Positions 1 to 64,000 of a stretch of 64,000 nt of DNA are shown here, piece by piece. Both the position numbers and the translations under genes were made by a program. Numbering within the stretch: position 1 is the stretch's first letter; each line of letters starts with the position of its first letter. Source of the DNA: Bryoerythrophyllum caledonicum (lineage: Eukaryota; Streptophyta; Bryopsida; Pottiales; Pottiaceae); assembly GCA_963971425.1 (NCBI GenBank), contig OZ020526.1, forward strand, positions 6,289,976 through 6,353,975. Direction: 5' to 3'. The notes beneath the pieces are model-generated. The model saw only the letters and a program-made list of their open reading frames with translations, made no database searches and had not been told where the DNA came from.

Positions 1-773
1 AGGAGTTAGTCAGTATAAGCCTGTTATCATTCTGTAAAGCGGATGTCTCTGTACTGGTGCGGTGCTTTAGGGGTGTTGTTAAAATGCTCTTGGATATTCC
101 CGTGAGACACATGATCAAGTGATTTTCTGGCCTGGCACGGGGATTGGCATTTGAGGGTTACAGGCTAGGGGACTTCCACTGATTTAAATTAGGAACTCGA
201 GCTGGATCGAAAGCATGATTTAGAACGTTGATGATGTTTGCAGCCCATGTCCCCTGTCGTCTTCTTGTCCCCTACGAAAGAATCCCGCCTCCTCTTCCAC
301 CACATCGTAGAACAATATTAGGTTGTTTTCCGATTTGAGCATCGCTCTCGTCCTTGGCAGCACTTTCCTTTCAACTATTTCTAGTTGCCGGTTTATTCAA
401 GCTTGGAGACAAACTTAGTTTTGTACTAGGAACTTGCAATAAGTGATTAGTAGTTTCGTGAGAGTTCTGTAGTTCTAAGAGCAGTGCAAGGAGAGCACTG
501 CATGGAAGACTGCAGAAGTTCAATATCGCACCAATGGTGTACCAAATTGCACAAACTTCTGATGGAAAAATATAGCTGTACGATGAACTTAAATGAATTC
601 TCATTGTCGCAGAGTTGTATGGGTCAGGGATGCATGGTTGCAGGAATTGAAGCATTTGAAAGCTGCCATGTTGATCATGCATGTTTTCTATGATGTCCAA
701 TGTAACCTCATGTCATCAATTCAATTGAAAACCTCCAAATGTAATACTAACAGAAATTGTTTGTTCCCTCAAG
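1..773. other. No gene recognised
   Basis: Short overlapping open frames lie on both strands, but none has a domain or motif I recognise. The stretch may hold introns of the gene whose possible last exon lies at 774-881. Confidence 0.4.
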
Positions 774-881
774 AAAGACGACGAAGTCTGGGTGCAAAGA
801 GGAGAGCTAGGCCGAGTCACCTTCGCTGGACCATCTCAGAACCCCAAATCGCACGACCCACGTATCACATTTGTGATCTAA
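774..881 (+). CDS. Possible terminal exon of an unidentified protein
   Basis: After a CTCAAG that could be a splice acceptor, one frame reads KDDEVWVQRGELGRVTFAGP and continues to end in DPRITFVI before a TAA stop at 879-881. The composition looks like real protein, unlike the surrounding frames. I do not recognise the family and found no convincing upstream exon. It could equally be a chance open frame. Confidence 0.22.
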   Translation, partial: KDDEVWVQRGELGRVTFAGPSQNPKSHDPRITFVI

Positions 882-1241
882 TAGCAAAGTTCATATTGCA
901 GAATGACAGTCGGGCCAAGTTTTGGAAAGACAACTTTGATGAGCTTCATGGTACCTTTGATGACCATGCATGCTTTAGTTTAAATTAAAGACTCTTAAAC
1001 CATAGCTCAGTAGCTCCTAACCTACAGGTATATCCCATAAATCTGATTTGCTTTTGCATAACCCAGTCCCCAATCGCAAATACACCCACTTCTGTTCATT
1101 GTGTCAAGAGATCTTTGGATTGATAGAGAGATTAGAATCGATAAATGTTAAAGAGCATGAACTGTTCATTTTTGCGCAACCAAACAGGCAATTGGCCCAG
1201 TTTGATTGCTGTTGACACAAATGTAACAGTTTCTGAAGCTC

Positions 1242-2061
1242 TCAAGGATGAGGGACAGTGATTTGCTGTCTTGTAGACACACCATCCATGGAAACCTCTG
1301 CGCCATTTGGCCATATGATTTGCAGCTTCACAGGTCCACCTTTTGAGCCCAAGCCGAAGTGCGCAACCGGCTGTGCATGCAATGCATTAACCACAACTTC
1401 AGCCACATGATACACCTTCAAATGGACAGAAAGAAACAAGTAGAACAAATCATGCAGTGAAATTTACTAACTGACAACACCAAATTAGCTTACCTCCATA
1501 CAGCATAAGTAGCCGCTGTTTGTGTTCACAAAGAACAAAAAACAAAGCCAAGCTCGTCAGCATCACTCACCAAATATTAAAAGAAAACCAAAAATTAGCT
1601 CCAAAGATATGCTCAATTCCTATGCTTTGTCTGAAATGACTGTGGAATGAAAGTTGAGTAGGAGGCATTCATAATAAAAAAAAAATAACAAATTGAGTTA
1701 TAATATATACCTTCCAGCATCAATGGCTCGCTTCTGCACTCGGCCGGATTCATCAACAAGCCTCACAGAAGCCCCTCTTGCAGGTGCACCCTATAATTGC
1801 AGAGCTCACCATGATTATGGAGACGTAAGAGATGATTGGATTACACATTATCAGGCAAGCGCATAACCATGTTTTCTAGATGCACCTGAACGTTGATTGC
1901 AAACCTCATATCCAAAGCCGATCCAGAAGATTAGGAGAAATTCAGATTGCCTGATGCTTCAAAGTACCTGTTTTGTGAGGGGCTTCACACGAACCCAAGC
2001 ATTATCATTCTCTGGAGATTTGAAAAAAGAAAGAGGTTGTGCTCGAAGCTCTCCATGAGAT
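1242..2061 (-). CDS. ASPIC/UnbV-domain protein (FG-GAP type), 3' exons only
   Basis: Four exons read leftwards: 2061-1968, 1790-1711, 1515-1494 and 1415-1242, each joined in frame with GT-AG introns and ending in a TGA. The joined protein contains GAPARGASVRLVDESGRVQK, then RAIDAGSGYLCCME, then VAHFGLGSKGG and VKLQIIWPNG. This matches the C-terminal ASPIC/UnbV domain (R-G-A-x-V-x-L, AGSGY, HFGLG, V-x-W-P-G) that follows FG-GAP beta-propeller repeats in secreted or membrane-linked proteins. The third exon is only 22 nt. The expected upstream FG-GAP exons were not found: rightwards the sequence becomes transposon and AT-rich repeat, so the gene either has a long intron or is truncated. The domain call is firm; the function is unknown. 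Confidence 0.75.
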
Positions 2062-2746
2062 CTGCAAAAGATTTAATCAATCCCAGGAAAACTATTAATC
2101 TAACATTTTATCTCTGAAATAATCCAAGATTAATTAAGAAGCAGATTGTTTCTGCCTAGAAGATTATTTAGACCTTGATTTGAATACATGACGCCTATAT
2201 TGACTCTAAACCAAGAGCCGTGACCATGAAAATAAATGATTTCTCTTGGTCAATCGTCATGGTCCATAGTGTAAAGCGCCCCTAACTCCAAATTCTGGAA
2301 AATTGAAAAATGTAACAGTTTACGGTAAAAAAATCACTGTTTTAAAAAAAAATGCCATCGACCTACAAGGATTTTTCATCTGTGGAGATTGCTACCATAA
2401 GAATGGGAATATGGTACACCGTTCCCTGAATATAGTGTAGACTAGACTATTTGAAATTTCCTACACTAATTTCATTAAACGCAAATTAAAGTGGTCCACT
2501 TCAATTTTCCATCCACATCAAATCATGTCCATTAGAAATAGTGTGGCTTGTTTCAAAATAAAAGACACGGGAATTGATGTGGATAAGTTTTTACAAGTTC
2601 TACCCTAAAACCAAAATTATAATATAATAACATAATAAAATAATATAACATAATAATATAATAACATAATAATATTATTTTATAACATAAGAATATAAAC
2701 ATAATATTATAACATAATATAACAAAATATAATATTAACATAATAA

Positions 2747-3417
2747 TCTACTTATATAATAGGCGTCAGTGTCTGTCCGTCCGCCGCTCCCGGTCACGTG
2801 ACCTTTGGAATTGCCATTTGAATCAAATGTGCCTTTTGAATTGAATGTGAACTTTGAAAGAATCCTCCATATGTGCCCTTTGGAGGAATCCTTTATAGTG
2901 CCCTTTGGAGGAATCCTTTATAGTGCCCTTTGGAGGAATCCTTTATAGTGCCCTTTGGAGGAATCCTTTATAGTGCCCTTTAGAGGAATCCTTTATAGTG
3001 CCCTTTTATTCAAATTTGGCTTATTGAGTTTTGAAATTGTATTATGTATCAAAAATAAAAAAATAAAACCATAATTTCCAACATATTGAAACTACAAAAT
3101 GTACTACCTCGGGTACATAAAATAAATGATAGTTATCTAAAGACAATAACACGTATATAAAATAAATAATGGGTATTTAAAGTGAATAGTAGGTATATAT
3201 AGTACATAATGCATATATAATGGGTAAATTTGATTTTTGCATTTACATATGTTTATTTAACTTGGGATTGCCCCGGTCAGTTGATGACAACAGGGAATGT
3301 ACTTGATTCGATTTAGATTCGATTTGAGCTATAGGTTTTAAAATACAAAACATGCAAACATAACTTTAACACACCACCCTCCGCTCTCCCTGTCGGGACG
3401 ACGGGTACCAACCCTTG
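2747..3417 (+). mobile_element. Possible Helitron-like insert
   Basis: This GC-richer block interrupts an ATAAC/ATAAT tract. The left end is A|TCTACTTATATAATAGGCG and the right end has GGGTACCAACCC followed by CTTG|T. A 5' TC, a short hairpin near the 3' end and insertion between A and T resemble Helitrons. However, the 3' tetranucleotide CTTG does not match the CTRR consensus and the stem is only 4 bp. No Rep/helicase is encoded. The call is tentative. Confidence 0.25.
2873..3005 (+). repeat. 25-bp tandem repeat, about five copies
   Basis: The unit TGCCCTTTGGAGGAATCCTT plus TATAG repeats head to tail with almost no divergence, and one copy has TTTAGAGG. It lies inside the possible Helitron-like insert. 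Confidence 0.9.
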
Positions 3418-3672
3418 TATAACATAATAACATAATAATATAATAATAACATAATAATAACATATATGAATAACATAATAACATATATTATAATATTAAT
3501 ATTATATACAATAATAATATATATAATAATAACATATTAATCATATATTAATAACCAAATTTGATGTGGTCCACATCAATTTTCATCCAAAACTAGAATT
3601 GATGTGGTCCACCTCAATTTTCATCCACATTACCTGTACCTCCACACTATATTCAGTGAACGGTGTAGTTCT

Positions 3673-4608
3673 TGTTATATAGTGTCTACCCTCGAGAGAG
3701 GGAAGTAGTTCCAGCTCACTATTTCCTTGTCCTGTGGACATGGTCTTAGTAGTGGAACGAACAGACACTTTATTCACGCCGGCCTCCTTCGGAGACCGGC
3801 GTTCTTCTTCTTTTTTGAACGGTGTAGTGTCCTTTACCTTAGGACATGTGAGCATTATTACCTGTTGTCCAACCTGGTGGTTACAAAAGGCCCCTGTACC
3901 GCCCTCGTGGCCAACCTGCCGCGCGTAACCCGCGGAACCTTCCCTCGCTTCAGCGCCGGCAACGCACCCAGTCACTGCGAGGGAGGCCCACCAACGTCTC
4001 GTTCACGAGTATGAAACGCGCGATGCTCGCTGCATCTTTCCATTCTCACTCATCAACCAGCTTCCGTCACAGATCATTACACTGTCCTTGCGCAGGTTTC
4101 CATTCAGCCACAGCTCATATTCTGCTCTATGCTTCACACGTCGCCTGAACCTCATCCCATCTGAAGATCATTGCTTTTGCTAGGTATTAGTTACAGTTTG
4201 TCATTGCCTGAGCTAGGGTAATATAGCTTTTCCTGCCAACAAGAATCGTGCGTCGTGGACCTTCCCATAGCTCACATCCTAGTGAAGAGACTTCTCCATT
4301 GCTACCTGAAGTTAATCACATCTAGGTGAGAAGTTCTCCGGACTCATCTCCTCCGAAGACCACTTCTTTTGCTACTAGAATCAGCTACTTACAGTTCGTT
4401 ATTCTGCTTTCCTCTCTTCTGAGTTCCCAAAATTCACCACTAGGTTGCCAGCTAGGAAGAAGCGCCATCTCTCATTCAACCGTAGCTCACCCTCAAACAT
4501 CACCTGAACCTCACCACTTCGGTCCCAGGTTTATACATTCTAGTAGAGCTTTTCCCTGTAGGTTGTGTTTTTGAGTGGTTTGTGGTTTGCTAGACATCGT
4601 TCTCCACA
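3673..4608. other. Intergenic region upstream of the UGT
   Basis: No gene is supported. A degenerate duplication of about 60 bp, with CTTTTGCTA...TTACAGTT(T/C)GT in both copies, lies near 4149-4210 and 4338-4410. The 3' part probably contains the promoter and 5' UTR of the glycosyltransferase, but no clear TATA box was identified. Confidence 0.4.
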
Positions 4609-7330
4609 ATGACAGTGGCCATGGCTGAGCAACCGGGGCAATTGCAGCCCATGGCCCAGGCAGCTCCTCTTCATGCCGTGGTGCTCCCTTACCCGGCCAA
4701 GGGCCACAGCATCCCGCTGCTGCACTTCGCCAAGCGCCTGCACGCCACGGGCGTCACCGTCACGTTCGTCAACGCGTTCTCGCACCTCTCCGCGGAGCAC
4801 TTCCGCACGCTTGACGGCCTGGACCCGTCCACCATGCGCGTGGTGCCCCTCGGTGTGAGTCCTCCGGAGGGCGAGGGCACCTCCTCGCTGCCCTACGTCG
4901 AGCACGTCAACTCGCTCGTGGACGAGGCGATTGTGTTGGTGGACGGATTGGAGGATCCCTCCTGCATCGTCAGCGACATGTTCCTCGGTTGGACCCAGGT
5001 CAGACCTCTTCCTGTCAAGCTGAAATAAATACAAGTTCGAGCGTGCTACATCTCCGAGAGTGATCATCAACACGCTCGAGCTCGTTGAACGTGTAAACAA
5101 TTTCAACATATTCCGGAAGCATAATAAGCACATTTCCGTGACAGTGCACTTAGAATGAGAAACATGGCAATTCTCTACACTGACTGATTCTTCCTGCTGC
5201 ATCGTCACAGGTAGTAGCCAACAAGTTCAACATCCCACGCTACGTCCTGTTCGCGTCCCCGGCCAGCGCCATCGCGACCATGCTGCACATGCCGGAGCTC
5301 ATCCGCCAGGGCCGCCTCCCCATCGACAGGGAGAAGGAGGAGGAGCTTGTGCACGATATTCCCGGCGTCCCGCCCACGCGCCTGGCGGATCTGCCGTCGC
5401 CCATGCAGGACGCGACCGCTTACGAGTACCCGTTCTACGCGCGGAACGCCGTCGAGATGCACGAGGCTACGGGCGTGCTCATCAACACCTTCTACGAGCT
5501 CGAGCCTGACTACATTGACGTGCTCCGGCAAACTGTTTACGGGAACGTGAACGGGACGGTACGTGATGGTGTCTGTTTCCACCCATTTCCATCATGGAAA
5601 ACCGCCCGAGATCGTCTAGATTCATCGGGCAGTTTTTCCACTCCAACGATTAAAACAAAACTGAACAATTGTGTCTACTCCATCCAGGATGGCCACCTCC
5701 TGAGCATCCTCCCGGTCGGCCCCATGCTCCCGAAGGTCTACTTCTCCGCCGGCGCCCCGGCAGTCAGCTCCGAGCCGTGCCTACAGTGGCTGGACACGCA
5801 GCCGGAGTCGTCCGTGCTGTACGTGTCGTTCGGGAGCGTGGCGGTCCTGTCGGTGGCGCAGATTCGCGAGCTGGCGCGGGGCTTGGAGATGAGCGGGCAG
5901 CGGTTCCTGCTGGTGCTGCGGGCGCCGCGGCTGGAATCGGAGGAGGGGCAGGAGTTGTTCCCGGAGGGGTTCGAGGAGCGCGTGAGGGGGAGGGGGTTCG
6001 TGCACTTTGGGTGGGCGCCGCAGCTGCAGGTGTTGTCGCACCGCAGCGTCGGCGCGTATCTGACGCATTGCGGCTGGAACTCGACGCTGGAGGGCATTTG
6101 CCGCGGCTTGCCGATGCTCACTTGGCCCATCCAAGCTGAGCAGGCCATGAATGCTAGGTGAGTGCATACACTCATCTAACTTATAACCTCACCTAAATAT
6201 AACCTTAGCCTACATTGGCTAACTATAACCTTTGCCTATATCAGCTAACTATAATTTTTGCCTACATCAGCTAACTATAACCTTAGCCTACATCAGCTAA
6301 CTATAACCTCAACTAACTTATGACTTATAACCTCAGCTTACATCAGCTAACTATAACCTTAGCCTACATCAGCTAACAATAACCTCAGTTAACTTATTAT
6401 TTATAACCTTAGACTACATGAGTTAACAATAACCTTAGCTAACTTATAACCTCAGCTAAGTATAACCTTAGCCTACATCAGCTAACAATAACCTCAACCA
6501 ACTTATAATTTATAACCTTAGCTAACTTATGACTTATAACCTTAGCTAACTTATGATTTATAACCTTAGGTAATTATAATCTTAATTGACTCATAACTTA
6601 TAACCTAAGCTAACTTATAATGTTAGCTAACTATAACCTTAGCCTACATTTTAGTTCTTTTTATGCACTTTCTATATACACTCATATCTACCCTAAGTTA
6701 TAGCCAAATATGGTGCTGGTGGATGGAGGTGGTAAGTACTTAGTAGAAGTTAAAAGTTAGTGTGGGTAGTTTTGTTCAGTTGAGTTTCAGGACTTAAAAA
6801 AATGCTCTTCTTGGATAAAGACAAAGCTAAGGAGTGTGACGGCAATTCCAACCCCTCCGCTTCCATTAAAACCATTGGTTATATGTCATTGGTGGTTACA
6901 AGTTAGCTGAGGTTCTAGTTATCTTAGGATATAAGTTAATGACATTATAATTTATGGGAGGGATGAGTCGTCACCCAAAGAGCTCTAGCATCAAACCTAA
7001 AAAGCCACAAACTCTTTTGAGACTTCTAAACTCACTTTCATTGTGTGGAATGAAGTGTTTTCATACCATTTGTGGATTTTGTGCAGGTTTCTTGTGGATG
7101 ATGTGAAAGCGGCCATCGAGGTTTGCACCGTGACCGACAAATTCATCTCCAAGGAACGCATTTCGGCCGCCATCAAGCATCTCATGATTGAGCCGGAGGG
7201 TGCAATTGTTAAGAAAAACATGCAGAGATTGAAAGATTTGGCATTAGGTGCTGCGGATGAGGGAGGGTCAGTACAAAGAAACCTAGAAAACTTCCTACAA
7301 GAATTGAGGTCATGGAAGAAGAATTCATAA
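4609..7330 (+). CDS. UDP-glycosyltransferase (plant family 1)
   Basis: Exons 4609-4998, 5211-5558, 5688-6157 and 7087-7330 join in frame to 483 residues, typical for the family. The enzyme transfers sugar from a UDP-sugar to a small-molecule acceptor, usually in the cytosol. The N-terminal segment PYPAKGHSIP carries the expected catalytic histidine, and CIVSDMFLGW carries the partner aspartate. The 44-residue PSPG donor-binding box spans about residues 355-398, starting WAPQ, containing THCGWNS and ending EQ. Some family members prefer an acidic-Gln ending with UDP-glucose, but donor and acceptor cannot be read reliably here. Intron 2 (129 nt) is a multiple of three with no stop, so its retention would give a longer intact ORF. 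Intron 3 holds a minisatellite. I used the first ATG; an in-frame ATG follows at codon 5. Confidence 0.92.
6165..6660. repeat. Degenerate minisatellite inside UGT intron 3
   Basis: Variants of CTATAACCTTAGCCTACATC and AGCTAA are repeated many times with substitutions and small length changes. The array fills about half of the 929-nt third intron. Confidence 0.88.
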
Positions 7331-8645
7331 TTACACCATTTTCACAGTTCAACTTGCAAGGTAAATTTTGAGTTTGGGCAAGTTCCTAAAAATCTAATTT
7401 AGAATAATATATTTTTTATAATTTATTAAGCCTAGGCACACATAGGCAATTCATAACTTTATTGGACTTTTAGGGAAAAAGTAATGGTGGTTGGATCATC
7501 AAAAGTTGGACTTTGGGCAACTAGGCATGGTACTGTAGAGCTATAAAAGTAGAACTATACAGCTGAATATTAATTTTTTGAGGTGAGCAATAGTCAAGGA
7601 TAGTTTTTGGCAACCCTCATTGTTTACATTTTAAAATGATCTCATCTTTTAATAAGACATTTCTTCGAACAGAAGATGCTTGGTGATTTCATCTATTGAT
7701 AGGAGTTTATATCCAAATAAAAAATAAAATTGCAATGCTAAGAAAATGGTAGAGCTGTGACTTAAAGAATAAATCTATTAATTGCAGAGTTCGTCCAGGG
7801 AGAGATATAAAGTCACCTCAAACAAACCTAATTTCAAAAACCTGAAAGAAAACCGCAATACCGCACAGAACAACATGCTTCACAATTCAACAAAACAAGC
7901 ATGAAGTGGCGCCCATAACCTATTGAAACAAAGATTCATCAACTACTTGACAATCACTCATATACACACACCATAGGCTTACACATACAATGGAGAGCGC
8001 ACTATCCTTACACAACAAGTATACAGTCAACTCCCTTAACAATAGCATTTGTTACAACCACATTACAATTGCCAAGTAAATTTACACATTTCCAAACCAC
8101 AACTCCCTTCATTATAACAACCTCTCTTTATAAGAGGCAGAACAAACAAGGCTGTTGTGAAGGGGAGCGGACTGTACTTAGAGTCAAGGGTTTTCAATGA
8201 ATGAAAGCCATCAAGCTATGCTACAAAAGAATGTATATCTGAATACTAGTTACTGTACTAAACAATAAATGAACAAGACAGTAAATGAAAACTACAATCT
8301 CTTATACAGCTCTACAAAGAGGGAACACAAGAAGCGTTTACCACTTCACCTGAACATTTGTTACTTAGGAAACTGCACAGTAGATTGAACGTGTTAGTCG
8401 AATAATAAATGCCGAGGAAGGGCCACAATCCACGTCGGAATAATAATAGCGATAGATCTCTCCACAGATGGATCCATCAACAACTCATTTGAGTGGGCGA
8501 ATGTCAGTCCCACTGTAAACACAAAACTCTAAAGCTCTGAGAAAACGAAGAAACAACATTGAAAAGCACAACACAGCAATGAAAACTCAGGTTCACTGCA
8601 TGCAGCGTTTCTTTCTTGCCTTGTCGGAGCTTCATCTTGGTCTGA
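7331..8645. other. Intergenic, shared 3' flank of UGT and SDH6
   Basis: The two genes converge here. The sequence is AT-rich, with no coding frame I can support. It should contain the 3' UTRs of both genes, with the SDH6 side likely spanning at least 8400-8645. Confidence 0.5.
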
Positions 8646-9509
8646 TCAGGGGTGCTTTGAGCCCCACCAAGCCAAGAATTTCAGGTTTGTGTCCATGCAG
8701 TTGAACTTGTACAGGCCCAGCCCCAGATTTGCAGCTTCCTCGGCAATGGCCCAGCTCATGACTGTACCACCGAGAAACGACAGCACCGCTCCCGGAGCAT
8801 TTTTCGAGTACTTGAATGCTAAACCCGCGGTTGCTAGACCTCCAACCACTGCCCCCAGTGATGCAATGAGAGCTCCCTGCCTCACCTGAGCCAATTCATA
8901 TGTGCATTTGTCAAATAACATCATCCTAAGAAGCGTCAGTGACAGGATCGAAGGCCATAACAAGAGCCATGATATGAAATGAAGGCCACAATCAGACATG
9001 AAATGAAGGCTGAAGAACCTAAGGAACTCCAAAATCTCAGAGGTTTGAAGAAAAGACTGACAATGTACACGACATGCTACTCCTCACCTTTGAGTGAACG
9101 AAGAGCTGGAAGAAGATAGAAGAGCTTGTGATTGGAACCTGGAACTTGATGTGTTGTTCTCCGTCTAAGATGTAAAATAACCACTCAAAGAGCTAGCGGT
9201 AGCTCAAAGCCGAACGTGCCCCAAAGGAGATACCAAAAGTGGTGGTGACAACCCCTAAAAGAAGATTGGATGTGCCATTGGGACGATCAATGCAAGAATT
9301 AGGGTACAAGAGAGAGATGTCGTCACCAGGCTGAGGCGGGGGCCGTGCACGGGATCCGACTTGATGAACTCCTGCACATCGGCCTCGCTCCAGGGCGGCA
9401 ACGGCGTGCTCCGGCGCTCGGAGATGCTCGACAACTTGTAGAACGGCGCCATCGCTGCCCGCCACGCTGCCCTGTCGATCGCCCACCACGATTCCCCATC
9501 GCCCCCCAT
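8646..9509 (-). CDS. SDH6: Succinate dehydrogenase subunit 6, mitochondrial
   Basis: Two exons, 9509-9327 and 8885-8646, join as ...SDPVHGPRLSL|VRQGALIASL... to give 140 residues, close to the roughly 150 of flowering plants. SDH6 is a small plant-specific subunit of mitochondrial complex II. Matching features are PLPPWSEADVQEFIKSDPVH, the glycine-rich hydrophobic stretches GAVVGGLATAGLAFKYSKN and LSFLGGTVMSWAIAEEAAN (likely membrane segments), and the ending LYKFNCMD..LKFLAWW. The start at 9509 (MGGDGES) is chosen for length. An in-frame ATG 12 codons upstream at 9545 (MLVES...) is possible. The gene is divergent from the dCMP deaminase. Confidence 0.87.
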
Positions 9510-10123
9510 CACACCCAACTCCCACAACCAACTCTCAACCAACAAACCCTCTCACCCTACACAAAAGACGTCATATCCCTAAACCTCCACATACAACAGA
9601 AAAAAGAAACTCTCCTTCTCTTCACCTGCATATGACTCTCCACATGCAACCGAGCTCACTGGACATGAATGAGAGTGGGTTAAGAAGGATTAGAGACGCC
9701 TAATTTGCACCAAACACTAATTAGCACATCGGATTACTGATCGTTGCAAGATGATCATCATACCTTGGAGAAGACGAGGATGAATTCTGGGGCGGAACCG
9801 TCATCTGGTATCTCAACTGCCGCGGGAAGCGCCCATTCTGTCACGGTACAATCTTGCAATGTGCAACGTTGGAGCGCTTGTTGCTGATTCTATGAGCGCC
9901 TTGTGTGGTTTCCATTCCTTGTGTTGAGGATCAGAGGACTATGTTAACAAAGCAACTGAGCGTACTCGGGTGGTGAGTATGGTCTTTTCGGTTTTGCACA
10001 TTTGCTATTCACCAGAGTTGAATTTGTTTGCAGTTTTCTTGATTAGGATGTAGTGACTCATCCCGCGCTGTGATTTCTGCTTGTGAGGAGTTGGCGAGAG
10101 GGGTTTCTGTGAGCTTGGGTGCC
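9510..10123. other. Divergent promoter region, SDH6 and dCMP deaminase
   Basis: About 610 bp separate two start codons facing away from each other, so both promoters and 5' UTRs must lie here. I see no unambiguous TATA box. A possible 5' UTR intron of the deaminase cannot be excluded. Confidence 0.4.
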
Positions 10124-12439
10124 ATGGAGATGTCGTCTGTGAGTAGGAGGGAGCTCGTGCTGGTGTCCGCAGCTGCGGGGGCTCTCGGAGGGGGTTTAGT
10201 TGCTCTGGCTTTCACTGTCGGAGGTCGGTTGCGCGCCGCACCTCGACGTCGAATGAGTGACGGTGGTGGTTCTGAGGAGAGCGATGACGGGTTGAGGTGG
10301 CTCAAGCTTCGACTCCTGCGAATCTTTTCATTGCAATCGGTATAGTTTCTCCCTGTGTGTTCCGAATCGTCACGCTCTTGCCCTTGTGCGTCTTCCTAGA
10401 CAATTAGGGTTTCGGATTCAGGGTTTAGGGTTTAAGGCTCCATGAGGGTCCTTTGGATATGTTGCAGGAGAGTTTAGATGCTGATGACTACGTAGGAGCA
10501 GAATGTAGACTTAGAGCACCTTCGACATTTTTTTACATTCACAGAAACATACAAATAAAGTTCAGATTGCTTAAAGGTGAATTCAATGTAATGGTACTAC
10601 GAGTTTCCTGCAAGAGCACTGACCGAAAATGTCCATTGACAGGGATGTGGAGATGTTGGCGAAACACCAACCCCTGCGCCAGCAGCAGCAAGTAACGACA
10701 CAATATTTATGGACGCTAATGAATTTTCCTCATCAAAGCTGCACTCCAGCCGGCAAAGCCTCTACCTGTCTGCTCAAAACAGTGAGGTTGAGGGTTTTGA
10801 GGATGTGGGTACCCTCTTGAAGGCGGGGGATCTGGATCTCTTGATGGACCACCCCTCGTCAATGATTCCTCAACAAGCTGATAAGCCCGACCCTTATAAC
10901 ACTGCGAAACGGAAAGGGTAAGGATCATTTTCATGTCACCATTCCTGAAGATTGAGATTCTGCTTTTGATGTTGTTTGTAACTACCTGATTGTGGCGGTG
11001 GAACAGGTACATGTCGTGGGATGATTACTTCATGGCTATAGCATTTTTATCTGCAAAGCGTTCAAAGGATCCCAACCGCCAGGTAGAGGATTCAACAATG
11101 TTGACGATCTTTCCTCGATTACATACAAGCCACGCTGACTGATTGTGCTTTTCAACCAGGTTGGTGCATGCGTTGTAAGCCAGGATCGTGTTATTCTCGG
11201 TATGCCAATCCAGTAACTAGTCCTGTTTCTTTTAACTGCATTTGTACCTCATGCCAAAGATCTGAAGGCCACGCAAATATCGATGACTCATGAAAGTGGG
11301 AAGTGGACGCAGTATCACGACCCATTTTGATCTTGTGTTCTTACGAATTTGCAACTTGGTGATGGATATTTGAGCAGGAATCGGTTACAATGGCTTTCCA
11401 AGAGGCTGCTCGGATGACCAACTTCCATGGGCTAAGGTACAGTTGCAATTCCTTCTTCGCTGCCCGGCCGCACATTATACTACTGTAAGACAAGAAGCCT
11501 TGCTTTATCCCATAACGACGATTAATTTCCTCGACTTGCGTGCAGAAATCAGCAAGTGGTGATCCGCTACAAACTAAATATCCGTGAGCCGCCGCCGCCT
11601 TCTTCTTCCTCTTTTTCATGAATGTTGAATCTCTCCTTGTGTTTGCTTTTTTACGTAAACCTGTCATGACCTCTACAAGTTTGTTTTTCATTGGAGCAGG
11701 TACGTGTGCCATGCGGAAGTGAACGCAATCTTGAACAAGAATCAGGCATCAGCTTCTGGCCAAGTACGTTTTCAAGTTTGTCAACCTTGAAAGGTATTTT
11801 TAAGGATTTCTTTGGTTTCTGTCAAGTCATTTACATTGTGGTGTTTGTGACAGAGGTTGTATGTAACCCTCTTTCCATGCAACGAATGCGCCAAGATAAT
11901 CATCCAGGTATGCTATCCAGTAGAAGAAAGAAATCAAAAATCGTGTGCATGCTTCGGTTGTAAACTGCTCCTATGTTTTCACCTGTAGAGTCCATAATCC
12001 ACAATGGAATGCTCAGGCAGGAATTGCGGAGGTGGTGTATTACACAGACAAAGGTGCACATGTAGGGAAAAGCGCAGGGGGCACCGAACCTGCATATGTT
12101 GCGTCCCGGAGACTCCTGTCTATGGCTGGAGTCAAGGTACCTCCTCTCATTTCTACACAACAGACATGCTTCAAAGCACGTAACCTTGTTGATTATCGTT
12201 ATAATATTGTAGCATTTGACGTGTTGCGCATCTTTTCATTGTACCATGTATTTCTGTGTGTCAACCCCCGAAGCATCCTTAATCTGTTCTACGGTGAGCC
12301 ACTTTTGCAAGCCAATGCTTTTAGGATTTCAATACTATCTAACAATCTACTAAATGTGGGATCACTGGTCGGTTCTTTGGCGTGGCAGGTGTGGCAACAT
12401 CAACCAGCTGACAAAATGCTGGTCCTTGAGTTTAGATAG
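10124..12439 (+). CDS. DCTD: Deoxycytidylate (dCMP) deaminase
   Basis: Ten exons join in frame: 10124-10339, 10643-10917, 11007-11082, 11160-11199, 11378-11436, 11546-11583, 11700-11763, 11854-11907, 12017-12136 and 12389-12439 (about 330 residues). The enzyme deaminates dCMP to dUMP, feeding dTMP synthesis. The core reads [40 protein letters not shown], then the zinc site CHAEVNAI with FPCNECAK. H and E of HAE plus the two cysteines of PCxxC are the metal and catalytic residues. Before the deaminase domain is an N-terminal extension of about 125 residues with one hydrophobic segment ([20 protein letters not shown]), possibly a membrane anchor or targeting signal. The exon 1-2 join is the least certain; a small exon near 10468-10500 may be missed. 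Confidence 0.88.
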
Positions 12440-13707
12440 CGGTTGAACTAGCTCCTATCATATGTTGATGGAGGCTTCAGTGCCAGCTTCAGCAGATGCC
12501 TGGCCGGAGGGTTGTCCAAATCAACCCCACAATTCTCTTATTTCCACATTCGCCTTTCCTTATTTGTTGTTTTTTGCTGGCTGAATTGAACTGTGTCCGT
12601 GTACAATTCAGCCGTTTTCTTGGCCAGCCATAGCCGCATGTCGTCCTTAAGAGTTCTTTATTTTTGGATCCTTTAGAAGTGAAGGATTTGGAAATCCTTG
12701 TTGTTGGTGGTCCATCCATTGATAATTGATTGAACATGATACTTTATTTGTTTTCCCTTGGAGATCTTGTAGCTCTTGTAGCTATTTTTTTCCTTTTCTA
12801 CACTTGGTTTCATATTTTCATCTTAAGCTTCAAGGCCTTGAGAGGGTCAATTTTGGTGCGCTGAGTGTTGTAACTTTTCCCATGATTTGTTGTTGTTGTC
12901 ACGGTCTTTAGAATGCATGTTGGGCTTCGCAACAACTCTCCGACGCATCTCTCTAATTTCCAATAACGGATATTTAACTAAATGTGGACAAAACGATCAA
13001 TTATGGACCAAATTAGATACTTGTGATGATCCTAAATACCTACTAGATTGTCCTAAAATATACAATTTGTATGGGTGAAGGATACTCAGAATCTATTGAG
13101 GATTGTTAAAATGTTGCGTGACTTCTCTTCTCGGGGGGCGGCCGACCATGAGGCGACGTTGACGACCTAGACTCTTCGTCTTCCATATTAACAAGAGTAG
13201 TGCTTCATATCGCAGAGATATAGTAGAAGGAATTTCAACGCAAGTGTTGGCGGGCAGCCGAGACGTAGTGATCGACGATAAGGTGAAACAAACCATGATG
13301 GAGGATGGCGTCATGCACATAGTCCGCGATCATGAGCGTAAAAATATCTTGAATAAAGGGTTCAAATCCTGCGACTAGTGAAGATAGGGGAGGGTGGTTT
13401 GTAAGTACAAGGAGGCTGGAAAAGATTAGAAATGAGCTTCATACAAAACAATGAAGCCAACGGTTTAGGACACTTTGACAAACAAAGACGATTGCATATC
13501 TGAGAAATAGTCGACACGATTGCATTTGTTGTGTAAAGTGTACAGCCGCAGTCGGCGGGGAGCCGACAAGAACGCTCACTTCTATCCTGAAAGAGACCTC
13601 GCCATCTAATAACCAAGAATAGTACCTACAATGCAATCTGACAACAATTGAGTCCTAAGATAAGGATTAAGCAGCAATCCATCGGCTGGCAGTCGATGAA
13701 ATAAGAA
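12440..13707. other. Deaminase 3' flank and edge of transposon debris
   Basis: The left part probably holds the 3' UTR of the deaminase. From about 13080 onwards the sequence probably belongs to the degenerate transposon. No gene is supported. Confidence 0.4.
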
Positions 13708-16700
13708 TCAGTCCTCATCTCCACAATTGACTGAGATGCCACCAGCCTCCAGAGTTGCAATCGCATCGCTCGCTGCCTCAGGCGGAATATGGTGAGAACT
13801 AGGAGGGCCTTTCTTAATGTGCGACGGATAGCGGTGCGAGTAAAGAACAATTTTGCAGTTTTGTACCTGTGAAAGACAAGGTTCCCTTTGCCATCTCCTG
13901 GTCCAGCATTCCCTCGCGACAATCTTCTTTGATTCCTTCTTCCCTAACATCAGCATCCACCATTTGACTTTGAAATTCCCGTAGCAATCACATGGTGTCA
14001 GATTGACGCATTCAAGAACTCGGCCCATCCACACGGGAAGGTAATGACCGTGGCTAGGACGGCAGAGAACAAAATCATTGAGTAAAACGTCTCGAAATGC
14101 ATTGAATGACAGCTTCGGACGGCTCAATTCAGGGCCACAAAAGGATATGCGTCGGGATCATCTTCAGGGGTAATGTCAGGAATTCCAATGACGTAATCGA
14201 GCGACGTTGAGCCGCGAGCATGATCGCAAATCCAATTTGGAGTTGGCCAAAATCCTTCCTGGAGAGACTCCCGGTTTGGTGGCAGAGGACCAGAAATAAG
14301 TTGATGGATACGCTCCCAGTACAAAATGTAGGGGGCCATATCCGCTGCATAACGCTTGTCCCGGGACATGCCGGTCTTCCAGAACTCAATATATTTAGCA
14401 ATTCCGTTCTTGATGAAGGATTGCTTCTTGCTGACTCCAGTGGCCCGGGCAACCTCCTTCTCTAGATTTCTTTTGTTCTGGTTAACTCGGACGTCCCCCC
14501 AAAGAGGCTTTTATGGGACAGGCTTTGGATCTTTAACAGGCAGGCGTGGATTTCCGTGCTCACCCGCGGTCCACATCTTGACAGGCTTAACTGTAGGAGT
14601 CCAAGAAGAATCAGTGGCACAAATAAAATGAACACACGAACTCACAGCAGGAACGTTTAGGTCCATCGGCAGGCCGCCGACGGAGATGGAAGACGACGAA
14701 GGTGGAGAAAGCTAAAGAGAGATGGGAATAGGAGTATTTCCTCCATGACTGGCTTACCTTGAAGAAGCCAGGATGAATCAATCGCACACTTCTTGTATCT
14801 CATGACCGGCCATCCAGCGTCATCTCCTTCCTCCTCCACGTAAAACTTGAACAGGTGCATCTCTCCGAGTCCCACAATCCTGTTACTCCCGTCATGATGA
14901 TATCCAACAATATAACTCTTAAAATCTGCAACCTCTTGGACAAGTTCCGGAATGAACGCGACAGTCTTCTGCGAGTCCATAAAGGCTTTCATGAGGTCAG
15001 CCAAACAGTAAGTATTCTTCCGTTTGATGAGTTTCGATAGGTAACTAAAATGTGCGTCAATATCCTCATGAGTGTGGCCAACAATCAAGAATCCCACAGT
15101 GACCTCCTTGAAGATTTTTCTAGCTGTAAGAAACGAACAAAACGCCATGAGGAACCGATTTTTGTTATCCTTGGCGGAGTTATCAAGTTGGAGAAACAAC
15201 TTCCGAGGAAGCGGGACTTGCGGTCTACCGGAAGGAGTATTCGGGAACGGATCTCCTTTAGATTCTGGAATCGATGACATACATCTGGACTTCCCATGAA
15301 GTAGAGCATCAAAGAAAGGATTGAGGGGTGGAGAGGTGAATAGCTCCTTGGACTCTCGCACGGGGCGCCTCTCTAATGCTCTTAGAACACGGCAGAGAGA
15401 AGAGATGGTGAAATTCGAGTCCCCCGGCCATAACGACGTCGAGTAATGAGCGTAGGCACCGACGCCGTGTCCATGTATGAGCATGCTGGTACATAAAATC
15501 GGAATTTGACCGAGCCCGGCCGTGGCCTTGGTAATCCTCTGCATTCTAGGAATGGCCGTCTTAGAGGTATCCATCTTGTCATGAATTATGCAAAGGAACT
15601 CAGACAGGTACTGAATAGACTGAGCCAACCAACCGGAATAAACATTTCTGCATGCCCTTTGGTAGTTTAGGTGTATGTTTCTGCCATCCGTGAGTCCTTG
15701 CCACTCGTCTGACCCGCGAGGATATTTTACGATAAACTCGACGAGGAAGTCGCACTCCGTCCACTTGGAGAAGTTGCTGCCCACAGACTTCACTTCTACA
15801 TTTCTGAAGAACCTCTTCTTCATGTTACTCACCGCAGCTTGCGAAATCGGCTTAGCATTGCATTCGACGTTTACTTGGATAAGACATTTTAATGGATATC
15901 AATAATACAGAAAGACGATGGTGTCATGGGTATGCCCAGTAGGCAATGAGTGAGTTCCGTCGGCGGGCGTCTGACGTCGCTCGTTGAAGCAACATAGAAG
16001 TGAGACCATGCTAAATTCAAAGATAGGGGAAAGTAATGACAATACTTACAAAGTTGGCCATGTCACGTAAGTGATTCCAATTCATGGCCGCGGGAAGGAC
16101 CCTTCAACGCGGCAACCCTCTTGTTTCCGATGACACGGAACTCATTTGGCATCTGGTCCGCACTGTCATTGATAATGCTGGATATGGTCCCACGAGCCTA
16201 AACGGTGTGAGGCCTGGGCCGCAAAGTGCTTGCGTTACCGTGGCTGCCATTTAGTCGACCGATCTTTGAATCATATTTGTAGTTGTAGTATGCGGACTTC
16301 GACATGCCGTGAATGTTTTACCAAGCGACTTCACAAACATCGACACCCATAAGGGTGATGTATAATTTTTGGAATCCAGGAATTTGGTGAAGCTGGTCCG
16401 CAACTGCATAGGCCATTTTGCGTCGTTGTTCGAAGCTTGACGCGTAGTACTTCCTTCGAATCTTGCGGCTGTCTTCCCAACGAAATAGCTGGCAACATCG
16501 TTTCTTACAACACCTTCTCGCGCTAACGAGGCGGCACTCATCTGGGCTCTGAAGGCGCCGGAACTTGGAAACCGACATATCGTCTTTCGGCAATAGCTTC
16601 CGACGAACGCCCCTGTAAGGATCCTTAGGCACACCCTCAAGCCCGTCATCCTCGCATGCAGCTTGACTATGCGTTGAGCAGAATGTAAGGCACTCATAAA

Positions 16701-17457
16701 GAAGTGGACCACCTTCAAGGCGCGTGTGAGTTAATCGCCAACACATTGTTGTCATCTGAAGATCCTCGTCCTCTGAGACAAAAAGGACACCAACATCTGT
16801 GTCTCCTAAAATCTCTGAATCGCATGCCTCATGTGGCAAGCACACTTGGATCATGGCATGCCCAATTGTAGCGAAGTTGTCATCTAGAAGCTGGCAATAT
16901 TTGTTCCGCCATTGTGGTCGGTCTAGGAACGAATTCGGAACAAATACACCGTCGAGGGTAGCGGGTGGATTTTCAAAAGAGTGATAATTATGTTGTCGGC
17001 GGCCCGCCGATGAGACATCATCGTCACTTCCAACGGCCATTTCAGTCTCCGATTCGGATCCCTCCAAATAACTACGGGTACTATGATTATTATTGTCCTC
17101 ATATACCCTATCGGAACGGTTGCCGTCGTCCGATGCTTCAATGTCAGTATGAATCAATGAAGAGTCAATCCCCAGGGCATCATCGGAGCGGACATCAAGT
17201 GAAAAGGAACGAACCCGATAGCCACTCCAAAGGACTAGTAAGCCTACAGAATCGCCGAGAGCGCCGATGGAGGGAATCTCGCAATGTGCGGGATGACCGA
17301 CGTATTTTGGATTGACTGATTGAACTCTGACAAGCAGGAAGAAGCTGTGAGGAATGAGAAATCCCTCCCACGTACCCTTCGGTGAGCATTCGTTGATGAC
17401 TCCAACTCTTGCACAACATCTCTGATAGCCGCTGCCATCAAGTAAGACCACCTCCAT
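13708..17457 (-). pseudogene. Degenerate DUF7869-like transposon protein
   Basis: Reading leftwards, 17457-16318 encodes an acidic region ending in a cysteine-rich block (RCCKKRCCQLFRWEDSRKIR) and DVCEVAW. The frame then meets a TAA but continues as NIHGMSKSAYYNYKYDSK and a histidine-glycine-asparagine motif. A second stop (TAG) follows near 16199. The main block 15832-14657 has HDKMDTSKTAIPR, LFLQLDNSAKDNKNR and FLIVGHTHEDIDAHFS. These match the DUF7869 family, whose aspartates and glutamate could be a DDE-like catalytic set. Continuation exons (about 14600-13708) carry another in-frame TAA and one frameshift. Upstream Cys block, DUF7869 core and downstream tail all fit one transposon protein. 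It is clearly inactive. The family name is from motif memory and needs a profile search. Confidence 0.68.
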
Positions 17458-17889
17458 GCCGTTGTGAAGGTCCAGAAACTCTTGGATGGGTTTCTTTCTT
17501 TTGTAGTTGACCGTTAGACCGGCCTTCCGGAAGCAGTATGGTTGATGGTGACAACTCCGGATGGCAGACTTCTCCGGAGTTCCGACAACTACTCAGGCCA
17601 CATGTTTAGCAGCTTTAGGACCGATTAAGGATTTCAACCGGGTTCACCCGTCTTTATTCCTACGAACTGACTATAGGCTCTATTCTAGTCTAGACTATCG
17701 TACTTACTTAACTATTTTTTTTGTTTTTGCCAAATTTTTAGGTTAACTTCCGGAACCTTGTGGGAACGAATTTCCACACATGGGGACTGTGATAGGGATT
17801 CAGTTCTGGATGGCATGCACCGGCTTACCTCACGTTGATGTGTGGCTCCACATTAACGTTGCCTGATTTGGCAATAGATGAGGAACCAG

Positions 17890-19700
17890 ATAGGGCCAAG
17901 TTGTTAGAGATGTGTGGGAAGACGGTCGAGTCTTGTATAAGCTACAACATGGGACACTTCCCCTAGCTCTTTCTACTATGGAGCATGATCATAGTAGGCA
18001 TCGAATAGCAAGGTTCCGTTGGAAGAACAACCTTATTTTTCAAGTGTGGCCGGATGGGACTAGGCGCTAGATTAGAGGGCTTCATTGGTATAGCAAGTAC
18101 CCAAAGACCTAGGACATTTAGATATGCGACAGACTCATTTGATGTTGCATAGCCAGTATTGGTGGACCCACGTGTATAAGTAAGTTGTCACGTATGTTTT
18201 TCGGTGTAAAGTGTATGATTGGGTGCAATCCAATTTCAACACCTTGTCACCGCAATAGCAGCCTTTGTCCATTATGGGGCTAGGCTACTAGTGGTCTTTT
18301 GACTTTGTTGGTTCACTAATCGTGACTCCACGCGGAGCCTAGTATGTATTGGTAATGGTGGAACATTTCAGCAAGTGGATTGAACTCGTGGCTCTTCTGC
18401 AAAACTCTTCCCTAATATAAAAGTGGAAAAAAGAACCGCACTCATTTTCATGATGCGGTTCTTTTGACCACGCTAACAGAATTTTGTTTAATTGTCCATG
18501 GTTAGGGCTGCCGCTGTTTTTTGCTCATTACTTTTTCAATTTTTAGAATTTTAGGGCATGTAATAGTTTTTTTCAAAACGCATTTTCAAGCTCTTTTTAA
18601 TGGTATATTAGATGCCTAAGAACTCTAGATCGTGAGGAATTTCTGAGCGAAAAGCCGAGGCAACCCAAACCATGAACAATAATATATACAAAAAATTGGC
18701 ATCGTGGTCGAAGAACTACAACATGAAAATGAATGCGGTTTCTAATCCCACTTTTGTATTAATGTTCTGAGTTGGCTGCCATTTCATTCCTTGACCAAGT
18801 GTTGGCTCGTTTTGGAGCCCGAGCTGAGGTTTTCACAGACCAAGGGCTTAAGTTTCTTGGGGCATTTGAAGCTTTGTGTACCAAAGCTTTAATTGACCAT
18901 CGTACCACTTCTCGGGATGACCTGGAAGCGGACGGTATAGCGGAGCGTGAGGTTCACACCATGAAGCAAGGCCTACATTAATATGGATTACCTCAGGGTG
19001 GCCACCGTGATTGGGATTTGATGATACCATGGATCGCCATGGGGACCGGTATAGCCGACAGGCGTCACTTACTCCTTTCAGTCCGTATCAGTTGTTGCAC
19101 AAGCGGGAGCCAATTTTACCGAGTTCCATATCAGAAAAGTTGAATCCGGTTGTAGATTTGGACAATCAAGAGGTGTGGATCTAGTGTCTACGGGATCAAG
19201 CGGAGTTCTTCAAGCGGGCCATGTCCATAGCTAGAGAGTACTTGTCCATCGCTCAATATCGTGATACTTTATGGTACGCTTGTATTTGTAGCGGTGCCTA
19301 CCAACCTCAGGTGCGACATTTTTTCACGAGGGATTATCTCTAGCTGTAGTGTGAGGCGCCCACAATGTTGGACGTGAAGGAAGTGCACAATATTCTCCGC
19401 GTGAAGGATGTGTTGCCTAGTGGCATCTTGTTGCTGAAAGGCAAGGATGGGCCGGAGTATCGGGAGCATTCTAAGAATTATATTCCTTGCCATTTATCCA
19501 TTGATAGCCTGTTTATCCAAAACTGGCGGTTGTGCTGAACGGCCTTTCGTGTTTTGTGTGTGGTGAGAAGAAGGACGCGACCACTATGTTATTTTGTGAC
19601 CATTGCTAGTGTGATTGGCATATGGCGTGCTTGACGCCACATCTTCCTACTCTATCTTTTGATGATTGGACTTGCCCTTGATGTCAAAGGTCTTCGAGCG
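17890..19700 (+). pseudogene. Ty3/gypsy integrase remnant with PHD-like tail
   Basis: With many stops, the translation still shows an integrase order. It begins with FRWKNNLIFQVWPDGTR, then a zinc-binding-like region, then SPQ*QPLSIMGLGY and TPRGA*YVLVMVEHFSKWIE, which begins the catalytic core. After a 339-bp MITE insertion it resumes with SFLDQVLARFGARAEVFTDQG and LIDHRTTSRDDLEADGIAER, which carries the catalytic aspartate and glutamate region. Near 19550-19690 comes a PHD-finger-like segment with CVCGEKK, FCDHC, CDWHMACL and DDWTCP*C. The element is dead. Related sequence occurs at the right edge of the window (integrase start near 63830). Confidence 0.8.
18418..18756. mobile_element. 339-bp MITE inserted in the integrase remnant
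   Basis: The ends are inverted: TAAAAGTGG at the left and CCACTTTTG at the right, with imperfect inversion over about 68 bp (shared GAACCGCA/TGCGGTT and CATTTTCATG blocks). TA occurs on both sides, fitting a TA target duplication as in Tc1/mariner-type (Stowaway-like) MITEs. Removing it restores the expected integrase order from LVALLQNSS to SFLDQV. Confidence 0.8.
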
Positions 19701-20041
19701 TTGTTTCAATTGATGGAATGGCTTAAATTCCTCGTGGATTTGTCACTGTGTAGAGCGTTGCCATCCAATTGGAGTACCTCGTTTTGATTCAAGCATGGGC
19801 AACGTGAAGTATGACCAAGGAATTGCCAACAAAGTTGCCTTAGGCAATTGAACATGGGGCTTACATTGCACCAAGTCTACCCTCTTCTTGTTACTTCTCT
19901 ATGTGCTTATTGATCCGGCAACGGGCGACATCTTTGACTGGATGCGTACAATTGTTGCAACGATTTTACCGTGCAGTATGTCTTATTAGTGCTATTTGGT
20001 CCTAGCTAAATAGAGGGTCTTTTTATCCGCAAGAGGGGGCA

Positions 20042-20590
20042 CTTGAGGGTGTACAACGTATACTTATTTTAGTGTATGTTTTTTGTTTATTTGATGTTGG
20101 TTTGGACTTTTGATCTGTTGTGGTTATCGATCTTTTTTTACACAACAGCTATCACGGGATGCGGCATCGAGGGCCTCTGTGCATCATAGTTTTAGCGTAG
20201 ATTAGTTTGTTACTAATCTACAGATTTAGAGATGTATGGCGGCCCATCACATTCATCCGTAGATGATTTTCATCCATTTAGGATTGTGTGTGTGCATATA
20301 GCGCTGCACATGTCCTTGACTTGATGTCTTTGTCAAGTCAAGCTTTAGTGATTACCTTTGCTCTTAAATGATTGTTTATCATTAATAAAGGCTCTACATT
20401 CTCTTATATTGCTTGCACTTGTTGATTCTCGCTTTGTGGAGTGCAAGACACTTGACTACTCTTGTGATTTACTAATTATTCTTTGAGGGTGTACTACGTA
20501 TACTTGTTTTAATGTATTTTTTTCGTTTATTTGATGTTCGTTAGGACTCTTCATCTGTTGAGGTTATCGATATTTCATTACACGACAAAT
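20042..20590 (+). repeat. LTR-like sequence, one copy plus partial direct repeat
   Basis: After a purine-rich AAGAGGGGGCAC, the segment starting TTGAGGGTGTACAACGTATAC runs to about 20485. A second copy of its start (TTGAGGGTGTACTACGTATAC) begins at 20486 and continues about 105 bp with high similarity. The position just downstream of the integrase remnant fits a polypurine tract and 3' LTR, perhaps two LTRs in tandem. Confidence 0.6.
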
Positions 20591-22074
20591 TTATTTAAAG
20601 TACAAGGATAAGAACAGACAACTTGCTCTTTCAAAATCATTAGACTATGCAATTGACCTGTTATGACTTCCGGCAATCACAATCCCAATGATCACCCCAC
20701 AGAAAAACCATGTTGCTCAGCACCTCTACAATACGTCTGTCACAAACTAGTGACAACGATAAACGGAGCCACCTAAAAAACGGCAATAACAGCCCACAAC
20801 ACTAGGGAGATACCTTAAATAAAATCCAAAAGTTCTAAATTGAATCCTCTCTACCATCAACACCATAAAAAGCAGAAATTGAAGTGTCAGCGCAAGTAGC
20901 ACACGCCAGCAATTGATGGCCTCAAGCCACAACACTTGCATTGCAAAGGGAAACACTAAAAAATAAATTTCAACGTCTAAACATAAATAATAGTGGGACA
21001 ATTTACCACGGTGTTCAAAAACACAAAGCCCTTCAATGCAATTGTTACAATGGGCAATGTAATGCTCCAATAAGCAAATCCAACAATAAAATTGGATTAA
21101 GTGGCAAAATCCCCATCTATAGGCGCAAATATCACTCACATTCAAGTCAAAATGCCCTTGCAAACTACCTACAAAGTATAGACATTAGAATTTATTTATT
21201 TATTATTAATGCCACATAAAAATGTAATTTTTTGAAGGTTTGAAAACTTAATTTCTTTCACCCTACTAGCAATATATTTTCTTCACAAACCCAAATCCGC
21301 GAGCAAAATCTGCAAATAACTAAAATTTCAAAAGTTAAAAATTTAAGATTTGATGTTCAAAGTCATGCAATTGGGTACTTTGGCGTGCAATTGGATACCT
21401 ATTGGATTTGAGTCTGCATGATTTGGATTCCCTCGCACTTGCTCCTTGACCGTGGCGTCCTAGCCCATACCGGGTGCGCCCTTAAGTTCTCATTGTCCAT
21501 TGACACCTTTTGATTCGTGAACAATCCACCTCTCCAGATTCTCGCTGACCGCGATTCCGATCTCGCCACGTGTCGACCATCCCAGTCCCACGCCTGCTCC
21601 CTTCAACTTGCACTCTAGTCTTGTCTAGCCAAGACCCGAAGATCAAGTCAATTGACCCAAGGTCAACCCCGCTCGCTCAAAAGCCTAGTTGTCCTCTTTG
21701 AATTGCCGTGAACAACGCTCTTCCTGAATGTTGTGGATGGAAGCTTGCATCGGCGAGGTGACATTGGGGTTGATAAATTGAGGATGAAGAGTGGGTTGGG
21801 TAAGAGCTTACTAGATGAAAAATAGAGCTCCTCCCACTATAAGCAATCTATTTGAAACTAGTACACACAGAACCACCTCCCTCTCCAGAATATGAAGTTA
21901 ATACTCGTGGACTTTAACACTTAGTTTAAAGTTCAGAAAGTTATGCATACAAAACTTCAGTATTAGTAACCAACTTTCCTGCTGCTCTCCTAATTTCCTA
22001 CAACTCTTCGAATGCAAATTAAAGTAGAAAAATAAGAGAAATATGAGAGGATCTTTGTCAAGTGAGAATGTAGC
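20591..22074. other. AT-rich sequence, no gene
   Basis: Short open frames on both strands lack recognisable domains. No terminal repeats or RNA genes were seen. Confidence 0.5.
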
Positions 22075-22440
22075 AAATCACTAACGTACTCAAGCGTCTC
22101 GCTCTGCACAACGGGAGAATCAACAAGTGCGAGCAAAAATAGAGAATGCAGCCTCTTTGCTAATGATAAGCCATTACTTACAAGCAAAGAAACTCATAAA
22201 TCACTCTATTAACACACTCACAAAGCTTGACTTGACAAAGACATTAAGTGAAGCGCGTATGCGGAGCTATATGCACAGGTACAAAATCCTAAAGGTTGAA
22301 ATACATCAGTTGGGCGGATGTGGTGTGGCGGACATTCGTCCTTAACAAAAGAAGATTAGAACTAACTAATCTACGCTAACACAAGGCCATGTGGTGCGGT
22401 CCTCGACACCATATCCCGTGACATGATGGTCACTCCAATA
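22075..22440 (-). repeat. Inverted copy of the 20.0-20.5 kb LTR
   Basis: The reverse complement contains TTAGCGTAGATTAGTT, ATGTCTTTGTCAAGTCAAGC, GCACTTGTTGATTCTC and ACTTGAGT-like blocks in the same order as 20190-20470, at roughly 75-80% similarity by eye. It is probably an LTR of the same family (solo or from another element) in opposite orientation. Confidence 0.7.
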
Positions 22441-25400
22441 TTTGAACCATGTCATGTTGATATACCACACCATACATGTAGAATACATTATCATTTTGCA
22501 ACTTCCCAACCATATAGTAGGTGAAATAATGACCAAAATTTGAAATTCCATGTGTCATTGGATTTTGCTAAACAAATATACAAAATTTTGTAACTATTGT
22601 ATATTTCAATTTTTACACCTTGTATGTTAGATAGACAGAATACATCATGTTGCTACGTAATTTGGCTTCTCATACCTGTAATTAAACGTGTGTCAAGAAC
22701 CATAAACATAGACAAATATATTACTCTATAGAGTCCAAAAATGTATTAACTTTAACAAGATTATCACCTTTGAATTGATGATTCTTCAACTAACATCTTG
22801 TAATTGGAGGTTATTTCAATATCTGAATCTTATCATGTTCATATACCACACCATACATATAGAATATTGTGACCACCAGTGGCACCTTCTGGCGTTTTAG
22901 GATTAGGGATTAAGATACATTGAAACATGTATCTGAAATATGAGTTTGTTGTGGACAAATTACAATGCATAAAATAGTCATACTTTGACATATGAGCGGC
23001 AAAATCAAATTAAAAAAGAGTAACATCTCATTGAAAAAATAATTTAGAGATAATATTTGAATGTTTACATGCATCGGGTGCATCAATTTTGTCAATAAAT
23101 GTTCTTGCGACATTGATGTGAAGTGCACACTAGATTCATGAATTAGTGAGACAACCAGAATCCTTTTTAGGCATGTGTTTTTCCATTGAGAACAAGAGGT
23201 ACTAACTAATGAAAAACAAGATATTCATGTGATAATTTTTTCAATGCAAAGAACTTCAAATGTTGCAATATTGTTTTATTGATGAAAAATCATCAATATC
23301 CAAAAAAAATCAAAGATTGGTGCAAACTGTATTATTAAAAAGGACTAATAGTTGATATTTTACAATAATTTTTTTTCTAATGTAACCCTTCAAGACCAAA
23401 AGTTCCAAAACGGGTTATTTTTAATAAAAATTTAGATAGGTTCCTTGGTGTCAATTTTCAACAATTCTCTTTGAAACTTTTGATGTAACTAGGCACTTCT
23501 AAAAGCTAAGTGGAAGTACAATTTTTCTGAATCCAACATTCAATGGAAAATTTATGCTATGTGAAGCAGTTACTATGGCCCATAGCCAACAATTCCAAAA
23601 GTTTGTCAAGTTATTCATAAAACATGTGATTTTAAATACAGCCAATCAACATAATTTCCGATGAGATTTCACAAAAATAAACTTCCAAGATTGCAAAAAC
23701 TTCACACCATGAGGAGTCTAAGTTTTTGAGTAAATGCACTGAAATTTTCATTCTTCTACATCCCTAAATACAAAATTATGAAATTCTTTTTTTCTTTTTT
23801 TCTACCTTACAGAAACATAATGATCTTTATGTTCATCGTGTGAATTAAGATTTTACATGAAACAAAGATCACAAAAAATAAGTTGTATTTTGTGTGCTTT
23901 TAGACCCTTACTATTGCAATATTGTTTTGGATATGCCAAACACTTTGATCATATTTAAATATTTTTGGACAAGTGTTTTATATCATATAGATTGTGATGG
24001 TATATAGTTGCAACTTTGTGTAGTGTAAATTTTTTAATTTAATCAAAAAACTTAGAGTGTTAACCTCATAAAATCAAAGTGCAATGAAACCATTGAACAT
24101 GTTATATGTGGTATGATCATCCAATCCGTGCCGTTAAAATTTACATACATAGATATGGTACGTTCATCTAGTACTACATAACAAGATCCTACACCTGGAT
24201 GTGGAGTGTGATCATTATATGCGAGTTTGTTGTGTTTGCACTATGACTATAAGTTTGGAGTTCGTTTTTCATAAACAGAGCTCTGGTCCTTCAAAGATAT
24301 TTTCAAAATACATCTTAACATGTTTTTAGAAATTTATTAATTAGATGTAAATTTAGATATAATTGAATTCTTTCTTTGAATTCCATTACAATTCTAATGC
24401 ATATATTTATATGTATGAGTTTACATTTTGGATTTATGAATGCATCATAAAAGCTGAAATATAATCACTTAGAATAAAAGCGGTAGGGTCGCTACGTGAA
24501 GCCATGTGTACAATTTTGGGTTGGTCGGAAAAGCCACATGGAGGGACTACAAAGACATAACTGAAAAGTGAAGGATACGTGGTGGCGTTTCTTAGAAAGA
24601 GGATAAAGCCTTAACTAGGGATTGCCAATGCCCCGTTTGGAACAATGGGGTCCGCTAGTATTCTATAAAATCAAAACATACAAAATCAACAAAAATCTTA
24701 AACTAAGTTGAATGTAATAATAAATAGAAAATAATATTCACTCTCATAAGTATATGATGACATGCAAAAAAATTGACTTTTATTGATGTGGAGTTCTATT
24801 CAACATACAATTCCTCATGAAGAGGTTCCTCTAAGAATTAGTATGAATGCTACAACATACAGTTTGAAGTAGTTAAGTAAGCTATTCAAGCACATAGTGT
24901 GTGAAGATACCTGGGTCATATCCTGCAATATCCGTTCGTCATATGCCTGCATGATACCCATGATATACTTATGTAATACTTGTCGATATCAACTCAAAAG
25001 GTGGCTAAATACTTATTATATTGGTTAGCATTCTGGCTGAATTCCATTATTTTTTTCAAATTTCAACAGTGTATAATTTACACCCCAATTTTTCTTGTAG
25101 CATTGTTGCTAAAATTAGCTAGTTTATTGCTTGATCCTAACAGACAAATTCAAATACTAGTACGACAACTGGTCCTAAACCCTAACAATCTTCTGATGCA
25201 GGGAAGATACTCACCACTTACTAAAATTTAATATTGCCATTCAATACCTGCTACCACAAAAGAAAACCTCAATAGTATGCTACATTCCTAAGGCAACACA
25301 AAGGATCTCCTTATTGACCCTAGTTGAGCGTTGCTCCAAACCTTAGCCTCGGGTGGGTCCATTTTTCTCGCCCTGCCCGTTTTAGGATCCCAGAGGATTT

Positions 25401-26088
25401 TTTGAAATTTTTTTGGCCCAAATTGGAGCCTGCGACTGCAAATTATCCTACAAGCTCTGTTTATAGATCAAATTGGGCCCACTCCAACACAAAAATAGAG
25501 GCAGGTTTTGTACCACCCATCCCAAGCTCTGCCGAGCTTTTGGCTCGACTCAACGCTCGACCGGGGTCAATAGGCAAATCCCAATATAAAAGGTTCAAAT
25601 GCAACAAAAGAATTGTCCTTTTTTTCATAGAAAAACTTCCTTTAGTTCCCAAAACAAACAAGTGAGTGTTGGTTTTAGCTTAGCACGTGCCGCTCTGAAC
25701 ACAATACCCTACATGTACGGTGTCATTGTTTGAACATGATAAGGTTTAGATGACCACCAAATGAAAGATGTTAGTTGAAGAATCTTCAATCTAAAGGCAT
25801 ATGTCTTGCTATTCTTCACAGTAAAATACGTGATAGTATGTACATCATATCAAGAAACAATACCGTGACGAAAGCACAAGGGCCTGAAATAGGTGAAAAC
25901 CAGTATGTTCCCGGTTGTCAACGCCCTCAACTAAAATCTACATTCGTATCGCCCGGGCCTATTTGCAGCCTTTACAATCGACGCCCAATTATCCACCATA
26001 ATGTCTCCACAAGTAGGCCTCCCATTTCCTCACCCCCGAAAGCCCGCCACGCAAAAAGCCTGTTCACGAGCACCTCACGGGTAAGGGC
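22441..26088. other. Long AT-rich gene-free stretch
   Basis: No coding region, RNA gene or complete transposon could be supported across 3.6 kb. A short duplicated block (CATATACCACACCATACAT and similar) occurs near 22460 and 22840. Open frames near 25324-25665 have no recognisable content. Confidence 0.5.
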
Positions 26089-26179
26089 GTGAAGCCCCGG
26101 CGGTCGGGCCTCACCGGTTATGAGGAGCCCTCCTCATCGGGCCCTCATAACCGGTGAGACCCACCCACCGGGGCCTCAC
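26089..26179. repeat. 91-bp near-perfect foldback upstream of RPL17
   Basis: CTCACCGGTTATGAGG at about 26110 is answered by CCTCATAACCGGTGAG at about 26143, a perfect 16-bp inverted repeat. The arms extend outwards imperfectly (GTGAAGCCCCGG versus CCGGGGCCTCAC). It lies about 230 bp upstream of the RPL17 start codon. It may be a miniature foldback element or a cruciform-forming promoter sequence. Confidence 0.8.
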
Positions 26180-26405
26180 CCTGTGCATTTAGATTGATGC
26201 CCTCGACAAAAGTCTACATATGTCCTTGAATCTGATGCCCTGCTACATACGCGGGGCAACCCGGGTATGAAAACCCTAATTCCGGGCGTGGAAGGCGAGC
26301 AGAGTGAGAGATGGTGGCTATGAAGGGGACGAGTTGCGCCAGGGCTACTTCTTTTCCGCGCACTCCGTCTTCCGAAAGTCGGGCGCTGCTCCTCCACCTC
26401 CAGCC

Positions 26406-28031
<1,626 letters not shown>

Positions 28032-28255
28032 GTTTACTGTTGCATACTAGCAGTTCCTGCACATGCTTTGTTGCTGGTTGAAAATTTTCATGCGCTTGTA
28101 GTAAAGTATTTTGCCCCCTAAACTCCACTCCGAGATGGTTGTATCTCACGTTCATGTTGTTGTCCAATTGTGCCTTAGTCTTTTCACGTTATCTTATCTG
28201 CCGGACATAAAATATGAAAGTACAAAATGCCGTTGGTTTAGTGCTGACAGTGAAG

Positions 28256-28346
28256 GTGCAGTGGTGGACAGTGATGAATTAAACTTACCTACATTGCCTG
28301 AACTCAGTGTTGAGATATTCTATAGTTCCTGAGACCACCACTGCAC
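28256..28346 (+). ncRNA. Box C/D snoRNA-like, copy 1
   Basis: A perfect 12-bp terminal stem (GTGCAGTGGTGG with CCACCACTGCAC) encloses a C box GTGATGA (28271), a D' box CTGA (28298), a C'-like GTGTTGA and a D box CTGA (28329). Guide sequence before D' is AACTTACCTACATTGC. The targets were not identified. The order and the conserved copies downstream support a real snoRNA family. Confidence 0.68.
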
Positions 28347-28785
28347 TGGAAGGACTGTTCGACTGGAAATCGTTTTTAGGTTTAGAGTACCTTGCGTGCT
28401 AGTTCGTGTTGGTGTTTAGAGACTCGGGCAAGGATGATCAAATCTTACCTATTTCATGATGGGGTTTTCCTCTACATGATTACACAATTTTGACTGAGCC
28501 TTACTCCTATTGTTTAGAACATTGCTAACTGTTTTTTGTTTAAGGGGCTTGTGTGTCCTTGGAGATCGGAGGTACTAGGACGGTTAGATTAACGCCAACC
28601 AGTTTCGCTCTTCTACTCTTATGCTTCTTGCTGTTTTATGTGTAATGCAGCTGACCCTGGCACGTTTCTGAAATTCTTTTTCATTGGATGACCGCTTGAT
28701 TTCTCATGGCAGGAGGATGTCCGTGTTACCGATCAGTACTGTCCTTGATTGAATAGATTACACGGCAGTGTAAGTCTTCATGAAG

Positions 28786-28876
28786 GTGCAGTGGTTGCCA
28801 ACAAGGAAGTTAACTTACCTACATCGCCTGTTCCCAGTGTTGAGATATTCTATAATTCCTGAGACCGCCACTGCAC
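28786..28876 (+). ncRNA. Box C/D snoRNA-like, copy 2 (C box degenerate)
   Basis: This is a tandem copy of the unit at 28256. The terminal stem (GTGCAGTGG with CCACTGCAC) and D box (CTGA before GACC) remain, but the C box position reads AGGAAG instead of TGATGA and D' is altered. It may be a non-functional duplicate. Confidence 0.5.
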
Positions 28877-29300
28877 TGGAAGGACTGCTCGGAGAATTCT
28901 TTGACAGGAAATTGTTTTTAGATTAGAGTACCTTGTGTGCTAGTTTGTGTTGGTGTTTGGAGACTCCGGCAAGGACGATTAAATCTTACCTATTTCATGA
29001 TGGGGTTCTCCTCTACATGATTATACAATTTTGACTGAGCCTTACTTCTATTGTTAGAACATTGCTTACTGTTTTTTGTTTGAGGAGCTTGTGTCGCCTT
29101 GGAGATCGGAGGTACTAGGATGTCAACCAGTTCTGCTCTCCTTCTCTTATGCTTCCTGCTGAGTTATGTCTGATGTAGCTGAGCTCGGGATGTTTATGGC
29201 ACGTTTCTGGAACTCTTAATCTTTGGATGACCGCTTGATTTCTCGTGGCAGGAGATGTGCGTGTTACCGATTAGTACTATCCTTTGAAGTCTTCACGAAG

Positions 29301-29383
29301 GTGCAGTGGTTGGCAATGATGAAGTTAACTTACCTACATTGTCTGATCCTAGTGATGAGGTTTTTCATTGTTCCTGAGACCAA
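29301..29383 (+). ncRNA. Box C/D snoRNA-like, copy 3
   Basis: The third copy has C box ATGATGA, D' CTGA, C' GTGATGA and D CTGA, all clearer than in copy 1. The stem AGTGGTTGG pairs with CCAACCACT. Compared with copy 1 the stem has changed on both sides, keeping pairing. The guide before D' (TTAACTTACCTACATTG) is almost unchanged, while the guide before D has diverged (TTTTTCATTGTTC). Confidence 0.68.
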
Positions 29384-29399
29384 CCACTGTATTGAATGG

Positions 29400-30812
29400 A
29401 CTGTCGGAAGCGTCTGTGACTAAGTAGAGCAGTTTGTTTCTGCTCTTTGGCTATGTTGTGAGCGCTTTAATTGTCCCGGGGACCTATCCTGCGGTGATCA
29501 AAGGGTTACCTATTTCATGGTTACCTATATGATGGGGTTTACTGGCAGTGTTTAGAGTGTACTAGCATACATGCTTTTCTGGTAGAACGAGGAGCTCGTA
29601 GGTTGTAACGTTCGAGAGTGGACTCGCTGCGTTCCGAAGTCTCCAAATTTTTAATTCGATTTGATCTTGCTTTTTTCTCTTTTTTCTTGGCTGATAAGAG
29701 CCAGTGTGGTTGAAATATGAATACGAACAAATGCTTAGAATGACATCTTGATCTATGGTGAAATACCCTAGCACGTCGAATACACTTCCAGGCAGGCTCT
29801 ATGACATAATTCATAGACATATGCTTTAATGCTCTAATAAATGCAGCCGTGTCATCTTCTTTTCCATGCGCAAAGTTCTTCACCAGTGGACTCTTCACCG
29901 TAGTGTAAACTCTCCACCGGAAAACTTGGAAGGTAGATTGTGGTACGAGCATAACAAATAGATTATGCAGAACATCACACACGGCCCACACATTTCATTG
30001 TGGATACATTTCTATGTGACTCATCTTCACGGAAATCACTGTCTGCATCGAGAGGATATTTTGGAAGCTGTCACGAGGACCGTGCTCAACTGGAAACCCT
30101 GACAGCAACAATCAATCGTGGGTAAAGTCCTACGCCTTAGAGGGTTAATGAGATGATCTTCTGCCTAAGGCATGAAAAACATTTGCAGAATCATTGTAGC
30201 ATCTTCACTCATAGCTTCACACGCAGACAACTATAATATTTTTCGACTAAACACGCGAATACCGGAAGTGAAACTCGACGGGCATTCGGAAAGTGCAGCA
30301 ACAAGGCCAATTTCACCCTAATTTTCTCCCAGCACAAATTTCCTCGCGATACTCTTCTGATGCCCGGATAATACACAGCGGACATGTCACCAATAGAGCA
30401 CACTCACAGCCTCAGAATCTGTGGTTAAAGTTCCACAATGCAACTGAGCTCAACCGCTGTGACACAGTTTCTAAACTCACACAAACTGCCATCTAATCAC
30501 CAATCATGTGAACGACGGAGGTCTAGTTCTAGTTCTAGCTGCCATTTAATCTAGTTCTTCAGAGTTCCTGAGAAATGAAGTTGATTCAGTTCCAGAATCC
30601 ATTGCAGTACTTGAAATTTGCTTTGGACTGAGCTGATGGGTAATTTGGTTTTTGTGACGAAGCATAATCTGTAAGCTGTTGGCTGTGGTTTTTGGACTGG
30701 GCTTCGAGCTCGGTTGTCGCATGTGTGCGTAGTCATGTTGGCTTCAGCTGAGGAGCTAGGCAGCTGAGGAGGGAAGGAGAAGGATCGAGCAGCTTGTGAT
30801 TTGGTGCCAGCG
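29400..30812. other. Intergenic region upstream of aldehyde oxidase
   Basis: Open frames on both strands are short and without recognisable motifs. The last 100-200 bases before 30813 should be promoter and 5' UTR. Confidence 0.45.
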
Positions 30813-33800
30813 ATGGCGGAGGTTGCAGCGAGGCCGCTGGTGTTTGCCTTGAATGGCGCGCGCGTGGAGCTTCCGGAAGTGGATCCCGCGCTCACGCTGC
30901 TCACGTTTCTGCGGACCAAGACTGTGTTCCGCGGGACCAAGCGCGGCTGTGGCGAAGGTAAAGCTGTCTTGCATGAATTTAAAAGTACTACAGCACTCAG
31001 CTAGTTTGGCATCGATCATGTCACCGTGGATGTCTACTAGCATTCTCGTGGGTTGATGTTGAGGTTTTTGGACTGAGTACTTTGTTGCAGGTGGATGTGG
31101 GGCATGTGTGGTGTTCGTGAGCCGGTACGACAGCCGCCGCAGGAAGATGGAAGAGATGACGGTAAATTCGTGCCTGGCGCTGCTGTGCTCCCTGGACGGG
31201 TGCGCCATCACCACCACCGAGGGGCTAGGAAACCAGCAATTAGGGCACCACGCCATACACAAGCGGATGTCGGGGTTCCATGCTTCCCAGTGCGGGTTCT
31301 GCACGCCTGGAATGACAATGGCATTGTATGGCGCTCTCAGGAACAGTGTGATTCAAGATGGAAGCAAGCTTCAGTTACGTGCCGCGGAGGCTGAGCTTAC
31401 CATTGCTGGGAACTTGTGTCGGTGCACTGGATACCGACCCCTTCTTGACGCCTGCAAGTCCTTCAGCGAGGAAGTGGATGTGGACACCTTAGAGTTGCGA
31501 GAATTCCATGAGGAGAATGGGTTGCCACCTTACGATCCGACTCGTGATCCAGTCTTTCCGCAGTTTCTCATTGAGGAATACAAGTCAAAGGAGTCTCTTC
31601 AACGTGAAAATGGTGGTATGTCCTTATCCCTCTCCATGAGGTTTTCCGGTGGCAGTGAGTTTCTCGTTTTCTGAGTGGCATCTGCGTTTTTGCGGCAGTG
31701 AAAGTGCAGCCCCGGTTTAGATTTGCGGACAGCGAGAGTGCGAAGGACGGGGAGAAGGTGTGGATTGATCCAGATGGTTTGCTAGACGTATTTGCGGCCA
31801 TGGAGACGTATCAGGGAGTGGCAGAGGTGAAGCTTGTGGTCGGCAACACCGCGGCTGGATATTACAAAGACATAAAGCCTCATGTCTATATCGATGTTAG
31901 TAAGGCAAGTGACACATGATCTCTTTGATTTTTACGAGTATTGGCTCAATCCAGGAGCTCTATGGCTAACAGTGGTTGTTTCGTGTCTAGGTTGATGAAT
32001 TGGTCACGTTGCGCGAGACGGCGGATGGCGTGGAAGTTGGTGCATCGGTGACTATCTCCAACTTTATAGGTTTTTTGGAAACATTGGAATCGACCACGGT
32101 TCCTCACGTATTAGCTGCCCATCTCAAGAAGATTGCATGCAACCATGTGCGGAACTGGGGCAGCGTGGGAGGCAATTTGATGATGGCTCGGCTTTACAAT
32201 TTCGAGTCTGACGTCGCCACCATTTTGCTCGGAGTCGGTGCCCAGGTGAAGCTGGTTTCAGCAGGTAGTATTACCGAGATGATCAGGCTCGAAGACTTTC
32301 TCGGCGCAGGTGCTCTGGAGAATGGCAAACTGCTGCAGTCCATATGGATACCCATCGACAAACAGCCCAGGGTGCTGTTCAAGACATTTCGAGCAGCGCC
32401 TCGGCCTCTGGGATTTGCATTAGCCTTGGTGAACGCGGCATTCTTTGCACGGGTGTCTGAGAGTAGAACTGGGGTGGTAACGCTAGAGGGAGTTAGATTA
32501 GCACTAGGAGCGTTCGGGACGGAGCATGCCATCCGAGCTCGACGTGTTGAGCAGCATTTGCAGGGGAAGCCCTTGACGTGGGACGTGGTGTTGGAAGCCA
32601 TTCGCCTGCTTCAATCCGACGTAGTACCGAAAACTGGAACAAGCAAACCAGAGTACCGCGTGAGCGTTGCTGGGAGTTTCCTGTTTCAGTTCCTTGCTCC
32701 CCTTCTGGAGAAGGAGTCCGATTGTAATAGCACGTTAAATGGGTTACTAAGCTCTGGAAAGCAAAGGATCACGATGTCAGACGAGTACTACCCCGTGGGA
32801 CAACCGACAGTCAAGATAGCCTCTGAGCTTCAAGCTTCAGGTACTGTGTGAATCTGCCTTTGAACTACGAGTTTTTGCTTCGGGTGCTAATCTTTTCCGT
32901 GCACAGGCGAGGCTGTGTACGTGGACGATATCCCCGCACCTGAGAACTGCCTTCACGCCGCGTTTGTGTACAGCCAGAAAGCTTTGGCCCGAGTGAGAGG
33001 CGTTGACGTGCAGGAAGCGTTGCAGACGCCGGGGACAGTGGCATACATCTCTGCTGCGGACATTCCATCACAAGGAAAGAATGTTGGTATGAATATGGCT
33101 TTCATCGAATCAGGTTTGTTCGCAACGGACCTTGTGGAGTGCATCGGCCACTTGATGGGGGTGATGGTAAGCTTTCTAATGATTCTACTGCCCCTGTTTT
33201 CCGAAGTTGGTGGCTGATCATTATTTGTTCCTCCAACAGGTTGCAGACTCGTATGATCATGCGAAGGAGGCGGCTGCCAAAGTGAAGGTGGATTATGACT
33301 TGGAATCGGTGGGGCCTCCTGTCTTATCCGCCAAGGACGCTGTGGAACGCAATTCGATGTTTCCCGTTCACTTTGCCGTCGCGGGAGAGACAAAGCCAAT
33401 TGGCGACCTCGTGGAGGGGTTTGCAGAGGGTGAAATGAAAGTTGAAGATGTTCAAGTACGTTATCTTACCTACTTTGAGTCGATATTTCACTGTCCAATT
33501 CTGTTTCTTAAAATCCTTTGGTGGGATGATCAGGTGAGCACTGAGTCGCAGAAGCATTTCTACATGGAGACGCAAACGACGCTGGCCATACCCGACGAGG
33601 ACAATTGCATGGTGGTGTACTGCTCGACACAGACACCTGATAACGTGCAAAGAAGTGTCGCGGCGGCACTTGGCATTCCCCAACACAACGTCCGTGTCAT
33701 AACCAGGCGTGTAGGGGGTGGCTTCGGCGGCAAGGTCTTCCGTACTTGTGCAGTAAGTCTAGCATTTTTTTCATGACCATTGTACAGTTGGAATATTAAT

Positions 33801-36106
33801 TCTGATATATTTGCTGATGAGTTGCTGTTGGAAGATTGCCGTTGCATGTGCACTGGCGGCTTACAAGTTGCGGAGACCGGTGCGGACATCCTTGGACCGA
33901 AACACGGACATGTGCGTGATTGGGGGTAGGAGTCCATCCACATCGACCTTCAGCGTGGCCTTCACCAGAGAAGGCCGAATCACTGCACTGAAAGCTCAAG
34001 TGCTGATAGAGGCAGGCTATGATCCGGATTTCTCTGTGTTCCTCCCAGGTCAGTAGCTGATTAACCACCTAAGCCAGATTCATGGGCAGGGACTACCAAT
34101 GCTAAGTTCTCTAGTCATGTTTCCAGGTGACTTGACGCACGCCTTGAAGAAGTACAACTATGGTGCTCTCGAACTAGACTTCCGAATCTGCAAGACGAAC
34201 ACGGTCCCGAAGACAGCAGTGCGCGGACCTGGTCAGGTGCAAGGCTCCTTTTTGGCGGAAACAATCATTGAGCGCGTGGCTGCACGGCTGAACCTGGACC
34301 CGGAGATCGTTCGTGAGAGAAACTTCCACGACATGGACAGCTTGAGGACCTATTATGGAGCGAAGGCTGCAGGGGAGCCTGAGAGCTACACATTGCCCTC
34401 CATGTGGGCACGGCTGAAAGGTTCCATGAACTGGGCGGACCGTGAGCGAGAGGTGCAGCTGTTCAATGAGACGAGTACTTGGGTGAAACGGGGACTGGCA
34501 ATGATCCCCATCATCTACACCAACCTGGCCAGCAGCAAATCGGCCATGGTGTCCATATTCGCGGATGGCTCCATTGTGCTGGAAACTCCCGGCGTCGAAG
34601 TCGGCCAAGGACTGCACACAAAAGTTCGCCAAGCTGCAGCTTTTGCACTCAGCATGCTATTCCCGCAGGTATAGATCTGTTCATCATCCGCTTTCGTCAC
34701 CACATTTGACTTTGAACAACCTAGTCTTTGCAACCACCTTTTTGAATCAGCTGGTGAGTGACGTTTCAGGGACGAGGAGTCGACTTATCGAGAATCAGGA
34801 TCGTCCAGATGGATTCCATCAGCGTGGCGAACAGCGGAATGACGTCGAATAGCACGACCTCCGAAGGTTGCTGCGCAGCTGTTCAAGCTGCCTGCGCGAT
34901 TTTGGTGGACAGGCTCACTCCTGTGTACCAATCGCTGCAGGCCGGAGCGCCGGACGGTGACGTCAAATGGGACACTCTCGTTTCCAAGGTAGTACTAGTC
35001 CATCGGCCCAGTGCTACCGTGAGTCAGTGAAAATTTTGTGTCCATCTTTGCTGAGAATAATCCAACGTGCGATGTTTCAGGCAATGTACACGACTGATTT
35101 GAAGGTGCATCACAAGTACACGCCAAAGCAGTCGGCTTACCTCAATTACGGAGCCGCTGCGAGTGAAGTAAGCGTTTCACTTGATTTTGCATGTGTGTAG
35201 GCTTTCATTTCATATCACAAGGGGAATATCTTTGCAGTATTTTCCGGCGTACTCTCTGATGGTTGTTTCTGTATGATTTCTCAGGTCGAAATCAACCTTC
35301 TCACTGGCGAGACACAAATTTTGGCAACGGATCTTGTCTTTGACTGCGGGAAAAGCTTGAACCCTGCAGTTGACATTGGCCAGGTCGGTGTCAGGGTGCC
35401 AACCTGCTCCATTCTTCCTCCACTCTTTAGGTGCACATGAATCATTCAACAAATAATCTGCCGGTTTTCCAGGTTGAAGGCGCCTTCGTGCAAGGGGTTG
35501 GGTTTTTCACGACGGAAGGGGTTGAGGTTGACAAGGATGGAAGGGAGCTGGCAGATGGCACTTGGACCTACAAAATTCCCACGGTTGACACAATCAGCAA
35601 GCGGTTCCATGTTGAGCTTTTCAACAGCCCCGCTTTGCAGGATCGTGTCCTATCCTCCAAAGGTGAGACATCATTTTGGGCTAATGCTGTGATGATCTCG
35701 CTAGTTAGTATAGATCCCACTAGTAGTACGTAAATTAACTTGAACCTGCTCCAAGCTCAACAGAGTGAGGTCATCTATCTTGGATCGACATATAATGAGT
35801 CTAACACGAACCTATCATGATGGTATATTGCGTGCAGCGTCAGGAGAAGCGCCATTGTTGCTCGCGGGTTCAGTTCATTCTGCTATACGTAGGGCAGTTA
35901 TTTCTGCACGCAAGGATAGGACAAAGTGGAGTGCAGATTCAAAGCTTGCTGAACAAGCGGATCTCGAGAATTTCCGCCTGGACGCTCCAGCGTCAATGGC
36001 AAGAATCAAGGAGCTTTGTGGATTTGATAACGTGGAATCATATGTGGCGTCAATGGCGGTCTCCAACCAAGTCGTCAAGTCGGTCACTCGATCCATTTCA
36101 GTGTAA
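30813..36106 (+). CDS. AO: Aldehyde oxidase (molybdo-flavoenzyme)
   Basis: Fourteen exons join in frame to 1346 residues: 30813-30957, 31091-31615, 31699-31904, 31991-32840, 32907-33166, 33240-33455, 33534-33752, 33835-34048, 34127-34668, 34770-34988, 35081-35167, 35285-35383, 35473-35662 and 35838-36106. The enzyme oxidises aldehydes to acids in the cytosol, giving electrons to O2; some plant members make abscisic acid. Domain order is complete: N-terminal 2Fe-2S (GCGEGGCGAC), second 2Fe-2S (QCGFCTPGM, CRCTGYRPLL), FAD (NWGSVGGNL), then Moco regions (VGGGFGGK, AVRGPGQ). KASGEAPLLL carries the expected catalytic Glu at about residue 1261. Plant AO rather than xanthine dehydrogenase is favoured by VRTSLDRNTDM, CGKSLNPAVDIGQVEGAFVQ and the C-terminal pattern. 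Intron 3 appears to use a GC donor (AAG|GCAAGT). No breaks were seen. Confidence 0.93.
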
Positions 36107-36137
36107 ACGAGACGAAACTTTCAATGTAAAGATGTCG

Positions 36138-36227
36138 TGGTCCCAACTCCCATACCTATTGGTGAGCGAAGGGGGAGTGGGATGAGCGTGTAAGGGTATT
36201 AGAAGGGGGAGGTGAGGAAGTCACAGC
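36138..36227 (+). promoter_or_regulatory. Probable U2 snRNA promoter
   Basis: Aligned with the flank of the inverted U2 gene (37611-37700), this flank shares CCCATA, ATTGGTGAG, GGAGTGGG and GGGTATTAGAA (GGGTATAAGAA in the other copy). The last lies about 30 bp before the RNA start, like a plant snRNA TATA box. GTCCCAACTCC at 36140 weakly resembles the plant snRNA upstream element RTCCCACATCG. Confidence 0.5.
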
Positions 36228-36434
36228 ATACCTTTCTCGGCCTTTTGGCTAAGATCAAGTGTAGTATCTGTTCTTATCAGTTTAATATCTGATTAATATC
36301 TGATACGAGGCTCATCGAGCCTCATGATATTAATCTAATTTTTCCGCGGGTGCGGGTCCATCAGGCAGCTTGCTGCTCGGACTCGCCCGCGTCGCCATGG
36401 AAAAGCACTACCTCCTTGGCCGGCGCAGCCCCAT
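36228..36434 (+). ncRNA. U2: U2 snRNA gene with 11-bp internal duplication
   Basis: It begins ATACCTTTCTCGGCCTTTTG and keeps the branch-site pairing GTAGTA. A Sm-like site CTAATTTTTCC and 3' GC-rich stem-loops follow. About 20 bp downstream CCCAATTCCTAGCTCAA fits the plant snRNA 3' box pattern. U2 pairs with intron branch points in the spliceosome. Compared with the copy at 37416-37610, it carries an extra TTAATATCTGA beside stem IIa, so it may be a variant or pseudogene. The 3' end is estimated from length. Confidence 0.85.
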
Positions 36435-37415
36435 CCCCCCTTCCGGAGGGACCCAATTCCTAGCTCAAACAGCACACACTTCATAAACATATAATACCAA
36501 AAACTCTAGTATGGTTTTTTCATGGCTTCTCCAAAAACATCTTGAGGTGGGTTGGACTACACTTTTAAAGAAATCCAGACGATGAAGCGTCTGTAGTGTA
36601 AACAGATTCACTTGCTCGAGAGTAGATTCAAAGTCTTCACATTAGCAACTGGGTACCCAACGTCATGACCATGTGCTAGATTCGGGATACATTGTGGAAT
36701 GTCGCGTCCAGTGAAAGTCGTGGATATGTAACTGCTTGCAAGAGGAGGCAGTTCAGGTGGATCAAACGTTTGGAGACTACATGATTCTTCAAACTTCGGG
36801 GATCAAGTTCTTTGCTTGTGGATCTCTGGCCATGGCTGGTGTGTATGATGCTAACCTATATATATGTTATGAGAAGTGCTCTTGTACTTCAAGTATGAAA
36901 ACTCATGAGGTTTCTTGTTGTTTAATCTGCATGCAAACCAAGTCTTTCTACTTGTATAGAGAATTCCATGCAGAAGAATGAATGCTCTGACGATGTAAAT
37001 TCCTCGCCTCTTCAGATGGGCATGAGGTCTCTGCATTTCCAGGTGTGAAGTGAATAATATTCCTCACCAAAGCTCTGAGATGAATCTGATCGGTAACATA
37101 AAACCTCCGCCATTATACATTTCAGCATAGTTTCGACATATTGATATCATTAAGACGCCTTTTTAAGGACTGTCCAGTACAGCTGGATGCAATTTCAAGC
37201 TCATTTTCGTGTTACTACTCCATGTTGATTGATCCACCGACGACATCATCGCCATGGTCAGAGAGTTTCAATTCAATGCAATCCGATTATTCATCCAAGA
37301 CATAGGAAAAAGTCACATATAATAAGCACAAGGCTGCTGGTGACAGAAGATTCCAATGCAGGTGATATGTTTGCTGTTTGAGCTTAGAATTGGGTCCCTC
37401 CGGAGGAAGAGGAGG
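36435..37415. other. Spacer between two convergent U2 genes
   Basis: The similarity of the two U2 copies extends about 45 bp into each 3' flank and then stops. No coding region is supported in the middle. Confidence 0.5.
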
Positions 37416-37610
37416 TGGGGCTGCGCCGGCCAAGGAGGTAGTGCTTTTCCATGGCGACGCGGGCGAGTCCGAGCAGCAAGCTGCCTGATGGACCCGCACC
37501 CGCGGAAAAATTAGATTAATATCATGAGGCTCGATGAGCCTCGTATCAGATATTAAACTGATAAGAACAGATACTACACTTGATCTTAGCCAAAAGGCCG
37601 AGAAAGGTAC
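37416..37610 (-). ncRNA. U2: U2 snRNA gene
   Basis: On the minus strand the sequence starts GTACCTTTCTCGGCCTTTTG, continues with the canonical ATCAAGTGTAGTATCTGTTC and CAGTTTAATATCTGATACG without duplication, then the Sm-like site and 3' stem-loops. The flank has a TATA-like GGGTATAAGAA at about -30 and a 3' box-like CCCAATTCTAAGCTCAA. The first base is G rather than A. This looks the more canonical of the pair. Confidence 0.9.
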
Positions 37611-37719
37611 ACCTCGTCGTTTTCAGCGCCCCTTTCTTATACCCTTCCGCTCTCAGCCCACTCCTTCACCTCACCAATGCTTATGGGCAGTGGACAATAT
37701 TACCGTTTTTTAATATCAA

Positions 37720-38271
37720 GGACATCATCTAGTACGCAGCATACAATCTGAGCGTCGGATTGATGGATATGCTTTGCCCTGTCCTTGCAATCTGAAATGA
37801 CAGCTCAATATCAAAACGCAGAAATCATATCGAACCTGCGGGCTAGATTAATGGTTCTTCTCCTGAAGCTACAAGATACAGTACTTGAACATTATGATGG
37901 TTGCGCCTCTTGTGCACTGTTATTCATGGCACACAAGATAGATGAGTTGATCCTTGATCAGATGCCGATCTCCGACTTCATTTTTGCGTAAGTAAACAGG
38001 CCACAGGTTGTGACTCTATACAACTGTAACTTTCCAATTGGTGATCTTGACCTCAATCTGGATACAATCTGCGGCTGCTCAGGGACTAGTTCTCAGCTGC
38101 ACATCCACGTCTTGAATGCTTGTCGATCGTGGCGCATTCAATGGCGGCCTCAAGGCATCTTTCATGTCATCGGGACCAATGTTTTGGATGGAGACTCAAG
38201 CTCATTCACAAGACGCTGAGAAGTGTGCAATCTAGTAATGCCCCAAGCTGCTGCATGTTGATCGATCAAGC
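37720..38271. other. Intergenic, U2 5' flank to P450 3' end
   Basis: No gene is supported. It should include the 3' UTR of the cytochrome P450. Confidence 0.4.
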
Positions 38272-40277
38272 TCATGCATACACATCAGGTGCGAGGCGCG
38301 GCGCGGCGGTGGCGCTCAAGGCCTCCGCCTTGGCCACCGACAGCCCGATCCCCTCCGCCATGTCCACCTCTCCGGCCGCCTCCCACGCGAATCCGTGCAG
38401 CAAGCTGGCGACGCTGAGCTCCACTAAGAGCGCGCCAAGCGAGAGCCCCATGCACATTCTGCGCCCCGCGCCGAACGGCAACAGATCGAATTGATCCTTG
38501 GCAGAGAATTCCATATCCCGCTCCAAAAACCTTTCAGGTCTGAAATCCAGCGGATTCTTCCAAACCATGGGATCTCTCCCGATTGCCCACACGTTGATGA
38601 AGAGGCAGGTCTGCGCGGGGAGGTCGTACCTGGAGGCGCGGCATGGGCGGTGGGATTGGTGCGGGATGAGCAGGGGGATGATGGGGTGCAGGCGGAGAGA
38701 TTCCTTCACTATGGATTTGATGTATTTCAAGTGTCGGAGGTCAGATTCGGCGACGCACCGCGAGCGGCCTACGATGGAGTCGAGCTCGGCGTGGGCGTTG
38801 GCCTGGACGTTGGGGTTGCGGAGAATCTCTGCCATCGTCCACTCGGTTGCGAGGACGGTCGTCTCCATTCCTGCCGCGAAGGATTCCTGCGAGGCAAGTG
38901 AGACCGAGGGTTTTGTGTTAGAGTTTCTAGGTTTCAAAATTTCGTGACATTGCGATCATGTCAAGGGTTCGTGTCAGGATTGAATCAAGGTTTCATGTCT
39001 GGCTTTCCAGAGTTTCATGCTTGGATTTCAGGGTGACATGTCAAAGTTTCAAGGTTTCATGACGTTAGGATCTCAAGGAACCTTCATCGTAGGATTGAAG
39101 GAAGGTTTCGTTTTAGGGCTTCATGGCTCACCCAAATGATGCTGGTGACGACTTCGCTTGTGATTTGCGGGTTCGTGTCCATCTCCTCGAGCAGAACCTG
39201 GAGCAGGTCTTTCTCAGGCGGCGGAACCCTCCTGCGCTCATCGATAATTTTTCTCAGGAACACCTCCATTTTGCCCCGAAGCCGTCGAAACCGTTCCTCG
39301 AGCCCGAAGACATCTACGTACTTCATCGCCGGGATCACGTCTCCAGGGTTTGCCGCCCCCAGACACTTCCCTATCTCGTCCGTGATCTCTATGAACTCGT
39401 GCAGCTCCCGCTTCTCGGTGGCGTCTATGACGCCGCTCCCAGCGCGCATGAAGCGCTTCCCGATGATCAGGCGCGTCAGGATGTTGGCCGTCATGACCCC
39501 CACGCACGCCCTCACGTCGACAACCTCGTTGCTGGGGATGCTCTGCAGCATCTGCGTGAACTCGTCGTTGCGGATGTGCTCGGATTCCTCGATCCTCCTC
39601 GCGCTCGTGAGCTGCAGGTGGAGGATCTTCCTCAGGTGGCGTGACTGCGGTGTCATGTCCGAGAATGTCACATCTGCGAACTTGAGGGTTACATTTAGGT
39701 CCTAAAGCTGGACTTCGAATTCCACCATGAGTCGCTCTGGATTTTCAACATGAGTTGCTAGACTCATTTTCAACATGAGTTGCTAGACTCATTTTCAACA
39801 TGGATTGCTCTAGATTTTCAACATGGATTCAATGGATTTCCAAGACTGATTTCCACCATAAATTGCAAATACTGATTTCCACCATGGACTTCAAAGACTG
39901 ATTTTCAACATGGATTGCTCTGAATTTTCGACATGGATTTGTCTGGTTTTTTGCTTACCTTTGGGGAAGATGACTTGGGATGCTCGGCTGGGAGGCCGGG
40001 AGCTGAAGGTGGCGTCGTGCGTTTTGAGGAACTCCATGGCGGTGTCGGCCGAGGAGGCCACGACGTACAGCTTCTGGCCCAAGTAGAACGACAGGAGGTG
40101 TGATTTGTACTTGTGAGCCATCTGCGCCAGCGCTTCGTGAGGACGGTCGCCGAGGAGGTGCAAGGAGCCGATTATTGGCAGCCCGGTTGGGCCTGGAGGC
40201 AAGTTTCTGGAAGAGAGGCTCCGGATGAGGAGCATGAGCAGGATACTTGCCAGCACTGCGACACCATATTCCTGCAC
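38272..40277 (-). CDS. Cytochrome P450 monooxygenase
   Basis: Exons 40277-39959, 39673-39132 and 38886-38272 join in frame to about 491 residues, the normal size. P450s are ER-anchored, haem-dependent monooxygenases; this substrate is unknown. A hydrophobic N-terminus (VAVLASILLMLLI) precedes the hinge NLPPGPTGLPIIGSLHLL. The C-helix region is RHLRKI; the oxygen-binding I-helix is AGMETT; the K-helix ESLR, PERF and haem loop PFGAGRRMCMG are intact, with the Cys ligand present. The start is unresolved: the frame opens upstream at a GTG (40277) next to TGTGTGCAG, which could be a splice acceptor, and the first in-frame ATG (40232) would shorten the anchor. Either a tiny upstream exon exists or translation starts at 40232. 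Intron 1 holds short repeats of TTTCAACATGAGTTGCTAGA. Confidence 0.88.
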
Positions 40278-41803
40278 ACAACAGGCCGGTTACAACTTGA
40301 AATTAGCCTCATCGTGTTTCTACAAACTGTCACGCATCTAGTTCAGTGCGGAGACGAAAATTTCAGTGCAGGTAGAGGAGAGAATATCTGAAATTCCTAG
40401 AGTTGCTTTGAAAGATGCAACGTTTCCGGTGCATGTGGACAAGGCCCCAAATCACCGCATGGAGGTTTCCTGAAGATAGAGATACTATTTGCAGTTTTCT
40501 GGTTGCCTAAATGTGATTTCTCAAGATACCCTAATCTGCCACAATCGAAGAAAACTGTTGCTAATTTCCTTTGTTTCTAACGAGGGATATTCCTCTTAAT
40601 TTCGCAGGTGAGTAACAGTTCTTCCTAGAAATTTGAGCGACATAGGAGCAGAGGCTATGGGAGATACTCATCATCGACAGAAGGAGGAACTAGATTCAAG
40701 GGCCTGAAATCTTGACACTTCTATCACACTCTCAGTTTGGGACGCAGCTCAAACAATTTACTCCTTCAGCAGCAAGACAGACAGAAGAAAGTCGGAGACA
40801 CGTACAAGTACCGAGTAAGAAACATGTGCCGAGTCTGCTTCCATCTTCCAACAACTTCAGGAACTTCACAATTTCCTCCCAAGGTTAGTACTCTAATTCC
40901 AACTCATGTGATGAAACTCTGCAACAATATTCCTACCAGCCGTCGTGTAAGAAGAGCTCTGGCCATTCCTGAGAAGAGAGCAGAGTCTAGTTTGTCCCTA
41001 AAGTCCATCGACGTAGAATGACTTAGCTAGCACGACTCCATTCTATTATGAAAAACATAAGTTTTGGTTTGCATGTGCATTTTGTAGGTCGTACTATCAC
41101 ACAAGTTGCATTGTGACAAAGACTTTATAGGTGAGTAGGACCGCACTTATTATTATACATAGTGTGGATTTTCATGTAATCTAATTTACATAGTGATTCA
41201 TGGCTTTATCAGGACATGTTGATCAAGTCATGTGGGTTTTCATGCAGTGGCCCACGTTGATTGCTGCTTCAAATAAGTGAAACTCTTCTTTGACTTCAAC
41301 CAGTGAAATATGATCGCTACACCGCTCACTTTATGTAGCTTTGCATGACTGGCACAGACTTGCTCGAAGATGATACCCGCTCGAAACGTGACTTGCATGT
41401 AAACTACAGTAGTGTAGGTGGTCCTTGTTGAAGACGTCTCTTTCCTTCCCCCAAAAAATAAGAAATAGCTTAGTCTACCTTTAGCCATTCATGTTTTATA
41501 ATTTACTGCGTTTAGTGCCAAATCAGTTAACGGCTCAAGTGTACATACAAGTAAATGATGTGGCTACCAAATTACAAGTCGAACAATGCAAAATAATTTG
41601 AGAAAGATATAGATCACAATAAATTAGCTCTAAAACTCATTTACGCTCACACTTGGATTACACAAGGAATGCTACAAATCTGACATGCACAAGTGGTTTT
41701 TTGGGTCTGATTTCTTGGCCTTCAGAGTTATAATTGTAACCCTATTTAGTGCACTTCACAAAAAGTATGCAAATTGAGTAAAAGGTTCCATTGAGGTCTC
41801 TCT
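40278..41803. other. Intergenic, no gene
   Basis: AT-rich sequence with short frames only. The part nearest 40278 is the P450 promoter side. Nothing else is recognisable. Confidence 0.5.
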
Positions 41804-42369
41804 ATGCTTGATAGAAAGCAGATAGAAGAAGCTACTTTAGAGAAATTGAGGAGGGGTGAAAGAACTATAAATGTTGCTAGAGACTTACAAATATTCCAGA
41901 ATTGGGTTGTACAATTTTGTAAGCAACATTTGGGTGAGTTGAGTGATGTGAATCGCAATTTTGGTAGGCTATTGGCTCACCAGAGGAAGGATTTGGAAGA
42001 AATTGTGGAGAAGATGTTCATGGAAGAACACACAACTCACCAAATGGAAGAGATTCGCAGACTAAGCCTATTGGAAGGACTTGGAAGCATGATGAAAACG
42101 GAGGAAGAAGAACTTCCTCCATTTGGCATTCAATAGCAACCAAGGAAGGAGAATTCTGCTTCAAAGGAACCGAAGGAGGCGGTGACTAAGGATACTTGGA
42201 AACCGATACTAGGCCTCGCGGATAGAGCAATTGAGGTAGAAGAACATGAGTTTTAAAGGAGTATATCGATTGTTTTGCCTTTAGTCTAGAGGACTTGGGA
42301 GTGTTGAAAGGGAAAAAAGTGCATATCACTTTAAGGACAAAACACCAATATACTGGAAGCCATACAAAG
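41804..42369 (+). pseudogene. Ty3/gypsy polyprotein, fragment left of the insertion
   Basis: A 110-codon frame is followed after a stop and frameshift by EYIDCFAFSLEDLGVLKGKK and VHITLKDKTPIYWKPYK. This pattern occurs just before the reverse transcriptase in Ty3/gypsy polyproteins. It ends abruptly in the 10-bp CCATACAAAG at 42360-42369. The same element resumes at 62296. Confidence 0.7.
42360..42369 (+). repeat. Target site duplication, left copy
   Basis: CCATACAAAG is found here and again at 62286-62295, immediately outside the inverted ends of the giant insertion. A 10-bp duplication suits Mutator-like elements. Confidence 0.85.
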
Positions 42370-42437
42370 CAGGGTTGCTAACATGCGAGCAGTGAGCGGT
42401 GAGCAGTGAGCAGTGAGCAGTGAGCAGTGAGGTAATA
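42370..42437 (+). repeat. Left terminal inverted repeat
   Basis: After the terminal 21 bp (15 of 21 positions match the other end), GAGCAGT/GAGCGGT units repeat about seven times until GAGGTAAT. Confidence 0.85.
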
Positions 42438-43142
42438 TTTTTGAAATTTTAGGCCAATTACCTAGAAATTTGTTTGAAGTTTAGTTAAAAATTTAGTCGA
42501 GAATCCTACATCCATTGAAGAAATAAGTCATTAAAAGTAGAATAATGGTGGTATTTAGGCCATTATTCTACGTCTTTGGAGAACAAAGATGAATGTAGAT
42601 GGATGATAGATTGCATGGATGAATGGAGATGAATGACTCTGTCCATAAATGGTGATGTTTTTAAGGATGTTAAGACTCAGATTTTTAAATGACTTGGAAA
42701 TGAAAGACGTTAGTTGGGGTACTGGGAAAATCAGAAAACCGCAATGAGTGAAGTAAGTTTAAAGAATTTTAGAGATATATTCGAGACAAGGCTGAGAACT
42801 CAGACAAACAACAAATTAACTAGAAAAAAAGGTGAGAGCAATCTTCGGTGCCGAAGAAGCTTGTTGGTTGTCGTTTAAAAATAACTAGTGACAAAAATCA
42901 AGATTAGAGATGCGTGGGATCAAGGGGAACAAATACTCAAAATTCAGGAAATAGAGTTTTTGGACTTGCAATGCAACGGCTTTAAGATGTATTAGAACAC
43001 AAAAATATTGGCCCTTTTAGTCGCACTACTAAGTTCAAAATTAAAAGAAAAAACAATGGTAACCGTCGCATGGTCATGAAACAAAATTGCACAAAATAAA
43101 ACATACTGAAGTAGCCGTAAGCCTACCAACAACCCTGGTGAT

Positions 43143-46100
43143 TTAGGAACTTCCAGCACTGGCTGATCCAGCACTAGATCCATCGTCTAAAGCTTCCACA
43201 GCCTCCAAATCAAGATATTTGTGCACTCTACTATCATATACTCGTGAAATTGGCGCACGATGTGGCGTTTGAATCTCCGCGAGCTGAACCGCATTAGCCT
43301 CAATATAACAAGGCAAAGACATCGGGCTAGGCGGACTCTTCATTTGATCTACCAAACTGATTAAGAAAACATTGTTACATTAGTGAAGAGAAGTGAGAAA
43401 TTATACTACAACAATGACAATTTGTAGGATAGGAAATTCACCAGACAATGAGAATGCAAGGATTTGACTTACTTACTCAATCGGTTTTTAGGGACCCTTT
43501 TAGAAGGCCTAACCACAAGGGAGTTGCCAGAAGAATCCGGTTCTTTCCGTTTCTTCTGCATTAAGTCCTCTGACATCTCCAAAGATTCGAGAGGGGCAAG
43601 CACAGCTTCAAAGATGTCTGCTTCGGCCTCCAAGACAACCACGTGGCGCCCAGTTTTCTTGCAAGCATGCACGCTCGCACCTAGGATCATTGAGGACACC
43701 ATTAGACTTGTAAATAATGAGTGATGATAGAACAAGATTAAAGAGAATAGAAAGTAGAAGAAGTTACCGGTAGATGCGTTGCAGTCTAGGACAACATGCC
43801 CTGGTTGCGAGAAGCTTTCTATCAACATTTGGAGTAGAATAGGGTTCTTTTCTCTAGCCCCTCGCCAAGGTACGTCTCCATTCTTCAATGACATTTTGGC
43901 GGTCAAAAAGTTATGGAGAACTCCCTCACCAACGATGTCAGTCTTCACTTTGCTAACATCCAAGTTTTTCTCAATTGAAAACCTTGAATGAACCTTCTCA
44001 TCTTTATAGGATGTCTTGATGAAAAGAATGATCCAGAACCGCTTTGTCTGTGTATTGCAAAAATAAAAAAATGAGAAGGATAAAGGAAATGAAATTAAAT
44101 TGAACCCCAAGATGGACTAAGTGTGGTGTCAAACTTATAGTGCACTTCTCACTCTTGTAAGACGTGAGATGCATCTCATTAACGCCCCACCAATCATGGA
44201 GGGGCGCAAATCCGTAGGCCTCCGCAAAAGAGTCTGTTGCTTCACGAACGGTTGGATTATCAGGATGGAAGAGTACAATAGCTCCGTCATCCTGGAGAGT
44301 GTCCCTAGCGAACTCAAAAATTGGCTCCGACCAGTCCTCTGTCAAATCATTCCAACTTGGAATGACTGAGTGGCTAAGGGACAAACCAGGAATGGGCAAA
44401 CCATCTGGCATGTCCGCTATAATGAGATCGAGGTAAGCCTCACGCTTGAGAATTCCACCAAGGCGCCGCTCCATCCCTCGACCAGCCTAGCACAGAGGGC
44501 ATATATAATCAACAACAGTATCATGGAAAACTATGCACATGTATATGATCTTAAAAATTAATTAAGTACAATTAGTACGAGAGGTTTGAATTTAATACCT
44601 TTTGAGCAAAAGACAAGATTTTCAACCACTCTGGAGGAAGTTGATGATTTGAAACCATGAAGTCAATGAGCGTCGGAATGGAAGTACACAATGGTAAAAC
44701 GGTTGCCTTAATCCCGTGTGTAACAGTGCGTGTGAAGCTCTTGGCATAGAGCTGCGAAGCAGCAAATTCCTCAGTCGTGACAGAAAGCAATTCAGGAGGG
44801 TACAAGGGAGTGTCGGTCACCGTATGTACTTGAGATGGAACTGTAGTTGTAGCTGAAGGAACATGAGGCTGGTCCACTTCAACTGTGGATGATTCCAATT
44901 CCTTCCCCTTAGAGACACTAGCTTTCGCTTTCTTACCAATTGTTGGATCCTTCTTCTTCCCCTCCATCGACTCCAAAGCCTTTTTGCCACCCTTCTTTGT
45001 CACAATTACACCTGGCTCAGTTAAATCGGTTAAGTCTTCTGCAAGATCATCGAGATTCTGAACTAGTTCAGTAGGTGGTGCTTGTTTCGCCTTCTCCTCC
45101 TCCTCGTCCGCTGGAGCAAACTTGCGAGGGCACTCAAGGTACCATGGACAGGACTGGTGCTCGGATGAATTGAACGCTCGCAGTTGGGCAGCGGTAAGCA
45201 TACACATTGAACCCTTTTCTGTCCAGGCGCCGAAAAACTTGGGCATTGATTTTCGATCAATGACACCTTTGCCGTGCAGTTCTCTTTTAAAATATCTACA
45301 CAATAAGAAGGGGTCATTAGACATTTCATATACATGATTTGGATCTAAATTTCAATGTAACTGCGGACTCTCCCTTTTCGCACCAAAGAAATCAAATTGT
45401 TCTCTCGCAGAAATAAATCCAAAAATCATAAAACTACAAATTCTTAAGTATTGAAGCTAACTTATCAAAGTTAATTTCGTTAAGACATTATACACCTGAG
45501 GTGAACTTACCGGTAAACGAGTTGTTGCATGGCCTTTTCATTTCCCTCATTTTTGAGGAAGATAGTTGTCCGATCGAATCCTCCTTGCTTTCTGAATATA
45601 GAGTAGAAGGCTTGGTCCCATACAATGATACGGTACTTCTCAATGTAATCAGCAATCTCGTCAATGTTGGAGTTCGTTTCCCAGTCCACATTCAACTTCT
45701 CCAATGCTATAGTCTCTTTAACGACTCTTACTGTCGCGGCCTCCAACTGATAGATTAAAGAAAACCACATTAGTGATCATACTTACAGAGAAGTAGATAT
45801 AATGATTGAAGCAATGACATGACTTACCTCAGTCCAAAACGAAGCTTTATGCAACCAAACATCAAGTTTCTCATCTGTCACTCCAGCAGGTGGGAATCTT
45901 AGAGCAACTCGATTCATTTCGCCAGCGTTCCACCATTGCAACCAACGAACCTTGAATTGTGATGGCACAGTAGTTCCCGAAACCTTCTGTAGTTTTTCTA
46001 AAGACATCTCCGGCTTCTCGAAATTGGACCAATGGTAGTTAATCTGCAAGCATGAGTAGATTTCACAATAGAATGAAATCAAATTGAATCAAAACATAAA

Positions 46101-47475
46101 TTAGAGAGTGGAGGAGAACTGACCGCATCCAAGAATTCGGGGCCATGCTTTGGATTAGCCACTGTTGCCATTTTGTCGAATTCTCTCCTGAAACTTTTTA
46201 ACTTTGCGACCGATGCTTCATTCATTGCGTTGTGAATACCTTGAGAAGTCCTGCTCTGTGGAGAAGTTCGCTCCAAATAGACTCGACCTGCTTCATCTGC
46301 AGCTGCGGCAACCTCATGCTCCAAATACCATACAATTTAGCTCATCGAGCATACCTAAATGGTCAATCCAAATTCTGAGTCCAAAAAATTTAGGAAACTA
46401 TACCCGATTTAAAAACTTGATGAACACTTCTGATGTTAGAGGATACCAAGCCGTAGTCTTGGGCCGATTCTCACAGGACTTATATTCTTCGTGGGTGAGA
46501 AGGTCCTTAAAATCGGTTAGCTTCAATTGTCCATATGTGTTGATGCGGTGCAAACGATGGACTAGATTAGTCTTCACATGAGCGTTCTCAGTAGAGCTGG
46601 AAGTGAGAACATCATATTCGTTAATATCTAGCCATAAAAATCCAACGAAAAACCATTGGCAATTGACCTTGAACATGTGTCTTGAAAACTCACCGATTGA
46701 TGTCATTCATTGCATTAAGTAAAATCCCAGTACTCCCCTTGGAATTCAATACGATACAGTCTACCGAGTAATGCCACTTCCGATCCGCAAAATGCATGCG
46801 TGAAATATATCCTGACCACGCCTGATGCCTGTGATTGCCGTCCCAGATAAAGAACATCTTACAAGAGAACTGGGACCAACTGGCATGCTTTAACAGTTCC
46901 GATTCAAAATCGTCGTTCTCATACACCCATTGGAGGTCCCAAGTTTTGATAATCTCGTCATCAACCTCGTGACTGTTCCCATTGTCGTCGGTAATGGAAA
47001 CATAAAATACACGGTCACCCTCACGGTATCTATGTACAAACTCAGACTCCAACCTTCTGACATCGGAGAGCAGAAGTGGTCGAACTAATGGTAGAGGTAT
47101 CATCCTGCACAATGGAATCTTCATCCTGGAGTGAGAAAATGGATTGAACCTTAACTCTTGAATGATTGAATTCAAATCAAGTTTTTCCTTTAATTTGAAT
47201 GCGTCTTCAGCCTCATCTATGGTTAGATGACTCATACTGTTGTTTCCACCCAAACCATCAATGCTCTTTGATTGGCCTCCAACTATCGCCTCGCCTGCTA
47301 TAGCCGCTGCACCTTCCTGATTAGGTGAGTCGCCGATAACAACCAAGCCTCCAATTACATCCTCGACTCTACGCGAAACCTCGTCCCCTAGCGAAGCAAT
47401 TCTTTCACCGTCAGCCTGATCTCTCCCATGTGTAGCCTGAACAGTGACTTCCCGTATCTTCTCGTTAACGTCCAT
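43143..47475 (-). CDS. ParB-like domain fused to DNA methyltransferase-like protein
   Basis: Ten exons: 47475-46694, 46596-46404, 46318-46124, 46043-45828, 45746-45511, 45295-44599, 44486-about 44135, 44047-43768, 43680-43477 and 43348-43143, roughly 1120 residues. Residues about 120-245 look like a ParB/Srx-type domain: MIPLPLVRPL, then FFIWDGNHRHQAW (DGNHR at 212-216). Exon 6 holds a charged lysine-rich linker. Exons 7-9 resemble a beta-class DNA methyltransferase, with the catalytic region first (LDLIIADMPDG at the DPPY position, then GAIVLFHPDNP) and the AdoMet-binding region last (PGHVVLDCNASTGASVHA, then KTGRHVVVLEAEAD). Both key motifs deviate from consensus, so activity is uncertain. 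All joins are in frame except exon 7-8, where no GT-AG or GC-AG intron keeps frame; that may be a small indel. ParB-methyltransferase fusions are familiar from phages and bacteria; methylated base (N6-A or N4-C) and role are unknown. Confidence 0.72.
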
Positions 47476-47599
47476 CTGCAAATTGTAATTCCATGTTAGA
47501 ACAAAAGACAATGGACCAAGAAATCAACGCTTACAGATCAAACCATTTCAACAAGCATCACTTTTCAGAGTCGAGATCGGAATGGGAAAATAAAATAAT

Positions 47600-50090
47600 T
47601 GTGAAACTGCCTTTGGCACCGAAGGATAAAAATCAGGCTGGAAGTAGATCTCCAGATAAAGAAACTTTGCCAGCCTCAACCTTCAAAATCGAAGAAGCTG
47701 CATACGAGCGATTATCAAAAGTCTGGAAGAGAGGGTCCTTCGGCACCGAAGGCCACGGATCGGCACACAATATATTAAATTTCCATAACGGACTTGTCAA
47801 GTTCTAAAAGCACCCACGTCATCATCTGATGCAGAAAGTCGTGAACTCATCACTAATTTCGTCCTTCGGCACCGAAAGCCCTGTGGTCACCTAAGTTCTC
47901 AACGACATGATGATGCGCAATAGAGTTCTCAAATAGACATCGGAAGCTAGCATCCGAGACTCACAGGTTTCTATGATTATACGTTGAACCATACTGGATG
48001 TCAATATTACTTTGACCTTAAACGTTGTTTCTAGAAAAATTCGGCCTGCTGGATCATCTCCTTTGCCACCGAAGGCCCTCCGTGTCAAGAATAATTGAAG
48101 TGAAGTGAAGGTCGCGATCAATACTTGGAACCTCACATTCCAACCTCAGTGTAACCTCCAAGCCCACACCGCGGCCGTGACACAGGCATACACATCTGCA
48201 CGAGCATACATATGAATAATATGGCGGACTGAATAATATGGCACACTGAATAGTATGAGCTCATGCTCGACACTGAATAATACGGCACACTGTGGCACAC
48301 ATATGACACACTGTGCGATGATGCGGCTACTTGTGTCGAGCTGTGATGAGGCACTCTCACATAAACATCGGCATTCTCAGTGCTCACATGAACAACGGTA
48401 CTCTCGCATTAACTTCGCCACTCTCAAATGAACATCGGCACTCTCACATGAACATCGGCACTCTCCATACTTCGGCACCGGAACCCTGATCATACTTTGA
48501 GTCCTTCGGCACCGAAACCCTGATCATACTTTGAGTCCTTCGGCACCGAAACCTTGATCATATTTGTGTCTTCGGCACCTAAACACTAGCATACACTTCG
48601 GCACCTAAACCATACACTTCGGCACTTCACATACATTTGAATAATATGGCACACTGAAAATTATGAGCTCATGCTCCACACTGAATAATATGGCACACTG
48701 TCGATGGTGCGGCCGCCTGTGTTGTGTCGTGTCGTGTCGCGGCCGCATGAGCTCCTGTCGATCATGCGGCACTAAGGTGCTCCCTTGAACATCAACACTT
48801 TCTATACTTCGGCACCGAAACCCTGATAATACTTTCCATACTTCGGCACCAAAAACCATACACTTCGGCACCGAAACCCTAGTGGGACTGCAAGTCAACA
48901 CAATGTGCGCACCGATGCCGGACAAGGAGGGCCTGACCCGGCGGAACTTGGCACCAATAGTATACACTTCTCCCCACCCCCTCGCGTTACAGGTTGACAA
49001 CACTCCCTCCTGCAAAGTCACGAGCTCGACACAGGCATCGACACGAGCTCATGACAGGCCATCGACACGTGAAAGGTGAGGCTCATCACTCGTTACCACC
49101 ATGGTAGGTCTCTATCCTACCATCGAAAGTTGATAGGGCAGAAATTTGAATGAAACCACGACGCTCGCAAGAGGCCGTGCGATTCAACAAGTTATCATGA
49201 TTCACCGCAATACCGGCATCGGCATTTCATCTAATATATACGTCCCTTCCTGGCCAGCCGAGTTGGGAGTTTGTGCACGTATTAGTTCTAGAATTACTAC
49301 GATTATCCGAGTAGCCAAGGTACCATCGAAGAAAACTGATTTAATAAGCCATTCGCAGTTTCAAGGTACCATCAAAGAAAACTAATTTAATAAGCCATTC
49401 GCAGTTTCAAGGTACCATCGAAGAAAACTGATTTAATAAGCCATTCGCAGTTTCACAGTACAAAAGAGTTTATACTTACACATACATGGCTTAATCTTTG
49501 AGACATCCATATGACTACTAGCAGGATCAACCAGGTCGCTATTCCTTTCAAAAGTACAGCCCCCCAATATTCCTTCACTCATTTCATGCCGTAGCAACAG
49601 AAAGTCCCAATTCTATCGACATTGCTTTAGGTGCTGACCAGTGTCATATGGTCCCCCACCACCACTGTGATCGTAACCCATGCCAACTTGTACAACACAC
49701 CCAACCCCAAGACGCCTGTCCCAACACGTGGTGCCCTCAATCATGTTCCCACAACACTCAGCCTTCCCCACCGTCACCCTCCAAGAAAACAGCTTATTAT
49801 ATAATATTGACGTCGCTTCTTCATCCAACGAAGTCAAACCCTTGACACGAAATAGACACCGAAGGCAGGCTGGATCACCTCCTTCGGCACCGAAGGTCGT
49901 CAGTTTATAGAAAAGTTCAGAGTCGGTTGCTTCCTACATCTACTTCGACTTACGATGCAGGCGCCACCAAACTCGCGAGGCTGCTGTAGTAGAAGCAACA
50001 CTCCTGCTATTAGGTTATCATAGGTCTCGAAGGTGATGAGTCTCGGATGCTAAGCAGTGGCAAGCATGCTCCTTCGGCAGCGAAGGAGTC
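47600..50090. repeat. Dispersed CTTCGGCACCGAAG motif array
   Basis: At least 14 copies or close variants of the imperfect palindrome CTTCGGCACCGAAG lie here, for example near 47738, 47862, 48508, 48539, 48808, 48866, 49881 and 50071. Between 48180 and 48960 they alternate with GAATAATATGGCACACTG and CACTCTCACATGAACATCGG repeats. Further copies occur near 42843 and 61300. The stretch has no supported gene. Confidence 0.8.
49090..49536 (-). pseudogene. 18S rRNA 5' fragment, antisense, rearranged
   Basis: The reverse complement begins ACCTGGTTGATCCTGCTAGT, the 5' end of eukaryotic 18S rRNA. It continues through AAACTGCGAATGGCTTATTA, GCTACTCGGATAATCGTAGT and TTTCTGCCCTATCAACTTTC to CTACCATGGTGGTAACGAGT. 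A 46-bp block (GGTACCATCGAAG...GCCATTCGCAGTTTCAA, 49318-49455) is present three times where rRNA has one. Substitutions are scattered, and homology stops near 49090. It is a non-functional rDNA capture within the giant element. Confidence 0.9.
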
Positions 50091-50099
50091 TCATTGACC

Positions 50100-50185
50100 C
50101 TTGCGAACTTCACGTCTTCAGATCCAGATCCAGATCGAGATCGAGATCGACATCAAGATCGAGATCGAGATCGACGTCGAAGTTC
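50100..50185 (+). repeat. GATCGA/GATCCA simple repeat
   Basis: CCAGATC and GAGATCGAGATCGA units run for about 80 bp. Confidence 0.85.
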
Positions 50186-50189
50186 CAGA

Positions 50190-51780
50190 TCCGACAGAAC
50201 TTCAAAGTTACTTCACATCTTCAGAGTCGAGATCATACTATGGAGCTTCATAGAATCAAGATCTAGCGTTAAAGTCTCAGTACCCCAACAAAGAATAGTT
50301 CAAAATCCAGATCCGACACTGAAATCTAGAATCCAGATTCAAACTGACGATTCAGTTCAGCAATGATCGACAAACTTTGCGAATGCGCTTGAAGCAAAAG
50401 AGTGGCGGACTGAGATGATCAACTGCCGAACACACCTGACGAAGTGGCAAAATGCTTGCAATCCTTGCGAACTCAAACCCTCTCAAACCCTTCGCGCACA
50501 CACCGCAACACTGAGAACATCAGGCCGCTCCCAAAAATCTCCCTGAAAACAACTTCGCCCCCTCTCCGACAACACTCAAAGGAGAAATCAAACAGACGTG
50601 AACCTCCCCAATGACCTACCAACTTCTCATCCATTATACGCACATCCATTCAAAGGCACAACTTCATTCACATGATTACATCCCGTTTCACACCAAAACA
50701 CTTAAATAAAACTACTTGGAGATGCATGGTTGAAAGACTAATTGAAACAATTAATTACCACTATTAACCATTTGATATAAAATTTTAGTCATCATACTTT
50801 GACTCAAGATATAGGCATACTTTCCGCTTCCCCTTGACGTACCCCTAGAATTCCTTGACAATTTCACACTAAAAACACTTCAAAACTACCTTTCTAAGAT
50901 GTGGCGTTGCAATATTGGGTGTAAAAACTTCCTACTATATCCAACCGTAGGATCTTCTAGTTCACTACTACAATGTGACACATAAAAAATTTCATAAAAT
51001 TTGACCGTACGGATTGTAAAAATCAGAGTCTAGTGAAAAATGCACTGTGGTTTTTTCGTTCCCAGTGCGGACAGTGTCAGCGTTCTTTGACTCAAGATAT
51101 TGGCATACATTTGTACTACACATTGCATAATTCTATGGATCTATGTTCTACCATGTGGTGGTCATTACACGCTCAAAATCACACATAGTGAAGGTGTTTG
51201 TAATAAGAAAATATATTGCAGATACTTCAGGTTTAAAAAGTAGCCATGTATTTTGGAAAGCAATTTAATTTTTTAGATAGAAAAAAAATTTAGATCTAAA
51301 ATCCAAACATACTCCAAAGCCCCTAAAGCCCACTCATGATATAGACGAAAATTCAAAATATTACACCACATCAGAAAAGTTATGAAATTACCCTTTGAGA
51401 TTCATCGCCTGAAAAATCCATGTTTTCCTTGTCATATGCTGACTCCACAGGGTTGTTGTTGGTCATGCGCAAATTGTCATCTTCTCCCATGACTATAACA
51501 CTTTGCATTCCTTGAACGATGTCGTCCCTATTGCCTAATGTCGTAACACGAATTTTCAATTTTTTTTCAATTAGTTACTTAGGAAGGGTATCACCGTACA
51601 ACATTATAAAGTTTAGAGGTAAGTACTCCCCTAGTATTAGCTGTTAGGAAGAATTAGGGTAGGTAGAATACAGGGACTTTAGATAGGGTTAAAAAGGACA
51701 AGTAGTGGTCTAAACCGGACCCTAACACCTTAGCCCAAGCGGGTAGGTGGAAGGCTTGGAGAGGACTTCAACCAATAGGA
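50190..51780. other. AT-rich interior of giant element, no gene
   Basis: No coding frame or terminal repeat was found. Pieces resemble degenerate transposon sequence. Confidence 0.45.
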
Positions 51781-51786
51781 ACTTAG

Positions 51787-51856
51787 AAGCCCCACCGGCA
51801 ACGGCAAGGAAGCCCCACCGGCAACGGCAAGGAAGCCCCACTGGCAACGGCACGGA
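51787..51856 (+). repeat. 23-bp tandem repeat, three copies
   Basis: AAGCCCCACCGGCAACGGCA plus AGG repeats three times, the last copy with two substitutions. Confidence 0.9.
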
Positions 51857-51929
51857 AGCTCACCAAAGCCCTAGTATAATAACCGGGTTGGAGGACTCCA
51901 CATCACACCACTAGATAGCTGGAGTAGCT

Positions 51930-52950
51930 CCGAGCTGGAAGAGTGCTCTCGCAGGTCCGAGCTGCAGGGTGCTCTCGTAGGTCCGAGCACGAGCACGGAG
52001 AAGAGCTTCCCCACCGACATCCGAGCACGAGCACGAAGGAGAGTCCAGCCCGAGCAAGAAGGGAGCTCTCGCAGGTCCGAGCTGCAGGGTACTCTCGCAG
52101 GTCCGAGCACGAGCACGAAGAAGAGTCCAGCCCGACCTGGAAAGGTGCTCTCGTAGGTCCGAGCACGAGCACGAAGGAGAGTCCAGCCCGAGCAAGAAGG
52201 GTGCTCTCGTAGGTCCGAGCACAAGCATGAAGGAGAGTCCAGCCCAAACACGAAGTAGGGCCGAGCACGAGCACGGAGAAGAGCTTCCCCACCGACATCC
52301 GAGCACGAGCACGAAGGAGAGTCCAGCCCGAGCAAGAAGGGAGCTCTCGCAGGTCCGAGCTGCAGGGTACTCTCGTAGGTCCGAGCACGAGCACAAAGAA
52401 GAGTCCAGCCCGACCTGGAGAGGTGCTCTCGTAGGTCCGAGCACGAGCACGAAGGAGAGTCCAGCCCGAGCAAGAAGGGTGCTCTCGCAGGTCCGAGCTG
52501 CAGGGTGCTCTCGCAGGTCCGAGCATGAGCACGAAGGAGAGTTCCAGCCCAAGCAGGGAGGAGAGCTCCCACACCGACATCCGGGCACCGACATCCGAGC
52601 ACGAGCACGAAGGAGAGTCCAGCACGAGCACGGAGGAGAGCTCCCATATCGACATCCGGGCACCAACACCCGAGTTGAGGTAAGTCGCAGGGCCGAGCTG
52701 GAGGGTGCTCTCGTAGGTCCGAGCACGAGTAGGAAGGAGAGTCCAGCCCGAACACGAAGTAAGTCCGAGCACGAGCACGGAGAAGAGCTCCCCCACCGAC
52801 ATCCGAGCACGAGCACAAAGGAGAGTCGAGCACGAGCACGAAGAAGAGTCCAGCCCGAGCTGGAAGGGTGCTCTTGCAGGTCCGAGCTGGAGGGTGCTCT
52901 CGTAGGTCCGAGCAGGAGCACGAAGGAGAGTCCAGCCCGGGCACAAAGGC
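51930..52950. repeat. 1-kb GC-rich minisatellite
   Basis: Units built from GTGCTCTCGTAGGTCCGAGC and ACGAGCACGAAGGAGAGTCC with AGCCCGAGCAAGAAGG recur more than ten times in variable order. Because stop codons are absent from the units, long frames open on both strands (up to 431 codons on the minus strand). These are repeat artefacts, not genes. Confidence 0.92.
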
Positions 52951-53117
52951 CTGGACACCTCCACACCAGAGCACAAGGAAGGAGGGCGTACTAACACCCG
53001 AGGGAGGAGAGCTCCAGAACCTGGGAGGAAGAGAGAGAGCTGAAGGGCCCAAGAGGGGAATTGAGGATCCAGGGCTAAGGTAAGAGAGGGAGGCCAAGGG
53101 AGGAAGCCTTGTCAAAA

Positions 53118-55079
53118 ATGACCTCCCTAACCAAGGAGGTCTTTCCCACAGTCCCAAGGGAGCCACTCGAGCTCACCAAATTAAAGGAAGATCTGTTGCG
53201 GATGGGTTGCCTTTCTCTCTTGGACTTCTGTTGGAGTTTTTGCATAGACTCCACGGTGCAGGAGCTACGATAAGATCCGCTACCAGAGCCGGAGGGAAGT
53301 AGCATCCGCGCTTGCCCAGACCGGTCGACCATGGGAAGATGGCAGGAGGTGTACGGATTCCCGCGACAGGGGGCGGGCTTCACGAGTTTGAAGAAAGAGG
53401 AGTACGCCAAGGGGCTCTTTGGTACCAAGGATGCCAAGAATGGCTATGCATTGCAAGATTGCCAAGATCCTCGAGCGAAGAGGGTTTTTGCTTTCCTTGT
53501 GCCAATCTTCCACCCGGAGAAACCTACCCGAGTCACGATCACCCTAGCTAACACCCTCTATGGTGCCTATCTCGGAGAGCGGATGGTGAATTGGGCGCTT
53601 ATCATGAAGGAGGTAGTGATGAGGTTGATGAAGAGTGTCAATAGCACAAGGCACTCCCCCATTTGTCCATACCTCATCCACCTCTATCACCACTTCAAGG
53701 AAACCACTCAGGAGGAGGCTATGGCGTACGGCACGCAGCTGATGATGAAGAAGTTTGAAGGGACGGAGTCGGAGCCCAAGCCGGGATCGGAGGGAGGAAG
53801 TAGCTCTTCGCAGTCAGAGGGAGAAGCTCTCCCACCTCCCAAGCGACAACGACCAAGCCAAGGAGGAGCACCTTCCACCCGAACTCGAGCTGCTGCCCGG
53901 GTAGCCGCTACAGGCTTAGCTCAACTTGGAGGGAAGACTTATCGTGCCTCCAAGTTGGTGGAGGCTCTGTGGGTGTATGTGGACGATGTGGACAAGACCT
54001 TGGGTCAGTTGGGCAGCCTGATTGGCAATACCTCTTACCAAGGATTAGTCGCAGCGGCTAAGGAGAAGATGGGAGGAGTCGGTGACCTCCGCCTTATGGA
54101 ATAGAAGGTGAACCGACTCACTTTGGAAGTAACCAAGATGAAGAGTCGGGCCTTGGAGGCCGAGCGGAGTTGCAAGGAGGCCCTTCTCCAAGCCAATGCC
54201 TCGACCTCGGCGTTGCAACAAGTGGAGGAGGCATTGCACGTCCCGGCGGAGGCGGTGATGAAAGCGAAGATGTTTGATGCGAGGTTGGAGAGGGATGGTC
54301 ACATTTCCAGCAAGAAGGTAATTGCCTTCTTGATGGAGCAAACCGTAAAGATCGAAGAGACGTATGCTAACATGAGGTTATTGGTAAGCAACCTCACCCA
54401 TATTCTACCCAAGTTCGTGGAGGATTCTGACAAGGATGATGACTCGGGTTCGGATGCGGATTCGGAGAAGCAAGACTCGGGTGACCAAGGACCTCCGCCG
54501 GGGAAGGGAGTGATTGATCTCGATAGTCCTGACCTGCCTTCTCGAATTCCCACTGTGGGAGTCCCCGCCTGTCCCTCCCCTTCAGATCTCACCACACAAG
54601 TACAGAGTGGGAGGAAAAATGGCTTGGGTGCCACGATGGAGCCTCCGCGAACGACTCTCCTTCGCCAGTTTTCCCTTGGAGACCCCGTCCGCGCGACACC
54701 GACGGTTACTCCTTTGCCGGGTATGTCTCTTTTTGGGAAAACCACGAATGAGAGTTCGGCATACTTGCACCTTCCAGTACAACAAGAGGTCTTCACTGGG
54801 ACTCCGAGTCTCACACCGACCCTTCCGCCCCGAATCGAGCCCCACCGAAGCACGACTTCCGTGCTACTCGCTCCGGGGGGTCCGGATGCCTCCGTGACTT
54901 CGATGGAGGCCTTGCCTCGGGCATCCATGGCCGGATCGGCACCCTCTTCATCTGCGGATCTGTTATCACCACTTGTGACACTCGCGAAGGCTGCGGCGCA
55001 CCCGACTTCCAGCAAGAGTTCAAAGAAGCGGAAGAGGAGGGAAGAGAAGAGAAGACTTGAGGAGTTGACCCGGAAGTAG
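53118..55079 (+). pseudogene. Gag-like coiled-coil protein with in-frame stops
   Basis: One frame runs from an ATG at 53118 (MTSLTKEVFPTVPREPLELT) to a stop at 55077-55079, about 653 codons, broken by a TAA near 53270 and a TAG at 54102-54104. The middle holds RWQEVYGFPRQGAGF and RVTITLANTLYGAYLGERMV. A glutamate-lysine heptad-like region (VNRLTLEVTKMKSRALEAER) suggests a coiled coil. Then come an acidic stretch and a basic C-terminus (SSKKRKRREEKRRLEELTRK). I do not recognise a named domain. Size, layout and the surrounding tandem repeats resemble gag-like proteins of non-autonomous plant retroelements, but no LTR pair or primer-binding site was found. Confidence 0.5.
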
Positions 55080-56100
55080 GGTCAGAATCTTAGTGGGTAG
55101 GTCACTGTTCATTCGCGGACTAGGCCCCGTCTTGACTTTGGGTTTTGACTTGGTTTTGCCTTGGGTTTTGTGTAATAAGTGACCTCTGACGGTGCACGTC
55201 GTGTGGAGTGGCAGCTACCGCCGCCAAGAGTAGTTAATGTCACCGTTAGAAGGTATCTTTGAGTTTGGACTCTTGTGTGAGTCCTTCGCGGTATAAGAGA
55301 GGAGTCCCGTGGCACCTCTTTTCACTGCTTGATGTGTGTATTTGCTTTCAGTTGAATTCTAAACCTACGCTCTGAGAAGACCTTCGATGGTTGGAGAGCT
55401 CGGATTGCATACATGACTGTGAGTGCCATTTCAAGTAGTCCACTCCTCGAGTCCATACTAACTATCTAATCACTGTTTCCTTGTTCCATCAAAGTAGATT
55501 AGTCCGGGTGGGTGGGAATAACAGGTGAGGTGAGAAGATAGATAGTAGGGGCGTGACTCCAACTCTAACTGTTACAGTCGTTTCCTTGTTCCATCAAGTA
55601 GATTAGTTGGGTGGATGGGAATAACAGGTGAGATTGTACGTGTCTAGGGAAGGACGAGGGGGGAGTGACGGATGTATGAGGGTCATAAGTGAGTCTTGAG
55701 TGACCTCCCGGCGTACCGATTGGTGTCGGTTGTGAAGACTCATGTCACTCCCTGAAACATCCCACCCCCAGTTGCATCGGAGGTGGAGGGAGACTGGGAG
55801 GAGGACGGATAGTGGGCGGGTAGGCCCCTTGCTCACTTACATTACGACGCTCCCAGCCTTGGAAACACGGGTCTAACATCCCTTCGGGGGGATCTCAGTG
55901 ACACCATAACCATCCAAGTGAGTGAGTTGAGTTAGAAGGAGAGAATGGGAGGTAGAATAGCTGTTACTTGTGTTCAACGCTAAAATCTCTATGAGTCCAC
56001 GAACTACGTCCGGGGTGATATAATCCTTATCCGGATACTCATGTACTCCGAATGTCTATAGTGTGCATAGTTGTAAAGATAACCCCCCCATTAACCGGGG
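55080..56100. other. Non-coding flank of the gag-like ORF
   Basis: A direct repeat of about 55 bp (GTTTCCTTGTTCCATCAA...GGGAATAACAGGTGAG) occurs at about 55486 and 55580. No gene is supported. Confidence 0.5.
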
Positions 56101-56105
56101 CTAAG

Positions 56106-56396
56106 TCGAAGTAGGCTCCTACTCGAAGGTCCCTACCTCCGATGCGAAGTAGGCTCCTACCCGAAGGTCCCTACCTCCGATGCGAAGTAGGCTCCTACTC
56201 GAAGGTCCCTACCTCCGAGCGAAGTAGGCTCCTACCCGAAGGTCCCTACCTCCGAGCGAAGTAGGCTCCTACCCGAAGGTCCCTACCTCCGAGCGAAGTA
56301 GGCTCCTACCCGAAGGTCCCTACCTCCGAGCGAAGTAGGCTCCTACCCGAAGGTCCCTACCTCCGAGCGAAGTAGGCTCCTACCCGAGGGAAAACA
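56106..56396 (+). repeat. 37-38-bp tandem repeat, about eight copies
   Basis: The unit GAAGTAGGCTCCTACCCGAA plus GGTCCCTACCTCCGAGC is repeated nearly perfectly. The first copies carry CCGATGC and the later ones CCGAGC. Confidence 0.93.
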
Positions 56397-56399
56397 CTC

Positions 56400-57486
56400 G
56401 TACGGAGAGCGGGGTGGTGGATGTAGATGACGCTCAGGCGTTGTAATCTAACCCTTTTTCCTTCTTTCCTTGGATGTAACTATTGTGATATAGGTAACAT
56501 TATGTAAATATAAGCTGGTTGTTAGTCGTTGTAGTTCACGGTGATTCTCTGTGGGAACGATTACCTTAAGGGTATCTTTGTGTTAAGATGTGAATAGTTG
56601 CCAACACGTACTATGACACCTAATAAACTCGCAATGCCGGTCTCCTCCTCCTCGCGCTCGAAATGGTCACCACACACCATGTTATCAAAAGTTGAACTAA
56701 GCGAAGTCCCATCCAAATCCAATCTCCTAGACCTTGTTCGTCGTGCCATTCTAGACTTCAGGAGTTGCTTTGGAGTGGAAAACCTGAATCTAGACTTATA
56801 GCGTCTGCGCTTCACCTCCTCCTGCATTCCTCTTTTCAACCACTACACATTAACGTTAAAGCATTTCCACACGATAGTTATGCGGTCCCACTTGCTACCC
56901 TAAAGTTCAAAGATACCAACCACTCAGCTATATTGAATAGGCGTAAATATTATATGTAATGACAATATTAGTTCATAACCAAAATTAATCAATGCTAACT
57001 GTCATCTGCATTATTTGCCCACTACCTTCTACTATGATATGTTAGAAATAAACTCAAGTATCACAATATTTAAAACCCAATTTCTAAATACTCGTTAAGG
57101 CATCGTCACTTGCACCCCACGAGATTAATGCTTTAAGATTTAACTTGCAATAACCTTTCTTGTAGCTTCCATTTTAGCTTCCTTTCCACTTTTTCATTGG
57201 ACTATTAGATCAACGTGTATCGTAACATAATTTTAGACATTTCTAATTTCATACATGCTAGCCGCCAGCTGCTGCTCATCTGTAACTAGCACTTCTAAAA
57301 AACTTACCAAACTATTAAAACTTACATTTTAAATTCACTAAATTAATATACTCACAACGTCTCTATTCTATTTCAACCCTTCTTTTTCTACCATATATCC
57401 ATTCATACAAATTCCCACATTCGTAAGAGTGTTCGTACCGGGTGAGTTCCGTAGTAGTAGCAGCAGTTTACGTCCCCCCACACGCC
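56400..57486. other. Non-coding region upstream of transposase
   Basis: AT-rich, with no supported gene. It should include the promoter of the transposase gene. Confidence 0.4.
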
Positions 57487-60400
57487 ATGGCTATGGCAAC
57501 TATTCGTGGTGGAGATGGAAGCGTTCCGATCTCCGTCCCTCTAGGTGACGATGACGTAGCATGGGTCTTTGAATCGATGCTCACTCATCGTTTCAATTAT
57601 GCTATGAGGTCTATGTGGATTGAGGAGGAAGTCTTTGATCCAAACGGAGAGTTAGTACTGTCTACAATTATGCAGAAGAAACATATCCATGATGGTGACC
57701 TTCTCTGGAGACTTTTGCCAGGAAAATATAGGGTTTACGGAAATCCAATCCTTTGCCCCTCTATTCCCACTTCAGAGTCAAAGAAGCCGACTTTGTATTT
57801 GTCTCCTCCAGCTCCAGTCAAAGTTAAATCATTTGATAGTGCGACTATCCTACTTAGTGAGTCCTTAGATGATGAATCCGTTCCTAGATCAAATTCCCGT
57901 TTCTCCTTCCTATCTCCAATAACAGAAACTGTCTTTGAAGTCCCTGAAACTTTGTCACAGTCAGTCTCTACTCTGCCGTCTCAGAATTCACGTCCTCCTC
58001 TTCATCCAGCCTCAGATCCTACAAGCATCCTCAATTGTCTTAAGCAGTTACAGTACAGACTACGTGGAAAGAGTGATTTGAAATTTTTGGATCTGGATGC
58101 TCTACGGTGTGAGAAAGTCCAATTTCTTCTTTCAGAGTTCAATGGTGATGTAATGTTTGAGTTCCCACCCATGCCGAGTAATTTGTCTCCATCATACGCT
58201 CGTAAAATGGAAGGGATGGACAAAAGATATGATGGTCATCTATGGACCAAAACACATACTACTAACATTGTCAATGACTATGGTCTTACCTTCAGATACT
58301 CAAGTTGTGTCGGTCACCTCCAATGCATGAACGACAGTTGTCCGAGATTGCGTCGCTCCGGCTTCCACAACGACACGGAGTGGGATGGCATTACAACACA
58401 CGTATTTCTCGTAGGGGAGCAGCCACCGGCGCATTCCACTGTCCAATGTCGAATTTGTAAGTCTCCGCCCTCTTGCATTGCCTCTTGTCCGTGCAGAATG
58501 TATTACATTCTTAACAAGAGTGGAATTGGAAGAGCTTGTATTCACGTGGGCACCCACCAACATCCGACCGCAAAAGGAGTATGTCGAGAGTCTGTTCAAA
58601 GAGTTTCTGAGCTTGTGAGTAATGAGGTCCACAGAACCCCAACTGGCAAGAACTCTGCAATTGCTCTTGCCGCAAGTAAAGAGTTCTTGTCCACCGAATT
58701 GTTTGCACTTGATCGGGAGGGAGTCCCTGAACCCCTTCGTGGAGATTCCCTTGTGGCGGTGATGGAGAGATTTCGAATCCTAAGCTCACCCAACATCCGC
58801 AACGCTATCTCTACATTACGTCCCAATGAAAATGGAGGACCACTAGACAACATCATCAAACTCAAGTTGAAGAGTCCCTACGCATACATCCAAGATAGCG
58901 TTTTCCCGGGACAAGGAAAAGATAAGGTGTACCTCTTCAAGATGTCTGAAGAAGGTCCAGGGAGCGGTGTGGATCTCGTAAGGCGAATGCAAATTGGCGG
59001 AGACCTGCAGAACTCCTGGATCATGTTCGACCATGTCAAACGTGTGAAGGGTTGGACTACAATGGCATGCCATGTGTACGATCCTGAATACTGCCGGGTG
59101 ATGAGCATCGCCATATGTGATATGTAGAGCGAGGACGTTGAGTCTCAGAAGTTGATGTGGTCAGCTCTCAACAATGTGATGGCTCGCCACGGTATCACAA
59201 ACCCTAATTTCAAGGGTTTCATGGCGGATAGTGCGCAGGCTAACTGGAACGCTATGAGGATAATCTACGGAAGCGGCGACCCAACGGCAAAGATGGTTGA
59301 TAGAGAGAGGACATGCTTTCTTCACTGGGTAACGTCACTCAATCGGCACACAAAGAAGCTTATCCAAACTGATTTACAAGACCAACATATCAAGCTATGT
59401 AGACAGTATAGAGATGCAAAATCATTTGAAGAGGCCGAAGTATTATACCTCGGCATTAAAGGTTGGTGGCTCTCATCTCGTGCAGCAACGGAGGAGGCTG
59501 TATGTGAGCTGGACGATTGGCTCGGTTTTTGGCACTTCCGCTACCACCAATGGGGTAGCTTCATGGACATGGTAAGTTATCACAAACCTAACCCTACATT
59601 GATTTACCTCCTTCTATACATACTCTACGTCTTCTAAACACTAGCCCTAAGCCTATGTATCTTCGCTCTTCGATTTCACATGCCCTAACCTAAATCCCTG
59701 AATTTTGTTGACTGCTCGACAGGACCTCGACATTGAAGAATTGGCTGAAATGCCATCCTGCAACCTATATGAGACGGTGCACAATAGATGGTTACAAATG
59801 TCGGGCAATAGAGGGACGTGCTTATATGTTGCTACGACAGACGATATGATGCGTGCAATGATGCAAACCACAAACTATTGGGCCTATTTACAGGGTCACG
59901 CTTCGGGAACTGGGCCCCACCTCGACGAACTTCGTTTACGGGCAGCCCGACGATCTAAGGATCCACTAAAGGTTGCTACAGCAATCAAAAAGCTCCCTGG
60001 CGCAAATCAATTTGCTACTCAAGTTCCCCATTTGGAAGGCGAGGAGGTATTTGGATCCGCGAAGCGAAAACTAGATCTTCCGTCGGGATCTGATGAAGAC
60101 TCTCACCGCCATGATAAGGTGAACTACTCTCATCCCCGTGTACAAACCCGCTCTACTCGATCTCGAACAGACGTCGGTCCTTCAAGTGTGGTTATTACTC
60201 CACCCATAGAACCATTGTCAGACCGGGGCCACGCAACTTCAATCCTAGAAACTGAGTGCAATCCACATCCATGGCACATTGCTCGGTGCACTAAAGTCAC
60301 CAAGAAGTGCTATGCCGCCCAAGTGGGCCAGAAGACCAAATGTGGTGCCAAGGTATGCCGTGACAAGGTAAAAGGGCACTCCTGCCCCTACTTACAATGG

Positions 60401-61112
60401 TAAAATGACAGAGTGGGGGACCAGATTAATTATTTTTTCTGATTTCTGGTTTTGTTCGGACCATATTGTGCGTTGTGTCCACGCTGGCAAGTTTAGATAT
60501 GTGCACGACTGGCCCCCTCTTCCAACTACTTGGCCAATTGCACGTGGTACAAATCTCACTAAGGCTGAAATTCTGGCATTGGAAGATGGGGGATTTGAGC
60601 TTCAGACGAAGGACTTTGATATGTCTCCTACACGCCTTTTCAACACGTCTCTTTCTGTAGCTACTTCAAACACTCCAAGTCCCACCCCCCCAGATGCGGG
60701 TGGCCATCCAACAAAGCGTTATGGAAGGACGATAAAGAGGAATCCAAAGGCACCCACCGTGGATCACCTTAACAAATGGGAGACTGCTAGGAATGTTCGG
60801 GCAACCGTGAAATCCGTTACCATGATTCCATACCCTGGTTATGGCAGAATCATCACACTAGACTCGGGTATCTTCCCGAAGCAGAAGACCTATCTAATTT
60901 CACTTAGTGACTTGCCGTCTTGCACTTGTGATTATTTTGTTACCATGAGCACTGGTGCACTTGGCAAACGGAAACCGTGGCTGAACTGCAAGCATTTGTA
61001 TTATGTTTACAGATACCTCTGTAAGGCTGACTGCCAAGTCGACAAATATGTTCACGCTGCGAGTCTCAGTTTTGATGAGATTCAACAACTTCTGCGAGGC
61101 ACTGATCTCTAA
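57487..61112 (+). pseudogene. Mutator-like (MULE) transposase with SWIM finger
   Basis: Exon 1 (57487-59571) and exon 2 (59723-about 60399) join in frame through GTAAGT...CGACAG. A third block (about 60480-61112) ends the protein; its exact junction is unclear. Catalytic landmarks are WIMFDHVKRVKGWTTMACHV (first Asp region), FKGFMADSAQANWNAMRIIY (second Asp), the MULE-type C-x2-H in RERTCFLHW, and a glutamate-rich stretch before WLGFWHFRYHQWGSFM. Cysteine pairs lie near residues 310-360 and in WHIARCTKVTKKC. The C-terminus has a SWIM zinc finger (CTCDYF...CKHLYYV). A single in-frame TAG (59125-59127) sits between AICDM and SEDVES, where one substitution from CAG would explain it. The first ATG is used; an upstream GTG frame adds 15 codons. 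It would mobilise elements with the inverted ends seen at 42370 and 62285. Confidence 0.82.
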
Positions 61113-61329
61113 GTTGTTAGCCTAAACCTAGGTCGCCTTCATATAGTTAGGCGCATGGTTATTTCTTTCATGTGCATAGGGACCTAAACTACAAAACTGT
61201 TATATTGATAGGTTATATAATTGCATTGTCCTTCACTTTGTTAGGAAGTCATTTATCCATTTTGATGGTTTTAAAAAAAATTGGAGCTCCAATTATGCTC
61301 TTTGGTACCGAAGAGCCCATTTCACCCTA

Positions 61330-61640
61330 GCAATATTTTTCTTCTAGACTTTTTTTATTTGTTTTTTTTTCTAGTTTTTTTTTGGTTTTTTTTTTTTTAT
61401 ATATATAAATTTGTTCTGGTGTTTTTTTGGGTTTATGTTTGTGTTAATTTTTCTGCTTTTCTAATTTTTTTAGTGGTTTTTTGGTGTAATTCTTTTTGTA
61501 TAATGTCTTTCATTCGTTTTTTTTTTCTATGTATTGTCTTTTTGAAGTTTTTTTTTTTTTTTTTTTTTTTTCTGTAGTGTTTTTTGTGTTTTTTTTAGGT
61601 TTATTTTAGTTTTTTTGGTTTTTTTTTTGTGGATTTTATC
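61330..61640 (+). repeat. T-rich low-complexity tract
   Basis: Over 300 bp are mostly T on this strand, with runs up to about 22 T broken by single G or C bases. A 98-codon frame rich in F, V and L is an artefact of this composition. Confidence 0.9.
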
Positions 61641-62218
61641 CCTCTTCACCTGTTTGAAACATTGGATTCAATTTAGGGCTGCTAAATGGATTTGTGAAAG
61701 GTCCATTCGATGTTCTTTTTTTTTGCAATTTTTTGTTTAGTTGGAGCATCAAATGGCCTCTTTGGTATCAAGGAGGCATTTTTCTCAGAAAAGAAAATGT
61801 GTTCCCTGTTTTTAATCGTATATTGGAGTCAATTAGATTTCTTCTTGCTTGTTATTAGGTTTCTTACTTTTCACTACAAAATAAAAAATTTCACATCTGA
61901 ATTGGCATAGACGAACAGAAATATTTGTTTTGCTTCATCAAGTCTCTGTTCATCCAATATTCAATTTCCAGTATGTTTCATCTAGCAACGACACCAAATG
62001 GAATTACTCAAAAGCAGTGAGTGATTTCAACAATGCCTGTTAATTAGACAATTCACTTCAAAACGGCCACATTCACAACTCCTTCACGACTTTTTTATTG
62101 CCAAAGGCAATCATAAACACTTTGTCATAGGACCATCAAATATACTAATTTAAGTAATTCCTAATATTTTAAAATAGTAATAATCCCTTTTTAGTACTAT
62201 TTTTGCCAAATTTAGCTA
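61641..62218. other. Sub-terminal non-coding region of giant element
   Basis: AT-rich sequence between the T-tract and the right inverted repeat. No gene was seen. Confidence 0.5.
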
Positions 62219-62285
62219 AAGGGCTCATTGCTCATTGCTCACTGCTCACCGCTCACTGCTCATTGCTCACATGCTAGCGTCGTTG
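62219..62285 (-). repeat. Right terminal inverted repeat
   Basis: GGGCTCATTGCTCATTGCTC, continuing with CACTGCTCACCGCTCACTGC, is the inverted counterpart of the left end. It ends in CACATGCTAGCGTCGTTG next to the second CCATACAAAG. Confidence 0.85.
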
Positions 62286-62295
62286 CCATACAAAG

Positions 62296-63998
62296 CATAG
62301 TGACGTTGAACGGAGAGTGATTAGCACTCGTACGGAGGAGTTGGTTGTTGCGAGGCTAGTGGAGTTGGCTCCACCGGATTGTAAGTATGCATTGGCGACG
62401 GTTATGCCATTGAAGAAAGATATCTACGATAATTGGATCGAGAAGAAGATGTGTGGGGGCTATACGAAAATCAGTATATTCACCAAGTCGGACTGTTATG
62501 CCATGCCAACTTTGGAGGAAATCTGAGGTTATTGGCTACACCAAAGTGTTCAGTAGGTTGGACTTATGCTCTAGATACCACCAGATTGGACTAAGAAAGC
62601 ATGACAAAGACAAGAACGCGTTCGGAAGCATGAACATAGATGAGAAGGACCGTTTGTTCCAATGGAAGTTCTTACCATTTGGATTGAAGAATGCGCTTGC
62701 CAAATTCCAGAGGATTATGGACCGAGTATTCTCAGGCTGGGACTTTGTGAGATGCTATATTGACAACATCGTTGTCTTTAACAAGAATCAAAGACAACAT
62801 AGGATACTCTTGATAAAGTGTTTGCTAGATTAAGGCTCTACAATTTGAAGTTGCACCTTGGTTAGTGCAAATTCTACTTTGACCGCATCGAATACTTAGG
62901 CCACATAATATATCCAAGTGGATTGGGTGTGGTAGCTAGCAAAATTGAAATAGTGATGTCAATTCCTAGACCAAGAGATGTTAGTAGGCTACGTGCATTC
63001 TTGGAATTGTGTAATTACTACAGAACGTTTGTGAAGACTTTCAGTGTTATTGCGAAGCCATTGACCATGTCGACAAGGAATGATCAACCTTGGATTTGGA
63101 GAGCTTAGCCTGAGGCGGCCTTCCACAAGTTGAAGGACCGCTTGGCATCAACACCTATACTTCGAAAGCCAATAGCAAGAAGGACATACCCATTACATGT
63201 GGATTGGAACGCCTTGAAAATTGCTCGGTGCTAACGAAAATGGATGACGATAGAAAAGAGTTCGTGATTGCATACGCAAGTCGGTCCAACAACAACTCGG
63301 AGGCTCACTATAGCTCGTTTGAAGGGAAATGCTTGGCCACAACATAGGCAATTGCTCACTTTTGGTGTTACCTTTATGGTAACAAGTTTCTCTTGGTTAC
63401 AGATCATCAACCTTTAAAGTGGTTGATGGAGTCTGACAAACTAACACGAAAACTTGCGCTGTAGGCATTGATATTGATGGAGTACAACTTCAAGGTGTTG
63501 CACAGAGCGGAATTGGTGAACATGGATGCCAACGACCTTAGCCGCAACCCAATTCCAAACCAAGCGGATGCTACGAGCGCTAGGTGGCACAGTGAGGATG
63601 ACGCCGATCTGTCGCCAGATTGTCATTGTTCGGCTTTTCTAAGTGTGTTGGCTATGTGTGGAGATGACAGCGAGGGAGCTATTGTGGCTGTAGTAGATGA
63701 GGGTGGCAGTGAAGAATCTCGGGGCGTCAAAGACATTTGTGAAGACATGAATGTAATGCATTTTCTGAAGAATTGGGAAGTGGTGCAATGTGGTCCGCTA
63801 AGGAGAGAGATCGGGTCTCACAACGAGCAAAACGGTTCGTGTGGGAGAAGACTCACCTTTTGAGAGTGTGGCTCAATGGTACCCGGAAGGTTGTGCCGTC
63901 TCCATTGGAAAGAGTGAAACTTATCAACGACATGCACAAAAACCTTAGGTACTTCAGAGTGCCGAGGACTTATAGTTTGCTCCATCTTCACTATTAGT
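62296..63998 (+). pseudogene. Ty3/gypsy polyprotein, right of the insertion (RT, RNase H, integrase start)
   Basis: Continuing from 42369, the translation gives SDVERRVISTRTEELVVARL, then after a frameshift FSRLDLCSRYHQIGL, WKFLPFGLKNALAKFQRIMD and FVRCYIDNIVVF. The normal YxDD catalytic motif is YIDN here. Then follow the connection and RNase H-like region (RIEYLGHII, AHYSSFEGKCLATT, LVTDHQPLKWLM) and NMDANDLSRNP. The integrase N-terminal zinc region starts near 63830 (RVWLNGTRKVVPSPLERVKL, RTYSLLHLHY) and runs off the window. Several stops and frameshifts show it is dead. Its integrase resembles the 17.9-19.7 kb remnant. Confidence 0.85.
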
Positions 63999-64000
63999 GG

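Follow-up and report, generated by a model that had tools for sequence, protein, structure and literature searches.

A DGNHR/methyltransferase-like fusion gene paired with a presumed transposase in a high-copy DNA transposon family of the moss Bryoerythrophyllum caledonicum

The element and its two genes

The DNA examined (hereafter the window) is a stretch of 64,000 nt from Bryoerythrophyllum caledonicum (GCA_963971425.1, contig OZ020526.1, positions 6,289,976-6,353,975 of the forward strand). The element found in it was compared with six further copies from the same genome (cC2, cC4, cC6, cC7, cC12 and cC14; n = 7 with the window copy). Features are listed below in window coordinates; exons 2, 4-6 and 8-10 of the fusion gene were placed from the gene model and the copy comparison.

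42360..42369, plus strand: left target-site duplication CCATACAAAG
42370..62285, no strand: whole TIR-bounded element, 19,916 bp, its edges lying where similarity to the copies stops
42370..42431, plus strand: left terminal repeat CAGGGTTGCTAACATGCGAGC, then a 7-bp array (GAGCAGT)n
42844..42855, no strand: palindrome TTCGGTGCCGAA, 475 bp in from the left end
43143..43356, minus strand: exon 10 with the stop codon
43473..43680, minus strand: exon 9
43768..44047, minus strand: exon 8, with the AdoMet motif DCNASTG at its end
44139..44486, minus strand: exon 7, catalytic-motif half of the methyltransferase (MTase) domain (end set by copy comparison, coordinate counted by hand)
44403..44414, minus strand: motif IV site, D-M-P-D (position counted by hand)
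44599..45295, minus strand: exon 6
45511..45746, minus strand: exon 5
45828..46043, minus strand: exon 4
46124..46318, minus strand: exon 3 (acceptor backed by 6/6 other copies)
46404..46596, minus strand: exon 2
46694..47475, minus strand: exon 1, with the start codon and the DGNHR (ParB-like) region (gene model, copies and 84 homologous proteins)
46828..46842, minus strand: DGNHR motif, residues 212-216 (DNA position counted by hand)
47612..50084, no strand: intergenic palindrome cluster, with exact TTCGGCACCGAA at 47739, 47865, 48505, 48539, 48808, 48864 and 49883
51540..56618, no strand: nested insertion with CTAAT at both edges, foreign to the transposon family
57487..59571, plus strand: presumed transposase exon 1, with a stop codon at 59125-59127
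59723..61112, plus strand: presumed transposase exon 2, with a C-terminal CxC...CxxH (SWIM-like by eye)
61301..61312, no strand: palindrome-like TTTGGTACCGAA, roughly 1 kb in from the right end
62223..62285, minus strand: right terminal repeat CAACGACGCTAGCATGTGAGC, then a similar 7-bp array, inverted
62286..62295, plus strand: right target-site duplication CCATACAAAG

The placement of the gene inside a TIR-bounded plant element, made in the first-pass annotation, holds for 42370-62285: the TIR arms (55 nt) are 87% complementary, and all five two-ended sequences among the seven examined carry a 10-bp target-site duplication (TSD) of their own. These duplications, together with the copy comparison, support that the element has moved. 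In the window, the element interrupts a retroelement (at 42360-62295). Four other copies measure 14.5-14.8 kb, compared with the 19,916 bp of the window copy, and the nested insertion is missing from cC4, cC7, cC6, cC14 and cC12, though all five match on either side of it. The window copy of the element is defective.

The spliced model of the fusion gene (47475-43143, minus strand), which was built by hand and checked against the six copies, bears out the ten exons described earlier and encodes a protein of about 1,120 residues with a DGNHR (ParB-like) region at its N-terminus and a permuted methyltransferase-fold domain at its C-terminus. The exon-7 donor modelled initially was rejected, as the donor lies at 44138 in 6/6 other copies; its GT is missing in the window copy, which is therefore probably splice-defective. 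The fusion genes of cC4, cC7, cC6 and cC12 contain in-frame indels only and no internal stops, and keep all internal splice sites of the model except for the initial exon-7 donor in cC12. That of cC2 has 8 stops, and that of cC14 is truncated. Estimates of dN/dS are 0.28-0.32 across two subclades (cC12 against each of the window, cC4, cC6, cC7 and cC14), and higher (0.45-0.54) for the window against its closest copies; judging from the sequences, changes in the fusion gene fall mostly at silent sites.

Of the six transposase copies aligned, only that of the window has the stop codon at 59125-59127 and a 1-bp difference near 60370. The patterns D...CxxH and CxC...CxxH were seen by eye in the presumed transposase. 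The joined cC4 protein gave no significant Pfam match (best DUF7841, E 0.19), nor did it match the MULE transposase profile.

Genome-wide, 147 exon-1 places (scored of 1768 candidates), 150 exon-7 places (of 1645) and 150 transposase-piece places (of 2048) were considered. A single-copy host gene at a syntenic site, which the first-pass annotation had set against its own reading, is ruled out by the 147 exon-1 places. A transposase match lies within 16 kb of 70 of these, and 69 of the 70 pairs are head-to-head, with the transposase on the opposite strand upstream of exon 1; on large contigs, 64 of 136 exon-1 places were paired, against a mean of 1.6 and a maximum of 6 in a random-position control. 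Exon 7 is found within 7 kb of 70 of the 147 places, on the same strand and downstream in 70/70, and a transposase within 20 kb of 73 of the 150 exon-7 places, head-to-head in 73/73. Both exon 7 and the transposase are near 52 of the 147 exon-1 places, while about half of the 147 are without a transposase among the matches listed. The two-gene module was found again at places with 42-100% exon-1 identity. The fusion gene and the presumed transposase together make up a two-gene module and are transcribed divergently. The earlier description of the fusion gene as transposon cargo gives way to that of a probable core gene in a high-copy two-gene family.

The fusion protein and its relatives

The exon-1 protein search returned 84 relatives, and conservation across the 85 sequences is 90% or more for each of D212, G213, N214 and H215 and lower for R216. 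DGNHR fits the GERR/GNHR-type ParB motif. Of the N-terminal ParB-like assignment made earlier, this motif stands, while the ParB domain gained no profile support: the PF02195 (ParB N-terminal) profile matched neither the genome nor the fusion protein, the consensus of alignment A1 gave no PF02195 match and a weak one to DUF6551 (E 0.085), and hhalign against 8 plasmid ParBs scored 12.2-12.4, compared with 60 column shuffles whose median scores were 11.2-11.6 and whose highest were 20-21. A ParB domain recognisable by sequence was accordingly rejected, and the likeness appears to be one of motif only.

The C-terminal domain matches N6_N4_Mtase (PF01555) with 35.2 bits against a cut-off of 26.7 in a profile search of the protein, and the profile is above cut-off at 8 further places in the genome (150 scored); a spliced piece of locus L001 reaches 25.8 bits, slightly under it. 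In the initial gene model, the start of the catalytic motif (residue 798) precedes that of the AdoMet motif (984), the permuted, beta-class order that had been read from the window at the outset. The catalytic motif (motif IV) does not follow [DNS]PP[YFW], the window, cC4 and cC12 having DMPD instead of DPPY. Among 12 exon-7 pieces, hand-chosen from 150, 10 have D-[MLI]-P-[DE] and the other two YMSY and DLKD; L001 has DVPE, and 8/8 loci of another clade have DQPF. Family-wide the motif is mostly D-[MLIV]-P-[DE], departing from [DNS]PP[YFW] at the first proline and at the aromatic position. The AdoMet motif likewise departs from FxGxG, its first G being replaced by S and the last one retained (DCNASTG, DITASTG or DLNASTG). 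The AdoMet half is nevertheless the best conserved part; the lineages seen have ASTG (ASIG in one locus, L017) and then an acidic residue. Weak best matches are CcrM and DpnA, the PRK13699/CcrM models matching far under their cut-offs, and in PHROGs the exon 8-9 frame has weak matches to four methyltransferase families (best E 0.0004). The methylation-based role suggested in the first-pass annotation is thus weakened: the PF01555 match speaks for it, the catalytic motif, altered in nearly all members seen, against it.

Searches gave nothing with the full-length fusion protein (7997 candidates scored) or the MTase part (1233 candidates). With exon 1 as the query, no relatives were found in the phage collection or among 28 aligned pattern matches from viral contigs, and 83 pattern matches in prokaryote genomes yielded a single relative, intron-bearing and on a contig binned as cyanobacterium, which we take for eukaryotic contamination. 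The bacterial acquisition proposed earlier found no backing, and no transposon with a DGNHR/methyltransferase-like core gene was found in the literature searched.

Palindromes of the element clades

The non-coding DNA of the elements carries clade-specific palindromes, TTCGGYRCCGAA, with CCTCGGNNCCGAGG in sister loci. Allowing at most one mismatch, there are 14 in the window element and 10-11 in four copies; these counts are not independent, given the common ancestry of related loci and the position of some palindromes within tandem repeats. No palindrome occurs outside the element in 44,084 bp of the window or in 48,020 bp beside the six copies, and for each of 5 elements 0/50 shuffles reached the observed top palindrome count. 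Near-matches to TTCGGCACCGAA are interspersed among the exact copies in 47612..50084. In four other copies the left-end palindrome lies 482-496 bp inside the left end, and the right-end site of TTTGGTACCGAA holds a better palindrome match.

The palindrome (at most one mismatch) is present in 21/21 loci of 74-100% identity (L018-L038) and in 1/9 of 60-68% identity (L039-L047). In the latter, CTCGG arms replace the usual palindrome, with 4 in L040 and 3 in L045 (0/200 shuffles each). In a shuffle test of 12 loci of the 30, TCGG-type palindromes were not enriched in L038, L039 and L044, and there were only two copies each in L034, L046 and L047.

Proposed mechanism and its place among known systems

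In the mechanism that we propose, a complete element would be bounded by short terminal repeats and contain two genes transcribed away from each other, one for a presumed Mutator-like transposase and the other for the DGNHR/methyltransferase-fold fusion. Probably dimeric, the fusion protein would recognise the clade palindromes and would therefore act solely on the DNA of its own element clade, where it may counteract host silencing or regulate transposition, either by occupying the DNA or by chemically marking it. As motif IV reads D-[MLIV]-P-[DE] in most members and not DPPY, ordinary 6mA/4mC activity is doubtful; an altered chemistry, or occupancy of the DNA combined with AdoMet binding, appears more likely. 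The palindromes look like the transposon family's own binding sites and are candidate sites for the fusion protein, though their partner may be the transposase or a host factor. The best reading appears to be an element-specific DNA-binding or -modifying protein that acts on its own copies, in a VANC-like manner. Taken jointly with this palindrome binding, the view that an old plant DNA-transposon family of high copy number carries the fusion gene as its second core gene, and not as cargo, has in our estimation slightly better than an even chance. ParB loads on parS, and a more specific version, which we put forward as a tentative possibility, is a sequence-addressed epigenetic system in which a ParB-like clamp or dimer with a re-purposed methyltransferase fold would load on the lineage's own palindromes and mark or shield its copies, protein and palindrome changing together as clades split.

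The fusion protein could also be a functional amino-methyltransferase and mark element copies with 6mA or 4mC, protecting them or timing transposition; its target might be the palindrome, which is symmetric like the sites of Type II enzymes. The PF01555 matches above cut-off, the conserved AdoMet half, the distant CcrM and DpnA likeness, the palindromic repeats and the D-Q-P-F of one clade, which is close to DPPF, all agree with such self-marking, but we consider it unlikely given the altered motif IV of the window, cC4, cC12, L001 and 10/12 chosen pieces and the serine in place of the first glycine of motif I. The fixed orientation of the two genes, the 7-bp arrays at both ends, the palindrome 475-496 bp in from the left end (5/5 elements) and the one roughly 1 kb in from the right end would also suit an accessory protein of the transposition complex that joins ends and internal sites, the palindromes then being transposase or accessory sites. 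An MTase fold is unnecessary for that role, and 13 of the 14 window palindromes are intergenic, not terminal, which makes it a rather improbable one. Least credible is a host or bacterial gene captured and passively carried in a subset of elements. Phages with fusions of the ParB fold to N6_N4 methyltransferases are known (PMC12704722), but passive carriage is largely refuted: it was rejected on the fixed orientation of the gene to the transposase, kept at places with 42-100% identity, and dN/dS is well below 1, with no exon-1 relative in phages and viral contigs.

The preferred, VANC-like reading draws on a known plant system. VANDAL elements are Mutator-type. In Arabidopsis they encode VANC anti-silencing proteins, and they share with the moss element an extra element-encoded gene and element-specific short motifs in non-coding DNA; theirs lie in introns and in intergenic and terminal regions, often as tandem repeats, and vary among related elements (PMC5735166). 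Loss of DNA methylation has been shown in the VANDAL system, where for the moss element it would be a prediction, and that text contains neither "methyltransferase" nor "palindrom" (PMC5735166). Mutator-like elements more generally have TSDs of 8-11 bp (10 bp here), SWIM-type zinc fingers in several groups and, in several cases, acquired extra ORFs, but their TIRs are commonly hundreds of bp long, compared with moss ends of about 20 bp plus the 7-bp array (PMC6446971). The presumed moss transposase also differs in having no Pfam transposase match, and neither "methyltransferase" nor "ParB" occurs in that text (PMC6446971).

Other mobile elements carry genes with a DNA-methyltransferase fold, such as the cytosine methyltransferases of dinoflagellate and charophyte retrotransposons, present in hundreds of copies in Symbiodinium; those are host-derived C5 DNMTs shown to be active (PMC5890265), whereas the moss element is a DNA transposon with a permuted N6_N4-type domain and an altered catalytic motif. 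N4CMT of bdelloid rotifers is likewise a PF01555 permuted amino-methyltransferase with introns in a eukaryotic nuclear genome, without eukaryotic homologs according to a 2022 paper, but it is an allelic host-gene pair with SPPY, a chromodomain and 4mC activity (PMC8885841), while the moss gene is multi-copy, transposon-borne, fused to DGNHR and without [DNS]PP[YFW]. The phage fusions combine both kinds of module in one protein, with a ParB-CTPase fold, and are enriched in prophages (PMC12704722), in contrast to the motif-level ParB likeness of the moss protein.

If the preferred reading is true, it would provide plant transposons with a second, apparently different route (after VANC) to control host epigenetics, one that uses a permuted N6_N4-type fold. 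The protein and its palindrome form a pair, and with different half-sites in two clades they would allow a direct test of how a selfish DNA-binding protein co-evolves with its sites. The altered catalytic motif, kept through long divergence, raises the question of what role an AdoMet-type fold with D-x-P-[DE] may serve.

Element boundaries and gene copies

Six related stretches from the same genome (cC2, cC4, cC6, cC7, cC12 and cC14), taken among the best matches of the exon-1 search, were compared with the window. In copies with both ends, similarity to the window stops at, or no more than about 20 bp from, 42370 and 62285, and these limits coincide with inverted repeats. Five of the seven sequences (window, cC4, cC6, cC7, cC12) share this pair of ends, each with its own 10-bp target duplication, which bears out the TIR-bounded element of the first-pass annotation; the TIRs and target duplications were observed within the window's own clade. 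The left end of cC14 and the right end of cC2 were looked for and not found. At each element end, some 20 bp lead into arrays of a 7-bp unit, in inverted orientation. The main features are:

42370-62285, TIR-bounded element
47475-43143, minus strand, fusion gene, ten-exon model built by eye (1129 residues)
57487-59571 and 59723-61112, plus strand, exons of the presumed transposase
51540-56618, nested insertion (5 kb) bearing CTAAT at each edge, from copy comparison

The element is 14.5-14.8 kb long in cC4, cC6, cC7 and cC12, and longer in the window because of the nested insertion. This insertion contains GC-rich tandem arrays whose repeat units measure about 138 nt and 37 bp, and no direct repeat joining its two ends was found.

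The fusion gene keeps its full frame in cC4, cC7, cC6 and cC12, with no internal stops and only in-frame indels, while the frame of cC2 has 8 stops and the gene is truncated in cC14. The splice sites of the model are conserved in the four intact copies, apart from the initial exon-7 donor, so the spliced ten-exon gene proposed earlier holds. That donor was dropped from the model: all six other copies have a donor GT at 44138, which is absent from the window copy, and the exon-7 end was revised to 44139, making the protein 7 residues shorter. The presumed transposase of the window is interrupted by a stop at 59125-59127 and shows a 1-bp difference near 60370, neither of which occurs in the other five sequences aligned; among these the gene is open throughout in cC4, cC6 and cC12, has one internal stop in cC7 and a frameshift in cC14. 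The window copy is therefore a decayed member of a family that has intact members. By simple counting on the first exon-7 end, with no formal selection test, dN/dS is 0.28-0.32 for cC12 and 0.36-0.41 for the decayed cC2, each against the window, cC4, cC6, cC7 and cC14, and 0.50 between cC2 and cC12; among close copies it is 0.08-0.54, with few changes behind these values.

The profile matches of three neighbouring ORFs, to UDP-glycosyltransferase, molybdopterin dehydrogenase and P450, are consistent with a plant. Another ORF (14660-15898, minus strand) has a strong DUF7869 match (PF25273, 140 bits) and is probably part of another transposable element. An inverted repeat at 36174-37664 (159-nt arms, 97% complementary, 960 nt apart) is possibly another small TIR element, and a reverse transcriptase fragment at 62414-62830 (RVT_1 match) places the element inside or beside an old retroelement.

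Arrangement of the two genes across the genome

The 437-Mb genome, in which the window lies within contig C15, was searched with exon 1, exon 7 and a piece of the presumed transposase, keeping the best 147 of 1768, 150 of 1645 and 150 of 2048 candidate places scored, respectively. Among these, a transposase match lies within 16 kb of at least 70 of the 147 exon-1 places, on the opposite strand and upstream in 69 of the 70. On the large contigs (136 places), 64 pairings were observed, against a mean of 1.6 and a maximum of 6 for random positions on any strand. The head-to-head pairing occurs at all levels of identity: at least 8 of 10 exon-1 places above 90%, 8 of 13 at 75-90%, 15 of 32 at 60-75%, 7 of 15 at 50-60% and 31 of 77 below 50%. 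At 70 or more of the 147 places, exon 7 is no more than 7 kb from exon 1, always on the same strand and downstream (70/70); the transposase lies within 20 kb of exon 7 at no fewer than 73 of 150 places, always head-to-head (73/73), and both are near exon 1 at 52 or more of the 147. Both the fusion and the two-gene layout thus go back far in the history of the transposon family. The earlier reading of the fusion gene as cargo is not sustained; it is a core gene, head-to-head with the transposase in 69 of 70 paired exon-1 places.

In a sister clade, ten places have identical transposase scores (9.3e-63, 730-aa frame; e.g. G000 C8:8417406, C8:28180417, C1:33134120 and C2:3049737) and have close to them exon-7 places that share one score (1.2e-24), which points to a recent burst of copies.

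The two halves of the fusion protein

The methyltransferase half matches PF01555 (35.2 bits), with the catalytic motif (residue 798) before the AdoMet motif (984), in agreement with the order first proposed. The PF01555 cut-off is passed at 8 further genome places among the 150 scored, which form one clade about 35% identical to exons 8-9 of the window. Among solved structures, CcrM and its relatives are closest in sequence, with a weak match (E 0.003). The window, cC4 and cC12 have DMPD as catalytic motif, which does not match [DNS]PP[YFW]; the decayed cC2 has DMLD, and L001, a relative described below, DVPE. Twelve exon-7 pieces, hand-picked among the best 150 to span 38-67% identity, have D[MLI]P[DE] in ten cases and YMSY and DLKD in the other two. 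In the AdoMet motif the last glycine is conserved, while the first is replaced by serine (DCNASTG, DITASTG, DLNASTG; ASIG in one locus). By profile, the C-terminal half is placed in the PF01555 fold family; notwithstanding this, ordinary amino-methylation cannot be assumed, because both motifs are altered. One clade has DQPF in 8 of 8 loci and would be the best candidate for methyltransferase activity. L001 (CADCWO010000058.1) is an intron-bearing relative on a contig that was binned into a Synechococcales MAG, where it is likely a eukaryotic contaminant.

Public genomes and metagenomes contain 84 proteins that match exon 1, and among the 85 sequences D, G, N, H and the next A-W are each at least 90% conserved. 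The DGNHR motif thus stands, while its kinship to ParB is not recovered: the ParB profile has no match in the genome or the fusion protein, and among the 85 members DUF6551 and DUF1015 each have a single weak match. Against solved structures, the exon-1 region has one chance-level match only (E 0.2, ribosomal protein). Profile-profile alignment to 8 plasmid ParBs does not score above shuffled columns; a short stretch of it pairs MFFIWDGNHRHQA with GYILIAGERRWRA. Since these tests were negative, "ParB-like" is a motif-level label.

Palindromes and a possible role

The elements contain a 12-bp palindrome, TTCGGYRCCGAA, present at up to one mismatch 14 times in the window copy and 10-11 times per element in four other copies; some copies are part of tandem repeats, so the counts are not independent events. 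At the same threshold it has no occurrence in the 44,084 bp of the window outside the element or in 48,020 bp beside the six copies. When 5-2-5 inverted repeats are counted without bias, TTCGG is the top arm, reached in 0 of 50 shuffles in each of five elements; in the window it ties with GTAGG, taken to stem from the 37-bp array of the nested insertion. Thirteen of the 14 window palindromes occupy the intergenic region upstream of the fusion gene. The remaining one is 475 bp in from the left end, and a weaker match is found about 1 kb in from the right end.

Among 30 exon-1 loci, TTCGGYRCCGAA (up to one mismatch) occurs in 21 of 21 at 74-100% identity and in one of nine at 60-68%, where a related palindrome with CTCGG arms, CCTCGGNNCCGAGG, appears. 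A shuffle test of arms covered 12 of the 30 loci (L041 and L042 were outside it). CTCGG arms number 4 in L040 and 3 in L045 (0/200 shuffles each), 3 in L043, 2 each in L046 and L047 (3/200), and 1 each in L044 and L039; L038 shows no arm enrichment. GCACC arms mark a second type of palindrome, with 2-4 copies in L043, L039 and L047; in L043 (4) it ranks ahead of CTCGG.

Earlier publications describe C5 methyltransferases carried by retrotransposons (PMC5890265), a bdelloid gene with PF01555 (PMC8885841) and ParB-N6_N4 fusions of phages (PMC12704722); among the open-licence PMC papers listed by the literature searches, none was found that reports such a fusion gene in a plant transposon. The closest working analogy for the fusion protein and the palindromes is VANC of VANDAL elements, described as binding motifs in the non-coding parts of its own element, leading to loss of DNA methylation (PMC5735166). 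The fusion protein probably acts as a clade-specific factor with sequence specificity, which would recognise the palindrome and shield, mark or regulate the element.
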